From positions 2,836,501 through 2,900,500 of the forward strand of contig NZ_JPON01000001.1 in the NCBI RefSeq assembly GCF_000733935.1: a stretch of DNA of 64,000 nt, given 5' to 3'. Under the pieces are notes generated by a model that made no database searches, was not told where the DNA came from, and worked only from the letters and a program-made list of their open reading frames with translations. This document shows, one piece after another, positions 1 to 64,000 of the stretch. The first letter of the stretch is position 1. The number at the start of each line of letters is the position of its first letter. This stretch comes from Methylomarinum vadi. Its GTDB lineage: Bacteria > Pseudomonadota > Gammaproteobacteria > Methylococcales > Methylomonadaceae. Made by a program: the position numbers and the translations under genes.

Positions 1-6
1 GCCGCG

Positions 7-300
7 ATGACTGAAAACCTGATGCTTTATGGTGTGGCGCTGATGTGGGGCCTGTTGTTGGGCGGGTTTTATTTCGGCGGGCTGTGGCTAACGGTAAGGC
101 GACTGCCGACCGTCAAGCATCAGGCATTGTTGATGATTGCCAGTTTTCTGCTGCGCAATGTGTTGGTGGCGATAGCTTTATACCCGATCGTATTGCAGGG
201 CTGGCAGCCTACCTTGATATGCCTGGCTGGCTTCATTATCGTCCGCGTGCTGCTGAGCCGGCGGATCAAAGGTCATATCAGGGCGGAAAACGGAGGCTGA
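7..300 (+). CDS. atpR: N-ATPase accessory subunit AtpR
   Basis: A 97-residue, three-helix membrane protein directly upstream of atpB. Its size, hydrophobic profile and position match AtpR, the small accessory membrane subunit found only in N-ATPase operons, where it is thought to help c-ring assembly. A conserved-looking arginine sits in each of the two later helices (FLLRNVL and IIVRVLL). The gene ends 5 nt before atpB, so the two are co-transcribed. The start at base 7 is the first ATG in frame, but the window edge hides any upstream start and the genes expected before it (atpD, atpC, atpQ). The identity rests mainly on context. Confidence 0.8.
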   Translation: MTENLMLYGVALMWGLLLGGFYFGGLWLTVRRLPTVKHQALLMIASFLLRNVLVAIALYPIVLQGWQPTLICLAGFIIVRVLLSRRIKGHIRAENGG

Positions 301-305
301 AGTTT

Positions 306-1016
306 ATGTTGACGAATCCAGACCAACTCATCCTGTGGCAATACGGCATCATCAAGATCAATGCGACGCTTGCCTTTACTTGGGGCGTCATGGCGTTGTT
401 GGCGCTAGTCAGCTATATCGTAACCCGGCGTCTGGCTGTCGACCCGCCGTTGACGAAGATGCAGAATCTGTTGGAAGTAATCGTTTTTCACGTCAATCTG
501 CAGATCCGGGAAATCAGCCGGCAACGGCCGCTGCGTTATTTGCCCTTGATCGGGACGCTGTTTTTGTTCATCCTGCTGTCCAATCTGTTGGCCATCGTGC
601 CCGGCTATATACCGCCGACCAGCTCCCTTTCGACCACAACCGCGCTGGCGCTGTGCGTGTTCGTCGCGGTGCCGGCCTACGGTATCAGCCAGATCGGTTT
701 GTGGAATTATTTGAAACAATACTGCCGCCCCACTTTTTTCATGTTGCCGTTCAACATAATCGGCGAATTCACCCGTACATTGGCCTTGGCGGTCCGCTTG
801 TACGGCAACATCATGAGCGGCGTCGTGATCGGCGCGATATTCTTGAGTTTCGTGCCGTTCTTCTTTCCGGTACTGATGCAGATCCTCGGCTTGCTGACCG
901 GCACGATCCAGGCCTATATTTTTTCCGTACTGACGATGGTCTATATCGCCTCGGCCATCCCGCCCCATGACGATAAGGAATCCAAGAATAAAACTCCAGG
1001 AGACAAACATGAATGA
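306..1016 (+). CDS. atpB: N-ATPase subunit a
   Basis: Subunit a of the membrane Fo sector, which forms the ion half-channels against the c-ring. The protein is 236 residues with five to six hydrophobic segments. The essential stator arginine is visible as R164 in the helix LALAVRLYGNIMSG, the signature of the family. The start at 306 was preferred over upstream in-frame codons because it follows atpR by 5 nt and gives the usual N-terminus. The 3' end overlaps the atpE start by 8 nt, indicating translational coupling. Length and order (R-B-E-F-A-G) are those of N-type ATPases. Confidence 0.93.
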   Translation: MLTNPDQLILWQYGIIKINATLAFTWGVMALLALVSYIVTRRLAVDPPLTKMQNLLEVIVFHVNLQIREISRQRPLRYLPLIGTLFLFILLSNLLAIVPGYIPPTSSLSTTTALALCVFVAVPAYGISQIGLWNYLKQYCRPTFFMLPFNIIGEFTRTLALAVRLYGNIMSGVVIGAIFLSFVPFFFPVLMQILGLLTGTIQAYIFSVLTMVYIASAIPPHDDKESKNKTPGDKHE

Positions 1017-1287
1017 ACTCAGCCTGATCGGCATGATGTCGATCTTTACCGCCGGCATTACTATCGCGATCGGCTCCATCGGCCCCGCTTTTGGTGAGGC
1101 ACGGGCGCTTGCGCAAGCCCTGGCGGCGATAGCGCAGCAGCCGGACGAAGCCAACACGATCACACGCACCTTGTTCGTCGGCCTGGCCATGGTCGAATCG
1201 ACCGCGATCTACTGTTTGGTCATCTCGATGATCCTGATTTTCGCCAATCCATTCTGGGAATACGCGGTCGCCCATGCCGGAGGCTGA
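1009..1287 (+). CDS. atpE: N-ATPase subunit c (rotor ring)
   Basis: A 92-residue hairpin of two transmembrane helices that oligomerises into the rotor ring. The C-terminal helix carries the ion-binding motif VESTAIY (E63, S64, T65, Y68), like Na+-binding c subunits. The N-terminal helix has GPAFGEARA with a second carboxylate, E30, at the place where classical Na+ rotors have glutamine. Two carboxylates per subunit are typical of N-ATPases, and some of these are reported to bind H+ rather than Na+, so the coupling ion cannot be read from the motif alone. The polar loop is QQPDEA. A Shine-Dalgarno GGAGA sits just upstream of the ATG. Confidence 0.93.
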   Translation: MNELSLIGMMSIFTAGITIAIGSIGPAFGEARALAQALAAIAQQPDEANTITRTLFVGLAMVESTAIYCLVISMILIFANPFWEYAVAHAGG

Positions 1288-1289
1288 GC

Positions 1290-2042
1290 ATGGCTATAGA
1301 CTGGTTTACCGTCGCCGCCCAGATCGTCAATTTCCTGATTCTGGTCTGGTTGCTGAAAAAACTGCTGTTCCGCCCGATCATGAACGCGATGGAGCGGCGC
1401 GAGCTGGGCATCAGCGGTCGTCTGCGTCAGGCGCATGAACAAATGGGCGAGGCCGAGGCCCTGCAACAGCAATACCAGCGGCAGTTGCAACAGCTGCAAG
1501 CCGAAAAAGAGGCTGCATTGGATCAGGCCAAACAGGAGGCGGAAGACGAGAAAACCGTCTTGCTGCAGCAACTGAATGAAGAGCTTCAGCGCAAGAAGGC
1601 GCAGTTCGACAGCGACATTCGCCAGCAACAACAGGAGCTCGACGAGCAAATCGCCTCGGCGTTGACCGACAAAGCCTTGGCGCTCAGCGATCACATCTTG
1701 ACCCAGTTGGCTGATCAAACGGTGGAACAACGCATCATCGAACAATTTCTCGGTCATCTCGCCGCGTTGCCGCAAACCGAGCAAAGCGAGATAAAGCAAA
1801 CACTGCATCAGCACGGTGCCACATTGATCACCCGTTTTCAGCCGGATGATGCGACCAAGCGCAAACTGCTGCAATGGTTTCTCGATTTTGTTCCCGACTG
1901 CAGTTTGATATTCATCCAACGCGACACGCTGATTTGCGGGATCGCGCTGGAGGCAGGCGGACGCAGTTGGGAATGGACCATAGAGCGTTATCTGGGCGAA
2001 CTGGAAACGGAATTGATCAAGCTTCCCGGCAAGACAATATGA
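1290..2042 (+). CDS. atpF: N-ATPase subunit b, long form
   Basis: Peripheral stalk subunit of 250 residues, much longer than a typical b subunit (about 156). Residues 1-25 form a single N-terminal membrane helix. A long Gln/Glu-rich coiled coil covers roughly residues 30-130. The last 110 residues are globular and resemble a delta-like tail (for example [15 protein letters not shown]). No atpH (delta) follows, which is a hallmark of N-ATPases, where the long b is thought to replace delta. It begins 2 nt after atpE, and its stop overlaps the atpA start (ATGA). Confidence 0.88.
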
Positions 2043-3577
2043 ACGGACAATTTCAACGGGCTGTGCTCCAGGCCGAGGATCATATTGACAGAGTCCTGCA
2101 ACAATCTCGTTTCGCGTTGAAAGAACGGGAAGTCGGCCGGCTGATTCAGGTCAGTTCCGGCGTCGCTCGCGTGCGCGGCCTGCCGAACACCCAGGCGATG
2201 GAATTATTGCGCTTCGAGAACGGCGTCATGGGCATCGCCTTCAACCTGGACCCGAACGAAATCGGCGTGGTGTTGTTGGGTGAGGAAAGCGACTTGACCG
2301 CAGGCAGCCGGGTCGAGCGCAGCGGCCGGGTCATCGACGTGCCGGTCGGCGAAGCGATGTTGGGGCGGGTCATCGACGCGCTGGGTCGACCGCTGGACAA
2401 TACCGGCCCCGTCGCGGCGAAGGAACGCTGGCCGATCGAACGCGAGGCCAGGCCGATCATCGAACGGGCGCCGGTGTCGGCGCCCTTGCAGACCGGCATC
2501 AAGGTCATCGACGCGTTGATCCCGATCGGCCGCGGCCAGCGCCAGTTGTTGCTGGGCGACCGCCAGACCGGCAAGACCGCGATCGCGATCGACACGATCC
2601 TGAACCAGCACGACAAGGACATGGTCTGCATTTATTGCGCGATCGGCCAGCGCGGCGCGGCGGTGGCCAAGGCCATCCAGCGTCTGCGCGAGCACGATGC
2701 GCTCAAATACACGGTGGTGCTGGTGGCGGCCGGCGAAACCACGCCCGGATTGCTGTATATCGCGCCCTATGCGGCGGCCAGCATCGGCGAGTGGTTCATG
2801 CAGCAGGGCCGCGACGTGCTGGTGGTCTACGACGACCTGACCCGTCATGCCCATGCCTACCGCGAGTTGTCGTTGTTGCTGCGGCGTCCGCCCGGCCGCG
2901 AAGCCTATCCCGGCGACATCTTCTACCTGCATTCGCGCCTGCTGGAGCGGGCCACCCATCTGAAGGACGAATACGGCGGCGGCAGCCTGACCGCGTTGCC
3001 GGTGATTGAAACCCAGGCGCAGAACCTGTCCGCCTATATCCCGACCAACCTGATCTCGATCACCGACGGCCAGGTGTATCTGTCGCCGGTGTTGTTTCAA
3101 AAGGGCGAACTGCCGGCGGTCGATGTCGGCAAGTCGGTGTCCCGGGTCGGCGGCAAGGCGCAGTTGCCCGGCTATCTGGATATTTCCGGGCCACTGCGGC
3201 TGGCCTATTCGCAATTCGAGGAGCTGGAAACCTTCGCCCGTTTCGGTACGCGCCTGGACGATGCCACCCGCCAAAGCATCGAGCGGGGGCGGCGGGTCAG
3301 GGAAGTGTTGAAGCAAGACGAAAGTAGCCCCTTGACCGTATTCGAACAGATCGTGACATTACAGGCGCTCAATGCCGGTTTATTTGACCCGTTGCCATTG
3401 GTCTCGATCAAGAAGGCCGGCTTGCGGTTATGCGCCGAGCTGGCCGAACGTTTTCCGGAACAAAGGCGGCGTATCGAGGCCGGCAAACGGCTCTCGGCCG
3501 AAGACAAACAGCATTTGCTGGCCTTCGCCCATGCCGCGCTGGAATCTTTTGAGGATCATCGCCATGAAGACGCTTGA
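2039..3577 (+). CDS. atpA: N-ATPase F1 subunit alpha
   Basis: Alpha subunit of the soluble F1 head, 512 residues. Walker A is GDRQTGKT at 173-180. Family signatures around [14 protein letters not shown] carry the conserved arginine-finger region, and the N-terminal beta-barrel and C-terminal helical domain are both complete. The start at 2039 overlaps the atpF stop, and translational coupling is the reason for choosing it over the longer upstream frame. The 3' end overlaps atpG by 14 nt. N-ATPases usually sit beside a separate standard F1Fo-ATPase in the same genome; only this operon is visible here. Confidence 0.95.
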
Positions 3578-4439
3578 AGCGCTGCAGCGCGATATGGCGA
3601 CCACCACCGACTTGCAGGAAATCGTGCGCACGATGAAAGTATTGGCCGCGGTTAGCATCCGCCAATACGAGCGGGCGCAGGAGTCGCTGCAGCACTATAA
3701 TCGCTCGGTCGAATTGGGGCTGCAGGCATTGTTGCGGCAACAGACGGGACTAGTCAGCAACGGCAGAAAACAGGTTTCTGAGACGCTGGGCGTGATCGTG
3801 TTCGGCTCCGACCACGGCTTGTGCGGACGCTATAACGAAAGCATCGCCAGCTTCACGCTGCAGGAACTGGACAAGTGGCGGCAGCAAGAACGCCGGATAC
3901 TGGCGGTCGGCAGCCGGGTGGAAGCCGCATTGCGAGGCATGGGGCAAGAGGTCGAGGATTGCTTCTGGGTGCCGGGGACGGTCGGCCATATCACCGGTAC
4001 AGTGCAGAAAATCCTGTTGCATATCGATACGTGGCAACAACAAGGCATCGAGCAAATCATGTTATTTCATCATGCCCGCAGACAACGAGGCAGCTATCCC
4101 CCCGAAGTGCGCCAATTATTGCCGGTCGATTTAGGCGACAGCGAACATCGGCGCGAAAAGACCTGGCCGTCCCGGTCCCTGCCGCAATTTACCTTGAACA
4201 GGGAGGTGTTGCTGCGCGCATTGATCAAGCAGCATTTGTTCGGATTGTTGTTCAATGCCTGCGCCGAGTCGCTGGCCGGCGAACACGCCAGCCGGCTTAT
4301 GTCGATGCAGGTCGCGGAAAAGAACATTCAGCAGCGGCAGGAAGACCTGACGGCGCTTTATCGCCAGCAACGCCAGGACCAGATCACCGAGGAATTACTG
4401 GATGTCGTGTCCGGATTCGAGGCAATGCAGGAGGAATAG
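3564..4439 (+). CDS. atpG: N-ATPase F1 subunit gamma
   Basis: Central rotor shaft, 291 residues. The N-terminal helix ([30 protein letters not shown]... region) and the C-terminal helix ([27 protein letters not shown] region) form the coiled coil that turns inside alpha3beta3. The middle has the Rossmann-like gamma core ([13 protein letters not shown]). It diverges from housekeeping gamma subunits, as N-ATPase gammas do. Last gene of the operon: it overlaps atpA by 14 nt and is followed by a hairpin. Confidence 0.9.
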
Positions 4440-4470
4440 AGTTGAGTTTGAGTTCAGCAAAGTGGGGTAG

Positions 4471-4507
4471 GATGCGCCGAACAACGTGAAGCGCATCGAT
4501 TTTTAAA
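4471..4507 (+). terminator. Hairpin after the atp operon, REP-like
   Basis: Inverted arms GATGCGC (4471-4477) and GCGCATC (4491-4497) are separated by 13 nt and followed by GATTTTTAAA. It could end atp transcription. The preceding GTAGGATGCG and the palindrome also resemble the REP-type repeats elsewhere in the window, so it may be a REP serving as terminator. Confidence 0.5.
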
Positions 4508-4581
4508 TGCTTTGTGATCTGCCCCGGAAAAGAGTATTTTTAACGTATTACAACGTGGAACCAAACCAGAAGGAGAAAAGA

Positions 4582-4824
4582 ATGAGTCGAATCAATATAC
4601 CTCACGTCGGCGCGCCGGACCCCGAACGGGAAACCTCGCCCATCATCGATGAATTCGATGACCGCGCCGATGTCATCAAACAACAGCAACCGGGCGAACC
4701 GGTTTGCCTATTCAACGGCAAAAGCTATAAACACGGCGAGCAAGTTTGCAGCGGCGATGTTAGGCTGCGCTGCGATTACGGCGCCTGGGTGAAAACGGGC
4801 TCTTGCGATCCGGATAATCCTTGA
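4582..4824 (+). CDS. Small cysteine-containing protein, DUF1496-like
   Basis: An 80-residue soluble protein of unknown function. The acidic N-terminal half (residues 1-40) looks disordered. The C-terminal half has the pattern VCLFNGKSYKHGEQVC...LRCDYGAWVKTGSC with four cysteines, reminiscent of the DUF1496 family of small proteins. The start at 4582 is supported by a strong AAGGAGAAAAG ribosome binding site, so the longer upstream frame was dropped. No signal peptide is evident. A strong stem-loop follows. The family link is from memory of its pattern only. Confidence 0.6.
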   Translation: MSRINIPHVGAPDPERETSPIIDEFDDRADVIKQQQPGEPVCLFNGKSYKHGEQVCSGDVRLRCDYGAWVKTGSCDPDNP

Positions 4825-4844
4825 TAGCCGTTTTTTGGGTTCAT

Positions 4845-4870
4845 GCCTAAATCGCTGCGGCGGTTTAGGC
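4845..4870 (+). terminator. Stem-loop after the DUF1496-like gene
   Basis: An 11-bp stem, GCCTAAATCGC/GCGGTTTAGGC, with one G-T pair closes a TGCG tetraloop. The downstream T content is low, so it may be a weak or factor-assisted terminator. Confidence 0.5.
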
Positions 4871-5004
4871 GTGATGTTACACTTTGAGTTTTATATTAAG
4901 AGAGGATCTACAGCATACAATTTCTTGTTTCGATGTAATATTTTCAACAGCCACGGGCTGTGCAAACAACCATATCATTCATTACTGAATGAAGGAGAAT
5001 AACG

Positions 5005-5481
5005 ATGAACCGAATTCAATGTAAAGTGGATGGTGTTGCAAAAGGATTGATCATTCTGACTTTGGGCCTTGGGGGACAAGTTCAGGCGAAAGAAAATAAT
5101 TGCTGGGCTAGGTTTTACGAGGATGCCAACTATCATGGCAAGCAGTTGTTGATTCAAGGCCCGGATCAATTGGCTAATTTACAGTCTGTGAACGGTGAAA
5201 ATTGGGATTTGAAAATCGATAGTCTCAAAGTCGGCTCTCAAGCCCGAGTCACGGTCTATGAAAACCCTAACTTCAAATTAACCTTGACTGAAATGGCCAA
5301 TTATCCGCAATTGATGCGTTCCCTGGGTATCACGGAGCAAGACATAAAAGAGGATTCGGAGCTGATTTTCAACGCCGACGCAAATATTCACAACCTCGCG
5401 GATTTCAATTTTCACGATAAGGTCCGATCGTTAAAAGTTGAATGCATTAAAAAAAATGAGCGTTTGCGATCAATCGACTGA
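5005..5481 (+). CDS. Secreted beta/gamma-crystallin-like protein
   Basis: A 158-residue protein with a hydrophobic leader (about residues 13-28, ending VQA-KE). Two crystallin-like half-motifs follow: ARFYEDANYHGKQLLI with WDLKIDSLKVG, then ARVTVYENPNFK with VRSLKVEC near the C-terminus. The Y/F-x-D/N-x-N-Y/F-x-G pattern and spaced 'S-L-K-V' strands are those of beta/gamma-crystallin Greek-key folds, which in bacteria often bind Ca2+ and are secreted. The start ATG follows AAGGAG. It stands alone, with REP palindromes just downstream. Function unknown. Confidence 0.65.
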   Translation: MNRIQCKVDGVAKGLIILTLGLGGQVQAKENNCWARFYEDANYHGKQLLIQGPDQLANLQSVNGENWDLKIDSLKVGSQARVTVYENPNFKLTLTEMANYPQLMRSLGITEQDIKEDSELIFNADANIHNLADFNFHDKVRSLKVECIKKNERLRSID

Positions 5482-5505
5482 AACGTGATTCCACGCCCCA
5501 GAGCA

Positions 5506-5534
5506 GTAGGGGATAAGCGCAGCGCCATCCGCCC
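5506..5534. repeat. REP palindrome, 5' of RAYT
   Basis: An imperfect palindrome, GGATaaGCGCaGCGCcATCC, with flanking GTAGG/CGCCCC. It is the inverse orientation of the copy at 6146-6171, and together they flank the RAYT pseudogene, as expected for REP/RAYT modules. Confidence 0.65.
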
Positions 5535-5554
5535 CGCATGAAAAAACAGAGCAT

Positions 5555-6106
5555 ATGCCCAGCTACCGACGCAATCGCATTTCTGGAGGAACCGAATTTT
5601 TTTACGGTCAATGTGCTAAAACGTAAATCCCACTTGCTTGTTGAGCGCATTGAGAAACCTAGGGAAGCCGTTCGAATAACGAAGAAACATAGGCCTTTTC
5701 ATGTTGATGCTTGGGTAGTATTGCCCGAGCATATTCAATGCATATGGACGTTGCCACAGGATGACCATGATTTTTCTGGACGGTGGCGTTCAATAAAAAA
5801 GGCGTTTTCAAAATCGATCCCTAAAACAGAATATCGCTCTAAAAGCAGAGTTAAGCGTCACGAGCGAGGAATTTGGCAAAGGAGGTTTTGGGAGTATATG
5901 TGTCTGACAGCAATTCGATGGTCAATAGAAACAATCATTCCGGCATGGAATGCCGGAATCCAGTGCTCATGGATGAGCTTTGATGCAAAAGGATTTATTG
6001 CGAATCACTTACGATTATGAGTAAGGAATGGCCTTACTCAAGTTTTCATCTGATGGTTAATAACGGTATTTACTTGCTTGATTGGATGGATTTTAATATG
6101 GATTGA
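5555..6106 (+). pseudogene. REP-associated tyrosine transposase (RAYT), broken
   Basis: Relic of an IS200-like Y1 transposase that mobilises REP palindromes. Frame 1 from ATG 5555 gives MPSYRRNRISGGTEFF. A one-base expansion of the T run near 5597-5603 then shifts to the frame reading TVNVLKRKSHLLVE...HPFHVDAWVVLPEH. The family's HUH motif (normally H-x-H) reads HIQC, so one catalytic histidine is lost. After GIWQRRFWEY the coding is disrupted up to about 6020 by a segment holding a perfect inverted repeat. The normal family C-terminus (KEWPYSSFH...NGIYLLDWMD) then resumes in another frame and ends at 6106. Clearly non-functional. Confidence 0.82.
5938..5960. repeat. Perfect inverted repeat inside the RAYT relic
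   Basis: Arms ATTCCGGCAT and ATGCCGGAAT (10 bp each) surround a 3-nt GGA loop. It lies in the stretch that interrupts RAYT homology and looks like a small dispersed repeat inserted into the gene. Confidence 0.6.
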
Positions 6107-6145
6107 TTGAATATGGGGGAAAGGGACGAATAACGAATCTCAAGC

Positions 6146-6171
6146 GGCGGATGACGCTTCGCTTATCCGCC
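6146..6171. repeat. REP palindrome, 3' of RAYT
   Basis: GGCGGAT and ATCCGCC arms surround a GC-rich centre (CGCTTCGC). It is the partner of the palindrome at 5506-5534 and is followed by a short tandem CTACGGCT repeat that overlaps the 3' end of the next reverse-strand gene. Confidence 0.68.
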
Positions 6172-6548
6172 CTACGGCTCTACGGCTCTACGCTTTGTCG
6201 AGCAATAAGTTCTTTTATTTCGCTGTAGCTTAATCTTATCGATTTCTCTGTTGTTGGATTTTTAATGGTTATAGATTTACTTCCTCTATTAATTATTTCA
6301 AGCCCAATGTATTTAATAAATTCTAAAAGTGAATGGTGTTCATTAATATATTTGCCTTTCTGAGATAAAATGACTATTAGTTGGTTCTTGAAATTTACGT
6401 TTTTTTCAGAAAAATTATAATTTTTTGTAATATTATTCTTGTATAGCTGAATAAAGGAGTTGTCAATGCATATAAATTCTCTTTCTGTGTTGACAGTTAG
6501 GTTTCTCAGGAGTAAATGAAATCCTTGTGTCGGTCTTATTCTATTATT

Positions 6549-7134
6549 AATTATCCATCATAAGGTTTAAACCACCGGCTTTAGCCGGTCAGCTTTAGCT
6601 GCGATAATTTGCCCAAGGAGGTGGCGATGGACTATAGATACGGCAGCCATACGGTTTACCAAATTGAGTATCATTTTGTTTGGGTTACGAAGTATCGTTA
6701 TAAAGTGCTGAAGGATGAAATAGCCGAACGAGTGAGAGACTTGGTGCGGCAGACATGCGAAGCCTTTGAGATACGGATTATCAAAGGTGTCGTGAGCAAA
6801 GATCATGTGCACATTTTGGTGAGTGCGCCGCCGACTATGGCCCCAAGCGAAATCATGAGGCGAATCAAGGGACGAACTTCGAGCTATCTGTTCGAAGAGT
6901 TCCCGCACTTGAAAAAGCGATATTGGGGTCGACATTTTTGAGCCCGCGGTTATTTTTGCGCCACAGTGGGGCAAATGACTGATGAGATGATAAAGCAATA
7001 TTTGGAGCATCACTTTGAACCTAATCCAAACGATAATTTCAAGATGGAGCCCGACTAAGACGCGTCGTTTAGTCGACGCGTATCCGGACTTTCAGTCCGT
7101 TATTGGAACCCACCCGCTTGAGCGGGTGGTTGTT
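6549..7134 (+). mobile_element. IS200/IS605-type element, single tnpA
   Basis: A 586-bp element inferred from frame restoration of the host gene. The left end has a hairpin (ACCGGCT/AGCCGGT, 6574-6589) and the right end a perfect 9-bp hairpin (CCACCCGCT/AGCGGGTGG, 7110-7129) preceded by CGGACT/AGTCCG. Subterminal hairpins, absence of terminal inverted repeats and no target duplication are characteristic of this family. The exact ends may be off by a few bases because of repeated T residues at the junctions. Confidence 0.75.
6627..7058 (+). pseudogene. tnpA: IS200-type transposase TnpA with internal TGA
   Basis: A Y1 transposase of 143 codons. It begins MDYRYGSHTVYQIEYHFVWV after a strong ribosome binding site (AAGGAGGTGGCG) and has an intact HUH motif (DHVHILV) and the RYWGRHF block. 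A TGA at 6939-6941 then replaces the tryptophan codon expected in the family (GRHFWARGY), and the same frame continues through MTDEMIKQYLEHH, which carries the catalytic tyrosine, to TAA at 7056. A single G-to-A nonsense change is therefore the only visible lesion. Without readthrough the product lacks the catalytic tyrosine. Confidence 0.82.
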
Positions 7135-7542
7135 TAGTATTGGTAATATTTCAATTTCGTCTTTTGCTCTTAACTCAAAATTATCTCGCAACATGTCATG
7201 CAGTTGAATTTGACGTTCATTTCCATCTTTGCTTTTTGTTCTTATGATATAACAGTAATTGCAAGATAAGCACTCAATTTCATCGTTATCGAATAAGTAA
7301 TAATAACGAACGGGACTGTATTCTGGTTTAAATCGACGTTTTGACTTTACTGTTGAATAATAAACTAAGAACTCATTGTTAAAATAAAATTCGTTGCTCA
7401 GTTTGCTATATTTGTTTTCGAATAGCTCAAATATGATTTTTTTCTTTTCGTCAATTGTAATATCAAAAGCATCGGAATTGATCAATTCTAATGCTTTTGA
7501 AGTAAATTCATCTTTTTTCATATAGTATTCAATTTATAGATT

Positions 7543-9205
7543 CCTGAATCAGTGACTTCAATTATTGGTTGGGAAATTAATTCTTGAGTTTTCCAAAATT
7601 CGGAGATTTTATAACGCTATCAATAAAGTCGAGTTTAACTGAGGATTATTGAAACTTTTTTTCGTAGGTTTTGAGAAAATAATAGGGGTATGGCGTTTTT
7701 TGGGCAAAGAGAGATTAAACGCGGTGTTGCCACGCTGATGGTTTGAAGCTGAAAACGTTGAAGGGTTAACCGGCGGCGAGTTTTGTGTAGGTCGATTCAA
7801 ACGCGATAAAGCCGGGGCAAGCGTTGGAAAAGCGCAGTTTTAACCGGCGACCGGTACGGATCAAACGGGCGGCCAGATACATGAGTTCTTGAATGACGGT
7901 TCTGATGCGGCGTCGTTTGGCCGGATGCCGAATGGGGCTTTGTTGCCCCAGTAAGCCGATCAGGCCGATCCAGCGCAAGATATTGTAGCTGTAGGCGCTC
8001 AGGGTCATGATGACATCGTTGGTGGCGAATTTGCCCGAAGGCAAGCGTTCGATGTCCAGATCCGTTTTAAACTCGCTGTGAAATTGCTCGGCGGTGGCAT
8101 GATCACGATACAGTTGAACGATCAATGTGTCGTCATATTCGGTAGAAGCTAGGCTTGTCCACCAGCCTTCCATCTCGATCTCAGGGAACAGCAGGAGTTG
8201 TCCCTTAGCCGTTGTTGTTCGTTCGGTGATTTGCATGACGCGACGACAGGAATAGGTTTGGCCGTTTCGGGTGTGTTCCTCCGTGACACTAAATAAGGCC
8301 ACCCGTTTGCCTTCACGTGGTGTGTCCCATTGTCCGTGTTGCTCGGCGTAGGCTAGCCAAGCATCGGCATTCTGTTTACGGGGATTCCATTTGATGATGA
8401 ACTCGGCTTGCTCGTCTTCCTGTAAGACAATTCGGTTGTCGAGAGCGTCATGCCCGCTATCCAGGCGAACAAGTAACGGCAAGGGTGTCAGACGCTTGGC
8501 TGCAGTCAGTCCGCGCTCCAAGGAATAGAGGAATTCGTATTGGCAATGTTGCTTGCCTTCGCGCAGTTCGTTGCCAAGACACCAGCCTTCTTGGCCCAAA
8601 TAAAGCGCGATGGGGGCATAGCCGTCGAATCCTTTATAGGTCCGGGAGACGCCTTCCTTGCGCGTTTTTTCGTTGTTCATCGGATAAACATCGATATCCA
8701 GCGCCACATGACCAGTGGCTAACGGCGTTACCGGGACTTGCGCGTGGGCCAGAAAATCGATGTTGCTCTGATAAACGAGCGGCAATAGTGCCTCGGCGTG
8801 TTCGTCCAACCGTTGTCTAAGGCGAGCGCTGGAGGGGACTTGTTGAATCGACAGCGCGGTTTTGAAATAGTCGTCGTCGCGGTAATTCTCAATCGCTTCG
8901 AAATCGCTCTTGCCCAGGCAAAGCGACCCGATCATGCTTTTGATAATATCGGCATGAGCGATACCGTGGCGCAATGGAATACCCTTATCCAGCACTTGAT
9001 TGAGTTGGCCATACTGATTCAAACATAAGCCCACTAAGGCTAATCCGGAATGGCTGGTATAAAATTCAGTTTCTGACTGCTCCAGGATAAATCGTTTCAT
9101 GATTCACTGAGTGGGTGAATGAAGAAATAACGACATTATCCCAGATTAAGCTTGTTAAATCATTAGGATAGAAGAGATTATCACTTCTTAAGTCACGGAT
9201 TCAGG
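7543..9205 (-). mobile_element. Complete IS1380-type insertion sequence
   Basis: A 1663-bp element bounded by 16-bp terminal inverted repeats that differ at one position: CCTGAATCAGTGACTT at 7543-7558 and the inverse AAGTCACGGATTCAGG at 9190-9205. A 5-bp direct repeat AGATT flanks it (7538-7542 and 9206-9210). Repeats beginning with CC and a short target duplication fit IS1380. About 200 nt downstream of the transposase stop (7559-7765) are non-coding. It landed 17 bp upstream of the start codon of the gene at 7521 and probably separated it from its promoter. Confidence 0.83.
7766..9100 (-). CDS. IS1380-family DDE transposase
   Basis: A 444-residue transposase, full length for the family. 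The candidate DDE triad is D in ALDIDVYPMN, D in VRLDSGHDA and E in YRDHATAEQFHSEFKTDLD, the last being the typical Y-(2)-R-(3)-E-like block. The start at 9100 lies about 90 bp inside the right terminal repeat. No frameshift or stop was seen, so the element may be active. GC content and codon use look closer to the host average than those of the AT-rich gene it sits beside. Confidence 0.9.
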   Translation of the reverse strand: MKRFILEQSETEFYTSHSGLALVGLCLNQYGQLNQVLDKGIPLRHGIAHADIIKSMIGSLCLGKSDFEAIENYRDDDYFKTALSIQQVPSSARLRQRLDEHAEALLPLVYQSNIDFLAHAQVPVTPLATGHVALDIDVYPMNNEKTRKEGVSRTYKGFDGYAPIALYLGQEGWCLGNELREGKQHCQYEFLYSLERGLTAAKRLTPLPLLVRLDSGHDALDNRIVLQEDEQAEFIIKWNPRKQNADAWLAYAEQHGQWDTPREGKRVALFSVTEEHTRNGQTYSCRRVMQITERTTTAKGQLLLFPEIEMEGWWTSLASTEYDDTLIVQLYRDHATAEQFHSEFKTDLDIERLPSGKFATNDVIMTLSAYSYNILRWIGLIGLLGQQSPIRHPAKRRRIRTVIQELMYLAARLIRTGRRLKLRFSNACPGFIAFESTYTKLAAG

Positions 9206-9284
9206 AGATTTATATGATCGGTGTTAAAGCGTGTGAGCCTTGAATATAAAATTAAATAAGTCACAATCATACTCTTGTAGTGAG

Positions 9285-9321
9285 GTAGGGCACATAAGCG
9301 AAACGTGGTCCGCCGCATGAA
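9285..9321. repeat. REP-like sequence before the second RAYT relic
   Basis: The pattern GTAGGGcacATAAGCGaaACG...CCGCCGCATGAA resembles the 5' REP at 5506 and sits the same distance before a RAYT start region. The palindrome is decayed. Confidence 0.4.
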
Positions 9322-9339
9322 TTAATAAAACACTCACTT

Positions 9340-9430
9340 AGTTATCGATGCAATCGCATTCCTGGAGGGACTTTTTTATGGTGAATTTGCTTGAACGTCA
9401 GTCTGAATTGTTTGTTGATCATATCCATAT
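9340..9430 (+). pseudogene. Second RAYT relic (5' end only)
   Basis: About 90 bp reading, with one gap, as (S)YRCNRIPGG-FF-VNLLERQSELFVDHI. It is co-linear with the start of the RAYT at 5555 (SYRRNRISGG..FFTVNVLKRKSHLLVE) at both DNA and protein level. Homology stops abruptly near 9430, about 20 bp before the stop codon of the next reverse-strand gene, so the rest was lost when that gene was acquired or by deletion. Confidence 0.6.
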
Positions 9431-9449
9431 ACTCACTAACCGTTTGTTT

Positions 9450-10205
9450 CTACGGCCGTCGAAACGACTGTAGCCATTTGGTGGCTATTTCTCGAATAAA
9501 AGTTTCAGCCTCACATTTTGTCATTGGATTTGAGGTTCTTGGTTTGCCGTGGTATGCGTGTCGAGCCCAATCACCAGTAACTGAAGGGTTGTGTACCGCG
9601 TCTCTAAAACGATTAAATTGATTTTGGGATATGTCGAACTGATGATGGAAATTGGTTCTATTATTAGGGTGCCCTTCTGCAAGCTCGTATATCTTATAAA
9701 GAGTTTCTGCAGTCGGTTTATTTACAGTTAGAAGCTTAATTACCTTCGATGCTCTTAAACTTAAATATGCTGGCTCAAGTTTTGAACGCTGGCGCTCTAA
9801 TTCAGCTTGATACTGTCGCTCGTCGTGATCTGCTTTCCATTGCTCTAATTCGGTAGACGAAAGCCCTTTTGGCGGAGAAATTGATATTGTGGGTGTACCT
9901 ACAGCCGTTGTTATGATACATGACTCCAATTCTAGGAATGCATGACGCCGCGGCGGGTTTGTGGAATAATCTATAACTGATCCAAGCACAAAATCGGGAT
10001 CTATTTGTGTTGGTCCTTTAAACGCATCTCTCACGGCTTTAGCTTTTTCAAATGCAGCCTCTGCAGTTGAGCACGTATCAATTTCAGGTGAAGCCAATGC
10101 CGGATATTCTATGCCTTCAACCAGCTTGAATCCTAAACCAAATAGCAGGTCGGAAAGATTCCTCTTCTCAAGACCAGTTTTCTGAATTTCTATTGCCCAC
10201 TTCAC
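9450..10205 (-). CDS. Unknown protein, 251 aa, accessory
   Basis: Not recognised. A soluble protein with no signal peptide or membrane helix. It has an Ala/Lys-rich helical segment (residues 47-66), a charged helical stretch (KADHDERQYQAELERQRSK, about 125-143), and a C-terminal part rich in Asn, His and Arg (NQFNRFRDAVHNPSVTGDW) that ends in another helix. The AT-rich codon use and position between a RAYT relic and the nadK-like operon suggest a recently acquired cargo gene. Its R-x4-H-like C-terminus recalls HEPN-type helical proteins, but the resemblance is too weak to assign. Confidence 0.6.
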   Translation of the reverse strand: MKWAIEIQKTGLEKRNLSDLLFGLGFKLVEGIEYPALASPEIDTCSTAEAAFEKAKAVRDAFKGPTQIDPDFVLGSVIDYSTNPPRRHAFLELESCIITTAVGTPTISISPPKGLSSTELEQWKADHDERQYQAELERQRSKLEPAYLSLRASKVIKLLTVNKPTAETLYKIYELAEGHPNNRTNFHHQFDISQNQFNRFRDAVHNPSVTGDWARHAYHGKPRTSNPMTKCEAETFIREIATKWLQSFRRP

Positions 10206-10381
10206 ATCTGCGGTCTTATTAGTGATACGGTATCAAAGCGTATATCACGTACCGTTTATTGCCAGGTAAAGGAGGCAATAAATTTCAAAAAACGGTAAAT
10301 TCGCCTTAATAAATTGATATCCATCGGTTAATTTATCTATTACGTGAAACCTAATCATAACCGGATCTTTTACGTTAGAAA

Positions 10382-10425
10382 AGTGGCGGATTCAACAAAC
10401 CAACTGCCCCTGAGTCTCCGCCACT
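10382..10425 (-). terminator. Terminator of the NAD-kinase-like operon (reverse strand)
   Basis: Perfect 9-bp arms AGTGGCGGA (10382-10390) and TCCGCCACT (10417-10425). On the reverse strand the stem is followed by TTTTC. One arm overlaps the end of the coding sequence and the loop is long (26 nt). Confidence 0.5.
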
Positions 10426-11315
10426 CCAATCGTCGTCACCGTACCGGAATTGAAAGCCAGGTAATCGGACTCGATGCCGTCGGAGAAGATCACGCCGTTT
10501 TCCGGCATTTGCGATTCGAGTTTTAACGGTGTGTCCGGGGTGATCGCGCCGAAGACCAGTTCGACGACGGTGGTCTTGCTGGGGAATGGTTCGCGGACGG
10601 TGAATTGCAGGCGGCGTTCGTGCCAGGCGAAGCCGTTATTCAGTTCGTCGGGCATGCTTCCGGCCACGCCGTAGGCGCCGGCTAGGATGGACTGGAACCA
10701 GCCGCTGGAGCCGAAGCCGGTCGAAATGATGATGCCCGACGAGGATTGGTTTTCCCGGCGGCCGTTCCAACTTAGGCTATAGCGGGCCGAGCTATGGCTT
10801 TTCGGGCCGACGAACAGGTCGTTGACCGCCAGCATGCGTTGGCCGTCGTTGGTCTTGGCTTCGGCGAAGGTGATGGTTTTGCAATCGGCCTTGCCGGTCA
10901 GCGTACGGGTCACAGCGTTTTGCAGATCGCCGATTTCGAACGGCAGCAGCTTGCCGTCCCAGCGCTCGGGGTCGGGGTTGATCGCGATAACCGGTTGGCC
11001 GGACAGGTATTTTAAGGTGTTGGCGACCAGCCCGTCCTGGCCGATCACGACGACGATATCGGACGGGCCGAATTGATACTGGGGCAACAGGCGGCGCTCC
11101 AATTGCTGGAAACGGCCCAATGTTTTGAGTATCCGTTCGGCCTCCTGCAGGCGGCGTTGATACAGGTCGTGTTCGACCAGATAATCCCGAGCGTCGACCT
11201 GGTTGTGTTCCAGGTAAAATCGCGCCTGCGGCCAAGTGTTGAAGCGTTCGATCAACTCCTGCAACCGCGTTTGCCGGGTCACCAGAATAAAACGGTATTG
11301 GTTTTTGCCGTTCAT
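10392..11315 (-). CDS. NAD-kinase-like protein
   Basis: A 307-residue protein of the NAD-kinase/diacylglycerol-kinase fold type. After an N-terminal region unlike housekeeping NadK, it has VVVIGQDGLVANTLKYL at about residues 87-103, where NadK carries GGDGT; here the motif reads GQDGL. INPDP follows, then a later ISTGFGSSGW block corresponding to the NadK 'TPTGSTAY' region. The changed GGDGT motif makes true NADP synthesis uncertain. It overlaps the upstream SPFH gene by 4 nt (ATGA), so the two are translationally coupled. The housekeeping nadK is not in the window. Confidence 0.72.
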   Translation of the reverse strand: MNGKNQYRFILVTRQTRLQELIERFNTWPQARFYLEHNQVDARDYLVEHDLYQRRLQEAERILKTLGRFQQLERRLLPQYQFGPSDIVVVIGQDGLVANTLKYLSGQPVIAINPDPERWDGKLLPFEIGDLQNAVTRTLTGKADCKTITFAEAKTNDGQRMLAVNDLFVGPKSHSSARYSLSWNGRRENQSSSGIIISTGFGSSGWFQSILAGAYGVAGSMPDELNNGFAWHERRLQFTVREPFPSKTTVVELVFGAITPDTPLKLESQMPENGVIFSDGIESDYLAFNSGTVTTIGVAETQGQLVC

Positions 11316-12334
11316 GCCCGGCCCGCCTTTTTCAGCATTTGTCCGAACAAGTCAGGAGTGATGTTCAACTCGCCGATCTTACCGGCATTCTGCGCCAAGG
11401 CTTCGAAGGCCATTGCCATCAACTGTTCGGGCTGCATTTTTGCCAGCGCCATCGCTTTCAGGTTCTCCACCGGCAATTCTCGGAAGGCTTTCATCCTGGC
11501 ACTAATCGCGTAGGCTTCGGCATCGGCTTGTTCGCGGCTGTTTTCGGCGTTTAATTCGACCAGTTCCTTGCGCTGGGTTTCGGCGCCGATTTCGGCCTGC
11601 AGGCGTTCGCGTTCGGTCTCGGCCTTGCCGCGCAGAATCGTGCGTTCGTTTTGGATGCGCGATTCTTCGATTTCTTGTTCCTTTTGTTGCACCGACAGTT
11701 CGGTTTGCAGTTCGGCCTCCTTGATCGTGCGTTCCTGCTCGACCGCAGATTTACGCCGATCGTAGATGGCGTCGTCGGCTTCTTTCAAGATGGCTTCCCG
11801 AGCTTCCGCCTCCAAGGCGCGGGCCGTTTCCGGCGTTGGTTGCACGGCGCTAATCGAGACGTCGAGCAGGGCGATACCCAGATCGGTCAGCGGGGATTCC
11901 CCGGTCAGTCGCTGCCGTATCAGCGATACCAGGGACTGGCCCTGTTTCAATGCCTCGCGCAAGGCGGTGGCTTGTATCTTGTTTTGCACGATCGCTTGCA
12001 CGATGCGGATGACTCGATCGGAAAGCTTCAACGGATCTTCCGAGACATAGCTCTGACCGTCGTTTTTCAGATTGAAATTGAGCATCTCGGCCATCTTTTC
12101 CGGTTCGGCGATTCGGTAGGTGATTTGGCCCTGCACCGTCACCGCCTGAAAGTCGGCCGTCAGCAGCTTAAAGATGAATGGCGCTTCCTGGGCATTGACC
12201 GGCACCGCGGCGATCGAAGCGGTGGCATAGTTGTAGAAAAAGCTCAGGCCCTTGCCTTGTTTGCGCACCCGGCCGTCGACTGTCTTTATGACGAAGGTGG
12301 AGGAGTCCGCCTTGAAATATTGTATGCCTAGCAT
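11312..12334 (-). CDS. SPFH/band-7 domain protein
   Basis: A 340-residue SPFH (stomatin/prohibitin/flotillin) protein. The domain covers about residues 10-190 (GKGLSFFYNYATASIAAVPVNAQ at its start). A long charged coiled coil with Glu/Gln/Arg-rich repeats covers about 190-275, and a short Met/Ala-rich tail ends the protein. There is no clear N-terminal membrane helix, unlike HflK/HflC, so it may be a soluble or peripherally bound oligomer. The ribosome binding site GGAGAAAC precedes the ATG. It is first in an operon with the NAD-kinase-like gene and divergent from an NrtR-like regulator. Confidence 0.8.
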   Translation of the reverse strand: MLGIQYFKADSSTFVIKTVDGRVRKQGKGLSFFYNYATASIAAVPVNAQEAPFIFKLLTADFQAVTVQGQITYRIAEPEKMAEMLNFNLKNDGQSYVSEDPLKLSDRVIRIVQAIVQNKIQATALREALKQGQSLVSLIRQRLTGESPLTDLGIALLDVSISAVQPTPETARALEAEAREAILKEADDAIYDRRKSAVEQERTIKEAELQTELSVQQKEQEIEESRIQNERTILRGKAETERERLQAEIGAETQRKELVELNAENSREQADAEAYAISARMKAFRELPVENLKAMALAKMQPEQLMAMAFEALAQNAGKIGELNITPDLFGQMLKKAGRA

Positions 12335-12362
12335 GATGTTTCTCCTGTTTGTGTCTAAAGGT

Positions 12363-12414
12363 CACTTATCAATAAATAGTGTCTTATAGACATAAATATG
12401 TCAAGTTATAAGTG
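12363..12414. promoter_or_regulatory. Putative operator in the divergent SPFH/NrtR-like intergenic region
   Basis: Contains a 13-bp palindrome, TGTCTTATAGACA (12380-12392), nested between inverted arms CACTTAT (12363-12369) and ATAAGTG (12408-12414). It lies in the AT-rich gap between the SPFH gene and the Nudix/winged-helix regulator, where an autoregulated NrtR-type factor would be expected to bind. Confidence 0.5.
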
Positions 12415-12509
12415 TCAAAAAGTCACAAAATGTTTGTCACATCCCTTCGGGCAAGGTAGGCTAGTGTTTCCGCAGGGTGGGGTAGCGCCTTAATCGATCC
12501 CACAAATAC

Positions 12510-13235
12510 ATGACTGAAACAATGGATGAAAAAGAATTTTTAGCGACATACGACAAACGCCAATTCGATAGCCCGCTGCTAACCGTCGATGCGGTGCTGT
12601 TTACTTTCCATAAGGAAGCTCTGAAAGTGTTGTTGGTACAGCGCTCGAATCACCCGGATTTAGGCAAGTGGGGGTTGCCGGGCGGGTTCGTCGATTTGGC
12701 GCAGGACATGACGCTGGAAGATACGGTACTGCGCAAGCTGCGGGAGAAAACCGGCGTCGAGCCGCCTTATCTGGAGCAGTTGCGGACCTTCGGCAATGCC
12801 GAACGGGACAAGCGCGGCTGGTCGGTGACGGTGTGCTATACGGCGTTGATCGCCCATCAGGATTGCGCGACGCATATCGCCACGGTGTCCGATGCACGTT
12901 GGATCGCTATCGATACGGTCGTCGATATGGACTTGGCCTTCGATCATCAAGTTATTATTCACCAGGCCCGCGAACGCCTGAAGCAAAAGGCGTTGTATTC
13001 GATCGTCCCGGCCTATGCGTTGCCGGGAAAATTCACGCTGCCGGAACTGCAACACCTGCATGAGGTGTTGATCGGCAAGCCGTTGCAGAAAAAATCGTTC
13101 CGCCGCCGCATCGAACAGGCTAAGCTGTTGATCGATACCGGCGAAAAACGTTCGGAGGGTGGGCGGCCGGCGACCTTGTATCGCATGAAGGAGGCATCGG
13201 GAAGTTACACCTTCGTGCGTAATCTCGAGCATTGA
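12510..13235 (+). CDS. NrtR-like Nudix-domain transcriptional regulator
   Basis: A 241-residue protein with an N-terminal Nudix domain (about 20-150) and a C-terminal winged helix (about 160-240, ending in RSEGGRPATLYRMKE). This is the architecture of NrtR, which represses NAD-metabolism genes and senses ADP-ribose-type ligands. The Nudix box is degenerate: where catalytic enzymes have REx-xEExG, this protein reads RKL-REKTG (E-to-K at 76 and 80), so hydrolase activity is unlikely and a sensory role is favoured. Divergent from the SPFH/NAD-kinase-like operon with a palindrome between them. An ATG at 12525 is an alternative start. Confidence 0.82.
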   Translation: MTETMDEKEFLATYDKRQFDSPLLTVDAVLFTFHKEALKVLLVQRSNHPDLGKWGLPGGFVDLAQDMTLEDTVLRKLREKTGVEPPYLEQLRTFGNAERDKRGWSVTVCYTALIAHQDCATHIATVSDARWIAIDTVVDMDLAFDHQVIIHQARERLKQKALYSIVPAYALPGKFTLPELQHLHEVLIGKPLQKKSFRRRIEQAKLLIDTGEKRSEGGRPATLYRMKEASGSYTFVRNLEH

Positions 13236-13263
13236 CGGAAGCGACAGAGTCGAGTGCGCAGCG

Positions 13264-13286
13264 TTATCCACAAAAGCTGTGGATAA
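13264..13286. promoter_or_regulatory. Inverted pair of consensus DnaA boxes
   Basis: Two perfect DnaA boxes, TTATCCACA (13264-13272) and its inverse TGTGGATAA (13278-13286), are 5 bp apart in the 293-bp gap between the NrtR-like gene and the glycosylase. An AT-rich stretch follows (13310-13450). Apart from this, the gap holds nothing gene-like. Confidence 0.7.
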
Positions 13287-13528
13287 GTCTGTGTATATGA
13301 TGTCCAAAGCGGGCCTTAATATCCGTTTTTGTTACAGTTTTGTTAAACTGGCTAATAATTATTCAGGATAAAACAATTCATAAAAATCAATTTGTTATGT
13401 TATTTGTTTCCTGTTTTGTTAGCTTTTGGTAAAGAAAATGCCCGATAGTTTCTATTTTGTGTATATCGAAGCTGACGAGTGAGAATTGACATGTCATTTT
13501 TTAAACTGGTTTTGTAGGCCGGGGCGGT

Positions 13529-14047
13529 TTAGAGAAATTGCAGTATCAGCCGCCAAGCGTCGCATTTCTGCGCCAGGTTCATCGCGGCATGGGCCGGACT
13601 GGTAGAAGGCAGGCGGCGATACTGTAGATAGGCGAATTCCTCTCCCAGCATCGGCAATACTTGTTTCTTATAGACTTTCTCCGCCAGCGCGCCGTTAAAG
13701 AAAACCTGTTTGATGGCGGGATGACGCTTAAAGAAGCCGATGAAATCGTTGGTTTTGATCGATTCTTCTGCGATATTGGAATCCAGGCTGCCGCTGCGCT
13801 GGCAACTGTGCAGCACGTCCCAGAGCGCGACGTGGTTGGCCAGTAATAGTTGTTGGCGCTGGCGGTAATCGGCGTCGCCCGGTCCCGAAAACAGCTCCAG
13901 CATGATCGGCCAGAAGGCATTGCGCCGGTGTCCGTAATATTGTTGTTTTTGTAATGAGGCGATACTGGGCATGGAGCCCAATATCACTATTTTCGCTCCG
14001 GCGTCGGCGATCGGCGCGAAGCCTTTTATTTTTGAATCGTCATTCAT
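13529..14047 (-). CDS. Family-6 DNA glycosylase (hypoxanthine/uracil)
   Basis: A protein of 172 residues. The motif ILGSMPSIASLQKQQYYGHRRNAFW is diagnostic of the HDG group (UDG superfamily family 6), base-excision enzymes acting mainly on deaminated adenine. A late STSPAHA block forms the second conserved loop. The start at 14047 was chosen because GTGGAG precedes it; an in-frame ATG at 14080 would add 11 residues. It is divergent from rdgC, with about 77 bp between the start codons. Confidence 0.85.
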   Translation of the reverse strand: MNDDSKIKGFAPIADAGAKIVILGSMPSIASLQKQQYYGHRRNAFWPIMLELFSGPGDADYRQRQQLLLANHVALWDVLHSCQRSGSLDSNIAEESIKTNDFIGFFKRHPAIKQVFFNGALAEKVYKKQVLPMLGEEFAYLQYRRLPSTSPAHAAMNLAQKCDAWRLILQFL

Positions 14048-14124
14048 CTCCACAAGAAACCAATTCAACCCTATATGCAAATTTGCGATAATGCCAAGTT
14101 TTTTTCAGCAGAGTCAATTCATTC

Positions 14125-15033
14125 ATGTGGTTTAAAAATCTAGCCGTCTACCGTTTTACCGAACCTTTCACCACTTCCGTCGATGAGTTCGAGGAAAAAC
14201 TGCAGGAAAAACGCTTTCGTCCGTGCGGCAGCCACGACGAGAGCAGTTTAGGTTGGACTGCGCCGTTAGGAAAGGGGGCGGAACAATTGGTGCATGCCGC
14301 TAACGGTTTTTTCATGGTCGCTCTGAAAAAAGAGGAAAAAGTCGTTCCCGCCGCCGTCGTCAATGAAATGCTGCAGGAAAAAATCGACGACATCGAAGAA
14401 CGGGAGGCGCGCAAGTTGGCGAGGAAGGAACGCACCCGCATCAAGGACGAATTGATTTTCGAATTACTGCCCAAGGCTTTCGCCTTTTCCCGTAAAACCT
14501 ATGCCTATATCGACCCCAAGGGCGGTTGGATCGTGGTCGACGCGGCCGCGGCGAAAAAAGCCGAGGATCTGCTCAGTACGCTGCGGCAATGTTTGGGCTC
14601 GCTGCCGGTGGTGCCATTGAACACGGCGGAAAATCCGGTTGCCATCATGACCGATTGGCTGATGAATCAAACGTCTCCGGGGGACATTAGTATCGAAGAC
14701 GAATGCGAATTGCGATCGCAGTCCGACGAAGGCGCGATCGTGCGTTGCAAACGTCACGATCTGACGTTGCCGGAAATCAAAAATCATTTGGACAACGACA
14801 AGCAGGTGATTAAACTGGCCCTTAACTGGGCCGATCGTTTGTCCTTCTTGCTGGACGAACATCTGGCCGTCAAACGCTTGAAATTTCTCGACTTGATACA
14901 GGACCAAGTGGCTGATATCGATGCGGGGACGGACGTCGAACGTTTCGACGCCGATTTTTCCATCATGACGATGGAGTTGGCCAATTTTTTGCCTCGTCTC
15001 GTCGAACTATTTGGGGGCGAAAATCAGACTTAA
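14125..15033 (+). CDS. rdgC: Recombination-associated protein RdgC
   Basis: A 302-residue protein (E. coli RdgC is 303), beginning MWFKNLAVYRFTEPF as the family does. RdgC forms a ring around duplex DNA, inhibits RecA filament action and is linked to replication restart. The conserved MTDWL, ALNWADRLSFLLDE and KRLKFLD blocks are present. It lies 17 nt upstream of an L,D-transpeptidase gene, possibly co-transcribed, and divergent from the glycosylase gene. Confidence 0.95.
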   Translation: MWFKNLAVYRFTEPFTTSVDEFEEKLQEKRFRPCGSHDESSLGWTAPLGKGAEQLVHAANGFFMVALKKEEKVVPAAVVNEMLQEKIDDIEEREARKLARKERTRIKDELIFELLPKAFAFSRKTYAYIDPKGGWIVVDAAAAKKAEDLLSTLRQCLGSLPVVPLNTAENPVAIMTDWLMNQTSPGDISIEDECELRSQSDEGAIVRCKRHDLTLPEIKNHLDNDKQVIKLALNWADRLSFLLDEHLAVKRLKFLDLIQDQVADIDAGTDVERFDADFSIMTMELANFLPRLVELFGGENQT

Positions 15034-15050
15034 TGACTCGTTGATTAGAT

Positions 15051-16034
15051 ATGTACCTCAGGCCTAGAGCTTTAATTCGCGGATTTCTGTATGGCGCGGC
15101 ATTCGCCGGCATGGCGATGCCGTTATGGGCGGTTACCTTGCCGATGCCCGAGCGCCCGGAAGATAGCCTGATTGGCGATTATCCACATAAAGCCACCTAT
15201 GCCACCGCCAAGCAAGAAGACACGCTGTTGGATATCGCCCGGGAATATGATATCGGCCAAAATGAAATCATCCTGGCCAATCCCGGTGTCGACCGCTGGC
15301 TGCCCGGGGCCGGAACGCAAGTCAGAATTCCGACCAGTCGGTTACTGCCGAACACGCCGCATGAGGGGCTAGTACTGAATTTGCCGGAATTCCGCTTGTA
15401 TTATTATCGTAAAGCGAGCAAGAATCAGCCAGCGACCGTGACGACCCATCCGATCAGTATCGGCCGGGTCGATTGGAATACCCCTTTGGGTAAGACGTAT
15501 ATCAGTGCCAAAACCGAAAATCCGGTATGGATTCCGCCGCAGTCGATCAAGGAGGAACATGCCGCCGATGGCGAGATTTTGCCGGATGTTTATCCTGCCG
15601 GCCCGGACAATCCGCTGGGTCTTTTTGCCTTGCGTCTGGCGATACCCGGTTATCTGATTCACAGCACCAACAAGCCGTTTGGCGTCGGCATGCGTGTCAG
15701 TCACGGCTGCATCCGCATGTATCCGGAAGATATCGAAAAACTTTATCCGGAAATCAAGGTGAAAACACCCGTATACATCGTCAATCAACCCATTAAAGTC
15801 GGTTGGTTTAACGATACGCTGTACATTGAAGTGTATCCCGATCTGGAGGATGACGCGCGCACTTATGAACAAAGGCTGGAGGCGGCGCTGGATTTAATCG
15901 AACAAGCCAATAACGGCAAAATTCCGGTGCTGAATGGCGCCAAGCTCAGGTCTGCTCTCGAAAAAAGCGATGGCATACCGGTCGCCATTTTCGAGCGTCC
16001 CTTCGAGACGGAGGAGTTCGAATTCGAACCATAA
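15051..16034 (+). CDS. L,D-transpeptidase with LysM domain (ErfK/YbiS type)
   Basis: A 327-residue periplasmic enzyme. A signal peptide (about 1-27, ends PLWA) is followed by a LysM peptidoglycan-binding domain (about 47-94: ATAKQEDTLLDIAREY...QVRIPTS), a YkuD catalytic domain (about 106-245) with the active-site signature HSTNKPFG...SHGCIRM, and a C-terminal extension. E. coli ErfK/YbiS/YcfS enzymes of this layout attach the C-terminal lysine of Braun lipoprotein to meso-diaminopimelate. The Lpp-like gene at 16091 ends in lysine and lies next door, which supports that role. Confidence 0.9.
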   Translation: MYLRPRALIRGFLYGAAFAGMAMPLWAVTLPMPERPEDSLIGDYPHKATYATAKQEDTLLDIAREYDIGQNEIILANPGVDRWLPGAGTQVRIPTSRLLPNTPHEGLVLNLPEFRLYYYRKASKNQPATVTTHPISIGRVDWNTPLGKTYISAKTENPVWIPPQSIKEEHAADGEILPDVYPAGPDNPLGLFALRLAIPGYLIHSTNKPFGVGMRVSHGCIRMYPEDIEKLYPEIKVKTPVYIVNQPIKVGWFNDTLYIEVYPDLEDDARTYEQRLEAALDLIEQANNGKIPVLNGAKLRSALEKSDGIPVAIFERPFETEEFEFEP

Positions 16035-16036
16035 AA

Positions 16037-16069
16037 AAAAGCCCGCCGCATCGCTGCAAACGGGCTTTT
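16037..16069 (-). terminator. Rho-independent terminator (reverse strand)
   Basis: Stem AAAAGCCCG/CGGGCTTTT with a 15-nt loop. On the reverse strand it is followed by a run of eight T, so it mainly ends the Lpp-like gene. On the forward strand it may also serve the transpeptidase gene. Confidence 0.75.
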
Positions 16070-16090
16070 GCGGGAATAAGCGGTTCTTGC

Positions 16091-16369
16091 TTATTTCATC
16101 ATGGATTTTTTGAACATACGGTCCAGTTTAGTGTTGGTCTCCTGGGCGTATTGCGCTGCGCGGTTAGCGGCCGCTTCCGCTGCCGCAGCTTTAGCCGCCG
16201 CTTCGGCAGCCGCAGCTTGCGCGCTGGCCGCATCGGATGACGCGGAAGAAATTTGTGATTTCAATGTATCGATTTGCGATTGCAGGTTGTCGATATCGGA
16301 GGTGCTGGCACAACCAGTCATCAGGCCTGCCACTGCGAAGATCGCTGCTAATTTTACGGCTTTCAACAT
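16091..16369 (-). CDS. Lpp/OprI-like alanine-rich outer-membrane lipoprotein
   Basis: A 92-residue murein lipoprotein homologue. Lipobox MTGC gives C20. Heptad coiled coil covers residues 25-45 (DIDNLQSQIDTLKSQI). An Ala-rich helix (48-75) built on AAAAEAAA repeats follows, and the C-terminus KLDRMFKKSMMK ends in lysine, as needed for covalent linkage to peptidoglycan. The start at 16369 follows an AAGGAAG site; the longer upstream frame adds a charged non-signal stretch and was rejected. It is flanked on both sides by L,D-transpeptidase genes. Confidence 0.85.
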   Translation of the reverse strand: MLKAVKLAAIFAVAGLMTGCASTSDIDNLQSQIDTLKSQISSASSDAASAQAAAAEAAAKAAAAEAAANRAAQYAQETNTKLDRMFKKSMMK

Positions 16370-16467
16370 GTTATCTTCCTTATTTTTATCAGAAATGAAA
16401 TTTATAATATAAACCAAAGTTTAAATCCCACTTAAATTCTGCCCTGTTTTTTGGACAGTTTCCAGTA

Positions 16468-17016
16468 TTATTTTATTTCCACCCTCGTTCCCTTCTTTAA
16501 GTATCGGCTCAAGCGGTCTATTTGTTCATTCGTCAACGCGATGCAGCCATGGGTCCAATTCATCAATTTATGTATTTGTTTATCCGCTTCGCCTAACCCA
16601 TGAATCCCGATTTGTCCACCTAATACGGTGTTTTGCGGCGGCGTCTTTCCCGACTCATGCGCCGCCAGGATTTTTTCGTAAGTGGGGCGAGTGATCAATC
16701 CCCAGGCCAGGCCTTCCTCGGCATTATGCCTGTTAGGGTAGTTGAAGCCAAAAAAACGGTAATAAGGACTCTTGTTGTTGATCCAGGCAATCCGGAATTT
16801 TCCTAACGGCGTAACATCATCGCCGACGTGGGTTTTGAAGCCGGAGCCATTGCGACCGATGGCGATATTATCGAAAACTTTTAGCGTTTTATTTCCTTGT
16901 TTGACCTGTAGCTGTAATTTTTGCGTGTCCACCAGTATCCAAATGTCCTCCGCCCAAGAGTTCGATGAAAATAAAACACCTAATAAAATCCCCGCCAACA
17001 ACCCTTTTCCCAACAT
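16468..17016 (-). CDS. Small YkuD L,D-transpeptidase
   Basis: A 182-residue periplasmic protein. The signal peptide (1-22, ends NSWA) is followed by one YkuD domain (residues 24-182) with catalytic MNWTHGCIALT. It has no LysM. Small stand-alone YkuD proteins of this type (YafK/YnhG-like) act in peptidoglycan 3-3 cross-linking or amidase-like removal of Lpp, so the direction of its reaction cannot be told from sequence. It lies upstream of the Lpp-like gene on the same strand with a 98-nt gap, and divergent from pgm. Confidence 0.85.
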   Translation of the reverse strand: MLGKGLLAGILLGVLFSSNSWAEDIWILVDTQKLQLQVKQGNKTLKVFDNIAIGRNGSGFKTHVGDDVTPLGKFRIAWINNKSPYYRFFGFNYPNRHNAEEGLAWGLITRPTYEKILAAHESGKTPPQNTVLGGQIGIHGLGEADKQIHKLMNWTHGCIALTNEQIDRLSRYLKKGTRVEIK

Positions 17017-17066
17017 AAAACTCTACAAATCGTTAAAAATTTGGTGTACTTTACAGCTACCGTTAA

Positions 17067-18722
<1,656 letters not shown>

Positions 18723-19020
18723 TCAAAATACAAGACCGAGGCGATTTGACGTTGCTGTCGAATTGCCTCGCAAGCGTCTATTTTCTCCCTGTCCTTGCTT
18801 CTCTAACCGTTTGATGCTCCCGCCCGCCAAACGATGAACAAAATCGTCGATTCGTTGTCTTCATCGATAGCAGCGGACCGGTATTTTCTCTTCATCCTGT
18901 CTCAATGCAAGTCATGTATAATGCCTAGACTGATCGACGCTAAAATAATAGTGTCAGGCAATGGGCGGTAGCACCGATCGTAAAAAGGGTGCGACCTGTT
19001 CGATGAAATTAGGATGATAG
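18723..19020 (+). promoter_or_regulatory. Gap between pgm and hisE with a candidate promoter
   Basis: 298 bp without a gene. A consensus -10 box TATAAT lies at 18917-18922, but no good -35 is seen at 16-18 bp. An untranslated leader of about 90 nt would precede hisE. A GGATGATAG purine stretch overlapping the region just before ATG 19021 may serve as ribosome binding site. Confidence 0.4.
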
Positions 19021-19338
19021 ATGAGCGAAATATTACAGCAACTGGCCCAAGTCTTGGAGCAGCGTAAACAGGAATCGGCGGATAAATCCTATGTCGCCAG
19101 CCTTTATGCGAAAGGGTTGGACCATATCTTGAAAAAAGTGGGCGAGGAAGCCACCGAAACGGTGATCGCGGCGAAAGGCGGCGATAAGGACCAGATCATT
19201 TACGAAACGGCCGATCTCTGGTTTCACAGCATGGTGATGTTGGCGAATCAGGGTTTGGGTCCGGATGACGTATTGCGGGAATTGCAACGTCGCTTCGGTT
19301 TGTCGGGTTTGGAGGAAAAGGCCCAACGTAACAAATAA
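19021..19338 (+). CDS. hisE: Phosphoribosyl-ATP pyrophosphatase
   Basis: Second step of histidine biosynthesis: hydrolysis of PR-ATP to PR-AMP and pyrophosphate. The 105-residue all-alpha MazG-fold protein has the metal-binding pattern [32 protein letters not shown], in which the E-x2-E and E-x2-D residues bind Mg2+. Stand-alone HisE just upstream of tatABC is a common proteobacterial arrangement. tatA begins 16 nt downstream. Confidence 0.95.
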
Positions 19339-19354
19339 CAACCGGGAGATTCAA

Positions 19355-19573
19355 ATGGGCGTTAGTGTAACTCAGTTATTAATCATATTGTTGATTGTCA
19401 TCGTCTTGTTCGGCACCAAGCGATTAAAAAACCTCGGTGCCGATTTGGGCGGCGCGATCAAAGGATTCAAAGCGGCGGTCAAGGAAGGCTCCGAAGACAA
19501 TAAAACCATTGCCGACAAAGAAGGCGAAACCTTGGAAGGCGAGGTGACTTCCAAGGAAAAGGATAAAGCGTAA
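19355..19573 (+). CDS. tatA: Twin-arginine translocase subunit TatA
   Basis: A 72-residue protein. One N-terminal transmembrane helix (residues 5-22) is followed by the [10 protein letters not shown] hinge, an amphipathic helix ([17 protein letters not shown]) and a charged tail. It forms the protein-conducting assemblies of the Tat pathway, which exports folded, cofactor-bearing proteins. It follows a GGGAGA ribosome binding site. Confidence 0.93.
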
Positions 19574-19579
19574 ACGGCT

Positions 19580-19885
19580 ATGTTCGATATCGGCTTTTGG
19601 GAGCTTTGTCTGGTCGGCTTGATCAGTTTGTTGGTGATAGGGCCGGAGCGATTGCCCAAGGCGGCCCGCATCGCCGGGTATTGGGTAGGCAAGACCCGTA
19701 ATATGGTGGCGGCGGTTAAAGCCGAGATCAAGGAAGAGCTGCAAGCCGAGGAAATGCGGCAGATCCTCAAGGAGCAGTCTGCGCTGGAAGAAATTCACAA
19801 GGTAATTGAGGAGGGGGAGGAAGCGATCAAGGACGTGAAGCATTCGACCTCCGCGATTACGCGGGAAAACAATAAAATAGACTAG
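19580..19885 (+). CDS. tatB: Twin-arginine translocase subunit TatB
   Basis: A 101-residue protein beginning MFDIGFWELCLVGLI, with the conserved GPERLPKAARIAGYW hinge and amphipathic helix. The short charged coiled tail (KEELQAEEMRQILKEQSALEE) is typical of TatB. It pairs with TatC to form the signal-peptide receptor. It begins 6 nt after tatA. Confidence 0.93.
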   Translation: MFDIGFWELCLVGLISLLVIGPERLPKAARIAGYWVGKTRNMVAAVKAEIKEELQAEEMRQILKEQSALEEIHKVIEEGEEAIKDVKHSTSAITRENNKID

Positions 19886-19898
19886 CCTAGCTTTTCAA

Positions 19899-19976
19899 TG
19901 TAGTGCCATAAGTCTTCACCCATTGATTAATATACATTAAAAATCATGCCGCTTTCCTTTGCTTGTAGTGCCATAA
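19899..19976. repeat. Direct repeat in the tatB-tatC gap
   Basis: Identical 13-mers TGTAGTGCCATAA occur at 19899-19911 and 19964-19976, 65 bp apart, in the 151-bp AT-rich gap that separates tatB from tatC. tatB and tatC are usually adjacent, so the gap may be a small insertion. Confidence 0.55.
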
Positions 19977-20036
19977 AATGATTTATTTATTATATATCAA
20001 TATCTTACAGATTTCGATGATAAGGCTTGGCTAGGT

Positions 20037-20795
20037 ATGAGTCAATTCGAAGCAGAGCCGGGCGAGGAGCAGCCCTTTATCAGTCATTTGGTTGAATTGC
20101 GGAACCGTTTGTTGCGCGTCGTGTTGTTCGTTTTGGTCGTCTTTCTGGCGGCGGCGCCGTTCGCTAATGAAATTTACGCTTACCTGTCTGAACCGTTGCT
20201 CAGGTTCCTGCCGGAAAACAGCACGATGATCGCGATCGATGTTGCCTCGCCTTTTTTTACGCCGTTTAAGTTGGCGTTGGTGGCCTCGGTTTTTGCGTCG
20301 ATGCCGGTGATACTCTACCAGTTATGGGCTTTCGTCGCGCCCGGCCTGTATCGGCATGAAAAGCGTTTGATTTTGCCGCTATTGGTCGGCAGCACGCTTT
20401 TGTTTTATTTGGGCATCGCCTTCGCCTATTTTGTCGTTTTTCCGTTGGTGTTCGGTTTCTTGACGGCGGCCGCGCCTAGCGGCGTCGCGGTGATGACAGA
20501 TATCGCCAAGTATCTGGATTTTGTCCTGACGTTGTTTTTTGCCTTCGGCTTGGCGTTCGAAGTGCCCATTTTTACGATTCTGCTGGTTTGGACCGGTTTG
20601 ACGACGCCCAAAAACCTGGCCGAAAAACGGCCCTATGTAATCGTCGGGGCCTTCATCGTCGGTATGTTCCTGACGCCCCCGGATGCGATTTCTCAAACCC
20701 TCTTAGCGGTGCCCATTTGGCTATTGTTCGAATCCGGTCTGCTGTTCTCGCGTTTTTTTGTTCGTAAGTCCGAAGACGAAGAGGCGGTGGGTTAA
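20037..20795 (+). CDS. tatC: Twin-arginine translocase subunit TatC
   Basis: A 252-residue polytopic protein with six transmembrane segments, the core receptor for twin-arginine signal peptides. Signatures: [14 protein letters not shown] at the N-terminus (with the conserved glutamate) and the periplasmic FxxP-rich loops. The end overlaps the convergent esterase gene by 4 nt. The 151-nt gap after tatB is unusual. Confidence 0.95.
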
Positions 20796-21394
20796 ATCGC
20801 GCCGCGCTCCTGCAATAGCGAAGAAATATTCTCCGCCAACAGTCGGTAACCCTGGGCATTGGGGTGGACCAGGTCCGATTTCAGCGACGGAGTGGCCAAA
20901 ATTTCCGGCAGAGTTTCCAGGTCGTTGGCGATTTGTAGCGAATCGCTGATCCGCCCATACAATTCCGCGCTGCTCATCAACAGCAATCCCGGCTGCGGCA
21001 CGCCCAGCAATATCACGTCGATATTGCGTTGCCGGGCTGCGGCGATCATTTGCCGGATATTGTCGGCGGTTTGTTGGGTCGGCAGGCGCCTGATGAAATC
21101 ATTGCCGCCATGAATCAGGATTAACAATTCGGGTTGGTATTCGTCCAATAATTCGGGTAGTCGGGTCAGGCCGTCTCCGCTGATTTCTCCGGGGATGCCG
21201 GCGTTAATCACCTGCCGGTCTGTGAGTTGGCTTAGGATTGTCGGATAGCTTTGTTCCTTATTGACGCCGGTGCCGTAGGTTAAGCTGTCGCCGAATGCCA
21301 GGATGACGGCGTCATCCGGCAGTTTGTTCAAGCGGGGCTGTTGTTCGCAGCCGCCCAATAGCATGATAATGGCAACGATAACGAGTGATTTCAT
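20792..21394 (-). CDS. GDSL-family esterase/lysophospholipase lipoprotein
   Basis: A 200-residue SGNH hydrolase resembling TesA/arylesterases. The lipobox LLGGC in the N-terminus suggests a lipoprotein instead of the soluble periplasmic form. Block I is [10 protein letters not shown] with the catalytic serine, block III GGND, block [11 protein letters not shown] with the catalytic Asp and His. The start at 21394 was chosen because it gives a lipoprotein signal; the upstream extension is polar and overlaps the divergent gene. Such enzymes hydrolyse small esters or lysophospholipids. Confidence 0.88.
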
Positions 21395-21403
21395 GAGGCT
21401 CCC

Positions 21404-22135
21404 ATGGTTAAAAATGTGCTGATTACCGGCGCCGCCAGAAGAATAGGGGCGGCTTGTGCGCGCCTGCTGCATGCCGAGGGTTTTAATATTTGTTTACATT
21501 ATAGATCCTCCATCGCTGAGGCGGAGTCGCTTCGCGACGAATTAAATCAACGGCGGGCCGGTTCGGCTATCGCCGTCCAGGCCGATTTAATAAACATGGA
21601 TGAATTATGGGGGCTGGCCGAGCAGGCGAAGGCGGCATGGGGTGGTATCGACGTGTTGGTCAATAATGCGTCGACCTTTTATCCGACCGAGATCGAGGAG
21701 GTGGCCGAGCGGGATTGGGAGGTGCTGCTGGGCAGTAACCTGAAAGCGCCTTTTTTCCTGGCGCAGGCATTAGTGCCGTCGCTGCGGCAAAGGCAGGGCT
21801 GTGTCGTCAATATCATCGATATTCATGCCGAAAGAGGGCTCAAAAGTTACCCGGTCTACAGTATTGCAAAGGCCGGCCTGGCGGCGATGACCCGTTCGTT
21901 GGCCAAGGAGTTGGGGCCGGAAGTCAGAGTCAACGGCATCGCGCCGGGCGCGATATTGTGGCCGGAAGACGATATGGGCCAGGAAATGAAGGACGAGATT
22001 TTGCAGCGGGTGACTCTGCGGCGTTGCGGAGAGCCGATGGATATTGCCCGGGCGTTGCGTTTTTTGATCAACGAAGCGGATTACGTGACCGGGCAGATTC
22101 TGGCGGTGGACGGCGGCAGAAGCTTATTCTGCTGA
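21404..22135 (+). CDS. Pteridine reductase (short-chain dehydrogenase)
   Basis: A 243-residue SDR. The cofactor motif is TGAARRIGA (the TGxxxRxG form that marks PTR1/FolM-type pteridine reductases), with NNAS, and a catalytic Tyr-Lys in YSIAKAG. Such enzymes reduce dihydro- or biopterins using NADPH. The convergent neighbours folK and folB, 12 nt overlapping at the 3' ends, support a pterin or folate substrate. It is divergent from the esterase, with 9 bp between the starts, so their control regions overlap. Confidence 0.85.
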   Translation: MVKNVLITGAARRIGAACARLLHAEGFNICLHYRSSIAEAESLRDELNQRRAGSAIAVQADLINMDELWGLAEQAKAAWGGIDVLVNNASTFYPTEIEEVAERDWEVLLGSNLKAPFFLAQALVPSLRQRQGCVVNIIDIHAERGLKSYPVYSIAKAGLAAMTRSLAKELGPEVRVNGIAPGAILWPEDDMGQEMKDEILQRVTLRRCGEPMDIARALRFLINEADYVTGQILAVDGGRSLFC

Positions 22136-22624
22136 TTGTCGGGCGGGAGCGATTTTTTTCTGGTGCAAGCCGGTTTTGTCGTATTCGTCCCACATTTGCC
22201 GATAACTTTTTCCGGTGATTGGGTGCAATTGATCGCCGGCGATCTCGGCCAAGGGTTCCAGGACAAAGGCGTAGCGTTCGATTTCGTCGCGCGGTACCCG
22301 CAGACGGCCTTCGTTGATAATCTGGTCTCCGTAAAGGATCAGGTCAAGATCGAGGGTGCGGGCGGAAAATTTTTGTGAATCGCGGGTGCGGCCATGGTCC
22401 AGTTCAATTTGGCGCAATATCTTGCCGACTTGTTTGGCTTCCAATGCCGATTCAAACTTGACCACCAAGTTATGAAAGTTTTCGCCGCTGAAGCCGACCG
22501 GTTCAGTTTCGTAAATACTGGATATGACCAGTTTGCCGAAATGTTTGTTCAGTGCATCGAGGCTGGAGGGAATGTTGTGTTCCTTATCGATATTGCTGCC
22601 GATACTGATATAGCCCGTCGTCAT
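22124..22624 (-). CDS. folK: 2-amino-4-hydroxy-6-hydroxymethyldihydropteridine pyrophosphokinase
   Basis: A 166-residue enzyme that transfers pyrophosphate from ATP to 6-hydroxymethyl-7,8-dihydropterin. Recognised by GSNIDKEHN near the N-terminus, the ETEPVGF block, and R-T-L-D-L-D-L-I-L-Y-G with Mg2+-binding aspartates, followed by PR...R-FVL-PLAEI. The start overlaps the folB stop (ATGA), so it is second in a folB-folK operon. Confidence 0.94.
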   Translation of the reverse strand: MTTGYISIGSNIDKEHNIPSSLDALNKHFGKLVISSIYETEPVGFSGENFHNLVVKFESALEAKQVGKILRQIELDHGRTRDSQKFSARTLDLDLILYGDQIINEGRLRVPRDEIERYAFVLEPLAEIAGDQLHPITGKSYRQMWDEYDKTGLHQKKIAPARQSAE

Positions 22625-22980
22625 GGCTTTTTTTCACCTCGCTCGATAATGATGCCGACATCCTTGGCTCGGGTGATCGCCCCTTTTTTGTTCAACACGA
22701 TCCTGATCCAGGGGATGTTGAATTCTTGCCGCAGCATGGCGGCAATTTCCTCAATCAATTTTTCGACCAGAAAAAATTCGCTTTGTTCGACAAATTCGAC
22801 CACTCTTTCGGTCACGGCTTTATAGTCCAGGGTGTGGGCAATGTCATCGGTTTCCGCAGCTTTACTGATATCGTAGGCCATTTCGATGTCCAGCACAATG
22901 GTTTGTTTGATCTCTCTTTCCCAGTCATAGATGCCGATGACGGTGTCGATTTCGAGGCCGCCCAAAAAGATGATGTCCAT
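22621..22980 (-). CDS. folB: Dihydroneopterin aldolase
   Basis: A 119-residue enzyme converting 7,8-dihydroneopterin to 6-hydroxymethyldihydropterin and glycolaldehyde. Features: GLEIDTVIGIYDWERE at the start with the conserved glutamate, the mid-protein TLDYKAV block, and the catalytic lysine in LNKKGAI near the C-terminus. First gene of folB-folK and divergent from plsY. Confidence 0.94.
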   Translation of the reverse strand: MDIIFLGGLEIDTVIGIYDWEREIKQTIVLDIEMAYDISKAAETDDIAHTLDYKAVTERVVEFVEQSEFFLVEKLIEEIAAMLRQEFNIPWIRIVLNKKGAITRAKDVGIIIERGEKKP

Positions 22981-23068
22981 TGGTGTTTTCCGGTTATTAT
23001 ATTGCGTTAAAGAATTACCAGTATCGGGGAAACGCCGCTGGGAGACAAGTTTTTGGAGGGTATTGAAT

Positions 23069-23641
23069 ATGATTGAGTGGTTGCTTGTGCCGGCGGCCTA
23101 TTTGTTTGGTTCGGTGTCTAGCGCGATTATCGTTTGTCGGTTGATGGGGCTGGAAGATCCGAGAAATCAAGGGTCGGGAAATCCTGGCGCCACCAATGTT
23201 ATGCGCATCGGCGGAAAAAAGGCGGCCGCGATCACATTGTTGGGCGATGCCTTGAAGGGGCTGGTTCCCGTATTGGTGGCAAAGGCGATGGGGGCGGATA
23301 GTTTGGTATTGTCCTGTGTCGTGTTCGCCGCTTTTTTAGGCCATTTGTATCCGCTGTTTTTTGGCTTTAAAGGTGGCAAAGGGGTGGCGACGTCGTTCGG
23401 GGTCACGCTGGGTGTTACCTGGCTGTTGGGGATTGTCGTGTCGGGCACCTGGTTCATCGTCTATAAAATCGGCGGTATTTCCTCGTTGGCGGCTTTGATT
23501 GCCGCTACCTTGACGCCGGTATATGTTTGGTTGATTGTCGGCGATGCCAACCTGGTCATTACCTTCGTGTTGATTTCGACGATTTTGTTGTGGCGGCATC
23601 GCGCCAATATTCAACGCTTGCTGGCGGGAGAAGAGCGTTAA
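23069..23641 (+). CDS. plsY: Acyl-phosphate glycerol-3-phosphate acyltransferase
   Basis: A 190-residue inner-membrane enzyme that acylates glycerol-3-phosphate using acyl-phosphate, the first step of phospholipid synthesis. Motifs: G-S-V-S-S-A, NPGATNVMRIGGK and GFKGGKGVATS, all near the cytosolic face. Five transmembrane segments. The start at 23069 gives the usual N-terminus (MIEWLLVPAAYLFGS) after GGAGGG; the longer frame overlaps folB. Confidence 0.95.
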   Translation: MIEWLLVPAAYLFGSVSSAIIVCRLMGLEDPRNQGSGNPGATNVMRIGGKKAAAITLLGDALKGLVPVLVAKAMGADSLVLSCVVFAAFLGHLYPLFFGFKGGKGVATSFGVTLGVTWLLGIVVSGTWFIVYKIGGISSLAALIAATLTPVYVWLIVGDANLVITFVLISTILLWRHRANIQRLLAGEER

Positions 23642-23656
23642 CTGGTTTTAGCAGGG

Positions 23657-24667
23657 TTAAACGCTCAGCAACTCTTCTATGGGCCAGCGTGGCCGGGCGA
23701 AAATTTGTAGGTCTTCTTGTTGTCCGGCCAGCAGGCGTTGGCAGCCGGCATAGGCAATCATCGCGCCGTTGTCGGTGCAGAAATCCAGTCTCGGAAAATA
23801 CAATTGCACCTTTTGTTGCCGCGCCATTTCTTGCAGATGGGCGCGGATCGCTTGGTTGGCGCTGACGCCGCCGGCGATAACCAGCGTTTTCAGGCCGGTT
23901 TGCCGGATGGCGCGTTTGCATTTGATGGTCAGGGTTTCGGCCGTTGCCTTCTGGAAGGCATAAGCGATATCGGCCTTGTCTTGATCGGTTTTGTCGGTAT
24001 TGTTCAAGGTATTAAGGGTGAATGTTTTCAAGCCGCTAAAACTGAAATCCAAGCCTGGCCGGTCGGTCATGGGGCGCGGAAAATCGAAACGTTCCTTGCC
24101 GCGCTTGGCAAGTTCGGCCAGTTTCGGGCCGCCGGGATAGCCCAATTCCAGCATTTTTGCCGTTTTATCGAACGCTTCGCCGGCGGCATCGTCTAGTGAT
24201 TCGCCGAGCAAGGTATAGCGGCCGATGTTTTCGACTTGGACCAGCATAGTATGGCCGCCGGATATCAACAGGGCGACAAACGGGTAGCGTGGCGGATTGG
24301 GTTCCAGCATCGGCGCCAAAAGATGGCCTTCCATGTGGTGTACGGCAATCGCCGGAACCCTCCAGGTCCAGGCCAGACTGCGGGCGGTGGCGGCGCCGAC
24401 CAGCAGGGCGCCCATTAGGCCGGGGCCCGCGGTGTAGGCGATGCCGGCGATGTCGGTCGTTTTGACTTGGCCGTCGCTCAAGCATTGCTTGATTAGCGGA
24501 ACCAGTTTGCGGATATGGTCGCGCGATGCCAGTTCTGGCACGACGCCGCCGTATTCGCTGTGCATCAACACTTGGCTATATAAGGAATGAGCAATCAGGC
24601 CGCGCTCGGAATGATAGACGGCGACGCCGGTTTCGTCGCAGGAGGTTTCGATACCTAAAATGTACAT
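23657..24667 (-). CDS. tsaD: tRNA N6-threonylcarbamoyladenosine transferase
   Basis: A 336-residue ASKHA-fold enzyme that transfers threonylcarbamoyl to A37 of ANN-decoding tRNAs. It begins [18 protein letters not shown], has metal ligands in HHMEGH (H and H), and the nucleotide-binding [13 protein letters not shown]. Divergent from rpsU, an arrangement widely conserved in gammaproteobacteria. Confidence 0.96.
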
Positions 24668-24672
24668 TGAGT

Positions 24673-24701
24673 TTGAATAAAATAATTTTGACGGGTATAA
24701 T
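24673..24701 (+). promoter_or_regulatory. Sigma70 promoter of the rpsU operon
   Basis: -35 TTGAAT (24673-24678) and -10 TATAAT (24696-24701) are 17 bp apart, about 70 nt upstream of rpsU and just outside the tsaD start. Best promoter match in the window. Confidence 0.75.
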
Positions 24702-24769
24702 TGCGAGTTCTCTGTTGGGTTTGTCTCTCAACGAACTTAAAAATATTAACATAAATCGGATTATTAATA

Positions 24770-25003
24770 ATGCCAGCAGTAAAAGTAAAAGAAAACGAAC
24801 CATTTGATATCGCAATTCGTCGTTTCAAGCGCGCGTGCGAAAAAGCGGGTGTATTGTCGGAAGTTCGTCGCCGTGAATTTTATGAAAAACCAACGGCGGA
24901 ACGTAAACGCAAAGGTGCCGCAGCGGTCAAGCGTCATCTGAAAAAATTGGCGCGTGAGCGTTATGCGTTGAAGAATCTGCGTCGTGGTCGTCCCCAAGTA
25001 TAA
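24770..25003 (+). CDS. rpsU: 30S ribosomal protein S21
   Basis: A 77-residue basic protein beginning [27 protein letters not shown], slightly longer at the C-terminus than the 71-residue E. coli protein. It binds 16S rRNA near the anti-Shine-Dalgarno region. First gene of the macromolecular synthesis operon (rpsU-yqeY-dnaG-rpoD), linking ribosome, replication and transcription components. Confidence 0.97.
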
Positions 25004-25020
25004 TTGTTGGTTTGCGCGCT

Positions 25021-25470
25021 ATGGAATCATTAAAAGACCGTATCAAGGATGATATGAAGGCCTCCATGAAGGGGGGCGATAAAGGCAGATTGGGCGTGAT
25101 TCGCATGATCATGGCGGCGATCAAGCAGATCGAGATTGATGAGCGGGTCGAGCTTGATAACGACGGCGTGATTGCTGTGATGGATAAGATGCGCAAACAA
25201 CGCCGCGAGTCGATCAGGCAATATCGCGAAGCCGGTCGTGATGATTTGGCGAGTGTGGAGGAGAAGGAAATTTCGGTTATCGAAGATTTTCTGCCGCAAG
25301 CGTTGAGCGATGAAGAAATCGATGCAATGGTCGCGCAGGCCATAGCGGAATCCGGCGCCGAATCGATCAAAGAAATGGGCAAGGTAATGGGATTGCTGAA
25401 GCCGCAAATGCAAGGCCGTGCCGATATGTCGGTGGTGAGTGGCAAGATCAAGGCCGCGTTATCCGCTTAA
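25021..25470 (+). CDS. GatB/YqeY domain protein
   Basis: A 149-residue protein consisting of the YqeY fold: an N-terminal helical domain (SLKDRIKDDMKASMKGGDK...LGVIRMI) and a C-terminal three-helix tail related to the tRNA-binding end of GatB (MGKVMGLLKPQMQGRADMSVVSGKIK). No catalytic role is established; it is often found between rpsU and dnaG. The start at 25021 was preferred over a TTG nine bases upstream. Confidence 0.92.
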   Translation: MESLKDRIKDDMKASMKGGDKGRLGVIRMIMAAIKQIEIDERVELDNDGVIAVMDKMRKQRRESIRQYREAGRDDLASVEEKEISVIEDFLPQALSDEEIDAMVAQAIAESGAESIKEMGKVMGLLKPQMQGRADMSVVSGKIKAALSA

Positions 25471-25490
25471 ATCTTTGATTGTCCGGTGTA

Positions 25491-27230
25491 ATGTCCGGCA
25501 GCATTCCTCGTGAATTCATAAAAGATCTCCTGGTGCGGGTCGATATAGTAGACCTGATCGATTCGCATGTTCCTTTAAAAAAGTCCGGCAGCAATTTTGT
25601 TGCCCGCTGTCCTTTCCACAACGAAAAAACGCCTAGTTTTTCCGTCAGTCGTAAAAAGCAACTTTATCATTGTTTTGGTTGTGGCGCGGGTGGTGATGCC
25701 ATCAATTTTCTGATGGATTACAACCATCTTGATTTCGTCGAGGCAGTCGAGGATTTGGCTTCGTTCGTCGGTATCGAGGTGCCTCGAGAGACCAGGGCTT
25801 ATACTGCCGAGGCTGTCGGTAAAAATGCATCAGCCATTTATGACTTGTTGGCTCGAGTGGCCGCTTTTTATCAAGAACAATTGCGTGCGAGCGGTTGCAA
25901 GATCGCGGTGGCTTATTTGAAAGGACGCGGGGTAAGTGGCGAAATCGCCAAGCATTACGCTCTGGGGTATGCACCGGAAGGCTGGGATGCCTTGGTGGGC
26001 CGGTTTGACCGGAAGCTGTTGATGGAGGCCGGGCTGCTTGCCAGTAATGATGCCGGTAGGGTCTATGACCGGTTTCGCGGCCGTTTAATGTTTCCGATTC
26101 GCGATAAACGAAAGCGAGTGATTGGTTTCGGCGGCAGGGTTTTGGATGACTCGCTGCCCAAGTATATCAACTCACCGGAAACCGCGGTATTTTCCAAGGG
26201 CCGCGAGGTCTACGGGCTTTATGAGTTATTGGAAAAAAACAGCCGGCCTCGGCGCATACTGGTGGTCGAAGGCTATATGGACGTGATTGCTCTGGCGCAG
26301 TTTGGTATCGATTACGCTGTCGCGACCTTGGGGACCGCAACCTCCAGAAGTCATCTGGATCTGTTATTTCGTTTCAGTTCCGAAGTGGTGCTTTGTTTCG
26401 ATGGCGACAATGCCGGGAGACAGGCTGCTTGGAGGGCGGTGGAGGCGGCCTTTCCAAGCTTGCGCGATGGGCGACAGGTCAAGGTCATGTTGTTGCCGCA
26501 AGGACAGGACCCGGATTCGCTAGTTCGAGAGGAAGGTGTTGACGGTGTTGCGGCGAGAATCGATGCGGCTCTGCCTTTGTCGGATTACTTCTTTGCGCAT
26601 CTGACGGAAGGTCGGATGTTGAACAGCGTAGAAGCTAAGGCGCGCTTGTTAAAAGAAGCAAAGCCTTACCTGGAGCAAATGCCAGAAGGCTTTTTCAAAG
26701 ATTTGATGTTTGTTCGCTTACGGGAATTGTCGGGCGGAAGTGGACTGGATGAATTGCAGAATCAGTCTAAACTTACCCCGAATGCGGCTAAGGTAAAGCG
26801 GGGGGAAAGTTTCAAATTGACACCGCTAAGGGTGGTTATTGCATTGCTGTTGCAAAATCCCCGTTTGGCCGAGGTGTTGGGGGATTTGCAACCTGATTGG
26901 GATTTGTTGCGGTTTTCAGGTAAAGAGCTGTTATTGGATATTTTGCGCACGATTGAGGTCGAACAGCCAGGCAATACAGCTATTTTGCTCGAATTTTATA
27001 GAGGGAGGCAATGGGAAAAGGAAGTGCGAGTGTTGGCGAACTTGGTAGTCAAGCCCGAGGGCGTCGTTCAATTCGACGAGAATGCGGAGTTTGAAGGAGC
27101 GTTTGCTCGGGTTGAAAAACAAGGGCGCGAACACTATATAGACTATTTGTGGGATAAAAAGACTAAAGAAGGATTGACGGCGGGGGAAAATGAAGTGTTG
27201 CTAAAACTATTAAGCAATAAGAGCGCTTAA
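25491..27230 (+). CDS. dnaG: DNA primase
   Basis: A 579-residue primase that makes RNA primers for DNA replication. The N-terminal zinc-binding domain uses C40, H43, C61 and C64 (CPFHNEKTPSF...YHCFGCG). The TOPRIM core follows with VVEGYMDVIAL and CFDGDNAG; the C-terminal DnaB-interacting domain (about 430-579) is more divergent. The ATG at 25491 (MSGSIPREF) is chosen over an upstream TTG. The downstream gap to rpoD holds its own promoter. Confidence 0.95.
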   Translation: MSGSIPREFIKDLLVRVDIVDLIDSHVPLKKSGSNFVARCPFHNEKTPSFSVSRKKQLYHCFGCGAGGDAINFLMDYNHLDFVEAVEDLASFVGIEVPRETRAYTAEAVGKNASAIYDLLARVAAFYQEQLRASGCKIAVAYLKGRGVSGEIAKHYALGYAPEGWDALVGRFDRKLLMEAGLLASNDAGRVYDRFRGRLMFPIRDKRKRVIGFGGRVLDDSLPKYINSPETAVFSKGREVYGLYELLEKNSRPRRILVVEGYMDVIALAQFGIDYAVATLGTATSRSHLDLLFRFSSEVVLCFDGDNAGRQAAWRAVEAAFPSLRDGRQVKVMLLPQGQDPDSLVREEGVDGVAARIDAALPLSDYFFAHLTEGRMLNSVEAKARLLKEAKPYLEQMPEGFFKDLMFVRLRELSGGSGLDELQNQSKLTPNAAKVKRGESFKLTPLRVVIALLLQNPRLAEVLGDLQPDWDLLRFSGKELLLDILRTIEVEQPGNTAILLEFYRGRQWEKEVRVLANLVVKPEGVVQFDENAEFEGAFARVEKQGREHYIDYLWDKKTKEGLTAGENEVLLKLLSNKSA

Positions 27231-27247
27231 ATAAATTTGTGATTTGG

Positions 27248-27256
27248 TGCTATAAT
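27248..27256 (+). promoter_or_regulatory. Extended -10 promoter before rpoD
   Basis: TGCTATAAT, an extended -10 (TGnTATAAT) motif, lies about 48 nt upstream of rpoD in the dnaG-rpoD gap. No strong -35 is seen, which is normal for this class. Confidence 0.6.
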
Positions 27257-27303
27257 TTCCTGTTCGGTAGCGTTAGCTGCCGAAGGTATTTTGTGAGTGT
27301 AGA

Positions 27304-29100
27304 ATGAATCAAGAACAACAGCAATCCCAACTTAAACAATTGATCGCTAAGGGTAAACATCAAGGGTACCTGACTTATGCGGAGGTAAACGATCATTTGC
27401 CTAGCGATATCGTCGATCCCGATCAGATCGAAGATATTATCGGCATGATTAATGATATGGGGATTCAGGTTTATGAAGTCGCGCCTGATGATGACGATTC
27501 TTTGATTAGCTCGGATGCTGCAGTCAGTACTGATGACGATGAAGATGTAGAGGAAGTTGCCGCCTTGGCATCGGTGGATAGCGAATTCGGCCGAACCACC
27601 GATCCGGTGCGCATGTACATGCGGGAAATGGGTTCGGTGGAGCTTTTGACGAGGGATGAGGAACTAAAGATAGCCAAGCGTATCGAGAACGGACAGCAGC
27701 AAATTATCGAGGGTTTGTCGCGTTCGGGTTTTATCATCGACTCGTTTTTAAGTTCCTTTGACGAAGTTCTGGAAGAGGATTCCAGCGTCAGATTGAATGA
27801 CATGCTGACAGGTTTCGCAGACTTGTCCGAACCCGAGGATGTTAATAACGACGCGGATTCGGGCGACGACGATGACGATAGCAAGGTGTTGGATTATGAC
27901 GAGGTTAAGGAGAAGGTCGATAAGCTAAGGACTGTCTACGAGCAAGTCCAAGAATCGATCCGGAAGAACGGTTATGACCATAAGAAGACCGAGCAACTTT
28001 TTGACGAAATGGCGCAATGTTTCGCCGAGTTCAAATGGACCCCGCAGTACCTGAAGAAAATGGTCAATGCGGCGGCCATAGTGACTGCGATGATCAGAGA
28101 AAGAGAGAAATTTATTCTCGATATCTGCGTCAAAAAGGCGAAAATGTCGAAGAAGGAATTTATTAATTCCTTTACGCAAAATGAAGCGAGTTCCAAATGG
28201 TTGGATCAATATCTTGGAGATGGGCATAAGTACGCGCAAGTGTTGCGGGAGCATGAAGAAGGCATCAGAAATGCGCAAAGCGAACTGGCCGAGATTGAGG
28301 ATAAATATGGTTTGACTATTGCCGCTCTGAAAGATATCAACCGGCGCATTTCGATCGGCGAAGCCAAGGCGCGTCGCGCGAAAAAAGAGATGATCGAGGC
28401 GAATCTGAGGCTGGTGATTTCGATTGCTAAGAAATACACTAATCGCGGTTTGCAGTTTCTGGATTTGATTCAGGAGGGCAATATCGGCTTGATGAAGGCG
28501 GTCGATAAATTCGAATACCGCCGCGGCTATAAATTTTCCACCTATGCCACCTGGTGGATCAGGCAGGCCATCACCCGTTCGATCGCAGACCAAGCCAGAA
28601 CGATCCGCATTCCGGTGCACATGATCGAAACCATTAATAAGTTGAATCGTGTGTCTCGCCAAATCCTCCAGGAAATGGGACGGGAGGCGACGCCCGAGGA
28701 ATTGGCGGAACGTATGGATATGCCGGAAGATAAGGTGCGTAAGGTATTGAAGATCGCCAAAGAGCCGATTTCGATGGAAACGCCGATCGGTGATGACGAA
28801 GATTCCCATCTGGGCGATTTTATTGAGGATGCGAAGGTGTTATCTCCGGTAGAATCTGCTACAATCGCAGGCTTGCGCGAGTCCACGCAAAATGTTTTGG
28901 CCGGATTGACCGCGCGCGAAGCCAAGGTATTGCGTATGCGCTTCGGGATCAACATGAACACCGACCATACCTTGGAAGAAGTAGGCAAACAATTTGATGT
29001 GACCCGGGAACGGATCCGTCAGATCGAGGCCAAGGCGTTGAGAAAATTAAGGCATCCGTCGCGATCCGAGCAATTGCGATGTTTCCTTGATAATGATTGA
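27304..29100 (+). CDS. rpoD: RNA polymerase sigma factor RpoD (sigma70)
   Basis: A 598-residue primary sigma factor. Region 1.1 is at residues 1-80, 1.2 at [13 protein letters not shown], an acidic non-conserved region (about 170-200, [13 protein letters not shown]-like) precedes region 2 ([27 protein letters not shown]...[15 protein letters not shown]), then region 3, and region 4 helix-turn-helix ([28 protein letters not shown]). Last gene of the macromolecular synthesis operon. Confidence 0.97.
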
Positions 29101-29128
29101 CGCAGCCGAGGTCATTTCGTCAGTATAA

Positions 29129-29205
29129 GGGCCTTTAGCTCAGTTGGTTAGAGCATCCGACTCATAATCGGCAGGTCCCCAGTTCGAGCCTGGGAGGGCC
29201 CACCA
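29129..29205 (+). tRNA. tRNA-Ile2 (CAU anticodon, lysidine type)
   Basis: A 77-nt cloverleaf with encoded CCA. Acceptor GGGCCTT pairs with AGGGCCC (one T-G wobble), the D-loop is AGCTCAGTTGGTTAGAGC, the anticodon loop CTCATAA has CAT, and the T-arm contains TTCGAGCC. CAT could mean tRNA-Met, but the C4-G69/C5-G68 acceptor pairs used by the lysidine synthetase TilS and the location just after rpoD (as for E. coli ileX) favour the minor isoleucine tRNA for AUA codons. Confidence 0.88.
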
Positions 29206-29210
29206 CTTTT

Positions 29211-29236
29211 AAAAGGCCGCGAATGCGGCCTTTTAC
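29211..29236 (+). terminator. Terminator after the tRNA
   Basis: A perfect 10-bp stem AAAAGGCCGC/GCGGCCTTTT with a GAAT loop, starting 6 nt after the tRNA CCA end. Confidence 0.85.
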
Positions 29237-29269
29237 ATATCTGTTAGATTTAGTCATGAGGAAATCACA

Positions 29270-30430
29270 GTGAGTAATAATTTTATATTTACATCGGAAT
29301 CGGTCTCCGAGGGACACCCGGACAAAGTCGCGGACCAGGTTTCCGATGCGGTGGTAGATGCATTGTTGGCGCAAGACCCGAAATCGCGCGTGGCCTGTGA
29401 GACGATGGTCAAGACAGGTATGGTTATTTTGGCCGGCGAAATTACTACCGAAGCCTGGGTCGATACCGAGGAATTGGTGCGCAAGGTCGTCTGCGAGATT
29501 GGTTACGATCATGGCGAGATCGGTTTCGACGGCAAAACATGCGCGGTATTGAACGCAATTGGCAAGCAGTCTCCCGATATCGCGATGGGTGTCGATGACA
29601 GCGAAGATCATGAGCAGGGCGCTGGAGACCAAGGCTTGATGTTCGGTTATGCCTCCAACGAAACCGATGTGTTCATGCCGGCTCCAATTACTTACTCGCA
29701 CAGATTGGTCGAACGTCAGGCGCAAATTCGTAAAAACGGCACGTTGCCGTGGTTGCGTCCCGACGCCAAGAGCCAAATCACGTTCCGTTACGAAGACAAC
29801 AAACCGGTCGCCATCGACGCGGTGGTTCTGTCGACACAGCATTCGCCGGAAATCGGCGGCAAATTGCTGGAAGAGGCGGTGATGGATGAAATCATTTTGC
29901 CGACTCTGCCGAAAGAATGGCTGCATGCCGATACCAAATTCTTCATAAATCCCACCGGTCAATTTATTATCGGCGGTCCGGTCGGCGACTGCGGTTTGAC
30001 CGGTCGTAAAATCATCGTCGATACTTACGGCGGTATGGCCAGACACGGAGGGGGCGCGTTCTCCGGTAAGGACCCTTCCAAAGTGGACCGTTCGGCGGCA
30101 TATATGGCTAGATATGTGGCGAAAAATATCGTCGCCGCCGGTTTGGCGGAGCGTTGCGAAATTCAGGTTTCCTATGCGATCGGCGTGGCCGAGCCGACTT
30201 CGATCAGTGTCGAAACGTTCGGTACCGGCAAAGTCGGCGAGGACAAGCTGGTGGAAATCATCAAAGAGCATTTCGATCTGAGACCGAAAGGCTTGATCGC
30301 CCAGCTGGGTCTGTTGAAGCCGATTTATCGGCCGACCGCGGCTTACGGTCATTTCGGCCGCACCGAAGCTTCCTTTAGCTGGGAAAAAACCGATAAAGTC
30401 GAAGCCATCAAAGATTGGGTCGGCCTGTAA
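29270..30430 (+). CDS. metK: S-adenosylmethionine synthetase
   Basis: A 386-residue enzyme making SAM from methionine and ATP. Signatures: [16 protein letters not shown] at the start, [12 protein letters not shown] in the active site, and [16 protein letters not shown] near residue 265. The start codon is GTG at 29270, preceded by a GAGGAAA ribosome binding site. It lies 17 nt upstream of ahcY, so synthesis and recycling of SAM are co-expressed. No SAM riboswitch is seen in the short gap after the tRNA terminator. Confidence 0.96.
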
Positions 30431-30447
30431 CAAGATAGGATAGAAAG

Positions 30448-31740
30448 ATGAGTGTAGAAGATTATAAAGTCGCCGACATCAGTCTGGCGGAATGGGGCCG
30501 TAAGGAAATCAGTATCGCCGAAACGGAAATGCCGGGTTTGATGGCGTTGCGTGAAGAATACGGCGCGCAACAACCGCTGAAAGGCGCCCGCATTGCCGGT
30601 TGTTTGCACATGACCATTCAAACGGCGGTGTTGATCGAAACGTTGACGGCGTTGGGCGCGGAAGTCAGATGGTCGTCCTGCAATATTTTCTCCACCCAGG
30701 ATCACGCCGCGGCGGCGATGGCGGCCGCCGGTATTCCGGTGTTCGCCTGGAAAGGCGAAACCGAAGCGGAAGCGGAATGGTGTATCGAACAAACCATCCT
30801 CGGTCCCGATGGTTGGCGTCCGAATATGATTCTGGACGACGGCGGCGACTTGACGCTGATGATGCACGAAAAATTTCCGGAATTGATGGGCGACGTCATA
30901 GGTTTGTCGGAAGAAACGACGACCGGCGTGTTGCGTTTGTACGATATGGTCAAGAAAGGTACGTTGAAAGTGCCGGCGTTCAATGTCAACGATTCCGTGA
31001 CCAAATCCAAGTTCGACAATTTGTATGGTTGTCGTGAATCGTTGGTCGACGGCATCAAGCGGGCCACCGATGTCATGGTGGCCGGAAAGATCGCCGTGGT
31101 TTGCGGTTATGGCGATGTCGGTAAAGGCTGTGCGCAATCCTTGCGTGGCCTGGGAGCGACGGTTTGGATTACCGAAATCGATCCGATCTGCGCCTTGCAG
31201 GCGGCGATGGAGGGCTACCGCGTCGTGACGATGGATGAAGCGGCTCCTGTCGCCAATATCTTCGTGACCGCGACCGGTAACTGCAAGGTCATCACCCACG
31301 AGCACATGAAGGCGATGAAGGATCAGGCTATCGTCTGTAATATCGGTCACTTCGATTCCGAAATCGAGATCGCCGCACTGCGCCAATACGCTTGGGAAAA
31401 CATCAAGCCTCAGGTCGATCACGTCATTTTCCCGGACGGCAAGAGATTGATCGTGCTGGCGGAAGGCCGTTTGGTCAATTTGGGCTGCGCTACTGGCCAT
31501 CCCAGCTTCGTCATGTCCAACTCCTTCTGTAACCAGGTGTTGGCGCAGATCGAGCTGTGGAATAACGCCGATAAATACGAAAACAAGGTCTATGTACTGC
31601 CGAAAATACTGGATGAAAAGGTGGCTCGTTCCCACTTGATGCAACTGGGTGTGAAATTGACAGAACTGACCCAGGAACAGTCTGATTATCTAAACGTCCC
31701 GGTTGAAGGACCTTATAAGCCGGATCATTACCGTTATTGA
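30448..31740 (+). CDS. ahcY: S-adenosylhomocysteine hydrolase
   Basis: A 430-residue NAD-dependent enzyme that splits S-adenosylhomocysteine into adenosine and homocysteine, relieving product inhibition of methyltransferases. NAD-binding loop [17 protein letters not shown] (about residues 213-229); substrate-binding residues in [14 protein letters not shown] and [14 protein letters not shown]; the C-terminus ends in PDHYRY as in the family. Operon with metK; followed by a terminator. Confidence 0.97.
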
Positions 31741-31764
31741 TGCAATTATTGCCATTCGGCTTGT

Positions 31765-31791
31765 AAAAAAGGAGCTTCGTGCTCCTTTTTT
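31765..31791 (+). terminator. Terminator of metK-ahcY
   Basis: GGAGC-TTCGT-GCTCC stem flanked by A6 and T6 runs. Confidence 0.85.
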
Positions 31792-31830
31792 ATTGCAGAA
31801 GAGTCGAAGGCATCCATTAAGTTTTATCCT

Positions 31831-32568
31831 ATGCGAGTTTCCAGATTACATGTCAGCCAGGCATTGACGCCAGGTGTATCGATCGATCTAAGCGATGACG
31901 AAGCGCATTATGTGCGCACGGTGTTGCGCCTGAAAAAAGGACAGCAAATCGTTTTGTTCAACGGCCATGGCGGTGAATTTTATGGCCGTTTAGCGCTGGT
32001 CAGTAAAAAAGAGGTGGTCGTCGAAGTAGAGCAATACAACGATCGCAGTGTGGAGTCCAGTCTGAGTGTCTCGCTGGGTTTGAGTATTTCTCGCGGCGAT
32101 CGCATGGATTGGGCCGTGCAAAAAGCCGTTGAATTGGGCGTAGCGCGAATCACGCCGTTGTTGACTGAACGGTGCGTGATCAAATTCAGGGATGAAGAAA
32201 AAAAACGGCTGCGGTTACAGCATTGGCGGCATATCGTCCGGCATGCGGCGGAACAATCGGGACGGACCGTTCTGGCGGAGATGCCCGGGATCGAGGCGTT
32301 GGCTTCCTGGGCGCCGGCGCAACAAGGCCTCAAATTATTCCTGGATCCTTACGCAGAACAGTCACTGGCGAATTTACAACCCGGCAGCAATGGTTGCGTG
32401 ACGCTGTTGTCCGGCCCGGAAGGCGGGTTCACAGAACAAGAGCGAGAGGATGCCAAGGCCGCTGGGTTTAAGCCGGTAAGGATGGGGCCGCGCATCATGC
32501 GGACCGAAACGGCCGTGCTGGCGGCCGTGACCGCGGTACAAACTTTATGGGGAGATTTTATCCGATGA
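31831..32568 (+). CDS. rsmE: 16S rRNA m3U1498 methyltransferase
   Basis: A 245-residue SPOUT-class methyltransferase acting on U1498 of 16S rRNA with SAM. An N-terminal PUA-like domain (1-70) is followed by the knotted domain with LSGPEGGFTEQE (SAM loop) and GPRIMRTETAVLAA at the C-terminus, the diagnostic RsmE end. Overlaps the next gene by 4 nt (ATGA). Confidence 0.95.
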   Translation: MRVSRLHVSQALTPGVSIDLSDDEAHYVRTVLRLKKGQQIVLFNGHGGEFYGRLALVSKKEVVVEVEQYNDRSVESSLSVSLGLSISRGDRMDWAVQKAVELGVARITPLLTERCVIKFRDEEKKRLRLQHWRHIVRHAAEQSGRTVLAEMPGIEALASWAPAQQGLKLFLDPYAEQSLANLQPGSNGCVTLLSGPEGGFTEQEREDAKAAGFKPVRMGPRIMRTETAVLAAVTAVQTLWGDFIR

Positions 32569-33452
32569 GACAGCTGGCTTATTCCTTGCTGCCTTTGCTG
32601 CTGCTGGTTGCACTGGCTTCGCTGGCCTGTGTGTTGGGATATTTTGTCTTGCTGCTTACGGGCGACGTGGTTGAATTACGCAAAGTGATAAGCAAGGGAA
32701 CGCAAGTACTGTTGGTGTTGAGTATTTTTCCGCTAAGAAAATGGTTGCAGTTATCCTGGTCGGACTTGGGTTTCGCGCCGCGTAGGCAATTTATCCGGCA
32801 AATGGGGCTGGGAGTGCTGCTCGGTATCGTGACCTTGTTGCCCGTATTGTTGGTTTTGTACGGTCTCGATATCCATGTGTTCGATGTCGGCAGGGAGTGG
32901 ACCGTGATGAAAGGGATAAAAAAAATCACGGTCGCCTTGTTGCTGGCGTTGCTGATTTCTTTCGTCGAAGAGCCTTTGTTTCGTGGCATCTTGTTGGCGG
33001 CTTTTCGGCGCAAAATGTATTTGCTGGCGGCCATTTTGCTCAGTTCGTTCTATTATGCCGCGCTGCATTTCCTGAAAAGCAAAACCGATGTTCCTTATGA
33101 TGAATTGACTATAACCAGCGGTTTTCGTTTGCTGGGTGAAGCATTCGTCAATTGGGTAAATCCGGAAATTCTGTCCGCGTTGCTGGCATTATGGGTGGTC
33201 GGCGTGTTTTTGGCCGTCATCAGAACGGAATTCGAAAACAGCCTCGGTATCTGCGTTGGCTGCCATGCCGGTTGGGTTTGGCAAATCAAGGTCAGCAAGG
33301 ATTTTTTCGACACGAACCAGCAGTCGGATTATCTGTATCTGGTGAGTAGCTACGATGGCGTGGTGGGGCCGTTGGTGACTGTCTGGCTGTCCATGGCGAT
33401 CGCAGCCTATTATCTGTGGAAAAATACCGGCAAGTGGAGTAGTGGGGCCTAA
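32565..33452 (+). CDS. CPBP-family intramembrane metalloprotease
   Basis: A 295-residue, eight-segment membrane protein of the CAAX prenyl protease/bacteriocin-processing (ABI, CPBP) family. Motif 1: EEPLFRG with the paired glutamates and the arginine; motif 2: FYYAALHF with a candidate metal-binding histidine; motif 3: GICVGCHAGWVWQ with a third histidine. Start 32565 overlaps the rsmE stop, so it is translationally coupled; the longer frame was discarded. The substrate is unknown. A second CPBP gene is at 43279. Confidence 0.85.
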   Translation: MRQLAYSLLPLLLLVALASLACVLGYFVLLLTGDVVELRKVISKGTQVLLVLSIFPLRKWLQLSWSDLGFAPRRQFIRQMGLGVLLGIVTLLPVLLVLYGLDIHVFDVGREWTVMKGIKKITVALLLALLISFVEEPLFRGILLAAFRRKMYLLAAILLSSFYYAALHFLKSKTDVPYDELTITSGFRLLGEAFVNWVNPEILSALLALWVVGVFLAVIRTEFENSLGICVGCHAGWVWQIKVSKDFFDTNQQSDYLYLVSSYDGVVGPLVTVWLSMAIAAYYLWKNTGKWSSGA

Positions 33453-33461
33453 GCGGCCCCA
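33443..33461. terminator. Small hairpin between convergent genes
   Basis: TGGGGCC/GGCCCCA stem with a TAAGC loop overlapping the stop codon of the CPBP gene. No T-run follows on either strand, so its role is uncertain. Confidence 0.35.
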
Positions 33462-33467
33462 TGCCGT

Positions 33468-33950
33468 TCAATCGCGAAAGTTATTGAATTGCAAAGGCTG
33501 GCCGAGGTCTTCTTCCCGTAGCATTTGGATGACTTGCTGTAGATCGTCTCTTTTTTTGCCGGTGACGCGCACCTTATCGCCTTGAATGGCCGCCTGGACT
33601 TTCATCTTCTTGTCTTTAATCAACTTGACGATTTTTTTCGAGAGGGTGCTGTCCAGTCCTTGCTTGAGCGTAATGCTCTGCTGGGCGGTTTTGCCGCTGG
33701 TTTGCGGATCGCCGCTCTCCAAACAGCCGATGTCGATGCCGCGCTTGGTCATTTTGGAATACAGAATCGGCAGCATTTGCTGGAGCTGAAAGCCCGATTC
33801 TGCCTTCATGACGATACTGTCTTCCTGTTGCTCGAAGGTCGCGTTCGACCCTTTAAAGTCGAAACGGGTGGATACTTCCCTGTTGGCTTGATCGACAGCG
33901 TTGGTGACTTCATGACAGTCGAATTCGGATACGATATCAAATGATGGCAT
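33468..33950 (-). CDS. YajQ-family nucleotide-binding protein
   Basis: A 160-residue member of the YajQ (UPF0234) family, with starting block MPSFDIVSEFDCHEVTNAVDQANREV and RFDFKGS, both diagnostic. Two ferredoxin-like RNP folds are expected. Members bind cyclic di-GMP in Xanthomonas or nucleic acids elsewhere; which applies here is unknown. Single gene. Confidence 0.93.
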   Translation of the reverse strand: MPSFDIVSEFDCHEVTNAVDQANREVSTRFDFKGSNATFEQQEDSIVMKAESGFQLQQMLPILYSKMTKRGIDIGCLESGDPQTSGKTAQQSITLKQGLDSTLSKKIVKLIKDKKMKVQAAIQGDKVRVTGKKRDDLQQVIQMLREEDLGQPLQFNNFRD

Positions 33951-34035
33951 TCTTCTTGAATCATTAACTAAAATAAAGGAGTTTAACTATAATTTTGTTG
34001 TAGTTTTTTTTCAATGCATTGTAGAGTAAATACCA

Positions 34036-34731
34036 ATGAAAATTCGGTTCCTTAACGCATTGCCGACGATAGCGGTCGTCCTGGTCATGGTTTCAGTCAG
34101 CGCTTGCTCAACCAGTAAAAATGTCAAAGGACGGGATTTTGAGATGTCATCGGTGGTTAAAAACGACATCGACCTGGTATCGGAAACCCATCAGCGGAAG
34201 GTGCTCGATTCGTTGAAGGAATTATCGGTCAAGCTGTACAAGCGTAATCCGTCCGAATGGAAGAAAGGCGGTTACGAGTCCTTGCAAGCCGCGGTCGATG
34301 CTTTGTCAGGAGATCCGTTTCCGGAGATCGAGGGTAAGCGAAGTGTCGATTGTATCCGTCTGGCATTCGAGGAAGCATACCGGGGAGACAGGGTCAGGGC
34401 ATTTGTCGGCGGTTTGGAGACGATGGTATTGGATTCCTATGACGGCCATCGATCGTTTTATTTGCACAATATGCTGGAAGCCCAGAAGCTCTACGACAGC
34501 GCCCGCAATATCGAATTGGCGTCATGGTTGTTACGGACCAAGCGAAATAGTCGCGGAGAGCTGTATTTGTTGAGTTCCGGCGATAGCGAACATATCAATC
34601 TGAGCTTCGAACGTTTGTTCGGCAAGATGATCAATGCCCAGGATATGCTGGCGCAAATCATGGCCGATAGAACGCATAGACAAATCAAGAATGTGATTCA
34701 GGCGGTGGCGACCGCCTTTATTCCAATTTAG
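34036..34731 (+). CDS. Uncharacterised lipoprotein
   Basis: A 231-residue protein with a lipoprotein signal (lipobox SVSAC, C24). The rest is mostly alpha-helical and charged, including the sequence SVDCIRLAFEEAYRGDRVRAFVGGLETMV and a long region HRSFYLHNMLEAQKLYDSARN. No family was recognised. The 3' end overlaps the convergent cca gene by 14 nt. Probably outer-membrane attached; Ser at +2 is compatible with Lol export. Confidence 0.72.
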   Translation: MKIRFLNALPTIAVVLVMVSVSACSTSKNVKGRDFEMSSVVKNDIDLVSETHQRKVLDSLKELSVKLYKRNPSEWKKGGYESLQAAVDALSGDPFPEIEGKRSVDCIRLAFEEAYRGDRVRAFVGGLETMVLDSYDGHRSFYLHNMLEAQKLYDSARNIELASWLLRTKRNSRGELYLLSSGDSEHINLSFERLFGKMINAQDMLAQIMADRTHRQIKNVIQAVATAFIPI

Positions 34732-35956
34732 TTTTCCGTTGCGCAATAAAGCGTTTGATCGCGGCAATGCGCAGGTTTCTAATTGCCGCGCCAATTTGCG
34801 CTCCTTTCAAGCCGCTTTTTACGGCCTCGGACGTATCAACGGCGGCGGCTGCGGCAGCTGCCTCGGCCATATACTTGGCCTGAGGATAGGCTTTATGCTC
34901 GAATCCCTTGCGACCTCTCATATCGGCCTTGCAAGCCAGTAAAAAATCCTCCAGATTATGTTTGGGCTTGAATGCATTCAATGCCTGCAGCACATCGACC
35001 AAGGTATTGGCGCGTAGTTCGGTGACGCGGTGGCAGTGCGTGTGGTAACGCATGACCTGTTGGCTTAAGGTTTTGAAATGCTTGGGCACTCTTAGCCGCT
35101 CGCAGAACTGTTCTAATACCGGCAAACCGTTTTTTTCATGGGCATGGTGGAAAGGCCAGTCTTCGGTTGGCGTCAATCCTTTGCCCAAATCATGCAGTAA
35201 GGCCGCTAGCCGCACTTCGGCCTTGTCGGAAAGCAGGGCGGCTTGCTCCAGGACCATCATCGTATGGAGTCCGGTATCGATTTCAGGGTGGTATTGCGCC
35301 GGTTGCGGCACGCCGAACAGGCGCGCAATTTCGGGGAAGATCGAGTCCAGCGCCATACATTCCTTGAGTGTACGAAAAAATGCGGTAGGGGTTGGCTCCA
35401 GCAGGGCTCTGTGCAGTTCGGCCCAGACCCGCTCGGCGACCAGGTGTTCGGCCTCGCCGTTACGCACCATGAGCTCCATCAAGTCGCGGGTTTCCGGCGC
35501 TAAGGTGAAGCCTAGATGGGCATAGCGAGCGGCGAAGCGGGCAACGCGCAGAATCCTGACCGGGTCCTCGCTGAAGGCGGGAGAGATGTGGCGGAAGATG
35601 CGTTGCTCGAGATCGCGCCTGCCGTGATAGGGGTCGATGATGACGCCATCCTCGTCCATGGCCATGGCATTGATGGTCAGATCGCGGCGGATCAAATCTT
35701 CTTCCAAGGTGACATCGGGAGAAGCGTGAACGGCGAACCCCTTGTAACCGGGAGCCGTTTTACGTTCGGTGCGGGCCAGCGCGTATTCGTCATGGGATTG
35801 CGGATGCAGGAATACCGGGAAATCCTTGCCGACCGGTTTGAAGCCCTGAGCGATCATCGACTCGGGCGTTTCGCCGACGACCACCCAGTCCTTTTCCTTG
35901 ACCGGTCTGTTTAACAGATAATCGCGAACCGCTCCGCCCACTAAATATGTTTTCAT
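34718..35956 (-). CDS. cca: Multifunctional CCA-adding tRNA nucleotidyltransferase
   Basis: A 412-residue enzyme that builds or repairs the 3' CCA of tRNAs. The class II nucleotidyltransferase head begins MKTYLVGGAVRDYLL with the GGxVRD motif and the catalytic DxD-like carboxylates in EKDWVVVG; RRDLTINAMA follows. The C-terminal HD phosphohydrolase domain is visible as LLHDLGKGLTP near residue 250. The Ala-rich stretch near residue 370 (AEAAAAAAAVDTSE) is unusual but tolerated in this tail. Confidence 0.95.
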   Translation of the reverse strand: MKTYLVGGAVRDYLLNRPVKEKDWVVVGETPESMIAQGFKPVGKDFPVFLHPQSHDEYALARTERKTAPGYKGFAVHASPDVTLEEDLIRRDLTINAMAMDEDGVIIDPYHGRRDLEQRIFRHISPAFSEDPVRILRVARFAARYAHLGFTLAPETRDLMELMVRNGEAEHLVAERVWAELHRALLEPTPTAFFRTLKECMALDSIFPEIARLFGVPQPAQYHPEIDTGLHTMMVLEQAALLSDKAEVRLAALLHDLGKGLTPTEDWPFHHAHEKNGLPVLEQFCERLRVPKHFKTLSQQVMRYHTHCHRVTELRANTLVDVLQALNAFKPKHNLEDFLLACKADMRGRKGFEHKAYPQAKYMAEAAAAAAAVDTSEAVKSGLKGAQIGAAIRNLRIAAIKRFIAQRKTKLE

Positions 35957-36048
35957 AGCCTCCGAAATGCTTGTTTTTGCAACTGTCTAACAGCGTAGTA
36001 TAAAGTAGTCATGATGTTGCAGGAATAATATGACAGAAGAGAAAAGAC

Positions 36049-36837
36049 ATGTGGGAAATTTTTTTGTTCAGCCTGGTTTTGGGCGCGTTCGCCGGAGTCG
36101 TGGCGGGGGTGTTCGGACTGGGAGGCGGTCTGTTGATCGTTCCGGTATTGGCTTGGATATTTGAAGGCTATCGATTTGATCCCGACTTGATCATGATCAT
36201 GGCTGTGGCGACTTCCTTAGCGACCATTATTCCAACCGCCACGGTGACGGTTGTTTCCCATCAACGTAAGCATGCCGTGATCTGGCAACGGGTGTTCCGC
36301 CTGGTGCCGGGGATCATCGTAGGCGCGGTAATGGGGGCGTTATTTGCCGATTTGCTCAGTAGCGGCGTCTTGCGCGGGTTGTTCATTCTCTATTTGCTGT
36401 TTATCGGCACTAATATGGCATTGCAGCGAAAACCGGTGTTGAATTTGGAACGACAAGGATTCTGGTTGGATTATTTCGCCGGGGGGGTAATAGGTCTGTT
36501 GTCGAGTTTATTAGGCATCGGTGGCGGGACTATTACCGTTCCTTATTTGCTGGGACAACGGTTGGAAATGAAAAATGCGGTAGCTGTTTCCAGCGCCTGC
36601 GGCTTGCCCATTGCCGTCGCTGGAACCTTCAGTTATGCCTTGCTGGGCTGGGGAGACACTTCCCTGCCGATGGGGAGTGTCGGCTATGTTTATTTGCCGT
36701 CGTTCATCGGCATCACCGCGCTAAGCATGCTAACGGCCCCATATGGGGTAAAACTTGCGCATAAACTGCCCGCACAAAAATTGAAGCGTTATTTTTCCGC
36801 CATCCTGTTTATTATGGCGTTGAAGATGATGTTTTAA
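36049..36837 (+). CDS. TauE/SafE-family sulfite/sulfonate exporter
   Basis: A 262-residue membrane permease with about eight helices and two repeated motifs, each rich in Gly: FGLGGGLLIVPVL (about 23-35) and LLGIGGGTITVPYL (about 155-168). These duplicated GxGGG loops define the TauE/SafE family of anion exporters (DUF81). The substrate is not defined here; sulfur anions are typical. It lies alone, next to the OmpA gene on the opposite strand. Confidence 0.85.
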   Translation: MWEIFLFSLVLGAFAGVVAGVFGLGGGLLIVPVLAWIFEGYRFDPDLIMIMAVATSLATIIPTATVTVVSHQRKHAVIWQRVFRLVPGIIVGAVMGALFADLLSSGVLRGLFILYLLFIGTNMALQRKPVLNLERQGFWLDYFAGGVIGLLSSLLGIGGGTITVPYLLGQRLEMKNAVAVSSACGLPIAVAGTFSYALLGWGDTSLPMGSVGYVYLPSFIGITALSMLTAPYGVKLAHKLPAQKLKRYFSAILFIMALKMMF

Positions 36838-36878
36838 AAAATTGGTGACAGGCGCTTATTGTAAGCGCCTGTGCGATA
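36838..36878 (-). terminator. Perfect hairpin between convergent genes
   Basis: ACAGGCGCTTA/TAAGCGCCTGT, an 11-bp stem with a TTG loop (36848-36872). On the reverse strand it is followed by an AT-rich stretch with T6, so it ends the OmpA-family gene. Confidence 0.7.
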
Positions 36879-36892
36879 GTTACGTTAGGACA

Positions 36893-37531
36893 TTAATTGG
36901 GACGGATGCTGATTTCGACGCGGCGGTTTTGCGCGCGTCCCATCGGGTCGTCATTCGATGCGACCGGGTAACGTTCGCCGAAGCCACGGGCCTGAATGCG
37001 GCCGTGTCGTACCCCGGAACGGACCAAGTAACTCGCAACGCTGTTGGCGCGTCGCTCGGACAGCTCCTGATTGTACATGTCGCTACCTGTGGAGTCGGTG
37101 AAACCGGCAACGTCAATGCTGGTTTTGTCGAATTCGTTGAGAACCATCGCGACCGAATCAAGGACCGGATAAAAATTGGGGCTGACATCCGAAGAGTCGG
37201 TGGCAAAGGTGATATTGCCCGGCATGATCAGCTTGAGGTTATCGCCTTGCCGTTGTACCCGCACGCCAGTTCCTTCCAAACGAGCGCGCAGCTGAGCTTC
37301 CTGACGGTCCATGTAATAGCCGATGCCGCTACCCAAGGCCGCGCCGGCCGCCGCGCCGATCAGGGCGCCTTTGGCATCGCCGCCGATCAGGGCGCCGCTG
37401 GCCGCGCCGACCGCCGCGCCGGTTCCCGCGCCCCAGCCGGTATTGGCGACTTTCTGCTCACCGGTATACGGGTCGATGGAACAGCCGGCCAATAGCGACG
37501 AAGCCAACAAAATTCCTGCAATTTTTTTCAT
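36893..37531 (-). CDS. OmpA-family lipoprotein with glycine zipper
   Basis: A 212-residue protein similar to YiaD-type lipoproteins. Lipobox LLAGC at C17; Gly/Ala-rich zipper (residues 33-73, GWGAGTGAAVGAASGALIGG-like); C-terminal OmpA peptidoglycan-binding domain (about 110-212) with the conserved TDSTGSDMYNQELSERRANSVASYL and NRRVEI blocks. It probably links the outer membrane to peptidoglycan. Confidence 0.9.
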   Translation of the reverse strand: MKKIAGILLASSLLAGCSIDPYTGEQKVANTGWGAGTGAAVGAASGALIGGDAKGALIGAAAGAALGSGIGYYMDRQEAQLRARLEGTGVRVQRQGDNLKLIMPGNITFATDSSDVSPNFYPVLDSVAMVLNEFDKTSIDVAGFTDSTGSDMYNQELSERRANSVASYLVRSGVRHGRIQARGFGERYPVASNDDPMGRAQNRRVEISIRPN

Positions 37532-37731
37532 AATAAAATCTCCAGTATTTGCAAATAATGAAAGTCTAAAAAGTTTAGCTTAATAATAGATGAATGATTG
37601 AATAATGGCACTTAAGGGTATGGCTGTAAATAACTTCCAGGAGCAGCTCTACCATTTCCGCGCTTTGCGTGGGAATAAAGATTGAAACGCTCTGCGGGAA
37701 TTTATTTTTAGCATAATCCTGACTTTCATAC

Positions 37732-39603
37732 TCAAAGATCTCCGATCGGTGCGGCATAAGCATCGGCAACAAGTTCATCGACATTGCTCCCGGTAAGGGA
37801 TTGCAGGAATGCGACTAGGTCGCCGATGTCGTTTTCCGTCAAATGCAACGGTTTGATTGATGGGTCCAGGTTTTCATTGGCGATGCCGCCTTGGTTGTAA
37901 AATCGGACGACCTCTTCCAGAGTCGACAGCGAGCCGTTATGCATGTAAGGCGCGGTCAACGCAATATTGCGCAGCGTAGGTGTCTTGTATTTCCAACGAT
38001 CCTTGGGGTTTTGCGTGATTTCGTAACGTCCCAGGTCGTTTGGTTTGGGGCCTGACACCGCTGCGAGCGTATCGCTGTCGACCTCGATGAAAACGCCCGG
38101 CGCTAATTGGACCTTCTGTTTGGCGGACGGTTTCAGCATCGCTTCGCGATAGCCGATGCCGGTATTGTGCAATTGATAGTCGCTGAATAAGACATGGGAT
38201 CGCTCGATACGATGACAACTGCTGCAACCGGCTTTGCCTGAAAACAGCTTGAAGCCGCGTTTGGCCGATTCATTCACGGCATTTTCCCGTTTGCCGAAAA
38301 ACCAGCGGTCGAAGGGCGAGTCGGCCGAATTCAGCGTGCGTTCGTAACTGGCGATGGCCTGGCCGATCGTTTCCATGGTCGGCGCCTTGTTGAACACGTT
38401 TTCGAATAAACCGGCGTAGTCCGGTAATCCCTTGATTTTGTCGATGACATAGCCGATCGATGGATTACCCATTTCGTTATGCGCCAACAATGGCCCCCAA
38501 ACCTGTTGCTCCAGGGTGTTTTCACGACCATCGTGGAATAGCAGCGGCGCGTAGGCGACGTTGTAAAGCGTCGGGCTGTTGCGCCTGACGCTGCGGCCTT
38601 CGATGCCGACCGCAGTGGCGATTTCATTGCTGCTAAAGCCTTGTTCCGGGACATGGCACATTGCGCAGGAAAACGTATTGTTCAGCGATAAACGGCGGTC
38701 ATAAAACAGTTTTCTGCCCAGCGCGACTTTTTCCTCTGTGACTGGGTTGTCGTCCGGGGAGAAGGGTGCCGGCAATCCTAACGGCGGATTATTGAAGTAA
38801 TTCATTAAATCGGTAGCTTGGCCTCGGCGATGAGTCAGCGCTATTGAGTGGGTTTGATAGTCGGATTGGTCGTAGCGTTGCTTGTCGTCGCCGGCTTGAA
38901 ACTGATCGATATTTTCTGGTTGGGCCGCAACGGATGTTTTACCGTTTTCCGCCAACAATGTTTTTACGTCGTTAATCAGCGTGTCGGCATGTAGAAAAGA
39001 TACGCTGTAAATATTGCGCAGTTGTTTGTCTTTATCGATTAGATAGACGCGCAGGATATGGGAAAACGTGCCGGTAAAGTTGCCTTTTTCGTCATATATT
39101 TTTTGGATGCTCTGTTGATAATTATCTAAGATCGGTTGCAATTGCCGTTCCGATGCCGTGGTCAAAAAACGCCAATCTACTGTTTTATCGGTAAGTCCGG
39201 AACCATAATGGCGCATGGCTTCCGGCGTATCGTGCTCGGGGTTGAAGCTCAGCGTCAATAGTCGCAATTGTTTTGCCAGTTGCGGTTCTTTCAGCAATCT
39301 GCGCTTTATTTTATGAAACACCGCAGTTGCCAAAGGACAGCCGTTGACATCGCTACAGGTTGAATAAATAAAGCTGAGCAGCACGATTTTATCGCCCATG
39401 AGTTCGTGCAGTTGTTGGCTTTGATTGTCGCTAGATAACACCGTGCCGTCTGCAGCCCGGCCTATAACAGGCAAGGTATAACTTCCCGGTGTTGGCGCTT
39501 CGAACTGCAGGGGGGCGTATCCGGGAGCGAGAGTCTGTGTGTCTGCGTACAGAGTCTGGCCAATGAGCAGAACAGGCAGGAGAAGAGAGAATAAATTTTT
39601 CAT
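37732..39603 (-). CDS. SCO1/SenC - diheme cytochrome c peroxidase (MauG-like) fusion
   Basis: A 623-residue periplasmic protein joining two functions normally on separate genes. After the signal peptide (1-20), residues about 40-220 form a SCO1/SenC thioredoxin-like domain with C83 and C89 (STCSDVNGCPLA; C-x5-C) and H182, the copper ligands of the family. Residues about 285-610 form a diheme cytochrome c peroxidase/MauG-like domain with CAMCH (313-317) and CSSCH (460-464). Known methanethiol oxidase operons carry mtoX, SCO1 and mauG as separate genes; here the last two are fused, directly downstream of mtoX. It likely matures or reoxidises MtoX; this is inference from context. Confidence 0.9.
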   Translation of the reverse strand: MKNLFSLLLPVLLIGQTLYADTQTLAPGYAPLQFEAPTPGSYTLPVIGRAADGTVLSSDNQSQQLHELMGDKIVLLSFIYSTCSDVNGCPLATAVFHKIKRRLLKEPQLAKQLRLLTLSFNPEHDTPEAMRHYGSGLTDKTVDWRFLTTASERQLQPILDNYQQSIQKIYDEKGNFTGTFSHILRVYLIDKDKQLRNIYSVSFLHADTLINDVKTLLAENGKTSVAAQPENIDQFQAGDDKQRYDQSDYQTHSIALTHRRGQATDLMNYFNNPPLGLPAPFSPDDNPVTEEKVALGRKLFYDRRLSLNNTFSCAMCHVPEQGFSSNEIATAVGIEGRSVRRNSPTLYNVAYAPLLFHDGRENTLEQQVWGPLLAHNEMGNPSIGYVIDKIKGLPDYAGLFENVFNKAPTMETIGQAIASYERTLNSADSPFDRWFFGKRENAVNESAKRGFKLFSGKAGCSSCHRIERSHVLFSDYQLHNTGIGYREAMLKPSAKQKVQLAPGVFIEVDSDTLAAVSGPKPNDLGRYEITQNPKDRWKYKTPTLRNIALTAPYMHNGSLSTLEEVVRFYNQGGIANENLDPSIKPLHLTENDIGDLVAFLQSLTGSNVDELVADAYAAPIGDL

Positions 39604-39672
39604 GATGATCTCAAACCCGGTTGGGTTACGATTGCTTCGGCGAGACAGTCATTCGCAACCCAACTCGATTGT

Positions 39673-41049
39673 TTATCGACTCGCAGCTAACAAATCCAAC
39701 GGTTTGGCGTTTTGTTGCCCTGCATATAAGGAATAAGCGCCGAACCGCATTTGATGAGGGCGGCCCAATTTTTCCTCGATGAAATCGATGGCGAACTGCT
39801 GAGTCAGCTTTTTGCCGTCCCAAGCAAACGATTTGAAATATTGCTCGTTATCCTTGCCTTTTTTGTCCCAGTTGGCCAATAGCGAGGATGTGTAGTACAG
39901 GCGCTTACCGTCCCAGCTGGAGGATACCATGTTGACCTGAGCGCCAATTTTTTGTTCGAACACTTGCTTTGGATGGAACGGATCGGAGATGTCGAAGGCT
40001 CGTGTTTTGCCGTCCATGAAGGTATTGACCCAGAGCATCTGGTCGTCGCTTTGGATGGAAATGTCGACCGGTAACGGAATCTTGCTGGGATCGCCGATAT
40101 CGGCGACGTCTTTGGCTTGCCATTGGCCTTGTTCGTCTTCGTACAGCAGCCAGATCTTCGAAGTCAATGCCGTGGTCGTGAAGCAGTAATTATGGTTCGC
40201 TCCCCAGGCGCAACGGATTTCCAGCGGTGCTCCCGGGACGTCGAATACTTTTTTCGGTTTGCGCGCATGTAGATCCCATTGCACGACGGTATTGCCGAAA
40301 CGTTTCATCGCTTCCGCATCACTCAGCATCTTTCCGAAATCCATCATGTAATTGGTCCAACCGGTGAAGGAGGATGTGAACATCGCATTGCGGCGAGGCA
40401 ATACGCGGACATCGTAGCCGTAGCCATCGGCATAGTTGCCGGTTTTGATCGCGCTGCGCAAATCGCTGTCGGTCGGAGTCCAGTGGGTGGCGATATAGTC
40501 GCCGCTGTTGCTGTATTCGACCAAGCCGGTGCGGCCGCCATGGTCCTTGTTATTGGACAGGCCGGTGATCATCATGCGTCCGGGTAGGGCGTAGGTGGTA
40601 TGCGGCCCAACCACGCCGCCGCTTTTACTGACGAAATCGGTAATGACTTTCGTTAGTTTAGGTTTGCCGGGATCGCTATGCACATCGAAGATAAAAATCT
40701 TGTTGGTGTCCAGTCCGCCCGCCCACAAATATTTTCGGTCGTCGGTGAAGCCGGAATGATGAGCTTCGTTGCGCCCGCCGACCGACAAGGTATTGACGAC
40801 TTTGCCATAACTGGGCGACTTAGGATTGACGTCGACGGTGACCAGCTTGTCCTGTTCGTCGCCGATGCCTTCCATGCCAAGGGTCCAGATATAGACGAAG
40901 TCTTCCTGGCCGACTATTTTGGCCATATAAGGCGATTGGCAGGTTTCGTCGGCCGCCGCTTGGTTCGCGGTCAGCAACAGGGCAAAGCTTACGCAACTGG
41001 CTTTGAAAAACTGTGGCAACTTTATTTTAGTTATACTCGATTTATTCAT
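39673..41049 (-). CDS. mtoX: Methanethiol oxidase (SBP56 family)
   Basis: A 458-residue member of the selenium-binding-protein-56 family, whose bacterial periplasmic members oxidise methanethiol to formaldehyde, H2S and H2O2. A signal peptide (about 1-33, ends AAAD) sends it to the periplasm, as for the Hyphomicrobium enzyme. Conserved SBP56 features: C-x-S-P-Y-M at the mature N-terminus, HHSGFTDDRKYLWAGGL, and GRPHQMRFG near the C-terminus. Followed 69 nt later by the SCO1-MauG fusion and preceded by a DUF4242 gene; together they form the reverse-strand mto operon. Substrate is inferred from the family and context. Confidence 0.88.
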   Translation of the reverse strand: MNKSSITKIKLPQFFKASCVSFALLLTANQAAADETCQSPYMAKIVGQEDFVYIWTLGMEGIGDEQDKLVTVDVNPKSPSYGKVVNTLSVGGRNEAHHSGFTDDRKYLWAGGLDTNKIFIFDVHSDPGKPKLTKVITDFVSKSGGVVGPHTTYALPGRMMITGLSNNKDHGGRTGLVEYSNSGDYIATHWTPTDSDLRSAIKTGNYADGYGYDVRVLPRRNAMFTSSFTGWTNYMMDFGKMLSDAEAMKRFGNTVVQWDLHARKPKKVFDVPGAPLEIRCAWGANHNYCFTTTALTSKIWLLYEDEQGQWQAKDVADIGDPSKIPLPVDISIQSDDQMLWVNTFMDGKTRAFDISDPFHPKQVFEQKIGAQVNMVSSSWDGKRLYYTSSLLANWDKKGKDNEQYFKSFAWDGKKLTQQFAIDFIEEKLGRPHQMRFGAYSLYAGQQNAKPLDLLAASR

Positions 41050-41095
41050 GTTCCTTCCTCTAGTTGGTTTTTAGGTGTATGAGTGTCGGATGGTG

Positions 41096-41368
41096 TTATT
41101 CTCCTGTTGTCGGATCGATAATGGTTTTTATTTGAGCGATAGAATTGGCTGGAAATTCCCCGCGTTGCGCATGTTCCAGGATACTTTGTTCGTTCGGAGC
41201 AATGTAAATGCAGTAAACCTTGTCGTCGGTGACGAAGCTTTCCAGCCATTGTATTTGAGGTCCCATGTCGTTGAGGATGCAGCAGGATTTTTGCGAAATT
41301 TGCCGGAGCTCTTCGCTACTCAATTGGCCTGCGCCGGGTATTTGTCTTTCGATGATGTATTTGGGCAT
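41096..41368 (-). CDS. DUF4242 (putative nickel-binding) protein
   Basis: A 90-residue ferredoxin-like protein. MPKYIIERQIPGAG and KVYCIYIAPNE are typical DUF4242 blocks; the family contains a nickel-binding Streptomyces member. No signal peptide, so cytoplasmic. The start at 41368 is chosen because a GGAGAA site precedes it; the longer frame would cross the TetR operator. First gene of the mto operon, 46 nt before mtoX. Its role there is unknown. Confidence 0.78.
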   Translation of the reverse strand: MPKYIIERQIPGAGQLSSEELRQISQKSCCILNDMGPQIQWLESFVTDDKVYCIYIAPNEQSILEHAQRGEFPANSIAQIKTIIDPTTGE

Positions 41369-41386
41369 ATCGGTTCTCCGAAATAA

Positions 41387-41401
41387 GTGACCGGTCGTCT
41401 T
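41387..41401. promoter_or_regulatory. TetR operator copy 1 (mto operon)
   Basis: GTGACCGGTCGTCTT, containing the palindrome GACCGGTC, 18 bp upstream of the DUF4242 start. Identical in all 15 bases to the copy at 42100-42114. Confidence 0.75.
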
Positions 41402-41488
41402 GCTCCGGCCGTTAAAAACAAACCAAACAGAATGAATAATATAACTATACAGCAACCCCACGATTCAGTTTGAACCATGGAGCATGTC

Positions 41489-42088
41489 CTATTTGGTTAG
41501 AAAAAAATCGTCCAATAGAATTTGCACGCATTCCTGTAAAGGGGCAACCGAGCGTTCGATTTTCATGCGTAACAGTGCTCCCTGCCAATTGTTAAACAGT
41601 AGATTTGCCATGTTCTTGGCGCTGTAATCGGTGCGGACGGTGCCTTGTTGTTGCGCGCAAGTCAACGCTTTCTCCTGCAAATGGCTATAACGCTCGATAG
41701 CTTGTATTAACGCTTTGCGGCAGATGTCGCTGGTATCGCCGATTTCCCCCATTAAATTGCCAAGCAGGCAGCCCCCTTTGTAATCGCTTCGCTTTACCTC
41801 GTCGATTAATTCGGCATAGTAACTTCTTAGCGCAGCAAGTCCATCTTCTTGCGAATTCAGCAAGTGGGCGTTCAGGCGCTGGATAAAAGGTTCGATGTAG
41901 TGCCTGACCGATTCGGCGGCAAATTCTTCCTTGCTGCCGAAATAGTTATAAAATGATCCTTTGGGGATTTTGACCGTATCAAGGATTTCTTTCAGGCCGG
42001 TGCCGTGATAGCCCTGCGACATCAGCATCTGCACGCCTTGGTCGAGTAGCTTTTCGCGTTTTTGCTCTTTGTTCGTAAGTTGTTGCAT
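41489..42088 (-). CDS. TetR-family regulator, NemR/AcuR-like
   Basis: A 199-residue repressor. N-terminal helix-turn-helix (LKEILDTVKIPKGSFYNYFGSKEEF, residues 32-56) and a ligand-binding domain with GGCLLGNLMGEIGD; C107 lies where NemR has its redox/electrophile-sensing cysteine C106. It is transcribed in the same direction as the mto genes, 120 nt upstream of the DUF4242 start. Identical operator-like sequences before its own start and before the mto operon suggest that it represses both. Ligand unknown; a thiol or aldehyde product of methanethiol metabolism is plausible. Confidence 0.85.
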   Translation of the reverse strand: MQQLTNKEQKREKLLDQGVQMLMSQGYHGTGLKEILDTVKIPKGSFYNYFGSKEEFAAESVRHYIEPFIQRLNAHLLNSQEDGLAALRSYYAELIDEVKRSDYKGGCLLGNLMGEIGDTSDICRKALIQAIERYSHLQEKALTCAQQQGTVRTDYSAKNMANLLFNNWQGALLRMKIERSVAPLQECVQILLDDFFLTK

Positions 42089-42099
42089 GGCTAAATTAT

Positions 42100-42114
42100 G
42101 TGACCGGTCGTCTT
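42100..42114. promoter_or_regulatory. TetR operator copy 2 (autoregulation)
   Basis: GTGACCGGTCGTCTT, 11 bp upstream of the tetR start, identical to the site at 41387-41401. Confidence 0.75.
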
Positions 42115-42278
42115 AAAAAGCAAGTTTTTTTAATCGCAACGACAATTCACTGTCGTACTATTTCTCTTTATAAATCAATTTCTGCAGATAAAATCACCGT
42201 TATGGTATCTTATTCGTTTTAGCGTTCGGGCAGGTCCCGTCTAAGTATTTCAATCTATCGTTTTCTTGATAACAGACT

Positions 42279-42845
42279 ATGAGCATTAAATCTGATAAAT
42301 GGATACGCCGGATGGCGGAAGAGTATGGAATGATCGAACCATTCGCCGCCGGACAGGTGCGGGAATCGGAGCAGGGAAGGGTAATTTCGTATGGGACGTC
42401 CAGTTACGGATACGATGTTCGCTGTTCGGATGAATTCAAGATTTTTACCAATATCAATTCCGCGATCGTCGATCCCAAGGATTTCTCCGAAGACAGTTTT
42501 GTCGACGTGAAGTCCGATGTTTGTATTATACCGCCCAATTCCTTCGCGTTGGCGCGTACGGTGGAATATTTCCGTATTCCGCGCGATGTGTTGACGGTGT
42601 GCCTCGGCAAGTCGACTTATGCGCGTTGCGGAATTATCGTCAATGTCACGCCGTTGGAGCCTGAATGGGAAGGCCATGTAACGTTGGAGTTTTCCAATAC
42701 GACGCCGCTGCCGGCGAAAATCTATGCTAATGAAGGCGTAGCGCAGATGTTGTTTTTCGGCGGCGACGAGGTGTGCGAAACGTCTTATAAAGATCGCGGT
42801 GGAAAGTATCAGGGGCAAAAAGGCGTGACATTGCCTAAGGCTTAA
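42279..42845 (+). CDS. dcd: dCTP deaminase
   Basis: A 188-residue enzyme converting dCTP to dUTP for thymidylate synthesis. It begins [22 protein letters not shown]; the active-site block [23 protein letters not shown] has the conserved catalytic glutamate, and the C-terminus [14 protein letters not shown] closes over the nucleotide. Single gene between the TetR gene (divergent) and ycgL. Confidence 0.96.
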
Positions 42846-42918
42846 GATTTGGCTTATTAACATTCGTCCCCGGGACGCCCTTATGCATCAGCCGGTGAAG
42901 AGGGGGGGGAACGCCCGT

Positions 42919-43191
42919 TTAATGCAATTTGCTGTTTTGGAGGGTTATTGATTCCGGTACCAAGGTTGGCGGCAATTGTATGAAAAAGCCTTTGTTGCTT
43001 AGGCTGGCGATTACTTTGTTAACATCTTCCCGAGCAAGTTTGCGGTCGGGAGTGAGTTCCAGCTCCATGACAAATTGCAGTTGCCCTAGGCTTTTGAATA
43101 GGGGCTCCGGGATGTCGGAAAAATCGTCTTTTTTGTTCAGATATAAATAAAGTTCGTCTTTCTTCAAGCTTTTATAGATAAAACATTGCAT
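42919..43191 (-). CDS. YcgL domain protein
   Basis: A 90-residue protein of the gammaproteobacterial YcgL (DUF709) family: IYKSLKKDELYLYLNKKDDF at the start and GFFIQLPP near the end match the family pattern. Small cytosolic alpha/beta protein with no known biochemical role. Stand-alone, divergent from the CPBP gene. Confidence 0.88.
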   Translation of the reverse strand: MQCFIYKSLKKDELYLYLNKKDDFSDIPEPLFKSLGQLQFVMELELTPDRKLAREDVNKVIASLSNKGFFIQLPPTLVPESITLQNSKLH

Positions 43192-43278
43192 ATTGATGAT
43201 CCTAATGTTGTCACAGACCGCTTATTTTAAGCTTTTTGCATAAAATGTTTTACCTCCATTATTCAGATTGAAAACGCC

Positions 43279-43881
43279 ATGGCCGAAAAACCATTAGATT
43301 CGGAAAATTTCTTTAAGACCGCTTGTTACTTCGAGGGATCTTTACTTGTTGTAGCCGTCGTTCTGGGATGGATTGCAGATATCGATCCGTTTGAGAATCT
43401 GCATTTCTCGGAAAAAGCGATGTTTTATGGCGTGGCTGGAACACTACCGTTGTTCGTGATTTTTGTGGCAATGCAAAATTTGCAAATCGAGGCGGTTCAA
43501 CAAGTCAGAAAGTTGTTGTTGGAGACATTAGGGCCGTCGATGCACCGTTACGGCTGGGCCGATTTGTTCATTTTGGCTGCGATCGCCGGTTTGTCTGAAG
43601 AAGTCTTGTTTCGTGGTGTTGTTCAGCCTTGGATCGAGGCAGGATGGGGGAGGAGTGCCGGGCTAGTGTTCAGCAATATCATTTTTGGCTTGGTGCATGC
43701 CGTTACGCCTTTATACGCGATACTGGCGACACTGGTCGGCATTTATCTGGGCTTGAGCTTGGATTACGGTGCCGAGAGGAATTTGCTGACGCCGGTCATT
43801 ATTCATGCGGCATACGATTTTCTCGCGTTTTTGGTCATCATGCGTGCCTACAAGGCGAGTTTGAGTGAGGACAAGCAATGA
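43279..43881 (+). CDS. CPBP-family intramembrane metalloprotease
   Basis: A 200-residue membrane protein. The CPBP motifs are clear: SEEVLFRGVVQPW (EExxxR), NIIFGLVHAVTP (FxxxH) and IIHAAYDFLAF (H...D). About six helices. Shorter than the family member at 32565 and not closely similar outside the motifs. Overlaps the next gene by 4 nt (ATGA), so the partner is likely co-expressed. Confidence 0.88.
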   Translation: MAEKPLDSENFFKTACYFEGSLLVVAVVLGWIADIDPFENLHFSEKAMFYGVAGTLPLFVIFVAMQNLQIEAVQQVRKLLLETLGPSMHRYGWADLFILAAIAGLSEEVLFRGVVQPWIEAGWGRSAGLVFSNIIFGLVHAVTPLYAILATLVGIYLGLSLDYGAERNLLTPVIIHAAYDFLAFLVIMRAYKASLSEDKQ

Positions 43882-44351
43882 GCGGGAGGAGGGAATATTC
43901 TAAAAAGGATTTGAATCCGCATTGGATGGTTGTGATCGCCTTCGTTTTATTTCTATGTGGTTATTTGTTTGCGTGCCATTATTTTGGTTCGGAAATTCAG
44001 ATTAATATTGCGGATTCGCAACGCGTTTTAATAAGAACCATTCTGTATGCTCTGGCAATTGTGATATTTCCTGTGACCAGTTTGCTCCGTTACATCCTGC
44101 TTAGGCTCAATCAAACAATGCCCGGAGATAAGTCGGCCAAAAGCCGTTATTTAGTAACCATTATTGTGACTCAGGCGATGATCGGAACAGTTGCTGCTTT
44201 TGGCTTGGTGATGTTTGTGCTCGGGGACGATTACAACACCTTATATATATTCAGCTCGATGGCGGCGTTGGGGATTTTTTTGCACCGGCCGAAGTTTGAG
44301 GAATATAACGGCATTTTTATTTTTATTGAAGAAAGGAAATTAAAGGATTAG
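43878..44351 (+). CDS. Unknown four-helix membrane protein
   Basis: A 157-residue protein with four predicted membrane segments (about 16-38, 52-79, 92-116, 122-138). The N-terminus is basic and cytoplasmic-looking (MSGRREYSKKDLN). No family recognised. Translational coupling to the CPBP protease suggests a helper or substrate. A hairpin follows. Confidence 0.7.
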   Translation: MSGRREYSKKDLNPHWMVVIAFVLFLCGYLFACHYFGSEIQINIADSQRVLIRTILYALAIVIFPVTSLLRYILLRLNQTMPGDKSAKSRYLVTIIVTQAMIGTVAAFGLVMFVLGDDYNTLYIFSSMAALGIFLHRPKFEEYNGIFIFIEERKLKD

Positions 44352-44375
44352 CACCCAACAACATGATGGGTGCTA
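44349..44375. terminator. Bidirectional hairpin
   Basis: TAGCACCCA/TGGGTGCTA, a 9-bp stem between convergent genes, with an AT-rich flank on the forward side. Confidence 0.6.
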
Positions 44376-44387
44376 ATTTGATGATTA

Positions 44388-45245
44388 TTAAGGTTGGCTT
44401 AGGGCGTCAGTGTTGCAAGTATCGGAATTAGCACCATCATTGGTTGGGCATTGTGCAACGATCTTCGCATTTGCCGCAGCTTCTCCATGTCCGCAATCAA
44501 CATGACCGAAACCACCTGCGCTTACCCCTAGTCCTGTCGCGGGATCAACAGTCACGTCGTAGATTATGTTATCAGATGGAGTGCCAACGCCTGCGGGAAC
44601 ATAGTCAAGCCCTAAAGCGTCTCTGACTCGCCATGAGATGTTGTGATCGGCGCAAGATGAGTCTCCACTGACGCCTACTGCGCCAACTAATTTTCCTTCA
44701 TCGTTATATAACGCAAGACCGCCGCCAAAAACATTAACACCACCCACTCTTCTGCCCTTCATTGGGTCTCTAAAAGTGCCGAATCGCTTCGCATTACCAT
44801 GGTATGCCCATTTAGTGTCTACTGGGTTGCTGAATTGCAAGCCGAATAAACTACCTCCTGGCTGGGTTGCAGCCCATAAGTTAGCAGTGGATAAGGCTAA
44901 GCCGTCGAGAGCATTATTTGCGCCGCTTTGCAAGCTAAAGGCATTGGCTGTATTGGCTTTTTGTGCAGAAATTACACGGCTACCCAACCATTGATCGTTA
45001 ATTTCTGTGCCTGATTTAGTGACGGCGCAGACTTTTCCTTCAGTATTAACGACTGTGGCCCACATGTTTAATCCAAAGCCGCCGTTCGTATTGGTTGCAA
45101 CTCCGGACGTATCAACGGCTTGTTTGAGTGCATTGTCTAACTCTTTCCAAGTTACAGGACAATGAGATCTTGACTTAGCGAAAGCTGCGCCTGATCCAAG
45201 TACGGCTATGGATACAAGAGACAAGGTTATTTTATTTATTGCCAT
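44388..45245 (-). CDS. Secreted GlcG/HbpS-like heme-binding protein
   Basis: A 285-residue exported protein; signal peptide 1-23 (ends AAFA). The core (about 60-210) resembles the GlcG/HbpS (DUF336) fold: an SAQKANTANAF-like helix, then GGVNVFGGGLALYNDEGKLVGAVGVSGDSSCADHNISW, the typical GG-x-P-I-like strand and 'GVSG' turn. HbpS binds heme in the extracellular space. The C-terminal tail (about 215-285) contains three cysteines and is not part of the family core. Stand-alone. Confidence 0.8.
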   Translation of the reverse strand: MAINKITLSLVSIAVLGSGAAFAKSRSHCPVTWKELDNALKQAVDTSGVATNTNGGFGLNMWATVVNTEGKVCAVTKSGTEINDQWLGSRVISAQKANTANAFSLQSGANNALDGLALSTANLWAATQPGGSLFGLQFSNPVDTKWAYHGNAKRFGTFRDPMKGRRVGGVNVFGGGLALYNDEGKLVGAVGVSGDSSCADHNISWRVRDALGLDYVPAGVGTPSDNIIYDVTVDPATGLGVSAGGFGHVDCGHGEAAANAKIVAQCPTNDGANSDTCNTDALSQP

Positions 45246-45440
45246 GTTGCTAAACTCCTACTAAATAAAAAAATTGGATGTAGCTAATTCGTCTGCCTTT
45301 GCCAGACTGCGATTATATTCTATTGCAAAAATTACATCCCGGTATATTGTCCTTTAGTACAATTTTTAGATTCACTCGATATTTATATTATTGAATAGAT
45401 AATTTAAAGATTCTTAATGTGCGTTGTTTTTCAGGATATT

Positions 45441-46019
45441 ATGAAGAAACCATATTTGTATTTATGTCTTATATTTGTTCTGGCTTGTTCCTCTTTAAGA
45501 CCTCACGAACCACGAATAGAGGGTAGTGAGATAGAGAAGATTCAGGCAGGGCATACTTCGGCTAAGAGAGTTAATGTAGATTTGGTTTCCGCTTTCAAAA
45601 AAGCGAACTCCGAATCCATTATTGATGTTCAGCAGTTGGTCAAAGAATATCAGCAAGATTATTTCGAATCAGAGGATATAGATGCAAAAACAGACCTTCT
45701 TATTGCAATTGCGGAGTTAGATCGAATAAATACTGTAGGGTTTTTTATCGAGGCGTTAAGCGACCCCGAGCCAGAAATCAGGCGGGAGGCCGCCATTCAG
45801 TTGAAGCAGATGGTGGTAAACACTGAAGTTCGAGAAGCGCTGATTCGTTCATTGGATGATCGAGATGCTGATGTCCTGATAGAGGTCATTGAAGCACTTT
45901 CCGATGTAAAGGATAAGCGAATCGTAGATAAATTTAACGATATCGGGGCATCACATCCAGATCAAATGATTCGTGAAATTGCATTGGATTATGCAAGCAA
46001 AATGGGGATTTCGGAATAA
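45441..46019 (+). CDS. HEAT-repeat lipoprotein 1
   Basis: A 192-residue lipoprotein (lipobox FVLAC). About residues 80-190 form HEAT-type helical repeats (AIAELDRINTVGFFIEALSDPEPEIRREAAIQLKQM and DADVLIEVIEALSDVKDKRIVDKF), giving a scaffold for protein contacts. The start at 45441 gives a clean lipoprotein signal; an in-frame ATG at 45417 adds eight residues ahead of it. Four nt separate it from a paralogue with similar repeats. Confidence 0.82.
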   Translation: MKKPYLYLCLIFVLACSSLRPHEPRIEGSEIEKIQAGHTSAKRVNVDLVSAFKKANSESIIDVQQLVKEYQQDYFESEDIDAKTDLLIAIAELDRINTVGFFIEALSDPEPEIRREAAIQLKQMVVNTEVREALIRSLDDRDADVLIEVIEALSDVKDKRIVDKFNDIGASHPDQMIREIALDYASKMGISE

Positions 46020-46023
46020 GATC

Positions 46024-46575
46024 ATGTTGAATAAAAGAATTTGTCTAATTTTTTTAGTGTTGCTGAACGCGTGTGAGAGTGGTAATGACGAGTCGACAAA
46101 TAAAAATAATGAAAATAAACCGGTGCCCGCAGAAAAAAATACGGTAGTAGTTCCTAAAATGTCAACGTCAACCGGTTTGGAAGAGAATAATGCGGATGAT
46201 TTAATGCAATTCAGTAACTCCGATTTGTCGTTCACAGAACGACAAGTTGACGAGTTAGAAGCAATTCGCATTGACGGACGAGAAGGTGGGGTGGTTGCGT
46301 TGTTGGACGCGTTGCACAGCGATATGTCCGAAGTTAGATTGGAAGCAGTTCTCGGACTGCAGGAATATGTCGAAAACCCTGAAGTCGTTTTGTCTTTAAT
46401 GGATGTTTTGGACGACCCGGATAATAATGTGGTAGTCGAGGCTATTGATGTTTTGGAAGCGGCGGATGATCCTCGAGCGATTGGTAAACTCGAAGAAATA
46501 GCGGAGTTCCACCCGGATAGCATGATTCGGGAATTGGCTAGGAATTTAGTTGATAAATTGGAAGCGTCACCATGA
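46024..46575 (+). CDS. HEAT-repeat lipoprotein 2
   Basis: A 183-residue lipoprotein (lipobox LLNAC), paralogue of the preceding gene. An Asn/Lys-rich linker is followed by HEAT-like repeats (about 95-183) with EGGVVALLDALHSDMSEVRLEAVLGLQEYV and DDPDNNVVVEAIDVLEAADDPRAIGKLEEIA; both proteins share the ending S-x-P-D-x-M-I-R-E pattern. Likely tandem duplication. Function unknown; periplasmic scaffold is a guess. Confidence 0.82.
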   Translation: MLNKRICLIFLVLLNACESGNDESTNKNNENKPVPAEKNTVVVPKMSTSTGLEENNADDLMQFSNSDLSFTERQVDELEAIRIDGREGGVVALLDALHSDMSEVRLEAVLGLQEYVENPEVVLSLMDVLDDPDNNVVVEAIDVLEAADDPRAIGKLEEIAEFHPDSMIRELARNLVDKLEASP

Positions 46576-46591
46576 TAACGCTCGAATTATT

Positions 46592-48122
<1,531 letters not shown>

Positions 48123-48150
48123 GGTAACGGGGCTAAACGCGTTAAGTTGG

Positions 48151-48179
48151 TGGGGCTCTTTGGAGCCCCATTTTATTTT
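48151..48179 (+). terminator. Hairpin between guaB and guaA
   Basis: Perfect TGGGGCTC/GAGCCCCA stem with a TTTG loop, followed by TTTTATTTT. It may partially uncouple guaA from guaB. Confidence 0.8.
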
Positions 48180-48203
48180 CGGATTTATTTGAAAGGTTCC
48201 AGC

Positions 48204-49793
48204 GTGAATCAGCAGCAATCAACCAATATTCATTCGCATAAAATTCTTATTTTGGATTTCGGTTCGCAATACACGCAGCTTATTGCTCGGCGAATCCGGG
48301 AAATCGGCGTTTATTGCGAGATTTATTCCTGCGAGTGCAGTGACGAAGAAATCAAGCAGTTTAATCCCAAAGGAATCATTTTGTCCGGCGGGCCGGAAAC
48401 GGTAACCAGCGGCGGCACGCCGCGGGCACCCCAGGTTGTGTTCGATTTTGGTGTGCCGGTGCTGGGGATTTGTTATGGCATGCAAACCATGACCGAACAA
48501 ATGGGCGGCAAGGTGGAGTCTTCCGTTCATCGTGAATTTGGCTATGCGCAAATTCGGGCCAGAGGGCATTCCCGGTTGTTGAATGACATCGAAGACCATA
48601 CTTCACCAGAGGGTTATGGGTTGTTGGATGTTTGGATGAGCCATGGCGACAGGGTGGTTGAATTGCCGCAAGGTTTCATTCTGATCGCCAGCTCGGATGG
48701 TGCGCCGATTGCCGGTATCGCCAACGAGGATAAGGCTTTTTATGGTTTGCAGTTCCATCCCGAAGTGACTCATACCAAACAAGGCGGACGTATTTTGCGG
48801 CGCTTTGTCGTCGATATTTGCGGCTGCGAGACCCTGTGGACGGCCAATAATATTATCGAGGATAGCATTCAAGGGGTGCGGGAACAGGTCGGCAACGACC
48901 ACGTTGTGCTGGGTTTGTCCGGCGGCGTCGATTCATCCGTGGTGGCGGCGCTGCTGCACAAGGCGATAGGCGAACAGTTGACCTGTGTATTCGTCGACAC
49001 CGGTTTGTTGCGTTTACACGAGGGCGACCAGGTAATGGCCACTTTCGCCGAGCATATGGGGGTCAAGGTGATTCGGGTGGATGCCGAACAGCGTTACCTG
49101 GAAGCGTTAAAAGGTGTTTCCGATCCGGAAGCCAAGCGTAAAATCATCGGTAATCTGTTCGTCGAAATTTTCGACGAGGAAGCAGGCAAGTTGATCGATG
49201 CCAAATGGTTGGCGCAAGGTACGATTTATCCCGATGTGATCGAGTCGGCCGGTTCGAAAAGCGGTAAGGCGCATTTGATTAAGTCGCATCATAATGTCGG
49301 CGGTCTGCCGGAAGATATGGCGTTGAAACTGGTCGAGCCGTTACGGGAATTGTTTAAGGATGAAGTCAGAAAGCTGGGACTGGAATTGGGGCTCCCCGCC
49401 GATATGATTTTCCGTCATCCTTTCCCGGGGCCGGGTTTGGGGGTCCGCATTCTCGGTGAGGTGAACAAGAAATATGCCGATTTGTTGCGGCAGGCCGATG
49501 CGATTTTTATCGAAGAGCTTTACCGGCATGATTTGTATGACAAGGTGAGCCAGGCTTTCGCGGTATTCTTGCCGGTCAAATCGGTCGGCGTCATGGGCGA
49601 CGGGCGGCGCTATGATTATGTAATTGCCTTGCGCGCGGTCGAGACCATCGATTTCATGACGGCGCGCTGGGCACATTTGCCGTATGATTTCCTGGACTTG
49701 GTGTCGCGCCGAATTATCAATGAGGTCAATGGTATTTCCCGGGTGACTTACGATATTTCCGGTAAGCCGCCGGCGACTATTGAATGGGAATGA
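48204..49793 (+). CDS. guaA: GMP synthase (glutamine-hydrolysing)
   Basis: A 529-residue enzyme converting XMP to GMP. N-terminal class I glutaminase with the catalytic cysteine in GICYGMQ and the His/Glu pair in [13 protein letters not shown]-loop SGGVDSSV (about residue 238); C-terminal dimerisation domain ending in TIEWE. GTG 48204 was chosen over an upstream TTG start that lies in the terminator. tadA overlaps its 3' end. Confidence 0.96.
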
Positions 49794-50311
49794 CCTTGGG
49801 CGACGAAGCCTGGATGCGCCATGCGATTCGTTTGGCGCAGCGGGCTGAGGAACAAGGTGAAGTGCCGATCGGCGCGGTTCTGGTCGCGGATGATCAATGC
49901 ATCGGGGAAGGTTGGAATTTACCGATAAAAAGCCACGACCCTTCCGCGCATGCCGAGATCATGGCCTTGCGTGAAGCCGGACGGAAGCGAGAGAACTACC
50001 GCTTGATCGATAGCACTTTGTATGTAACGCTGGAACCCTGCGTGATGTGCATGGGGGCTATCGTTCATGCGCGAATCCAGAGATTGGTGTTCGGGGCGTT
50101 CGATCCAAAGCGCGGTGCGGTGTGTCATGCGCTGAGTTTAGCCGATGCCGAGTTTCTAAACCATCGGGTGGAATGGTTGGGCGGCGTTCTGGAAGAGGAG
50201 TGTTCGGAGTTGCTGACAAGTTTTTTTCGAGCGCGCCGTAAAAAAAGAAGTATACCTATCGTAGACCAAAATTCGGCGCCGAGATGCCCGTCAAAGGACG
50301 CCGTGGATTAG
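49784..50311 (+). CDS. tadA: tRNA-specific adenosine-34 deaminase
   Basis: A 175-residue zinc deaminase making inosine at the wobble position of tRNA-Arg(ACG). Zinc and catalytic motifs: HAEIMAL (H, E) and PCVMCMGA (two Cys). It overlaps guaA by 10 nt. ATG 49784 and 49790 are both possible starts. The C-terminal tail beyond residue 150 ([15 protein letters not shown]) is longer than in E. coli. Confidence 0.95.
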
Positions 50312-50325
50312 TCATTTAGGCTCTA

Positions 50326-50446
50326 TGCCAGCATCTGACCACCAGGGATGGTGGAAATGCAGATTTTGCAAGTGAGAAAATCGCTTCTGCATTTTCTACA
50401 TTCCCGCCTTCCTTGGCGGTCAGAGCAAAAATCTGCCATGCTGGCA
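50326..50446. repeat. 121-bp palindromic element
   Basis: Outer arms TGCCAGCAT/ATGCTGGCA (9 bp, 50326-50334 and 50438-50446) enclose inner arms GCAGATTTTGC (50359-50369) and GCAAAAATCTGC (50425-50436). It fills most of the gap between tadA and mltF and looks like a small dispersed palindromic unit. No credible gene is inside it. Confidence 0.6.
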
Positions 50447-50494
50447 AAGCCTTTGCCGGAAATTGAAATGCGATAAGAATAAATGAAGGTTGCT

Positions 50495-51946
50495 CTATAG
50501 CGCCGGACTTTCAATATTCAAAGCGGCATTCGCGCCGTTTTCTTCCTTGCTTTTGGCATGCATGGTGTTTTTCTCGATCGGGTCGTCCTCGCTGAGCCAG
50601 ACCAGCAAGTCGTAATAGCTGCGGATGTTTTCGACATAGCGTACCGGTTCGCGCCCTCTGGCGTAGCCGTGCTTGGTCTTTTGATACCATTTTTTCTTGC
50701 TCAATAACGGCAGGCTATGCTTGACATCCATCCATTTGTCCGGATTTCCGCCGCGTTGTTGGGTCAAGATTCTAGCGTCCTCCAAATGGCCGTAACCCAC
50801 GTTGTAAGAGGCCAAGGCGAACCAGGTGCGGTCAGGTTCCGCGATACGGGCGGGAATTTTTTTCAAGCGCTGTTTGAAATAGAGTGCGCCGCCGTTAATG
50901 CTCTGCAGTGGGTCGGTGCGGTCTTTAATTTTCAATTGCTTGGCGGTGCCGTGAGTGAGCATCATCACTCCCTTGACGCCGGTTGGCGACGTGGCTTCTT
51001 CGTTCCAATGGGATTCCTGATAGCCGATGGCTGCCAGCAGGCGCCAATCGAGATTATGTTTTTCGGCCGCCGATCTGAAGAATTCAATATAAGCGGGTAA
51101 ACGGTCCTTGATATGTTGGCGGAATTTACAATTGCCGACATAGTTCAAATTGTTGGTATGGCCGTAATGTTTTTCCAGCAGGTTTTGTAAGGTATTGTCT
51201 TTTTTGATTTTGTCGAAAAACTTGACCACTTCATCATACAGAGAATTGTCTCTGGATGGGGGAAGAGCCCAAGCCAATTGGCGCGGCTCGGTCAGGTCGA
51301 AAGCGATATTCAGCCGGGGATAGAAACTGCGGATTACGGCGGCTTGTTGCGAATCTGCGATCGTGTAATCGATCAGCCCTTCGTTGACCAAATACAACAG
51401 GCCGTCGGTGTCGAGTTCGCTGTTAACGTTCCACTCCAGTTGCGGATGCTTTTTCTTCAGAGATTTTAGCGTGGCTTCATGACTGGTCCCTTTAACGACT
51501 TCGATAATGCCATGGCTTAAGTCGCGGATCCGTTTCGGACGTTTTTTGCCCGATCGGTAAATGATTTGCTCGGTGATGGTTTGGTAAGCCGGGGCAAAAC
51601 GCATTCGATGTTTGCGTTCCTTGGTGATGGTCAGGCCGGCCGCGGCGATATCCGCTTGGCCTGAGGAAATTTGCTTCAGAATTCCCTCGAAGGTGTTTGG
51701 CACGATGAAATGGGCTTCCACGCCCAAATAGTTGGCGAATAGCGTGATTAGATCGTATTCTAAGCCGGTATAGCCTTCCGGGCCCTCGTAATAAGTTGTC
51801 GGGGCCTGACGGGTTAAAACGTGTAAGGCGCCTTCATGTTTGATTTGTTCCAGTCTGGAAAAGCCTAGGTGAGTTTTTGTATTGTCGCAAGAGGTTAACA
51901 GTATGAAGCACAAACTTCCTATGAGAGCTTTAACAATTGCTGGCAA
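50495..51946 (-). CDS. mltF: Membrane-bound lytic transglycosylase F
   Basis: A 483-residue lipoprotein. Lipobox LLTSC with Asp at +2 (CDN). Residues about 40-260 form a periplasmic solute-binding (SBP_bac_3) domain, where MltF binds muropeptides; residues about 285-440 form an SLT domain with catalytic glutamate in GYQESHWNEEA and AYNVGYGH. The start is TTG at 51946, the only in-frame start that keeps the lipoprotein signal; it lies 5 nt after the pgi stop, suggesting coupling. Asp +2 would retain it in the inner membrane by the E. coli Lol rule, unlike E. coli MltF. Confidence 0.88.
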   Translation of the reverse strand: MPAIVKALIGSLCFILLTSCDNTKTHLGFSRLEQIKHEGALHVLTRQAPTTYYEGPEGYTGLEYDLITLFANYLGVEAHFIVPNTFEGILKQISSGQADIAAAGLTITKERKHRMRFAPAYQTITEQIIYRSGKKRPKRIRDLSHGIIEVVKGTSHEATLKSLKKKHPQLEWNVNSELDTDGLLYLVNEGLIDYTIADSQQAAVIRSFYPRLNIAFDLTEPRQLAWALPPSRDNSLYDEVVKFFDKIKKDNTLQNLLEKHYGHTNNLNYVGNCKFRQHIKDRLPAYIEFFRSAAEKHNLDWRLLAAIGYQESHWNEEATSPTGVKGVMMLTHGTAKQLKIKDRTDPLQSINGGALYFKQRLKKIPARIAEPDRTWFALASYNVGYGHLEDARILTQQRGGNPDKWMDVKHSLPLLSKKKWYQKTKHGYARGREPVRYVENIRSYYDLLVWLSEDDPIEKNTMHAKSKEENGANAALNIESPAL

Positions 51947-51950
51947 TGTG

Positions 51951-53585
51951 TCACCGTAATTTCTTGTAATAATTAATCAGGGCATTGGTTGAGCTGTCAT
52001 GGCTATTGATCTCTTTATCTTCTTTTAGTTCAGGCAGAATCTTCTTGGCCAAGACCTTGCCCAATTCTACCCCCATCTGATCGAACGAATTTATGTTCCA
52101 AATCACGCCTTGAACAAAAATTTTATGTTCATAGAAGGCGATTAGGGTTCCGAGTGTTTTTGGAGTCAGTTTTTTAAAAAGGAAGGAGTTGGAGGGTTTG
52201 TTGCCGGGGAAGATTTTAGAAGCGACCAGTATTTGGTCTTGGTTGTCTTCAGCGCTTAAATCTTGGCGGACTTCCTCCTCGGTTTTGCCCTTCATCAACG
52301 CTTCCGGTTGTGCCAGGAAATTGGAAATGAGGATGTCGTGATGTTCGGGCAGGGGATGTTGGCTTTGCGCGGGCGCCAGAAAATCGCATGGGACCAGTTT
52401 TGTGCCTTGGTGCATCAATTGATAGAAAGCGTGTTGTCCGTTTGTGCCGGGTTGGCCCCAAATGATCGGACCGGTGCTGTAATCGACCTTGGCGCCATTA
52501 AAATCGATCGATTTGCCATTGCTTTCCATGTCGCCTTGCTGCATATAAACGGGAAAGTAAAATAACGATTGATCGTACGGCAGGATTGCATGGGATTCCG
52601 CCGAGAAAAAATTGTTATACCAGATTCCCAGCAAGGCCATGATGACCGGGATATTGTTTTCATAAGGAGTCTGGCGAAAGTGCATGTCGGCTTCGAAGGC
52701 CCCTTGCAGCAGTTCTTCGAAGTTATCCATCCCTATATAAAGGGCGATAGATAAACCGACTGCGGACCATAATGAAAACCGGCCCCCGACCCAGTTCCAG
52801 AATTCAAACATGTTGTTTGGGTCGATGCCGAATTTAATGACGTTTTCGCGGTGGGTCGAAATGGCGGCAAAGTGTTTTTTGATGGCGGATTCGTCTTTGA
52901 CTTTCTCCAAAAACCAGCGCCGCGCCGAATTGGCGTTGGTCATGGTTTCCTGGGTATTGAAAACCTTGGACGCCACTAAAAAAAGCGTGGTCTCGGGATC
53001 GATTTTTTTCAATGCAGCGACTATATCGGCTTGGTCGACATTGGAAACGAAATGGATTTTCAAGTCATCCCGGGCATACGGAGACAAGGCGTGACAGACC
53101 ATCTTGGGGCCTAAGTCAGAGCCGCCGATACCGATATTTACGATATCGGTGATCGCTTTGCCGGTATAGCCTTTCCATGCCCCGGACCTCACTTGTTCGG
53201 AGAATATCCGCATCTTCTCCAGCTCCCGTTTGATCTGCGGCATGACGTCTTTTCCATCGACGTGCACTGGGTTGCTTCCTCTGTTGCGCAAGGCCGTGTG
53301 TAATACCGAGCGTCTCTCGGTGGTGTTGATCATGACACCATTGAACATGTCTTCCGTTTTTTGTTTGAGGCCGGCTAACTCCGTTAATTTAAGCAGGAGG
53401 GGGAGTGTGTGTTCGTCGATTAGATTTTTGGAATAATCGAATAGTATGTCGTTAAAAACCTGTGAAAATTTACTGAAGCGGTCCGTGTCAGTTTTGAAAG
53501 CCTCTTTTATGGAGAAGCTGGCTGCGATATCACGCTGATGTTGCGCAATCGCATTCCATTCAACAGAGTTTGTTAATTTAGACAT
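51951..53585 (-). CDS. pgi: Glucose-6-phosphate isomerase
   Basis: A 544-residue enzyme interconverting glucose-6-P and fructose-6-P. Signatures: [12 protein letters not shown], the catalytic block [14 protein letters not shown], and the C-terminal [13 protein letters not shown]. The start at 53585 ([10 protein letters not shown]) is the family's usual N-terminus; the frame upstream is 21 residues of non-conserved sequence. Upstream of mltF, 4 nt apart. Members of ribulose-monophosphate methanotrophs use this step in sugar turnover. Confidence 0.95.
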
Positions 53586-53904
53586 GTTCTTATTATTCAA
53601 AATGAAAAGAAATTGAGGGAGTCTACAGGATGAAAGCTCAAGAAACACCGCATCATTATAATGATTGTTATCTGTTCATGACAAAAAAATAATCGGGAGG
53701 CTTTTCAACCCTTCGAAAAACAAGGATTGCCTTTCTTTGCTTGGGGCGATGTGCTAGAGTAAGTAGCTGTTTTTTAATTGTCGTTTAGCCGGAATAGCGG
53801 TTTTTTTGGACGATAATTGCTTTAAAACAGCGGCTGTGTTAAAAAGGCAGAGCCTAATAAGAAAAACTAGATATACTTATTTACTATCAACACAGGAAGG
53901 TATT
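53586..53904. other. 319-bp intergenic region before the copper cluster
   Basis: Divergent promoter space between pgi and the copper cluster. It holds AT-rich stretches and a possible -10 box TATACT (53872-53877) about 30 nt before the first copper gene. No -35 at standard spacing and no metal-responsive palindrome was recognised. Confidence 0.35.
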
Positions 53905-54498
53905 ATGAGCAAAAAACACATCTTAAGAAATGGTTTCCTGGGTCTTCTGGGATTGATTTTTTCATCAGCCCTGTGGGCTCACGGCGGTGCTGCGGGTACC
54001 GATACAGACCAATGTAAATTCGAATTAGAGCCAGGCCATTGGTTGCATTACACTGCATATCAACCTAAAGCTTATCCGGCCGAAGAATTCTGCGGCAATT
54101 TGCCAGACTTGAATACACTGACTCAATTGGTATTCGACTATCAAGATATTCGTTACCGCGATAGAAGGATAGAATTCGAAGTCACCAAAGAGCCCGAAGG
54201 CAAGCGCGTATTTTTTCAAGAAGCGGCAAAACATCCTTCAGGCACGGTCGTTCTGTCTCTGCCAAATGGTATAACTGAAGCGGGCAAATATCTGATCCAC
54301 ATTACGTTACTACAGGATAACGGCGAAAGACTCGATGCTCACATGGGATTCAAAGCGGGTTCCGGTCAACCGGTAAGTTCCGGTAGCATGGGATTGTATG
54401 CCTTGATAGCTCTCGCTGCCCTGTATGTCTTCTATCTGTCTAATGAAGGCTTCAAACGTAAAGTCGATGAATTAATCGGAAAAGCTAAAGACGCTTAA
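53905..54498 (+). CDS. Periplasmic CopC-like protein with C-terminal membrane anchor
   Basis: A 197-residue protein, first of a three-gene copper unit. The signal peptide (1-25) ends SALWA and predicted cleavage leaves histidine 26 as residue 1 of the mature protein, the start of a HG-x pattern like His-brace copper proteins. Later residues include H45, H48, C37, C63, and a CopC-like end: GITEAGKYLIHITLLQDNGERLDAHMGF, with D144 and H146 in the D-x-H position used by CopC. A single transmembrane helix (about 162-180) and a basic tail anchor it. The CopC link is pattern-based; no full-length family was recognised. A strong AGGAAGG site fixes the start. Confidence 0.72.
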   Translation: MSKKHILRNGFLGLLGLIFSSALWAHGGAAGTDTDQCKFELEPGHWLHYTAYQPKAYPAEEFCGNLPDLNTLTQLVFDYQDIRYRDRRIEFEVTKEPEGKRVFFQEAAKHPSGTVVLSLPNGITEAGKYLIHITLLQDNGERLDAHMGFKAGSGQPVSSGSMGLYALIALAALYVFYLSNEGFKRKVDELIGKAKDA

Positions 54499-54527
54499 CC
54501 ACCTTATTCAACCAAGGTAACAATAAA

Positions 54528-56273
54528 ATGCAGAAACATCCCCTAAGTATTCTTTTGGGAGCGGCTGCGCTGCTGATGCCGGTTATGGCATCGGCAGCGG
54601 TTGGCTTGCCAAAAACAGCAAAAATTGATCGTGGAGAAGTTGAAGCACCCTGTAATGTGAATAATCCTGAGTGGCGCGAAGCGCACACGATCGAGGGTGT
54701 GAAAATTCAGGAGTCGTTACGCTGTAGCCCCGATAACCCTGCTGATATTGCCGCGGAGGTAAAAGGCACTAATAACATCTCAATGGAAACATTGATGAAG
54801 ACTTATTATGCCGCTGATGCAATTACCAAAAAAAATGATATGGATGGGGATGGTGACCCTGATCTGATTATTATCAAGTTGGAAGTAACCGAATTGAATG
54901 GCCATTCGCCGGATTTTGCCGGATTGGTTCCGACTTTCGATATTGCGCCAGGAATACAGCCGGGCATGTGGGTGTTTGCCCCTAAATCCCGCGGTATGGC
55001 TACTAACAGTTTTGTAGGCACCGATGCCAATCCGTTGTTGCGTGCGCCTTCTCCGCCAATTAGGGTCGAGCAGGGCGATATCGTCTGGATTCAGCTGGAA
55101 AATAGCCACTATTTCCCGCATACGATCCATTTGCATGGGGTCGATCACCCTTGGGTAGATAGCTCTGGTGAAGGCAACGACGGCGTGCCCCAAACCAGTG
55201 ACAAATTTGTTCTACCTGGACAAAGTAAAACTTACGAAATCAGACCGAGAGTGCCCGGTACTTTTGTTTATCACTGCCATGTACAGACGCACGTGCATTT
55301 GGCGATGGGCTTGGTCGGCATGTTCATTGTCGAAGAAAATCGTCCGAACAACTGGGTGCAAACGTTCAATGTTGGCGGTGGAGAGGTTAGGCATCCTTCC
55401 AAAGCAATTTTGGAAAAGTATGACAGTGAATACGACCTTCACTATCATGCGATGGATAAGGAATTACATAATATAATTCAGCAATACAACGACCCTCGTT
55501 TAATCGCGAAAAAAATGAATCGTGAATATGACATGACCGATTCAACCGAGGATTATCACACGCTGAATGGCCGCTCTTTCCCGTATACCTTGCGGGAATC
55601 GTTGATTGTGACCGAACCGAACCAGAATATTAAAGTAAGGATGTTCAACAGTACTGGCGAGACGCTGGCTATGCATACTCATGGCCACAAAGGTACGATC
55701 ACGCATTATGATGGTGTCGAACATAATCCTAGCGCACAGATAATGCGTGATGTCTATAATCTAGCGCCGGCCCAACGTAACGATTTATTAATTAGCACCA
55801 AGGACGACGGTTTACATAGCTATGGCCAAGGTATTTGGATTTTCCACGATCATCGAGAAAAAGGGATTACCACCGACGGCATGAATCCGGGCGGTAATGT
55901 CAGCGCGATCGTCTATAAAAAATACCTGAACGAAGAAGGCATGCCGATGGGTATAGGCGAAAGTCCGGAAAATTTGTTCACCAAGGCTTTTCAACAACGT
56001 AAACTGCCGGTTTGGCAAGATATCGATCCATGGAATAGCTTAGGTGAAGCCGATGCAACCGGATATGTCGCTCCTCCTGCCGGCGTGCCGATAGCCGTCG
56101 AGGAACCTCCGAAATCCTTAAGCCAGCTTTACCAAGAAAAGGCTGCTAAGGGAGGCAGTAATACTTTCGGCAATTTTATATTCGGCTTGATTCTCGGTAT
56201 CGCAGCCTATTTGTTGGTGGTTAACCGTGAAAAGCTCATGGCGATGATGTCGTCAAATAAAGGAGGGAATTGA
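54528..56273 (+). CDS. Two-domain multicopper oxidase, membrane-anchored
   Basis: A 581-residue oxidase. Signal peptide (1-23, ends ASA). Residues 104-112 (DMDGDGDPD) look like a Ca2+-binding loop. Cupredoxin domain 1 (about 115-270) has type-1 ligands H198, C250, H255, M260 and trinuclear ligands H201/H203 and H249/H251 (HTIHLHG...YHCHVQTHVHLAM). Domain 2 (about 350-480) has HTHGHK and IFHDHREKG but no cysteine. Type-1 copper in domain 1 only is the 'type C' two-domain arrangement. A C-terminal helix (about 549-567) anchors it, unlike most MCOs. The substrate is unknown; copper or iron handling is likely. Confidence 0.85.
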   Translation: MQKHPLSILLGAAALLMPVMASAAVGLPKTAKIDRGEVEAPCNVNNPEWREAHTIEGVKIQESLRCSPDNPADIAAEVKGTNNISMETLMKTYYAADAITKKNDMDGDGDPDLIIIKLEVTELNGHSPDFAGLVPTFDIAPGIQPGMWVFAPKSRGMATNSFVGTDANPLLRAPSPPIRVEQGDIVWIQLENSHYFPHTIHLHGVDHPWVDSSGEGNDGVPQTSDKFVLPGQSKTYEIRPRVPGTFVYHCHVQTHVHLAMGLVGMFIVEENRPNNWVQTFNVGGGEVRHPSKAILEKYDSEYDLHYHAMDKELHNIIQQYNDPRLIAKKMNREYDMTDSTEDYHTLNGRSFPYTLRESLIVTEPNQNIKVRMFNSTGETLAMHTHGHKGTITHYDGVEHNPSAQIMRDVYNLAPAQRNDLLISTKDDGLHSYGQGIWIFHDHREKGITTDGMNPGGNVSAIVYKKYLNEEGMPMGIGESPENLFTKAFQQRKLPVWQDIDPWNSLGEADATGYVAPPAGVPIAVEEPPKSLSQLYQEKAAKGGSNTFGNFIFGLILGIAAYLLVVNREKLMAMMSSNKGGN

Positions 56274-56275
56274 TA

Positions 56276-57169
56276 ATGGTTAAAATATTGTCAATCGCTG
56301 CATTAGTTATGACGCTGGTCGCTCCTGGCGTTCATGCTAAGGAATTCCAGGACCACTCCAATATGATGGATCACGGTGACGGCCATTTGATGGATATGGA
56401 CGGTGCCATGGTAATGGGGCAGAATACCGATAAGCTACCTGGAGGCTGCGATAAAATCGCCGCAACCGAAGAGATTACCGTGCATGCCGGTCATAAATAT
56501 GCCGAAAAATTCCCTGGACGTATGTTCGCCTTCGATACTCAGGAGTGGCAATTCGAACCGTGTACTAAATTGACCGTGCATTTTATTAATGATGATGAAA
56601 TCAGGCACCAATGGATGATGCACGGATTGCCGAAATATATGTATCCTAAGGGTATGTTCCATCTTGAAGTCACCGGGCCTGGCCAAGTGTCCGGTACCTT
56701 GATTTTCCCTCCTGGCGATAAAACCTATCTCGTGCACTGCGATATTTCGCAGCACATGGAAAAAGGTATGAAAGCACAGATAAAAATCGGCGAGGGTAGC
56801 GGCGATTTACCGAGTATTCCAGGTATTACCGCCAATGTCATTCAAGATGACTACAGTCAGAGTATCCCTGACTTGACTCCGACGGCGCCGGCAGGTGCGA
56901 CAACGCCAGCTGGAAGTGATATCGTTCCGGGAACAGATGGTAGTGCTACGAATGGTTCATTTGTTTCCGGTATCATGGTTATCGGATTGGCGGTAGGTTT
57001 TGTATTGGCTCCTTTATTAGCTAAAAAATTTAAAGGGATGACCTTTGGCGAGGGAGTGGCTTACGTTTTCGAGCTATTGTCTCAAGCTATAGGCATGATT
57101 ATTAAGCTGTTAAGTGGCGTGATCAATAAGTTCCTATCCAAAAAAAGCATACAACTACCTGATAAATAA
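56276..57169 (+). CDS. Met/His-rich cupredoxin with membrane anchor
   Basis: A 297-residue periplasmic protein. Signal peptide 1-21 (ends VHA). Residues 25-50 are rich in Met, His and Asp (HSNMMDHGDGHLMDMDG), typical of copper-acquiring tails. Cupredoxin domain (about 60-175) has candidate type-1 ligands H111, C155, H160 and M165 (YLVHCDISQHMEKGM). A Pro/Ala/Thr-rich linker (about 200-225) leads to a transmembrane helix (230-250) and a second amphipathic helix. ATG 56276 follows AGGAGGG; a TTG two codons earlier is less likely. Probably passes electrons or copper to the adjacent MCO. Confidence 0.85.
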   Translation: MVKILSIAALVMTLVAPGVHAKEFQDHSNMMDHGDGHLMDMDGAMVMGQNTDKLPGGCDKIAATEEITVHAGHKYAEKFPGRMFAFDTQEWQFEPCTKLTVHFINDDEIRHQWMMHGLPKYMYPKGMFHLEVTGPGQVSGTLIFPPGDKTYLVHCDISQHMEKGMKAQIKIGEGSGDLPSIPGITANVIQDDYSQSIPDLTPTAPAGATTPAGSDIVPGTDGSATNGSFVSGIMVIGLAVGFVLAPLLAKKFKGMTFGEGVAYVFELLSQAIGMIIKLLSGVINKFLSKKSIQLPDK

Positions 57170-57184
57170 ATACGTTGAGCCGAG

Positions 57185-57223
57185 AAAAGCCCTCTGAGAC
57201 GACTGGTTTCAGGGGGCTTTTTT
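57185..57223 (+). terminator. Terminator of the three-gene copper unit
   Basis: A 13-bp stem AAAAGCCCTCTGA/TCAGGGGGCTTTT (one G-T) followed by T-rich sequence, just after the cupredoxin stop. It marks the unit as a transcript of three genes. Confidence 0.85.
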
Positions 57224-57236
57224 ATTGGAAAAAGTC

Positions 57237-57671
57237 ATGCATGAAGAGTCTTTGTCTCTATTGGGTTTATTTGGCAGCGCATTCATATCGTCGACCATAG
57301 CGCCCGGCGGTTCCGAAGCGGTTTTAGCCTACATGGTTTCGATTGGCGATAAGCCGCTTCAATTGCTGATTCTTGTGGCAACGATCGGCAATACGTTGGG
57401 GGCTTTGACTACTTGGTGGTTAGGTAGTTGGGCGGCGACAAAATACCCGTTGGAAAAAGTGTTGTCCGATGACAAAAGGAAATCAATAAACACGGTCAAA
57501 AAATGGGGCGGATGGGCGTTGCTTTTTTCCTGGTTGCCGGTCGTTGGCGATGGTCTGTGTTTTGCCGGAGGCTGGCTCAGATTGTCATTAGCCACTTCCG
57601 TGGTGGCAATATTGCTGGGGAAAGCCGTGAGGTATACTGTAGTTGCTTACGCCTCGGCTAGTTTGATTTAA
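57237..57671 (+). CDS. Small YqaA/VTT-like membrane protein
   Basis: A 144-residue protein of the YqaA/VTT (DedA-related) kind. Glycine-rich re-entrant motif SSTIAPGGSEAVLAYM, central GNTLGALTTWWLG, and the late VGDGLCFAGGWL block correspond to the VTT pattern. The ATG at 57237 is chosen over a TTG at 57225 that overlaps the terminator stem. Homologues are linked to phospholipid flipping or cation stress. It lies on the same strand but after the copper terminator. Confidence 0.8.
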   Translation: MHEESLSLLGLFGSAFISSTIAPGGSEAVLAYMVSIGDKPLQLLILVATIGNTLGALTTWWLGSWAATKYPLEKVLSDDKRKSINTVKKWGGWALLFSWLPVVGDGLCFAGGWLRLSLATSVVAILLGKAVRYTVVAYASASLI

Positions 57672-57718
57672 CACGCGGAGTTTTTAATTAACCAACGCCA
57701 TACAAGAAAGAGGTGAAA

Positions 57719-58492
57719 ATGTTTTCATTGCCGCATTTTCCGGAAGTTGGGGTGCAGGCGGAACACCGCAAAAGAGATTACTTTATTGCGCTGTTCACCT
57801 TTATTACAACGGCCATTTGCTTGATAACCGATTCGTTTGCACCACTTGAGATGCAATATGTGTTAGGGGTTTGCGGTTGGACGTTTTTGCTTGCTTTTTT
57901 GTGGGGAGAATGTAAATACGTCAGGGTGCAAGTTCTGGTCGCCGTGGTATTTGCGACGCTAGGTGAAAATTTTGCTTCGCTCTTTATGCGGGGGTATATT
58001 TACCGTTTCGAAAACCTGCCATTTTATGTTCCGGCCGGCCATGGATTGGTTTATTTGACAGCGGTCGCGCTGGGGCGCTCTGGATTATTTCAACAATACG
58101 CGAGAGTGATTGCGTTATTTGTCGTTTTATTGTGCGGAGCTTGGGCGTTATGGGGCATCACCGGGGCTGAACGGAAAGACGAGATCGGTGTCGTTTTGTA
58201 TGGTGTGTTTTTGCTGTACTTATTTAAGGGGCGTTCACCAATGGTGTATCTGGCGGCTTTTTTTATCACCAGTTGGTTGGAATTGGTTGGCACCACGGCC
58301 GGAACCTGGGCCTGGGCCGAGGTCGATCCAGCCTCCGGGCTAGCCCAGGGTAATCCGCCTAGTGGGGTTGCGGCTTGGTATTGTTTGGTCGATGCGGTGG
58401 CATTAAATGGAGCGGCCTTGTTTTTTAAAGGACTGGAGTATTTGAAAAGGCAAAGCTTTAAAAAAAACATCAAAGTTAACATCAATGATTGA
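57719..58492 (+). CDS. Unknown seven-helix membrane protein
   Basis: A 257-residue protein with about seven helices (first about 22-42, last about 210-228). The motif RGYIYRFENLPFYVPAGHGLVYL and the loop WAEVDPASGLAQGNPPSG are striking but were not matched to a family. It has a short charged cytoplasmic C-terminus (KRQSFKKNIK). It follows the VTT protein by 47 nt and is probably co-transcribed. The link to the copper unit is positional only. Confidence 0.65.
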   Translation: MFSLPHFPEVGVQAEHRKRDYFIALFTFITTAICLITDSFAPLEMQYVLGVCGWTFLLAFLWGECKYVRVQVLVAVVFATLGENFASLFMRGYIYRFENLPFYVPAGHGLVYLTAVALGRSGLFQQYARVIALFVVLLCGAWALWGITGAERKDEIGVVLYGVFLLYLFKGRSPMVYLAAFFITSWLELVGTTAGTWAWAEVDPASGLAQGNPPSGVAAWYCLVDAVALNGAALFFKGLEYLKRQSFKKNIKVNIND

Positions 58493-58663
58493 TCAGTTAG
58501 CGCTAGCCCCGCTGACAAACAAGCAATGAAATATTATATTTGATCATCGCGCTTTAAAATCTGGCATTTCAATACCTTCGCTCTCCGGGAGAAGTTGGAC
58601 GGGGCATCAAAGAAACGAGTTTTGATGTGAGAACAGTATATCTCGACGGACTTATAATTAACC

Positions 58664-59767
58664 GTGATAGAAATAAATACGATAAAGGATGCTGTGGAAT
58701 TTTCCACTGTAAAGCGAATCTTGGTAATCAAATTGCAGCATTTAGGAGATGTTCTTCTGACCACGCCGTTGTTCAGTATACTTAAAGAGCAATTTCCACA
58801 TTTAGAAATAGATGTATTGATCTATCAAGAAACTAAGGTGGTTTTAGAGGGTAATCCGTACCTCCAGGAAATGCATACGATTGATAGAACATGGAAAAAT
58901 CAGGGTGTATTATACCAATTACGTCACGAAATTAACTTAGCGAGGCAATTACGATCCCGACAATACGATTTAATCATAAATTTGACAGATCGTTGGCGCG
59001 GAGCTTGGTTGACGCGTTTTCTGAGGTCTGCTTATTCGGTATCTCAGCCTTATCCTCATAGAAGAGGCAAGTTTTGGCGAAAAAGTTTTACGCATATATA
59101 TCGTGTTCCACCAAGGTATCGTCATACCGCTGAGAAAAATCTTGATGCAATTAGGCGCTTAGGCGTTCAAACTCTATCATCTAATAAAAGATTGACGTTT
59201 ATTCCCAATACTCTATCGACAGAAAAGGCTCGTCATATACTCGGCGAATATCAAATTGAAGAGAAAAAAATTATTGTAGTCCATCCGACATCGAGATGGA
59301 TGTTTAAAGCTTGGAATGCTCATGGTTTTGCCAAGGTAATCGATCATTTATATGACTTAGGTCATTGCCCCATCCTGATATCTGGCCCGGCAAAATTGGA
59401 AATTGAGTATGTACGGATGATTATGAAAGAAGTATCTTCTCCAGCTATCGACTTATCCGGGCAGTTATCGCTAAATGAATGCGGAGCGCTAATCGAATTG
59501 GCTGATTGTTTCTTAGGACTTGATTCGGTAGCGATGCATATTGCCTCAGCGGTAAATACGCCGTGTGTCGCCTTGTTTGGACCCACGATTGATAAAGTAT
59601 GGGGACCTTGGATGGTTAGGCATAACATTATTACCGAACAAGTGCATTGCCGGCCTTGTCAATTAAAAGGCTGCGGAGACGGCATGATTAGTGAATGTTT
59701 GCAACTGATCAAACCTGAAACTGTGATCGAATCAGTTGTATCGATGCTAAACCAAGATCGAAAGTAG
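58664..59767 (+). CDS. Glycosyltransferase family 9 (heptosyltransferase-like)
   Basis: A 367-residue GT9 enzyme of the LPS core type. Pattern LVIKLQHLGDVLLTTPLF at the N-terminus (donor domain start), HPTSRWMFKAWNAHGFAKVI and FLGLDSVAMHIASAVNTPCVALFGPT in the C-terminal nucleotide-sugar-binding half. Usual sugar is heptose, but the sugar is not defined here. The GTG at 58664 is a fair start, with no better ribosome site. First of the LPS block; its stop is one base before the next start. Confidence 0.85.
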   Translation: MIEINTIKDAVEFSTVKRILVIKLQHLGDVLLTTPLFSILKEQFPHLEIDVLIYQETKVVLEGNPYLQEMHTIDRTWKNQGVLYQLRHEINLARQLRSRQYDLIINLTDRWRGAWLTRFLRSAYSVSQPYPHRRGKFWRKSFTHIYRVPPRYRHTAEKNLDAIRRLGVQTLSSNKRLTFIPNTLSTEKARHILGEYQIEEKKIIVVHPTSRWMFKAWNAHGFAKVIDHLYDLGHCPILISGPAKLEIEYVRMIMKEVSSPAIDLSGQLSLNECGALIELADCFLGLDSVAMHIASAVNTPCVALFGPTIDKVWGPWMVRHNIITEQVHCRPCQLKGCGDGMISECLQLIKPETVIESVVSMLNQDRK

Positions 59768-60898
59768 ATGTTTATCGCGCATATAGAGAGTAGCCTTAAT
59801 TGGGGCGGACAAGAATTAAGAGTAATTGAACAAATGGAATGGTTACTCAACAACGGTCATAAGAGCGTCGTTATCGCTAGGAAGCAGTCAGCCATATTGC
59901 TTGAAGCGAAAAAAAGAGGATTGCCATGTTATGAATTTGAAATCAGAGGTTCAGTTAATCTCAAGCAAATAAGAAAGTTAATTAAATTTTTAAAAGAAAA
60001 TGAAGTCGATATTTTGGATGCGCATAGTAACCGCGATGCGACTTATGCTCTGTTCGTCAGACTTTTTACGGGAATAAAGGTTGTTCGTTCGCGGCATGTG
60101 ACAACTCGAATCAAAAACGATTTTCTTAGATCATTGGTATGGAAATACGGTAATGATGCGATAGTGGCTACGGCAAACAAAATAAAGCACGATATAATGC
60201 AGCTGGGGTTTGCTGCAGAAAATAAGATATTTGTTGCGCCTGCGGGGGTGGATGAAAAACGGTTTAGACATGCCCTAGAAAATGCCCGAGTGAGATCAGA
60301 GCTGAATATTCCGGAAAATGATTGGATTATCGCTAATGTAGGGATGATTAGACCTGATAAAGGTCAACTCTATTTCGCCAAAATGGGCTGTAAGTTGTTA
60401 GAAAAACATGACAACGTTACTTTGTTACAAATAGGTGATTCGACAAGGGATACGGAACAATACAAGAAGGTTGTTTTGGAGTACTGCGATAACAACTATG
60501 TTCATAGGGATAAAATAAAATTTCTGGGCTATAAATCCGATATCGAAAATTATCTAGCAATTGCCGATGTCGTCGTTATCGCTTCGATAAAGACAGAAGC
60601 GCAAACTCGCTTGGTTTCACAATGTTTTCTAATGAAAAAGAATGTAGTTGCCACGACTGTCGGTGGATTGCCGGAGATGATAAGTCACAACGCAACAGGG
60701 CTATTATGTGAGCCGGAAAATCCACAAGACTTGGCCGATAAGGTAAGTGAATTGCTGGACAATGAATTGCTGAGAAAAAACTTAGCCGATAATGCCTATG
60801 AGCATGCGATGACTAATAGTACGATGGACGCGATGATGCAATATATGCTTGATGTTTACGGTGAGCTACTACCGTCAAGTAATCATACAAATGGTTGA
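59768..60898 (+). CDS. Glycosyltransferase family 4
   Basis: A 376-residue GT-B enzyme. N-terminal acceptor side begins FIAHIESSLNWGGQELRVIEQ; the C-terminal donor site includes VGMIRPDKGQ, a K-x-G-Y block and the E-rich VVIASIKTEAQTRLVSQ with the catalytic glutamate region, and ATTVGGLPEMI. Likely extends LPS core or O-antigen. Adjacent to the GT9 gene with no gap. Confidence 0.88.
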   Translation: MFIAHIESSLNWGGQELRVIEQMEWLLNNGHKSVVIARKQSAILLEAKKRGLPCYEFEIRGSVNLKQIRKLIKFLKENEVDILDAHSNRDATYALFVRLFTGIKVVRSRHVTTRIKNDFLRSLVWKYGNDAIVATANKIKHDIMQLGFAAENKIFVAPAGVDEKRFRHALENARVRSELNIPENDWIIANVGMIRPDKGQLYFAKMGCKLLEKHDNVTLLQIGDSTRDTEQYKKVVLEYCDNNYVHRDKIKFLGYKSDIENYLAIADVVVIASIKTEAQTRLVSQCFLMKKNVVATTVGGLPEMISHNATGLLCEPENPQDLADKVSELLDNELLRKNLADNAYEHAMTNSTMDAMMQYMLDVYGELLPSSNHTNG

Positions 60899-61056
60899 CT
60901 AGCCAAGTAATTTTCTAAGGTAAACACCTGTACGTTAATAGACGTATCCAAGTGGAAAATTGCTGACATGTTTGATTATCGCAACCGTTCGAACGCCTCG
61001 TATCCTGGTCATCTGCTGATATTGACTGAAGCTTATGGGTAATCAAGTAACTATTT

Positions 61057-62142
61057 ATGAATATATTGATCTTGCAAAAAAACGCCGGAAAAGCCGGCGC
61101 TCAAAATTCATTAAGACGATTATTGTCTTCTGAGGTCTTTAGAAAGCAAAATGTTTTAGTTGTCACTGGAACTCAAGGTTGGTTTTTGGATCAAGTAAAA
61201 TCTTTGGGAATACGCTATATTTCGATTCGCTATCCAGCTTATAGATCTCTATATGGGAAAATGATTGGAAATAGAATCTGGTTTTCTAAGGTTATTCGTG
61301 AATTAAAAAAAATTGATTTTGTTCCGGACATATTGCAGGGTAATAATCATTTTGAGGCTCCATTTTTGCATTTGCTTAAGGAGCATTTTACTAAGGCAAA
61401 AACTGTTGCGTTTATCAGGGATCCTGACGTAAATGAGCAGGATTATATTAAGTATAGAAGTGGCGAGTGCGATATACGTATCGCAGTGAGTCAATTTATG
61501 CATGACTCTTTAGTATGGGATAGAGAAGCAAAAGTTTTTAATAATGGGGTATTTGAAAATGAAATTTATCCATTTTCAAATAAAAGCAGTGTTTATCCAA
61601 GCCGTTGGTTAGTTTTAGGCAATCCTAGTAAGAGAAAAGGCTGGTCTGATTTTTTGTCGGCGCTCAATTTTTTGCAAGAATCAAATCGTCTTAATGATGT
61701 AAAACAAATAGTTTTTACAGGAATGCCTTCGGGTAATCAGCTAATTGAATATCAAAATCGATGTCGGAGCTTTAAAGATAAAATTAACTTAGAATTTGTA
61801 CCTTTCTTTGATAACTTAGGGGAAGCTTGTCAAGATTTTGATTTGATAATTCAACCAAGCCGAAGTGAAAGTTTTGGTATGGCTCTTTTAGAAGCTTGTT
61901 GTGCAGGGAAGTGTGTAGTCTCTTCGAGAACAGGTGTTGCGGAAAAATTAATATTGAACCCTAATTTGCTCTTTGAGCCTTGTGAAGTTAGCGGGTTAGT
62001 TGCGAGCTTAGAATACGTTTTGTCAAATTGGCAAAATATAGGGGATGATCGAAAGGAGATGCTACAAATAGTAAGAGAAAATTATAGTACGGAAAGAAAT
62101 GCTGGTAAAATTATCAAGCTTTATGAACAAATGTTGGGCTAA
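61057..62142 (+). CDS. Glycosyltransferase family 4, second
   Basis: A 361-residue GT-B enzyme distinct from the upstream one. Start block ILILQKNAGKAGAQNSLRR, and donor-site block VLGNPSKRKGWSDFLSAL and LIIQPSRSESFGMALLEACCAGKCVVSS with E-x7-E. No signal peptide. A 158-nt AT-rich gap with no gene separates it from the first GT4. Codon use is clearly more AT-rich than in the housekeeping genes. Confidence 0.88.
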   Translation: MNILILQKNAGKAGAQNSLRRLLSSEVFRKQNVLVVTGTQGWFLDQVKSLGIRYISIRYPAYRSLYGKMIGNRIWFSKVIRELKKIDFVPDILQGNNHFEAPFLHLLKEHFTKAKTVAFIRDPDVNEQDYIKYRSGECDIRIAVSQFMHDSLVWDREAKVFNNGVFENEIYPFSNKSSVYPSRWLVLGNPSKRKGWSDFLSALNFLQESNRLNDVKQIVFTGMPSGNQLIEYQNRCRSFKDKINLEFVPFFDNLGEACQDFDLIIQPSRSESFGMALLEACCAGKCVVSSRTGVAEKLILNPNLLFEPCEVSGLVASLEYVLSNWQNIGDDRKEMLQIVRENYSTERNAGKIIKLYEQMLG

Positions 62143-62697
62143 GTGATTAGCGAAATTTGTATCCTGCCAGAGCAATGTGGTGTTCGGCTCAGCAGCGATT
62201 TTGCTTCCGAAGTATCCTTCAAAACTCGCAATCGATCTAATCATTTCAATGAGTTAAAACGGGAGGGCGGCGGCAAGGATTGCGAGCAACCAATCTAGCT
62301 ACATGCCAATCTTCTCGATCAAAACCACTTCGCAGTCCGATTTCGGTCATTCCTGGCCTAAGGGCATCAATCGATCTGTGGCATACATTATCTCCACCAT
62401 TTACCATTGTAAACCGACTGATGCAATGCTTTTTGGCTTAGTTTGAAAGGAAAGTTGATGCGAAAAAATTGCATTCCTTGGCTCAAGGTGAGCACTTGAA
62501 ATAGAAATACTTTTCCAGTGATGCGCTAAGATTTTGCGCAGTCCAAATTGTCCAGAATCGGTGTGTAAGTGCATTTAAATAGTATCCGGTGCGTTAGCGA
62601 GGGAGGTTGAGAATAGTCGGACATAATAGTAACTTTAAGCGCAATGTTGAAAAATTATTGGTGTATTTTGAATAAAGTATAAAGATGGTGAAAAATC
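62143..62697. other. 555-bp gap with a possible IS4-type relic
   Basis: No intact gene. On the reverse strand at about 62160-62262 a short frame reads SIASFEGYFGSKIAAEPNTTLLWQ, resembling the C-terminus of IS4-type transposases (GGFLGRKxDGEPG-x-LW). A neighbouring frame (DWHVARLVARNP) just upstream could be its shifted continuation. The rest (62350-62697) shows nothing recognisable. Confidence 0.35.
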
Positions 62698-63927
62698 ATG
62701 ATTGGAAGCAGGTTAAGTGACCTGAGTCGACAGAATAATTGGGTGTTTTTACTAACATGTATTTTGTTTGCATCCATTTATTTGGGACCATCTAAAAGCT
62801 TTTGCAATGACGTGATTTATGCGGTTGCGATTATTTCAGCGATTTCGATTTTTAAAGCTAAAAAGTTATGTTACAAAATTTTTAGAAGGGAAAAAGAGTT
62901 AGTTGCGTTTTTCGTAATTACCGTTCTTAGTTGTTTATGGGGCGATGAGCGGAGTTTTTTCTATGCTTTGAAGTCATCGTTAGTGTTGATTTTTTTAATG
63001 TTTTTTTTACTGCGGTTTACCGAAGTTTTTATCGCTAGATTTGACGCGATTATGGGGGCCGTGATGCTTTTTGCAATTGGTTGGACAGTTCTTTTAATAG
63101 GTTTCCATTTATCTGATTTCGGAATCGATTGGACTTTCAGCAAAATGGAAGTGCATTATGGGCCCGTGATTCAGACTATCAGATCCGCGTCGATTTTAGC
63201 GGTTGCTTTGTTGATCGCATTATGGGCAGTGTTTTATAAGCAAGGGTGGTTGAGAATCGTGGGGGGAGTGTCCATTTGTCCGCTCCTCTACACTATTTTG
63301 TTACTACATAGTAGAGGAGCTATTTTGTCATTTTGTGTCGGATTCACTGCGCTGTATCTGTTTCATAGTGTTCCGGTAAAAGGTTATAAGAAACTGTTGA
63401 TTGGCCTATTATTATTTTTGCTTTTGTTGGTTACTGGAATGCTATTTAATTTGTATTTCAACCCAAAAGGTATCAGTGATACGGTGAGAATTCCTATCTG
63501 GTTAAGTGCCCTCAATGAAATTTATCCAGAAAAACTTATTTTAGGAAAGGGGTATAGTACTGATCAGACGGTTGTGGTTCAGGAGGTAGGTAGCTACGTC
63601 CATGCACATAATTTTATCGTCAGTATTTTACGAGGAACTGGTTTAATAGGTATTTCCTTGTTCTTAATTTATGTTTTTGAAGCATTCAGTTCCGCTTTAA
63701 AAGCCCAGTTTAACTCATCAATGGCTCGATTATCGGCCAGTTGGCTGATATTAGGGTTGTCAACGGCTTTTTTTAATGGGAAGTATCCTGTTTATGTTTC
63801 ACCCGACATCGTTTTGACATTGTGGTTACCATTGGCTTTTTTGGTGGCGGCGAACAGGTTTAATTCCATAGATGAATTAAAAGTGAGGCGAAGTGATTCA
63901 TCAGGCGATTTAAATATTCAAGTGTAA
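62698..63927 (+). CDS. O-antigen ligase/polymerase family protein
   Basis: A 409-residue polytopic membrane protein with about ten to twelve helices. The long periplasmic loop (about 240-305) carries GKGYSTDQTVVVQEVGSYVHAHNFIVSILRGTG; the H-N-x2-V-x2-L-R-G-T-G pattern is typical of WaaL/Wzy-C proteins, in which the histidine is needed for transfer of O-antigen to lipid A-core. Position at the end of a glycosyltransferase block supports ligase or polymerase action. Wzy-type polymerase cannot be excluded. Confidence 0.8.
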   Translation: MIGSRLSDLSRQNNWVFLLTCILFASIYLGPSKSFCNDVIYAVAIISAISIFKAKKLCYKIFRREKELVAFFVITVLSCLWGDERSFFYALKSSLVLIFLMFFLLRFTEVFIARFDAIMGAVMLFAIGWTVLLIGFHLSDFGIDWTFSKMEVHYGPVIQTIRSASILAVALLIALWAVFYKQGWLRIVGGVSICPLLYTILLLHSRGAILSFCVGFTALYLFHSVPVKGYKKLLIGLLLFLLLLVTGMLFNLYFNPKGISDTVRIPIWLSALNEIYPEKLILGKGYSTDQTVVVQEVGSYVHAHNFIVSILRGTGLIGISLFLIYVFEAFSSALKAQFNSSMARLSASWLILGLSTAFFNGKYPVYVSPDIVLTLWLPLAFLVAANRFNSIDELKVRRSDSSGDLNIQV

Positions 63928-64000
63928 CCATCAAACATAATAGTTTATGAGAGGGGCATCGATTTATTAGTTTGTTTGCGACAGTTTGTTTTAGCTTCTG
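63928..64000. other. Window end
   Basis: 73 bp after the ligase stop. No gene or terminator is identified, and the region continues outside the window. Confidence 0.6.

Follow-up and report, generated by a model that had tools for sequence, protein, structure and literature searches.

The window, a stretch of 64,000 nucleotides from the Methylomarinum vadi genome, contains three adjacent genes for predicted membrane-anchored copper proteins: a member of the PmoD/AmoD family (P1), a multicopper oxidase (MCO, P2), and a type 1 cupredoxin (P3). The copper-ligand motifs and the synteny of the three are conserved, they co-occur with CuMMO (pMMO, AMO or hydrocarbon MMO), and in several lineages they are encoded within CuMMO operons. 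A tie between the triad and CuMMO is highly probable; that the triad is an accessory module of these enzymes is the best explanation available, and we give it about an even chance. The initial annotation described a three-protein membrane-anchored copper module in a methanotroph-type genome; this description holds, and the genome encodes a CuMMO (pmoCAB at about 2.098 Mb of contig G000:C1). The copper module was recognized, while the link to CuMMO operons was not and the family of the first protein was misassigned.

Structure of the locus

The features of the locus are listed in Table 1. All three genes are on the forward strand, with intergenic gaps of 29 nt and 2 nt, exactly as first annotated. 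The strong terminator proposed at the end of the locus was also borne out, none of 200 shuffled sequences being as stable, although a simple terminator scanner did not list this site. Elsewhere, the VTT-domain gene directly follows the cupredoxin gene in 45 of 79 loci. Like the pmo locus of Cycloclasticus, the window locus is flanked by tadA and mltF; where the former has pmoCAB, the latter has the phosphoglucose isomerase (PGI) gene.

Table 1. Genes and signals of the triad locus and its neighborhood (window positions)
Feature	Coordinates	Strand	Remarks
MltF-like gene (SBP_bac_3 + SLT)	50495..51946	-	Flank common with the Cycloclasticus pmo locus
PGI	51951..53585	-	Occupies the pmoCAB place of the matching Cycloclasticus site
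P1, predicted PmoD/AmoD-family membrane-anchored copper protein	53905..54498	+	197 aa; sequence, model, hydropathy
P2, predicted membrane-anchored MCO	54528..56273	+	581 aa; T1 and trinuclear motifs complete
P3, predicted membrane-anchored type 1 cupredoxin	56276..57169	+	297 aa; ligand set
Intrinsic terminator after P3	57183..57223	+	Fold -28.3 kcal/mol, z -7.57
Short VTT-domain (DedA-like) membrane protein	57237..57671	+	Here beyond the terminator
Multi-TM protein, no known family	57713..58492	+	Adjoins the module in several relatives

A signal peptide and a C-terminal anchor had been claimed for each protein, and hydrophobic segments were indeed found at both ends of all three; the signal and transmembrane (TM) calls for P1, P2, and P3 are based on Kyte-Doolittle hydropathy. 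Apart from the N-terminal signal-type segments, the hydrophobic stretches are residues 160-178 in P1, 547-565 in P2, and 230-248 in P3, the last followed by a second stretch (261-279). Among homologs, a C-terminal hydrophobic segment is present in 78/80 PmoDs, 85/87 MCOs, and 81/85 cupredoxins.

The first gene encodes a PmoD/AmoD-family protein

P1, initially labeled CopC-like, belongs to the PmoD/AmoD family. In the PDB profile search its top match was PmoD (6cpd, E = 9.7e-22; next match 0.23), and its AF2 model aligned with the same structure with Z 17.1 and rmsd 1.9 over 115 residues (next row Z 9.0); Foldseek also placed 6cpd at rank 1. No Pfam family, the CopC domain included, was matched by P1 at E up to 1, which, with PmoD far ahead in the profile and structure searches, rules out the CopC identity. 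The context shared with CopC/copABCD systems is that of periplasmic copper. CopC chains gave TM scores of about 0.3 (query length) and 0.5 (target length) with the P1 model; GbpA and CopC rows were far below PmoD, and the conserved N-terminal histidine is the only His-brace/LPMO-like sign. This residue (His26 in the window protein) directly follows the signal-type segment in 12 of the 13 aligned P1 sequences.

Like the members of the PmoD/AmoD/AmoE family (Methylocystis PmoD, PDB 6cpd; Fisher et al., 2018, PMC6189053), P1 combines a signal-type N-terminus, two invariant cysteines (C37 and C63 in the 13-row alignment), a periplasmic cupredoxin-like domain, and a single C-terminal TM helix, and is found with CuMMO; hydropathy and the AF2 model, with helices at 3-23 and 159-179, agree on this architecture. 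The motif Cx7HWLHxnC of P1 (in the window CKFELEPGHWLH, i.e., Cx7HxxH) differs from the family motifs Cx7MxHxnC, Cx8MHxnC, Cx8MxnC, and Cx9HxnC; among the other PmoD members retrieved, Cx8M is seen in Cycloclasticus and Cx9H in Binatota and others. The CuA-subgroup motif Cx7MxHxnC is not present in P1, and, as CuA formation is limited to members with this motif according to Fisher et al. (PMC6189053), a CuA site is not expected in P1. We count this against the accessory-module explanation too.

The multicopper oxidase and the cupredoxin

Both complete copper ligand sets noted initially are conserved. In P2, all eight histidines of the trinuclear center (H201, H203, H249, H251, H383, H385, H440, H442) and the T1 ligands His198 and Cys250 are invariant in a 15-row alignment, and M260 is conserved in at least 90%. 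The T1 ligands occur in the first cupredoxin domain only, a type C arrangement by motif. Copper motifs are complete in 85/87 MCOs. The canonical position of the T1 histidine in MCOs is Cys+5, where 65/87 sequences have His, whereas at Cys+7 it is found in all 87; the AF2 model of P2 (pLDDT 62.1) is too weak for geometry, and either position (H255 or H257 in P2) is a candidate for the second T1 histidine. The protein does have two cupredoxin domains, as annotated, and in addition an overlooked N-terminal segment that bears two cysteines and an invariant Ca-loop-like sequence, DxDGDGDPD.

The best PDB matches by sequence and fold are a metagenome laccase (2zwn) and the Nitrosomonas europaea blue copper oxidase (3g5w), two-domain MCOs with the full trinuclear histidine set. 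P2 differs from them in its sequence (23% identity in fold alignments), the DxDGDGDPD segment, the C-terminal membrane anchor, and, together with the other MCOs of its type, the histidine at Cys+7. P2 was rejected as CueO or CopA, scoring 38.6 of 478.95 bits with copper_res_A and 29 of 525 bits with CueO (NCBIfam cut-offs).

In P3, the type 1 ligands H111, C155, H160, and M165 are invariant in a 14-row alignment, and the set His + Cys-x4-His-x4-Met is complete in 84/85 cupredoxins. Its N-terminal stretch is Met/His-rich, and in some homologs as many as 20 of 60 tail residues are His. CopI is likewise a single periplasmic T1 cupredoxin domain with a Met/His-rich N-terminus; P3 differs in being membrane-anchored and paired with an MCO, and was not accepted as CopI (NF047895, 15.8 bits against an NCBIfam cut-off of 200).

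Conservation and genomic context

The synteny extends beyond this strain: P1 is directly upstream of the MCO gene in 66 of the 106 tabulated genomes of the order. Among the window genome and 40 relatives, P1 has matches in 40/41 and P2 and P3 in 41/41, more often than chance would give; the one genome without P1 (G009) is 77% complete. Cycloclasticus, Binatota-type records, and other lineages have the gene order pmoC-pmoA-pmoB-pmoD-MCO-cupredoxin; the three genes that precede the triad in loci L016 and L029 are assigned by Pfam to CuMMO subunits C, A, and B. For the best 80 of 557 loci, PmoD is encoded just upstream of the MCO in 62 and a same-strand pmoB upstream in 15, while order-level coordinates show contiguous pmoB-P1-MCO in nine genomes. 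This synteny beside or inside CuMMO operons suggests that the triad helps to supply CuMMO with copper or electrons.

Several observations count against the module reading. Within the family to which the window genome belongs, 39 of 47 genomes do not have P1 directly upstream of the MCO gene, and the sole pmoB of the window genome is about 0.79 Mb from the triad. Nitrosomonas loci contain the MCO-cupredoxin pair with no PmoD or amo nearby. In G176 (one contig, 99% complete), PmoD, MCO, and cupredoxin genes lie behind a caa3-type oxidase operon, and the genome search gave no pmoA, pmoB, or pmoC match.

Of 321 genomes of the class, seven encode both MCO and pmoB, two MCO only, two pmoB only, and 310 neither (Fisher p 2e-11, or 5e-7 minus three same-order genomes, relatedness not being corrected for). 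All nine pmoB-positive genomes have PmoD; the CuMMO genomes lacking the MCO (G160 and G344) speak against the module. In the Cycloclasticus family, the thresholds used likewise gave no MCO or PmoD in any of the four genomes with neither pmoB nor pmoC, though these four may be one clade and two of them are 89% and 80% complete; the pmoB-minus set numbers five, G087 being left out of the CuMMO-free set as it has pmoC.

Against the tie to CuMMO, the MCO occurs without a pmoB match in 15 of 121 genomes of the order, all of them drafts of at least 60 contigs; one, G008, is rated 100% complete and gave no pmoA, pmoB, or pmoC match. When the 20 MCO-without-pmoB entries (17 distinct) were searched again for pmoC, it was found in 12 (10 distinct), several of the matches being fragments at contig ends; the missing pmoB is therefore often an assembly gap. 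pmoC was also undetected in G008, G176, G295, G028 (= G480), G461, G467, and G468.

Relation to published data

The absence of a described system, as initially supposed, proved true in part. Adjoining pmoD and multicopper oxidase genes have been reported (Fisher et al., 2018, PMC6189053; Kam1 genome paper, PMC6688271); a characterized complex of PmoD, MCO, and cupredoxin was not found in the literature searched. Nor did the articles searched, supplements aside (those of Fisher et al. show PmoD neighborhoods), describe the cupredoxin as a third member or place the triad inside CuMMO operons. In the portions available, the Binatota paper (PMC8262859) reports pmoD in 5 of 11 genomes and mentions neither multicopper nor cupredoxin; the Cycloclasticus paper (PMC12510462) does not mention pmoD, but a legend lists phmo A, B, C, and D; and PMC9445010 mentions neither PmoD nor multicopper. 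MCA2130, the M. capsulatus homolog beside an MCO, is down-regulated without copper according to PMC6688271; as the main text of the microarray paper (PMC4831470), in the part available, does not mention MCA213, MCA212, pmoD, or multicopper, the result rests on the former statement. Disruption of an operon-encoded pmoD in M. trichosporium causes a growth defect with copper (PMC6189053).

Proposed function and alternatives

CuMMOs drive the biological oxidation of methane and ammonia, and how they are supplied with copper and electrons is an old question. An oxidase and a cupredoxin whose genes adjoin pmoCAB and PmoD in several lineages offer testable candidates for missing partners. The likely role of the triad is membrane-bound copper loading or redox tuning of CuMMO. 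PmoD, MCO, and cupredoxin would work together on the outer face of the inner membrane, where they may bind each other and CuMMO. The Met/His-rich tail and T1 site of the cupredoxin would take up Cu(I), the presumed substrate of the oxidase; the MCO would oxidize it to Cu(II) with O2, directly or via the cupredoxin; and PmoD could hand copper to the periplasm-facing copper sites of CuMMO or keep it correctly loaded there, this direction of copper or electron flow being inferred. In a wider and rather doubtful version, the triad would be a conserved periplasmic copper-redox partner of CuMMOs across bacterial phyla, would partly explain why isolated pMMO falls short of the activity of whole cells (PMC6189053), and the window locus would be a remnant, marking where a pmoCAB-pmoD-MCO-cupredoxin operon once stood.

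An electron chain is an unlikely alternative, in which the cupredoxin would take electrons from, e.g., a PQQ alcohol dehydrogenase or cytochrome c and deliver them to PmoD and CuMMO, the MCO being an O2-reducing side branch that drains the excess. It could account for the PQQ dehydrogenase gene that follows the cupredoxin gene in the same direction in Binatota locus L068, for the position behind the caa3-type oxidase in G176, and for the ordinary T1 ligand set of P3 (Cx4Hx4M). However, P1 has no CuA motif, an oxidase that reduces O2 would squander reductant, and the very His-rich P3 tails fit copper binding better than electron shuttling.

General periplasmic copper detoxification by a CueO/CopA-like oxidase and a CopI-like cupredoxin, kept by chance in copper-rich CuMMO organisms, seems less probable still. 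The weak similarity of P3 to CopI, the further MCO-cupredoxin pair that many relatives have without a PmoD, the Nitrosomonas pairs away from amo, and the G176 triad without a CuMMO match are in line with it; the repeated occurrence of the triad inside CuMMO operons of distant lineages argues against it, as does the rarity of the MCO in the class (9/321 genomes, 7/9 of these pmoB-positive).

Finally, a catabolic role of the MCO is very improbable. In this reading it would act on a small reactive compound that arises around CuMMO, e.g., hydroxylamine or nitrite, and the cupredoxin would be its electron partner, as an MCO of the archaeal ammonia oxidizer N. maritimus might suggest: this protein (PDB 9cck, chains named copper-containing nitrite reductase) carries a C-terminal cupredoxin domain, yet is a single archaeal protein only distantly related to P2 by sequence (E about 1e-10). 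Nitrite reductases have a type 2 site, unlike the eight-histidine trinuclear center present in P2. Moreover, no nitrogen-metabolism genes were seen in the loci listed, which are annotated in part, and the module is found in methanotroph genomes as well as in organisms whose CuMMO is of the alkane type (Cycloclasticus; PMC12510462). Copper limitation strongly raises the levels of two N. viennensis MCOs from the lineage that has an additional blue copper domain (PMC7785015), which points to copper handling.

Gene layout and protein families

Three genes of the window encode a PmoD/AmoD-family protein (P1, 197 aa), a multicopper oxidase (MCO; P2, 581 aa) and a cupredoxin (P3, 297 aa), together termed the triad. 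The spacing claimed in the initial annotation, 29 nt between P1 and P2 and 2 nt between P2 and P3, proved correct, as did the strong terminator downstream of P3 and, in each protein, a signal-type N-terminal and a C-terminal hydrophobic segment. The C-terminal segment is present in 78/80 PmoD, 85/87 MCO and 81/85 cupredoxin homologues. Genes at 57237-58492 for two membrane proteins recur 3' of the triad: a short VTT-domain (DedA-like) one, found behind it in 45 of 79 loci, and a multi-TM one that belongs to no known family.

Genes of the triad in the window
Gene	Position	Orientation	Basis
P1	53905-54498	codirectional with P2, P3	ORF
P2	54528-56273	codirectional with P1, P3	ORF; Cu-oxidase Pfam families matched
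P3	56276-57169	codirectional with P1, P2	ORF; Pfam/NCBIfam matches weak

P1 had no Pfam or NCBIfam match. Judged by sequence and predicted structure, it is a PmoD: 6cpd, the PDB entry of Methylocystis PmoD, was the top PDB match of the single sequence (E=0.0042), was matched by a 13-row profile at E=9.7e-22 (next match, E 0.23), and was matched by the AF2 model (pLDDT 76) in Foldseek (E=3.6e-10) and VIA-align (Z 17.1, rmsd 1.9 over 115 residues; next entry, Z 9.0). Both PmoD-marking cysteines are invariant in the P1 alignment. According to the available part of Fisher et al. (2018; PMC6189053), PmoD is a membrane-anchored copper protein tied to the copper membrane monooxygenase (CuMMO, encoded by pmoCAB), multicopper oxidase genes are among the common neighbours of Cx8MxnC members, and CuA formation is confined to Cx7MxHxnC members. 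In contrast to the latter, P1 has Cx7HWLHxnC; therefore, a CuA site is not expected. His26 of P1 (window 53980-53990) immediately follows the signal-type segment, with HGG, HRD or HGD in 71/80 PmoDs, and an AHGE-type stretch lies near the start of PmoBs too; this histidine is a possible extra copper ligand.

The trinuclear His set of P2 is complete, the T1 ligands being aligned within the first cupredoxin domain, and all three motifs scanned are kept in 85/87 homologues. The canonical His position in the T1 loop (residues 250-260) is Cys+5, where His occurs in 65/87 homologues; His at Cys+7 and Met at Cys+10 occur in 87/87, and a T1 ligand is possibly shifted in this family. An extra N-terminal segment bears an invariant DxDGDGDPD loop (residues 104-112) resembling calcium-binding loops. 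By sequence and fold (model pLDDT 62), the closest PDB entries are 2zwn and 3g5w. P3, a T1 cupredoxin, carries a Cx4Hx4M loop (84/85 homologues) and a Met/His-rich N-terminal stretch (homologue median, 3 His and 5 Met; in Nitrosomonas, up to 20 His within 60 residues).

Conservation of the triad and its position at CuMMO operons

Conserved synteny, suggested earlier as a check, was found: P1 lies directly upstream of MCO in 66 of 106 genomes of the order among the matches listed, namely in 58/59 outside the window's family and 8/47 inside it. Two of the other 39 (G020, G115) have the reversed order, with MCO directly upstream of P1. P1 and the cupredoxin often remain together where MCO has gone, and many relatives carry a second MCO-cupredoxin pair without PmoD. 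The M. vadi genome has a second PmoD-like gene (L024, G000:C1:1844000-1856000, 5494-9496) upstream of a region that looks CRISPR-associated by eye; a pmoD close to a CRISPR region is also mentioned in the accessible part of PMC6688271.

A GTDB genome scan with MCO yielded 557 relatives. Among the best 80 of these, the cupredoxin was present in 79 loci (78 under a strict spacing rule), PmoD just upstream of MCO in 62, and pmoB in 16, in 15 of them upstream on the same strand. The CuMMO-linked loci in this set of 80 include five from Cycloclasticus, six of Binatota type, of which one is titled Desulfurellaceae, and four from MAGs that are unplaced or carry a wrong label, and are scattered over several parts of the MCO tree (quick method, midpoint root). 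In L045 and L103, PmoD lies ahead of pmoC, and MCO follows pmoB with no PmoD in between. L045, with its CuMMO operon and MCO-cupredoxin pair, comes from a MAG titled Klebsiella pneumoniae, a label that is very likely wrong. Codirectional genes in L068 (4293-13179) read pmoD-pmoC-pmoA-ORF-pmoB-pmoD-MCO-cupredoxin, followed by a PQQ dehydrogenase; L070, L078, L080, L085 and L089 share the arrangement as far as the cupredoxin, pmoCAB being flanked by two PmoDs.

In nine genomes of f7 (the Cycloclasticus family) and f8, pmoB-P1-MCO are contiguous by coordinates; Pfam identified the genes upstream of the triad in L016 and L029 as pmoC, pmoA and pmoB. Five genomes (G030, G059, G066, G070, G078) have pmoB and MCO without such contiguity. 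In families f2 (G032) and f3 (G026), pmoC-pmoA follows the module codirectionally at a distance of a few kb; of the genes in between, one is on the opposite strand.

The window locus comprises a gene that we take to be tadA, an MltF-like gene (SBP_bac_3 + SLT), phosphoglucose isomerase (PGI), the triad and the VTT gene. Three Cycloclasticus loci (L033, L035, L040) and an f8 locus (L016) read tadA, mltF, pmoCAB, triad, VTT, with 67-70% (tadA) and 50-59% (mltF) identity to the window genes. Given these common flanks and gene order, the window locus corresponds in position to a CuMMO operon; pmoCAB may have been lost here or have arrived there. At L038, L039 and L041, which are of Cycloclasticus type, tadA and mltF are present and neither pmoCAB nor PGI occupies the site; neither flank gene was seen in L034, L036 and L037.

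Co-occurrence with CuMMO and proposed role

Of 121 order-level genomes, 99 had pmoB, 113 had MCO and 116 had P1; pmoB and MCO were found together in 98, pmoB alone in one, MCO alone in 15, each a draft of at least 60 contigs, and neither in seven. Across 321 genomes of the class (MCO threshold, E up to 1e-60), MCO and pmoB occurred in nine each and together in seven (Fisher p 2e-11, or 5e-7 minus three same-order genomes, kinship not corrected in either), while PmoD was found in 11, including all nine pmoB-positive ones. In f7, MCO was present in 12/13 pmoB-positive and 0/5 pmoB-negative genomes (p 7e-4). One of these five (G087) has pmoC; the four without pmoB and pmoC (99, 99, 89 and 80% complete) lack PmoD too and may form one clade: the cultivated Cycloclasticus clade is reported, in the part of PMC12510462 available, to be without short-chain alkane genes. 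Re-searching 43 named-record genomes, drawn from the best 80 of 557, revealed pmoB in 32; pmoC turned up in seven of the other 11, in many cases fragmented at the end of a contig.

The association of the module with CuMMO is well supported, and we consider it probable. Most likely, the module would handle copper for CuMMO on the periplasmic side of the inner membrane: copper would be gathered by the P3 tail, its redox state set by the oxidase P2 using O2, and the metal delivered or stabilised by PmoD. This copper-loading mechanism is inferred, and we give it about an even chance. The main alternative, a role in electron transfer, is favoured by the Binatota locus L068, where a PQQ dehydrogenase gene comes after that of the cupredoxin. 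The available part of PMC6688271 reports that MCA2130 is down-regulated in the absence of copper in M. capsulatus, where this pmoD homologue adjoins an MCO gene, and that Kam1 likewise has a pmoD next to an MCO. The literature searched, mostly open-access articles, yielded no description of the triad as a unit, nor of MCO and cupredoxin genes within CuMMO operons.

Exceptions to the CuMMO link

The module is tied to CuMMO strongly, not strictly, because several genomes depart from the pattern, and it may serve other copper oxidases as well. The available part of Fisher et al. (PMC6189053) states that every PmoD genome has a CuMMO, whereas G176 has PmoD and no pmoA, pmoB or pmoC match. Likewise, none of these three matched in G008, a 70-contig draft of the window's own family rated 100% complete, which has MCO and P1. 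In G298, PmoD was matched and neither pmoB nor MCO was; G160 and G344 have CuMMO and PmoD without MCO. Nitrosomonas loci hold an MCO-cupredoxin pair away from amo with no PmoD nearby. The PmoD-like stretch of G298 (L142, G298:C11; E 1e-26 with the class-level profile) gave no called gene in ORF picking. In the single-contig genome G176, a caa3-type cytochrome c oxidase operon immediately precedes the triad (L125, G176:C1:1435000-1454000, 8548-17367).
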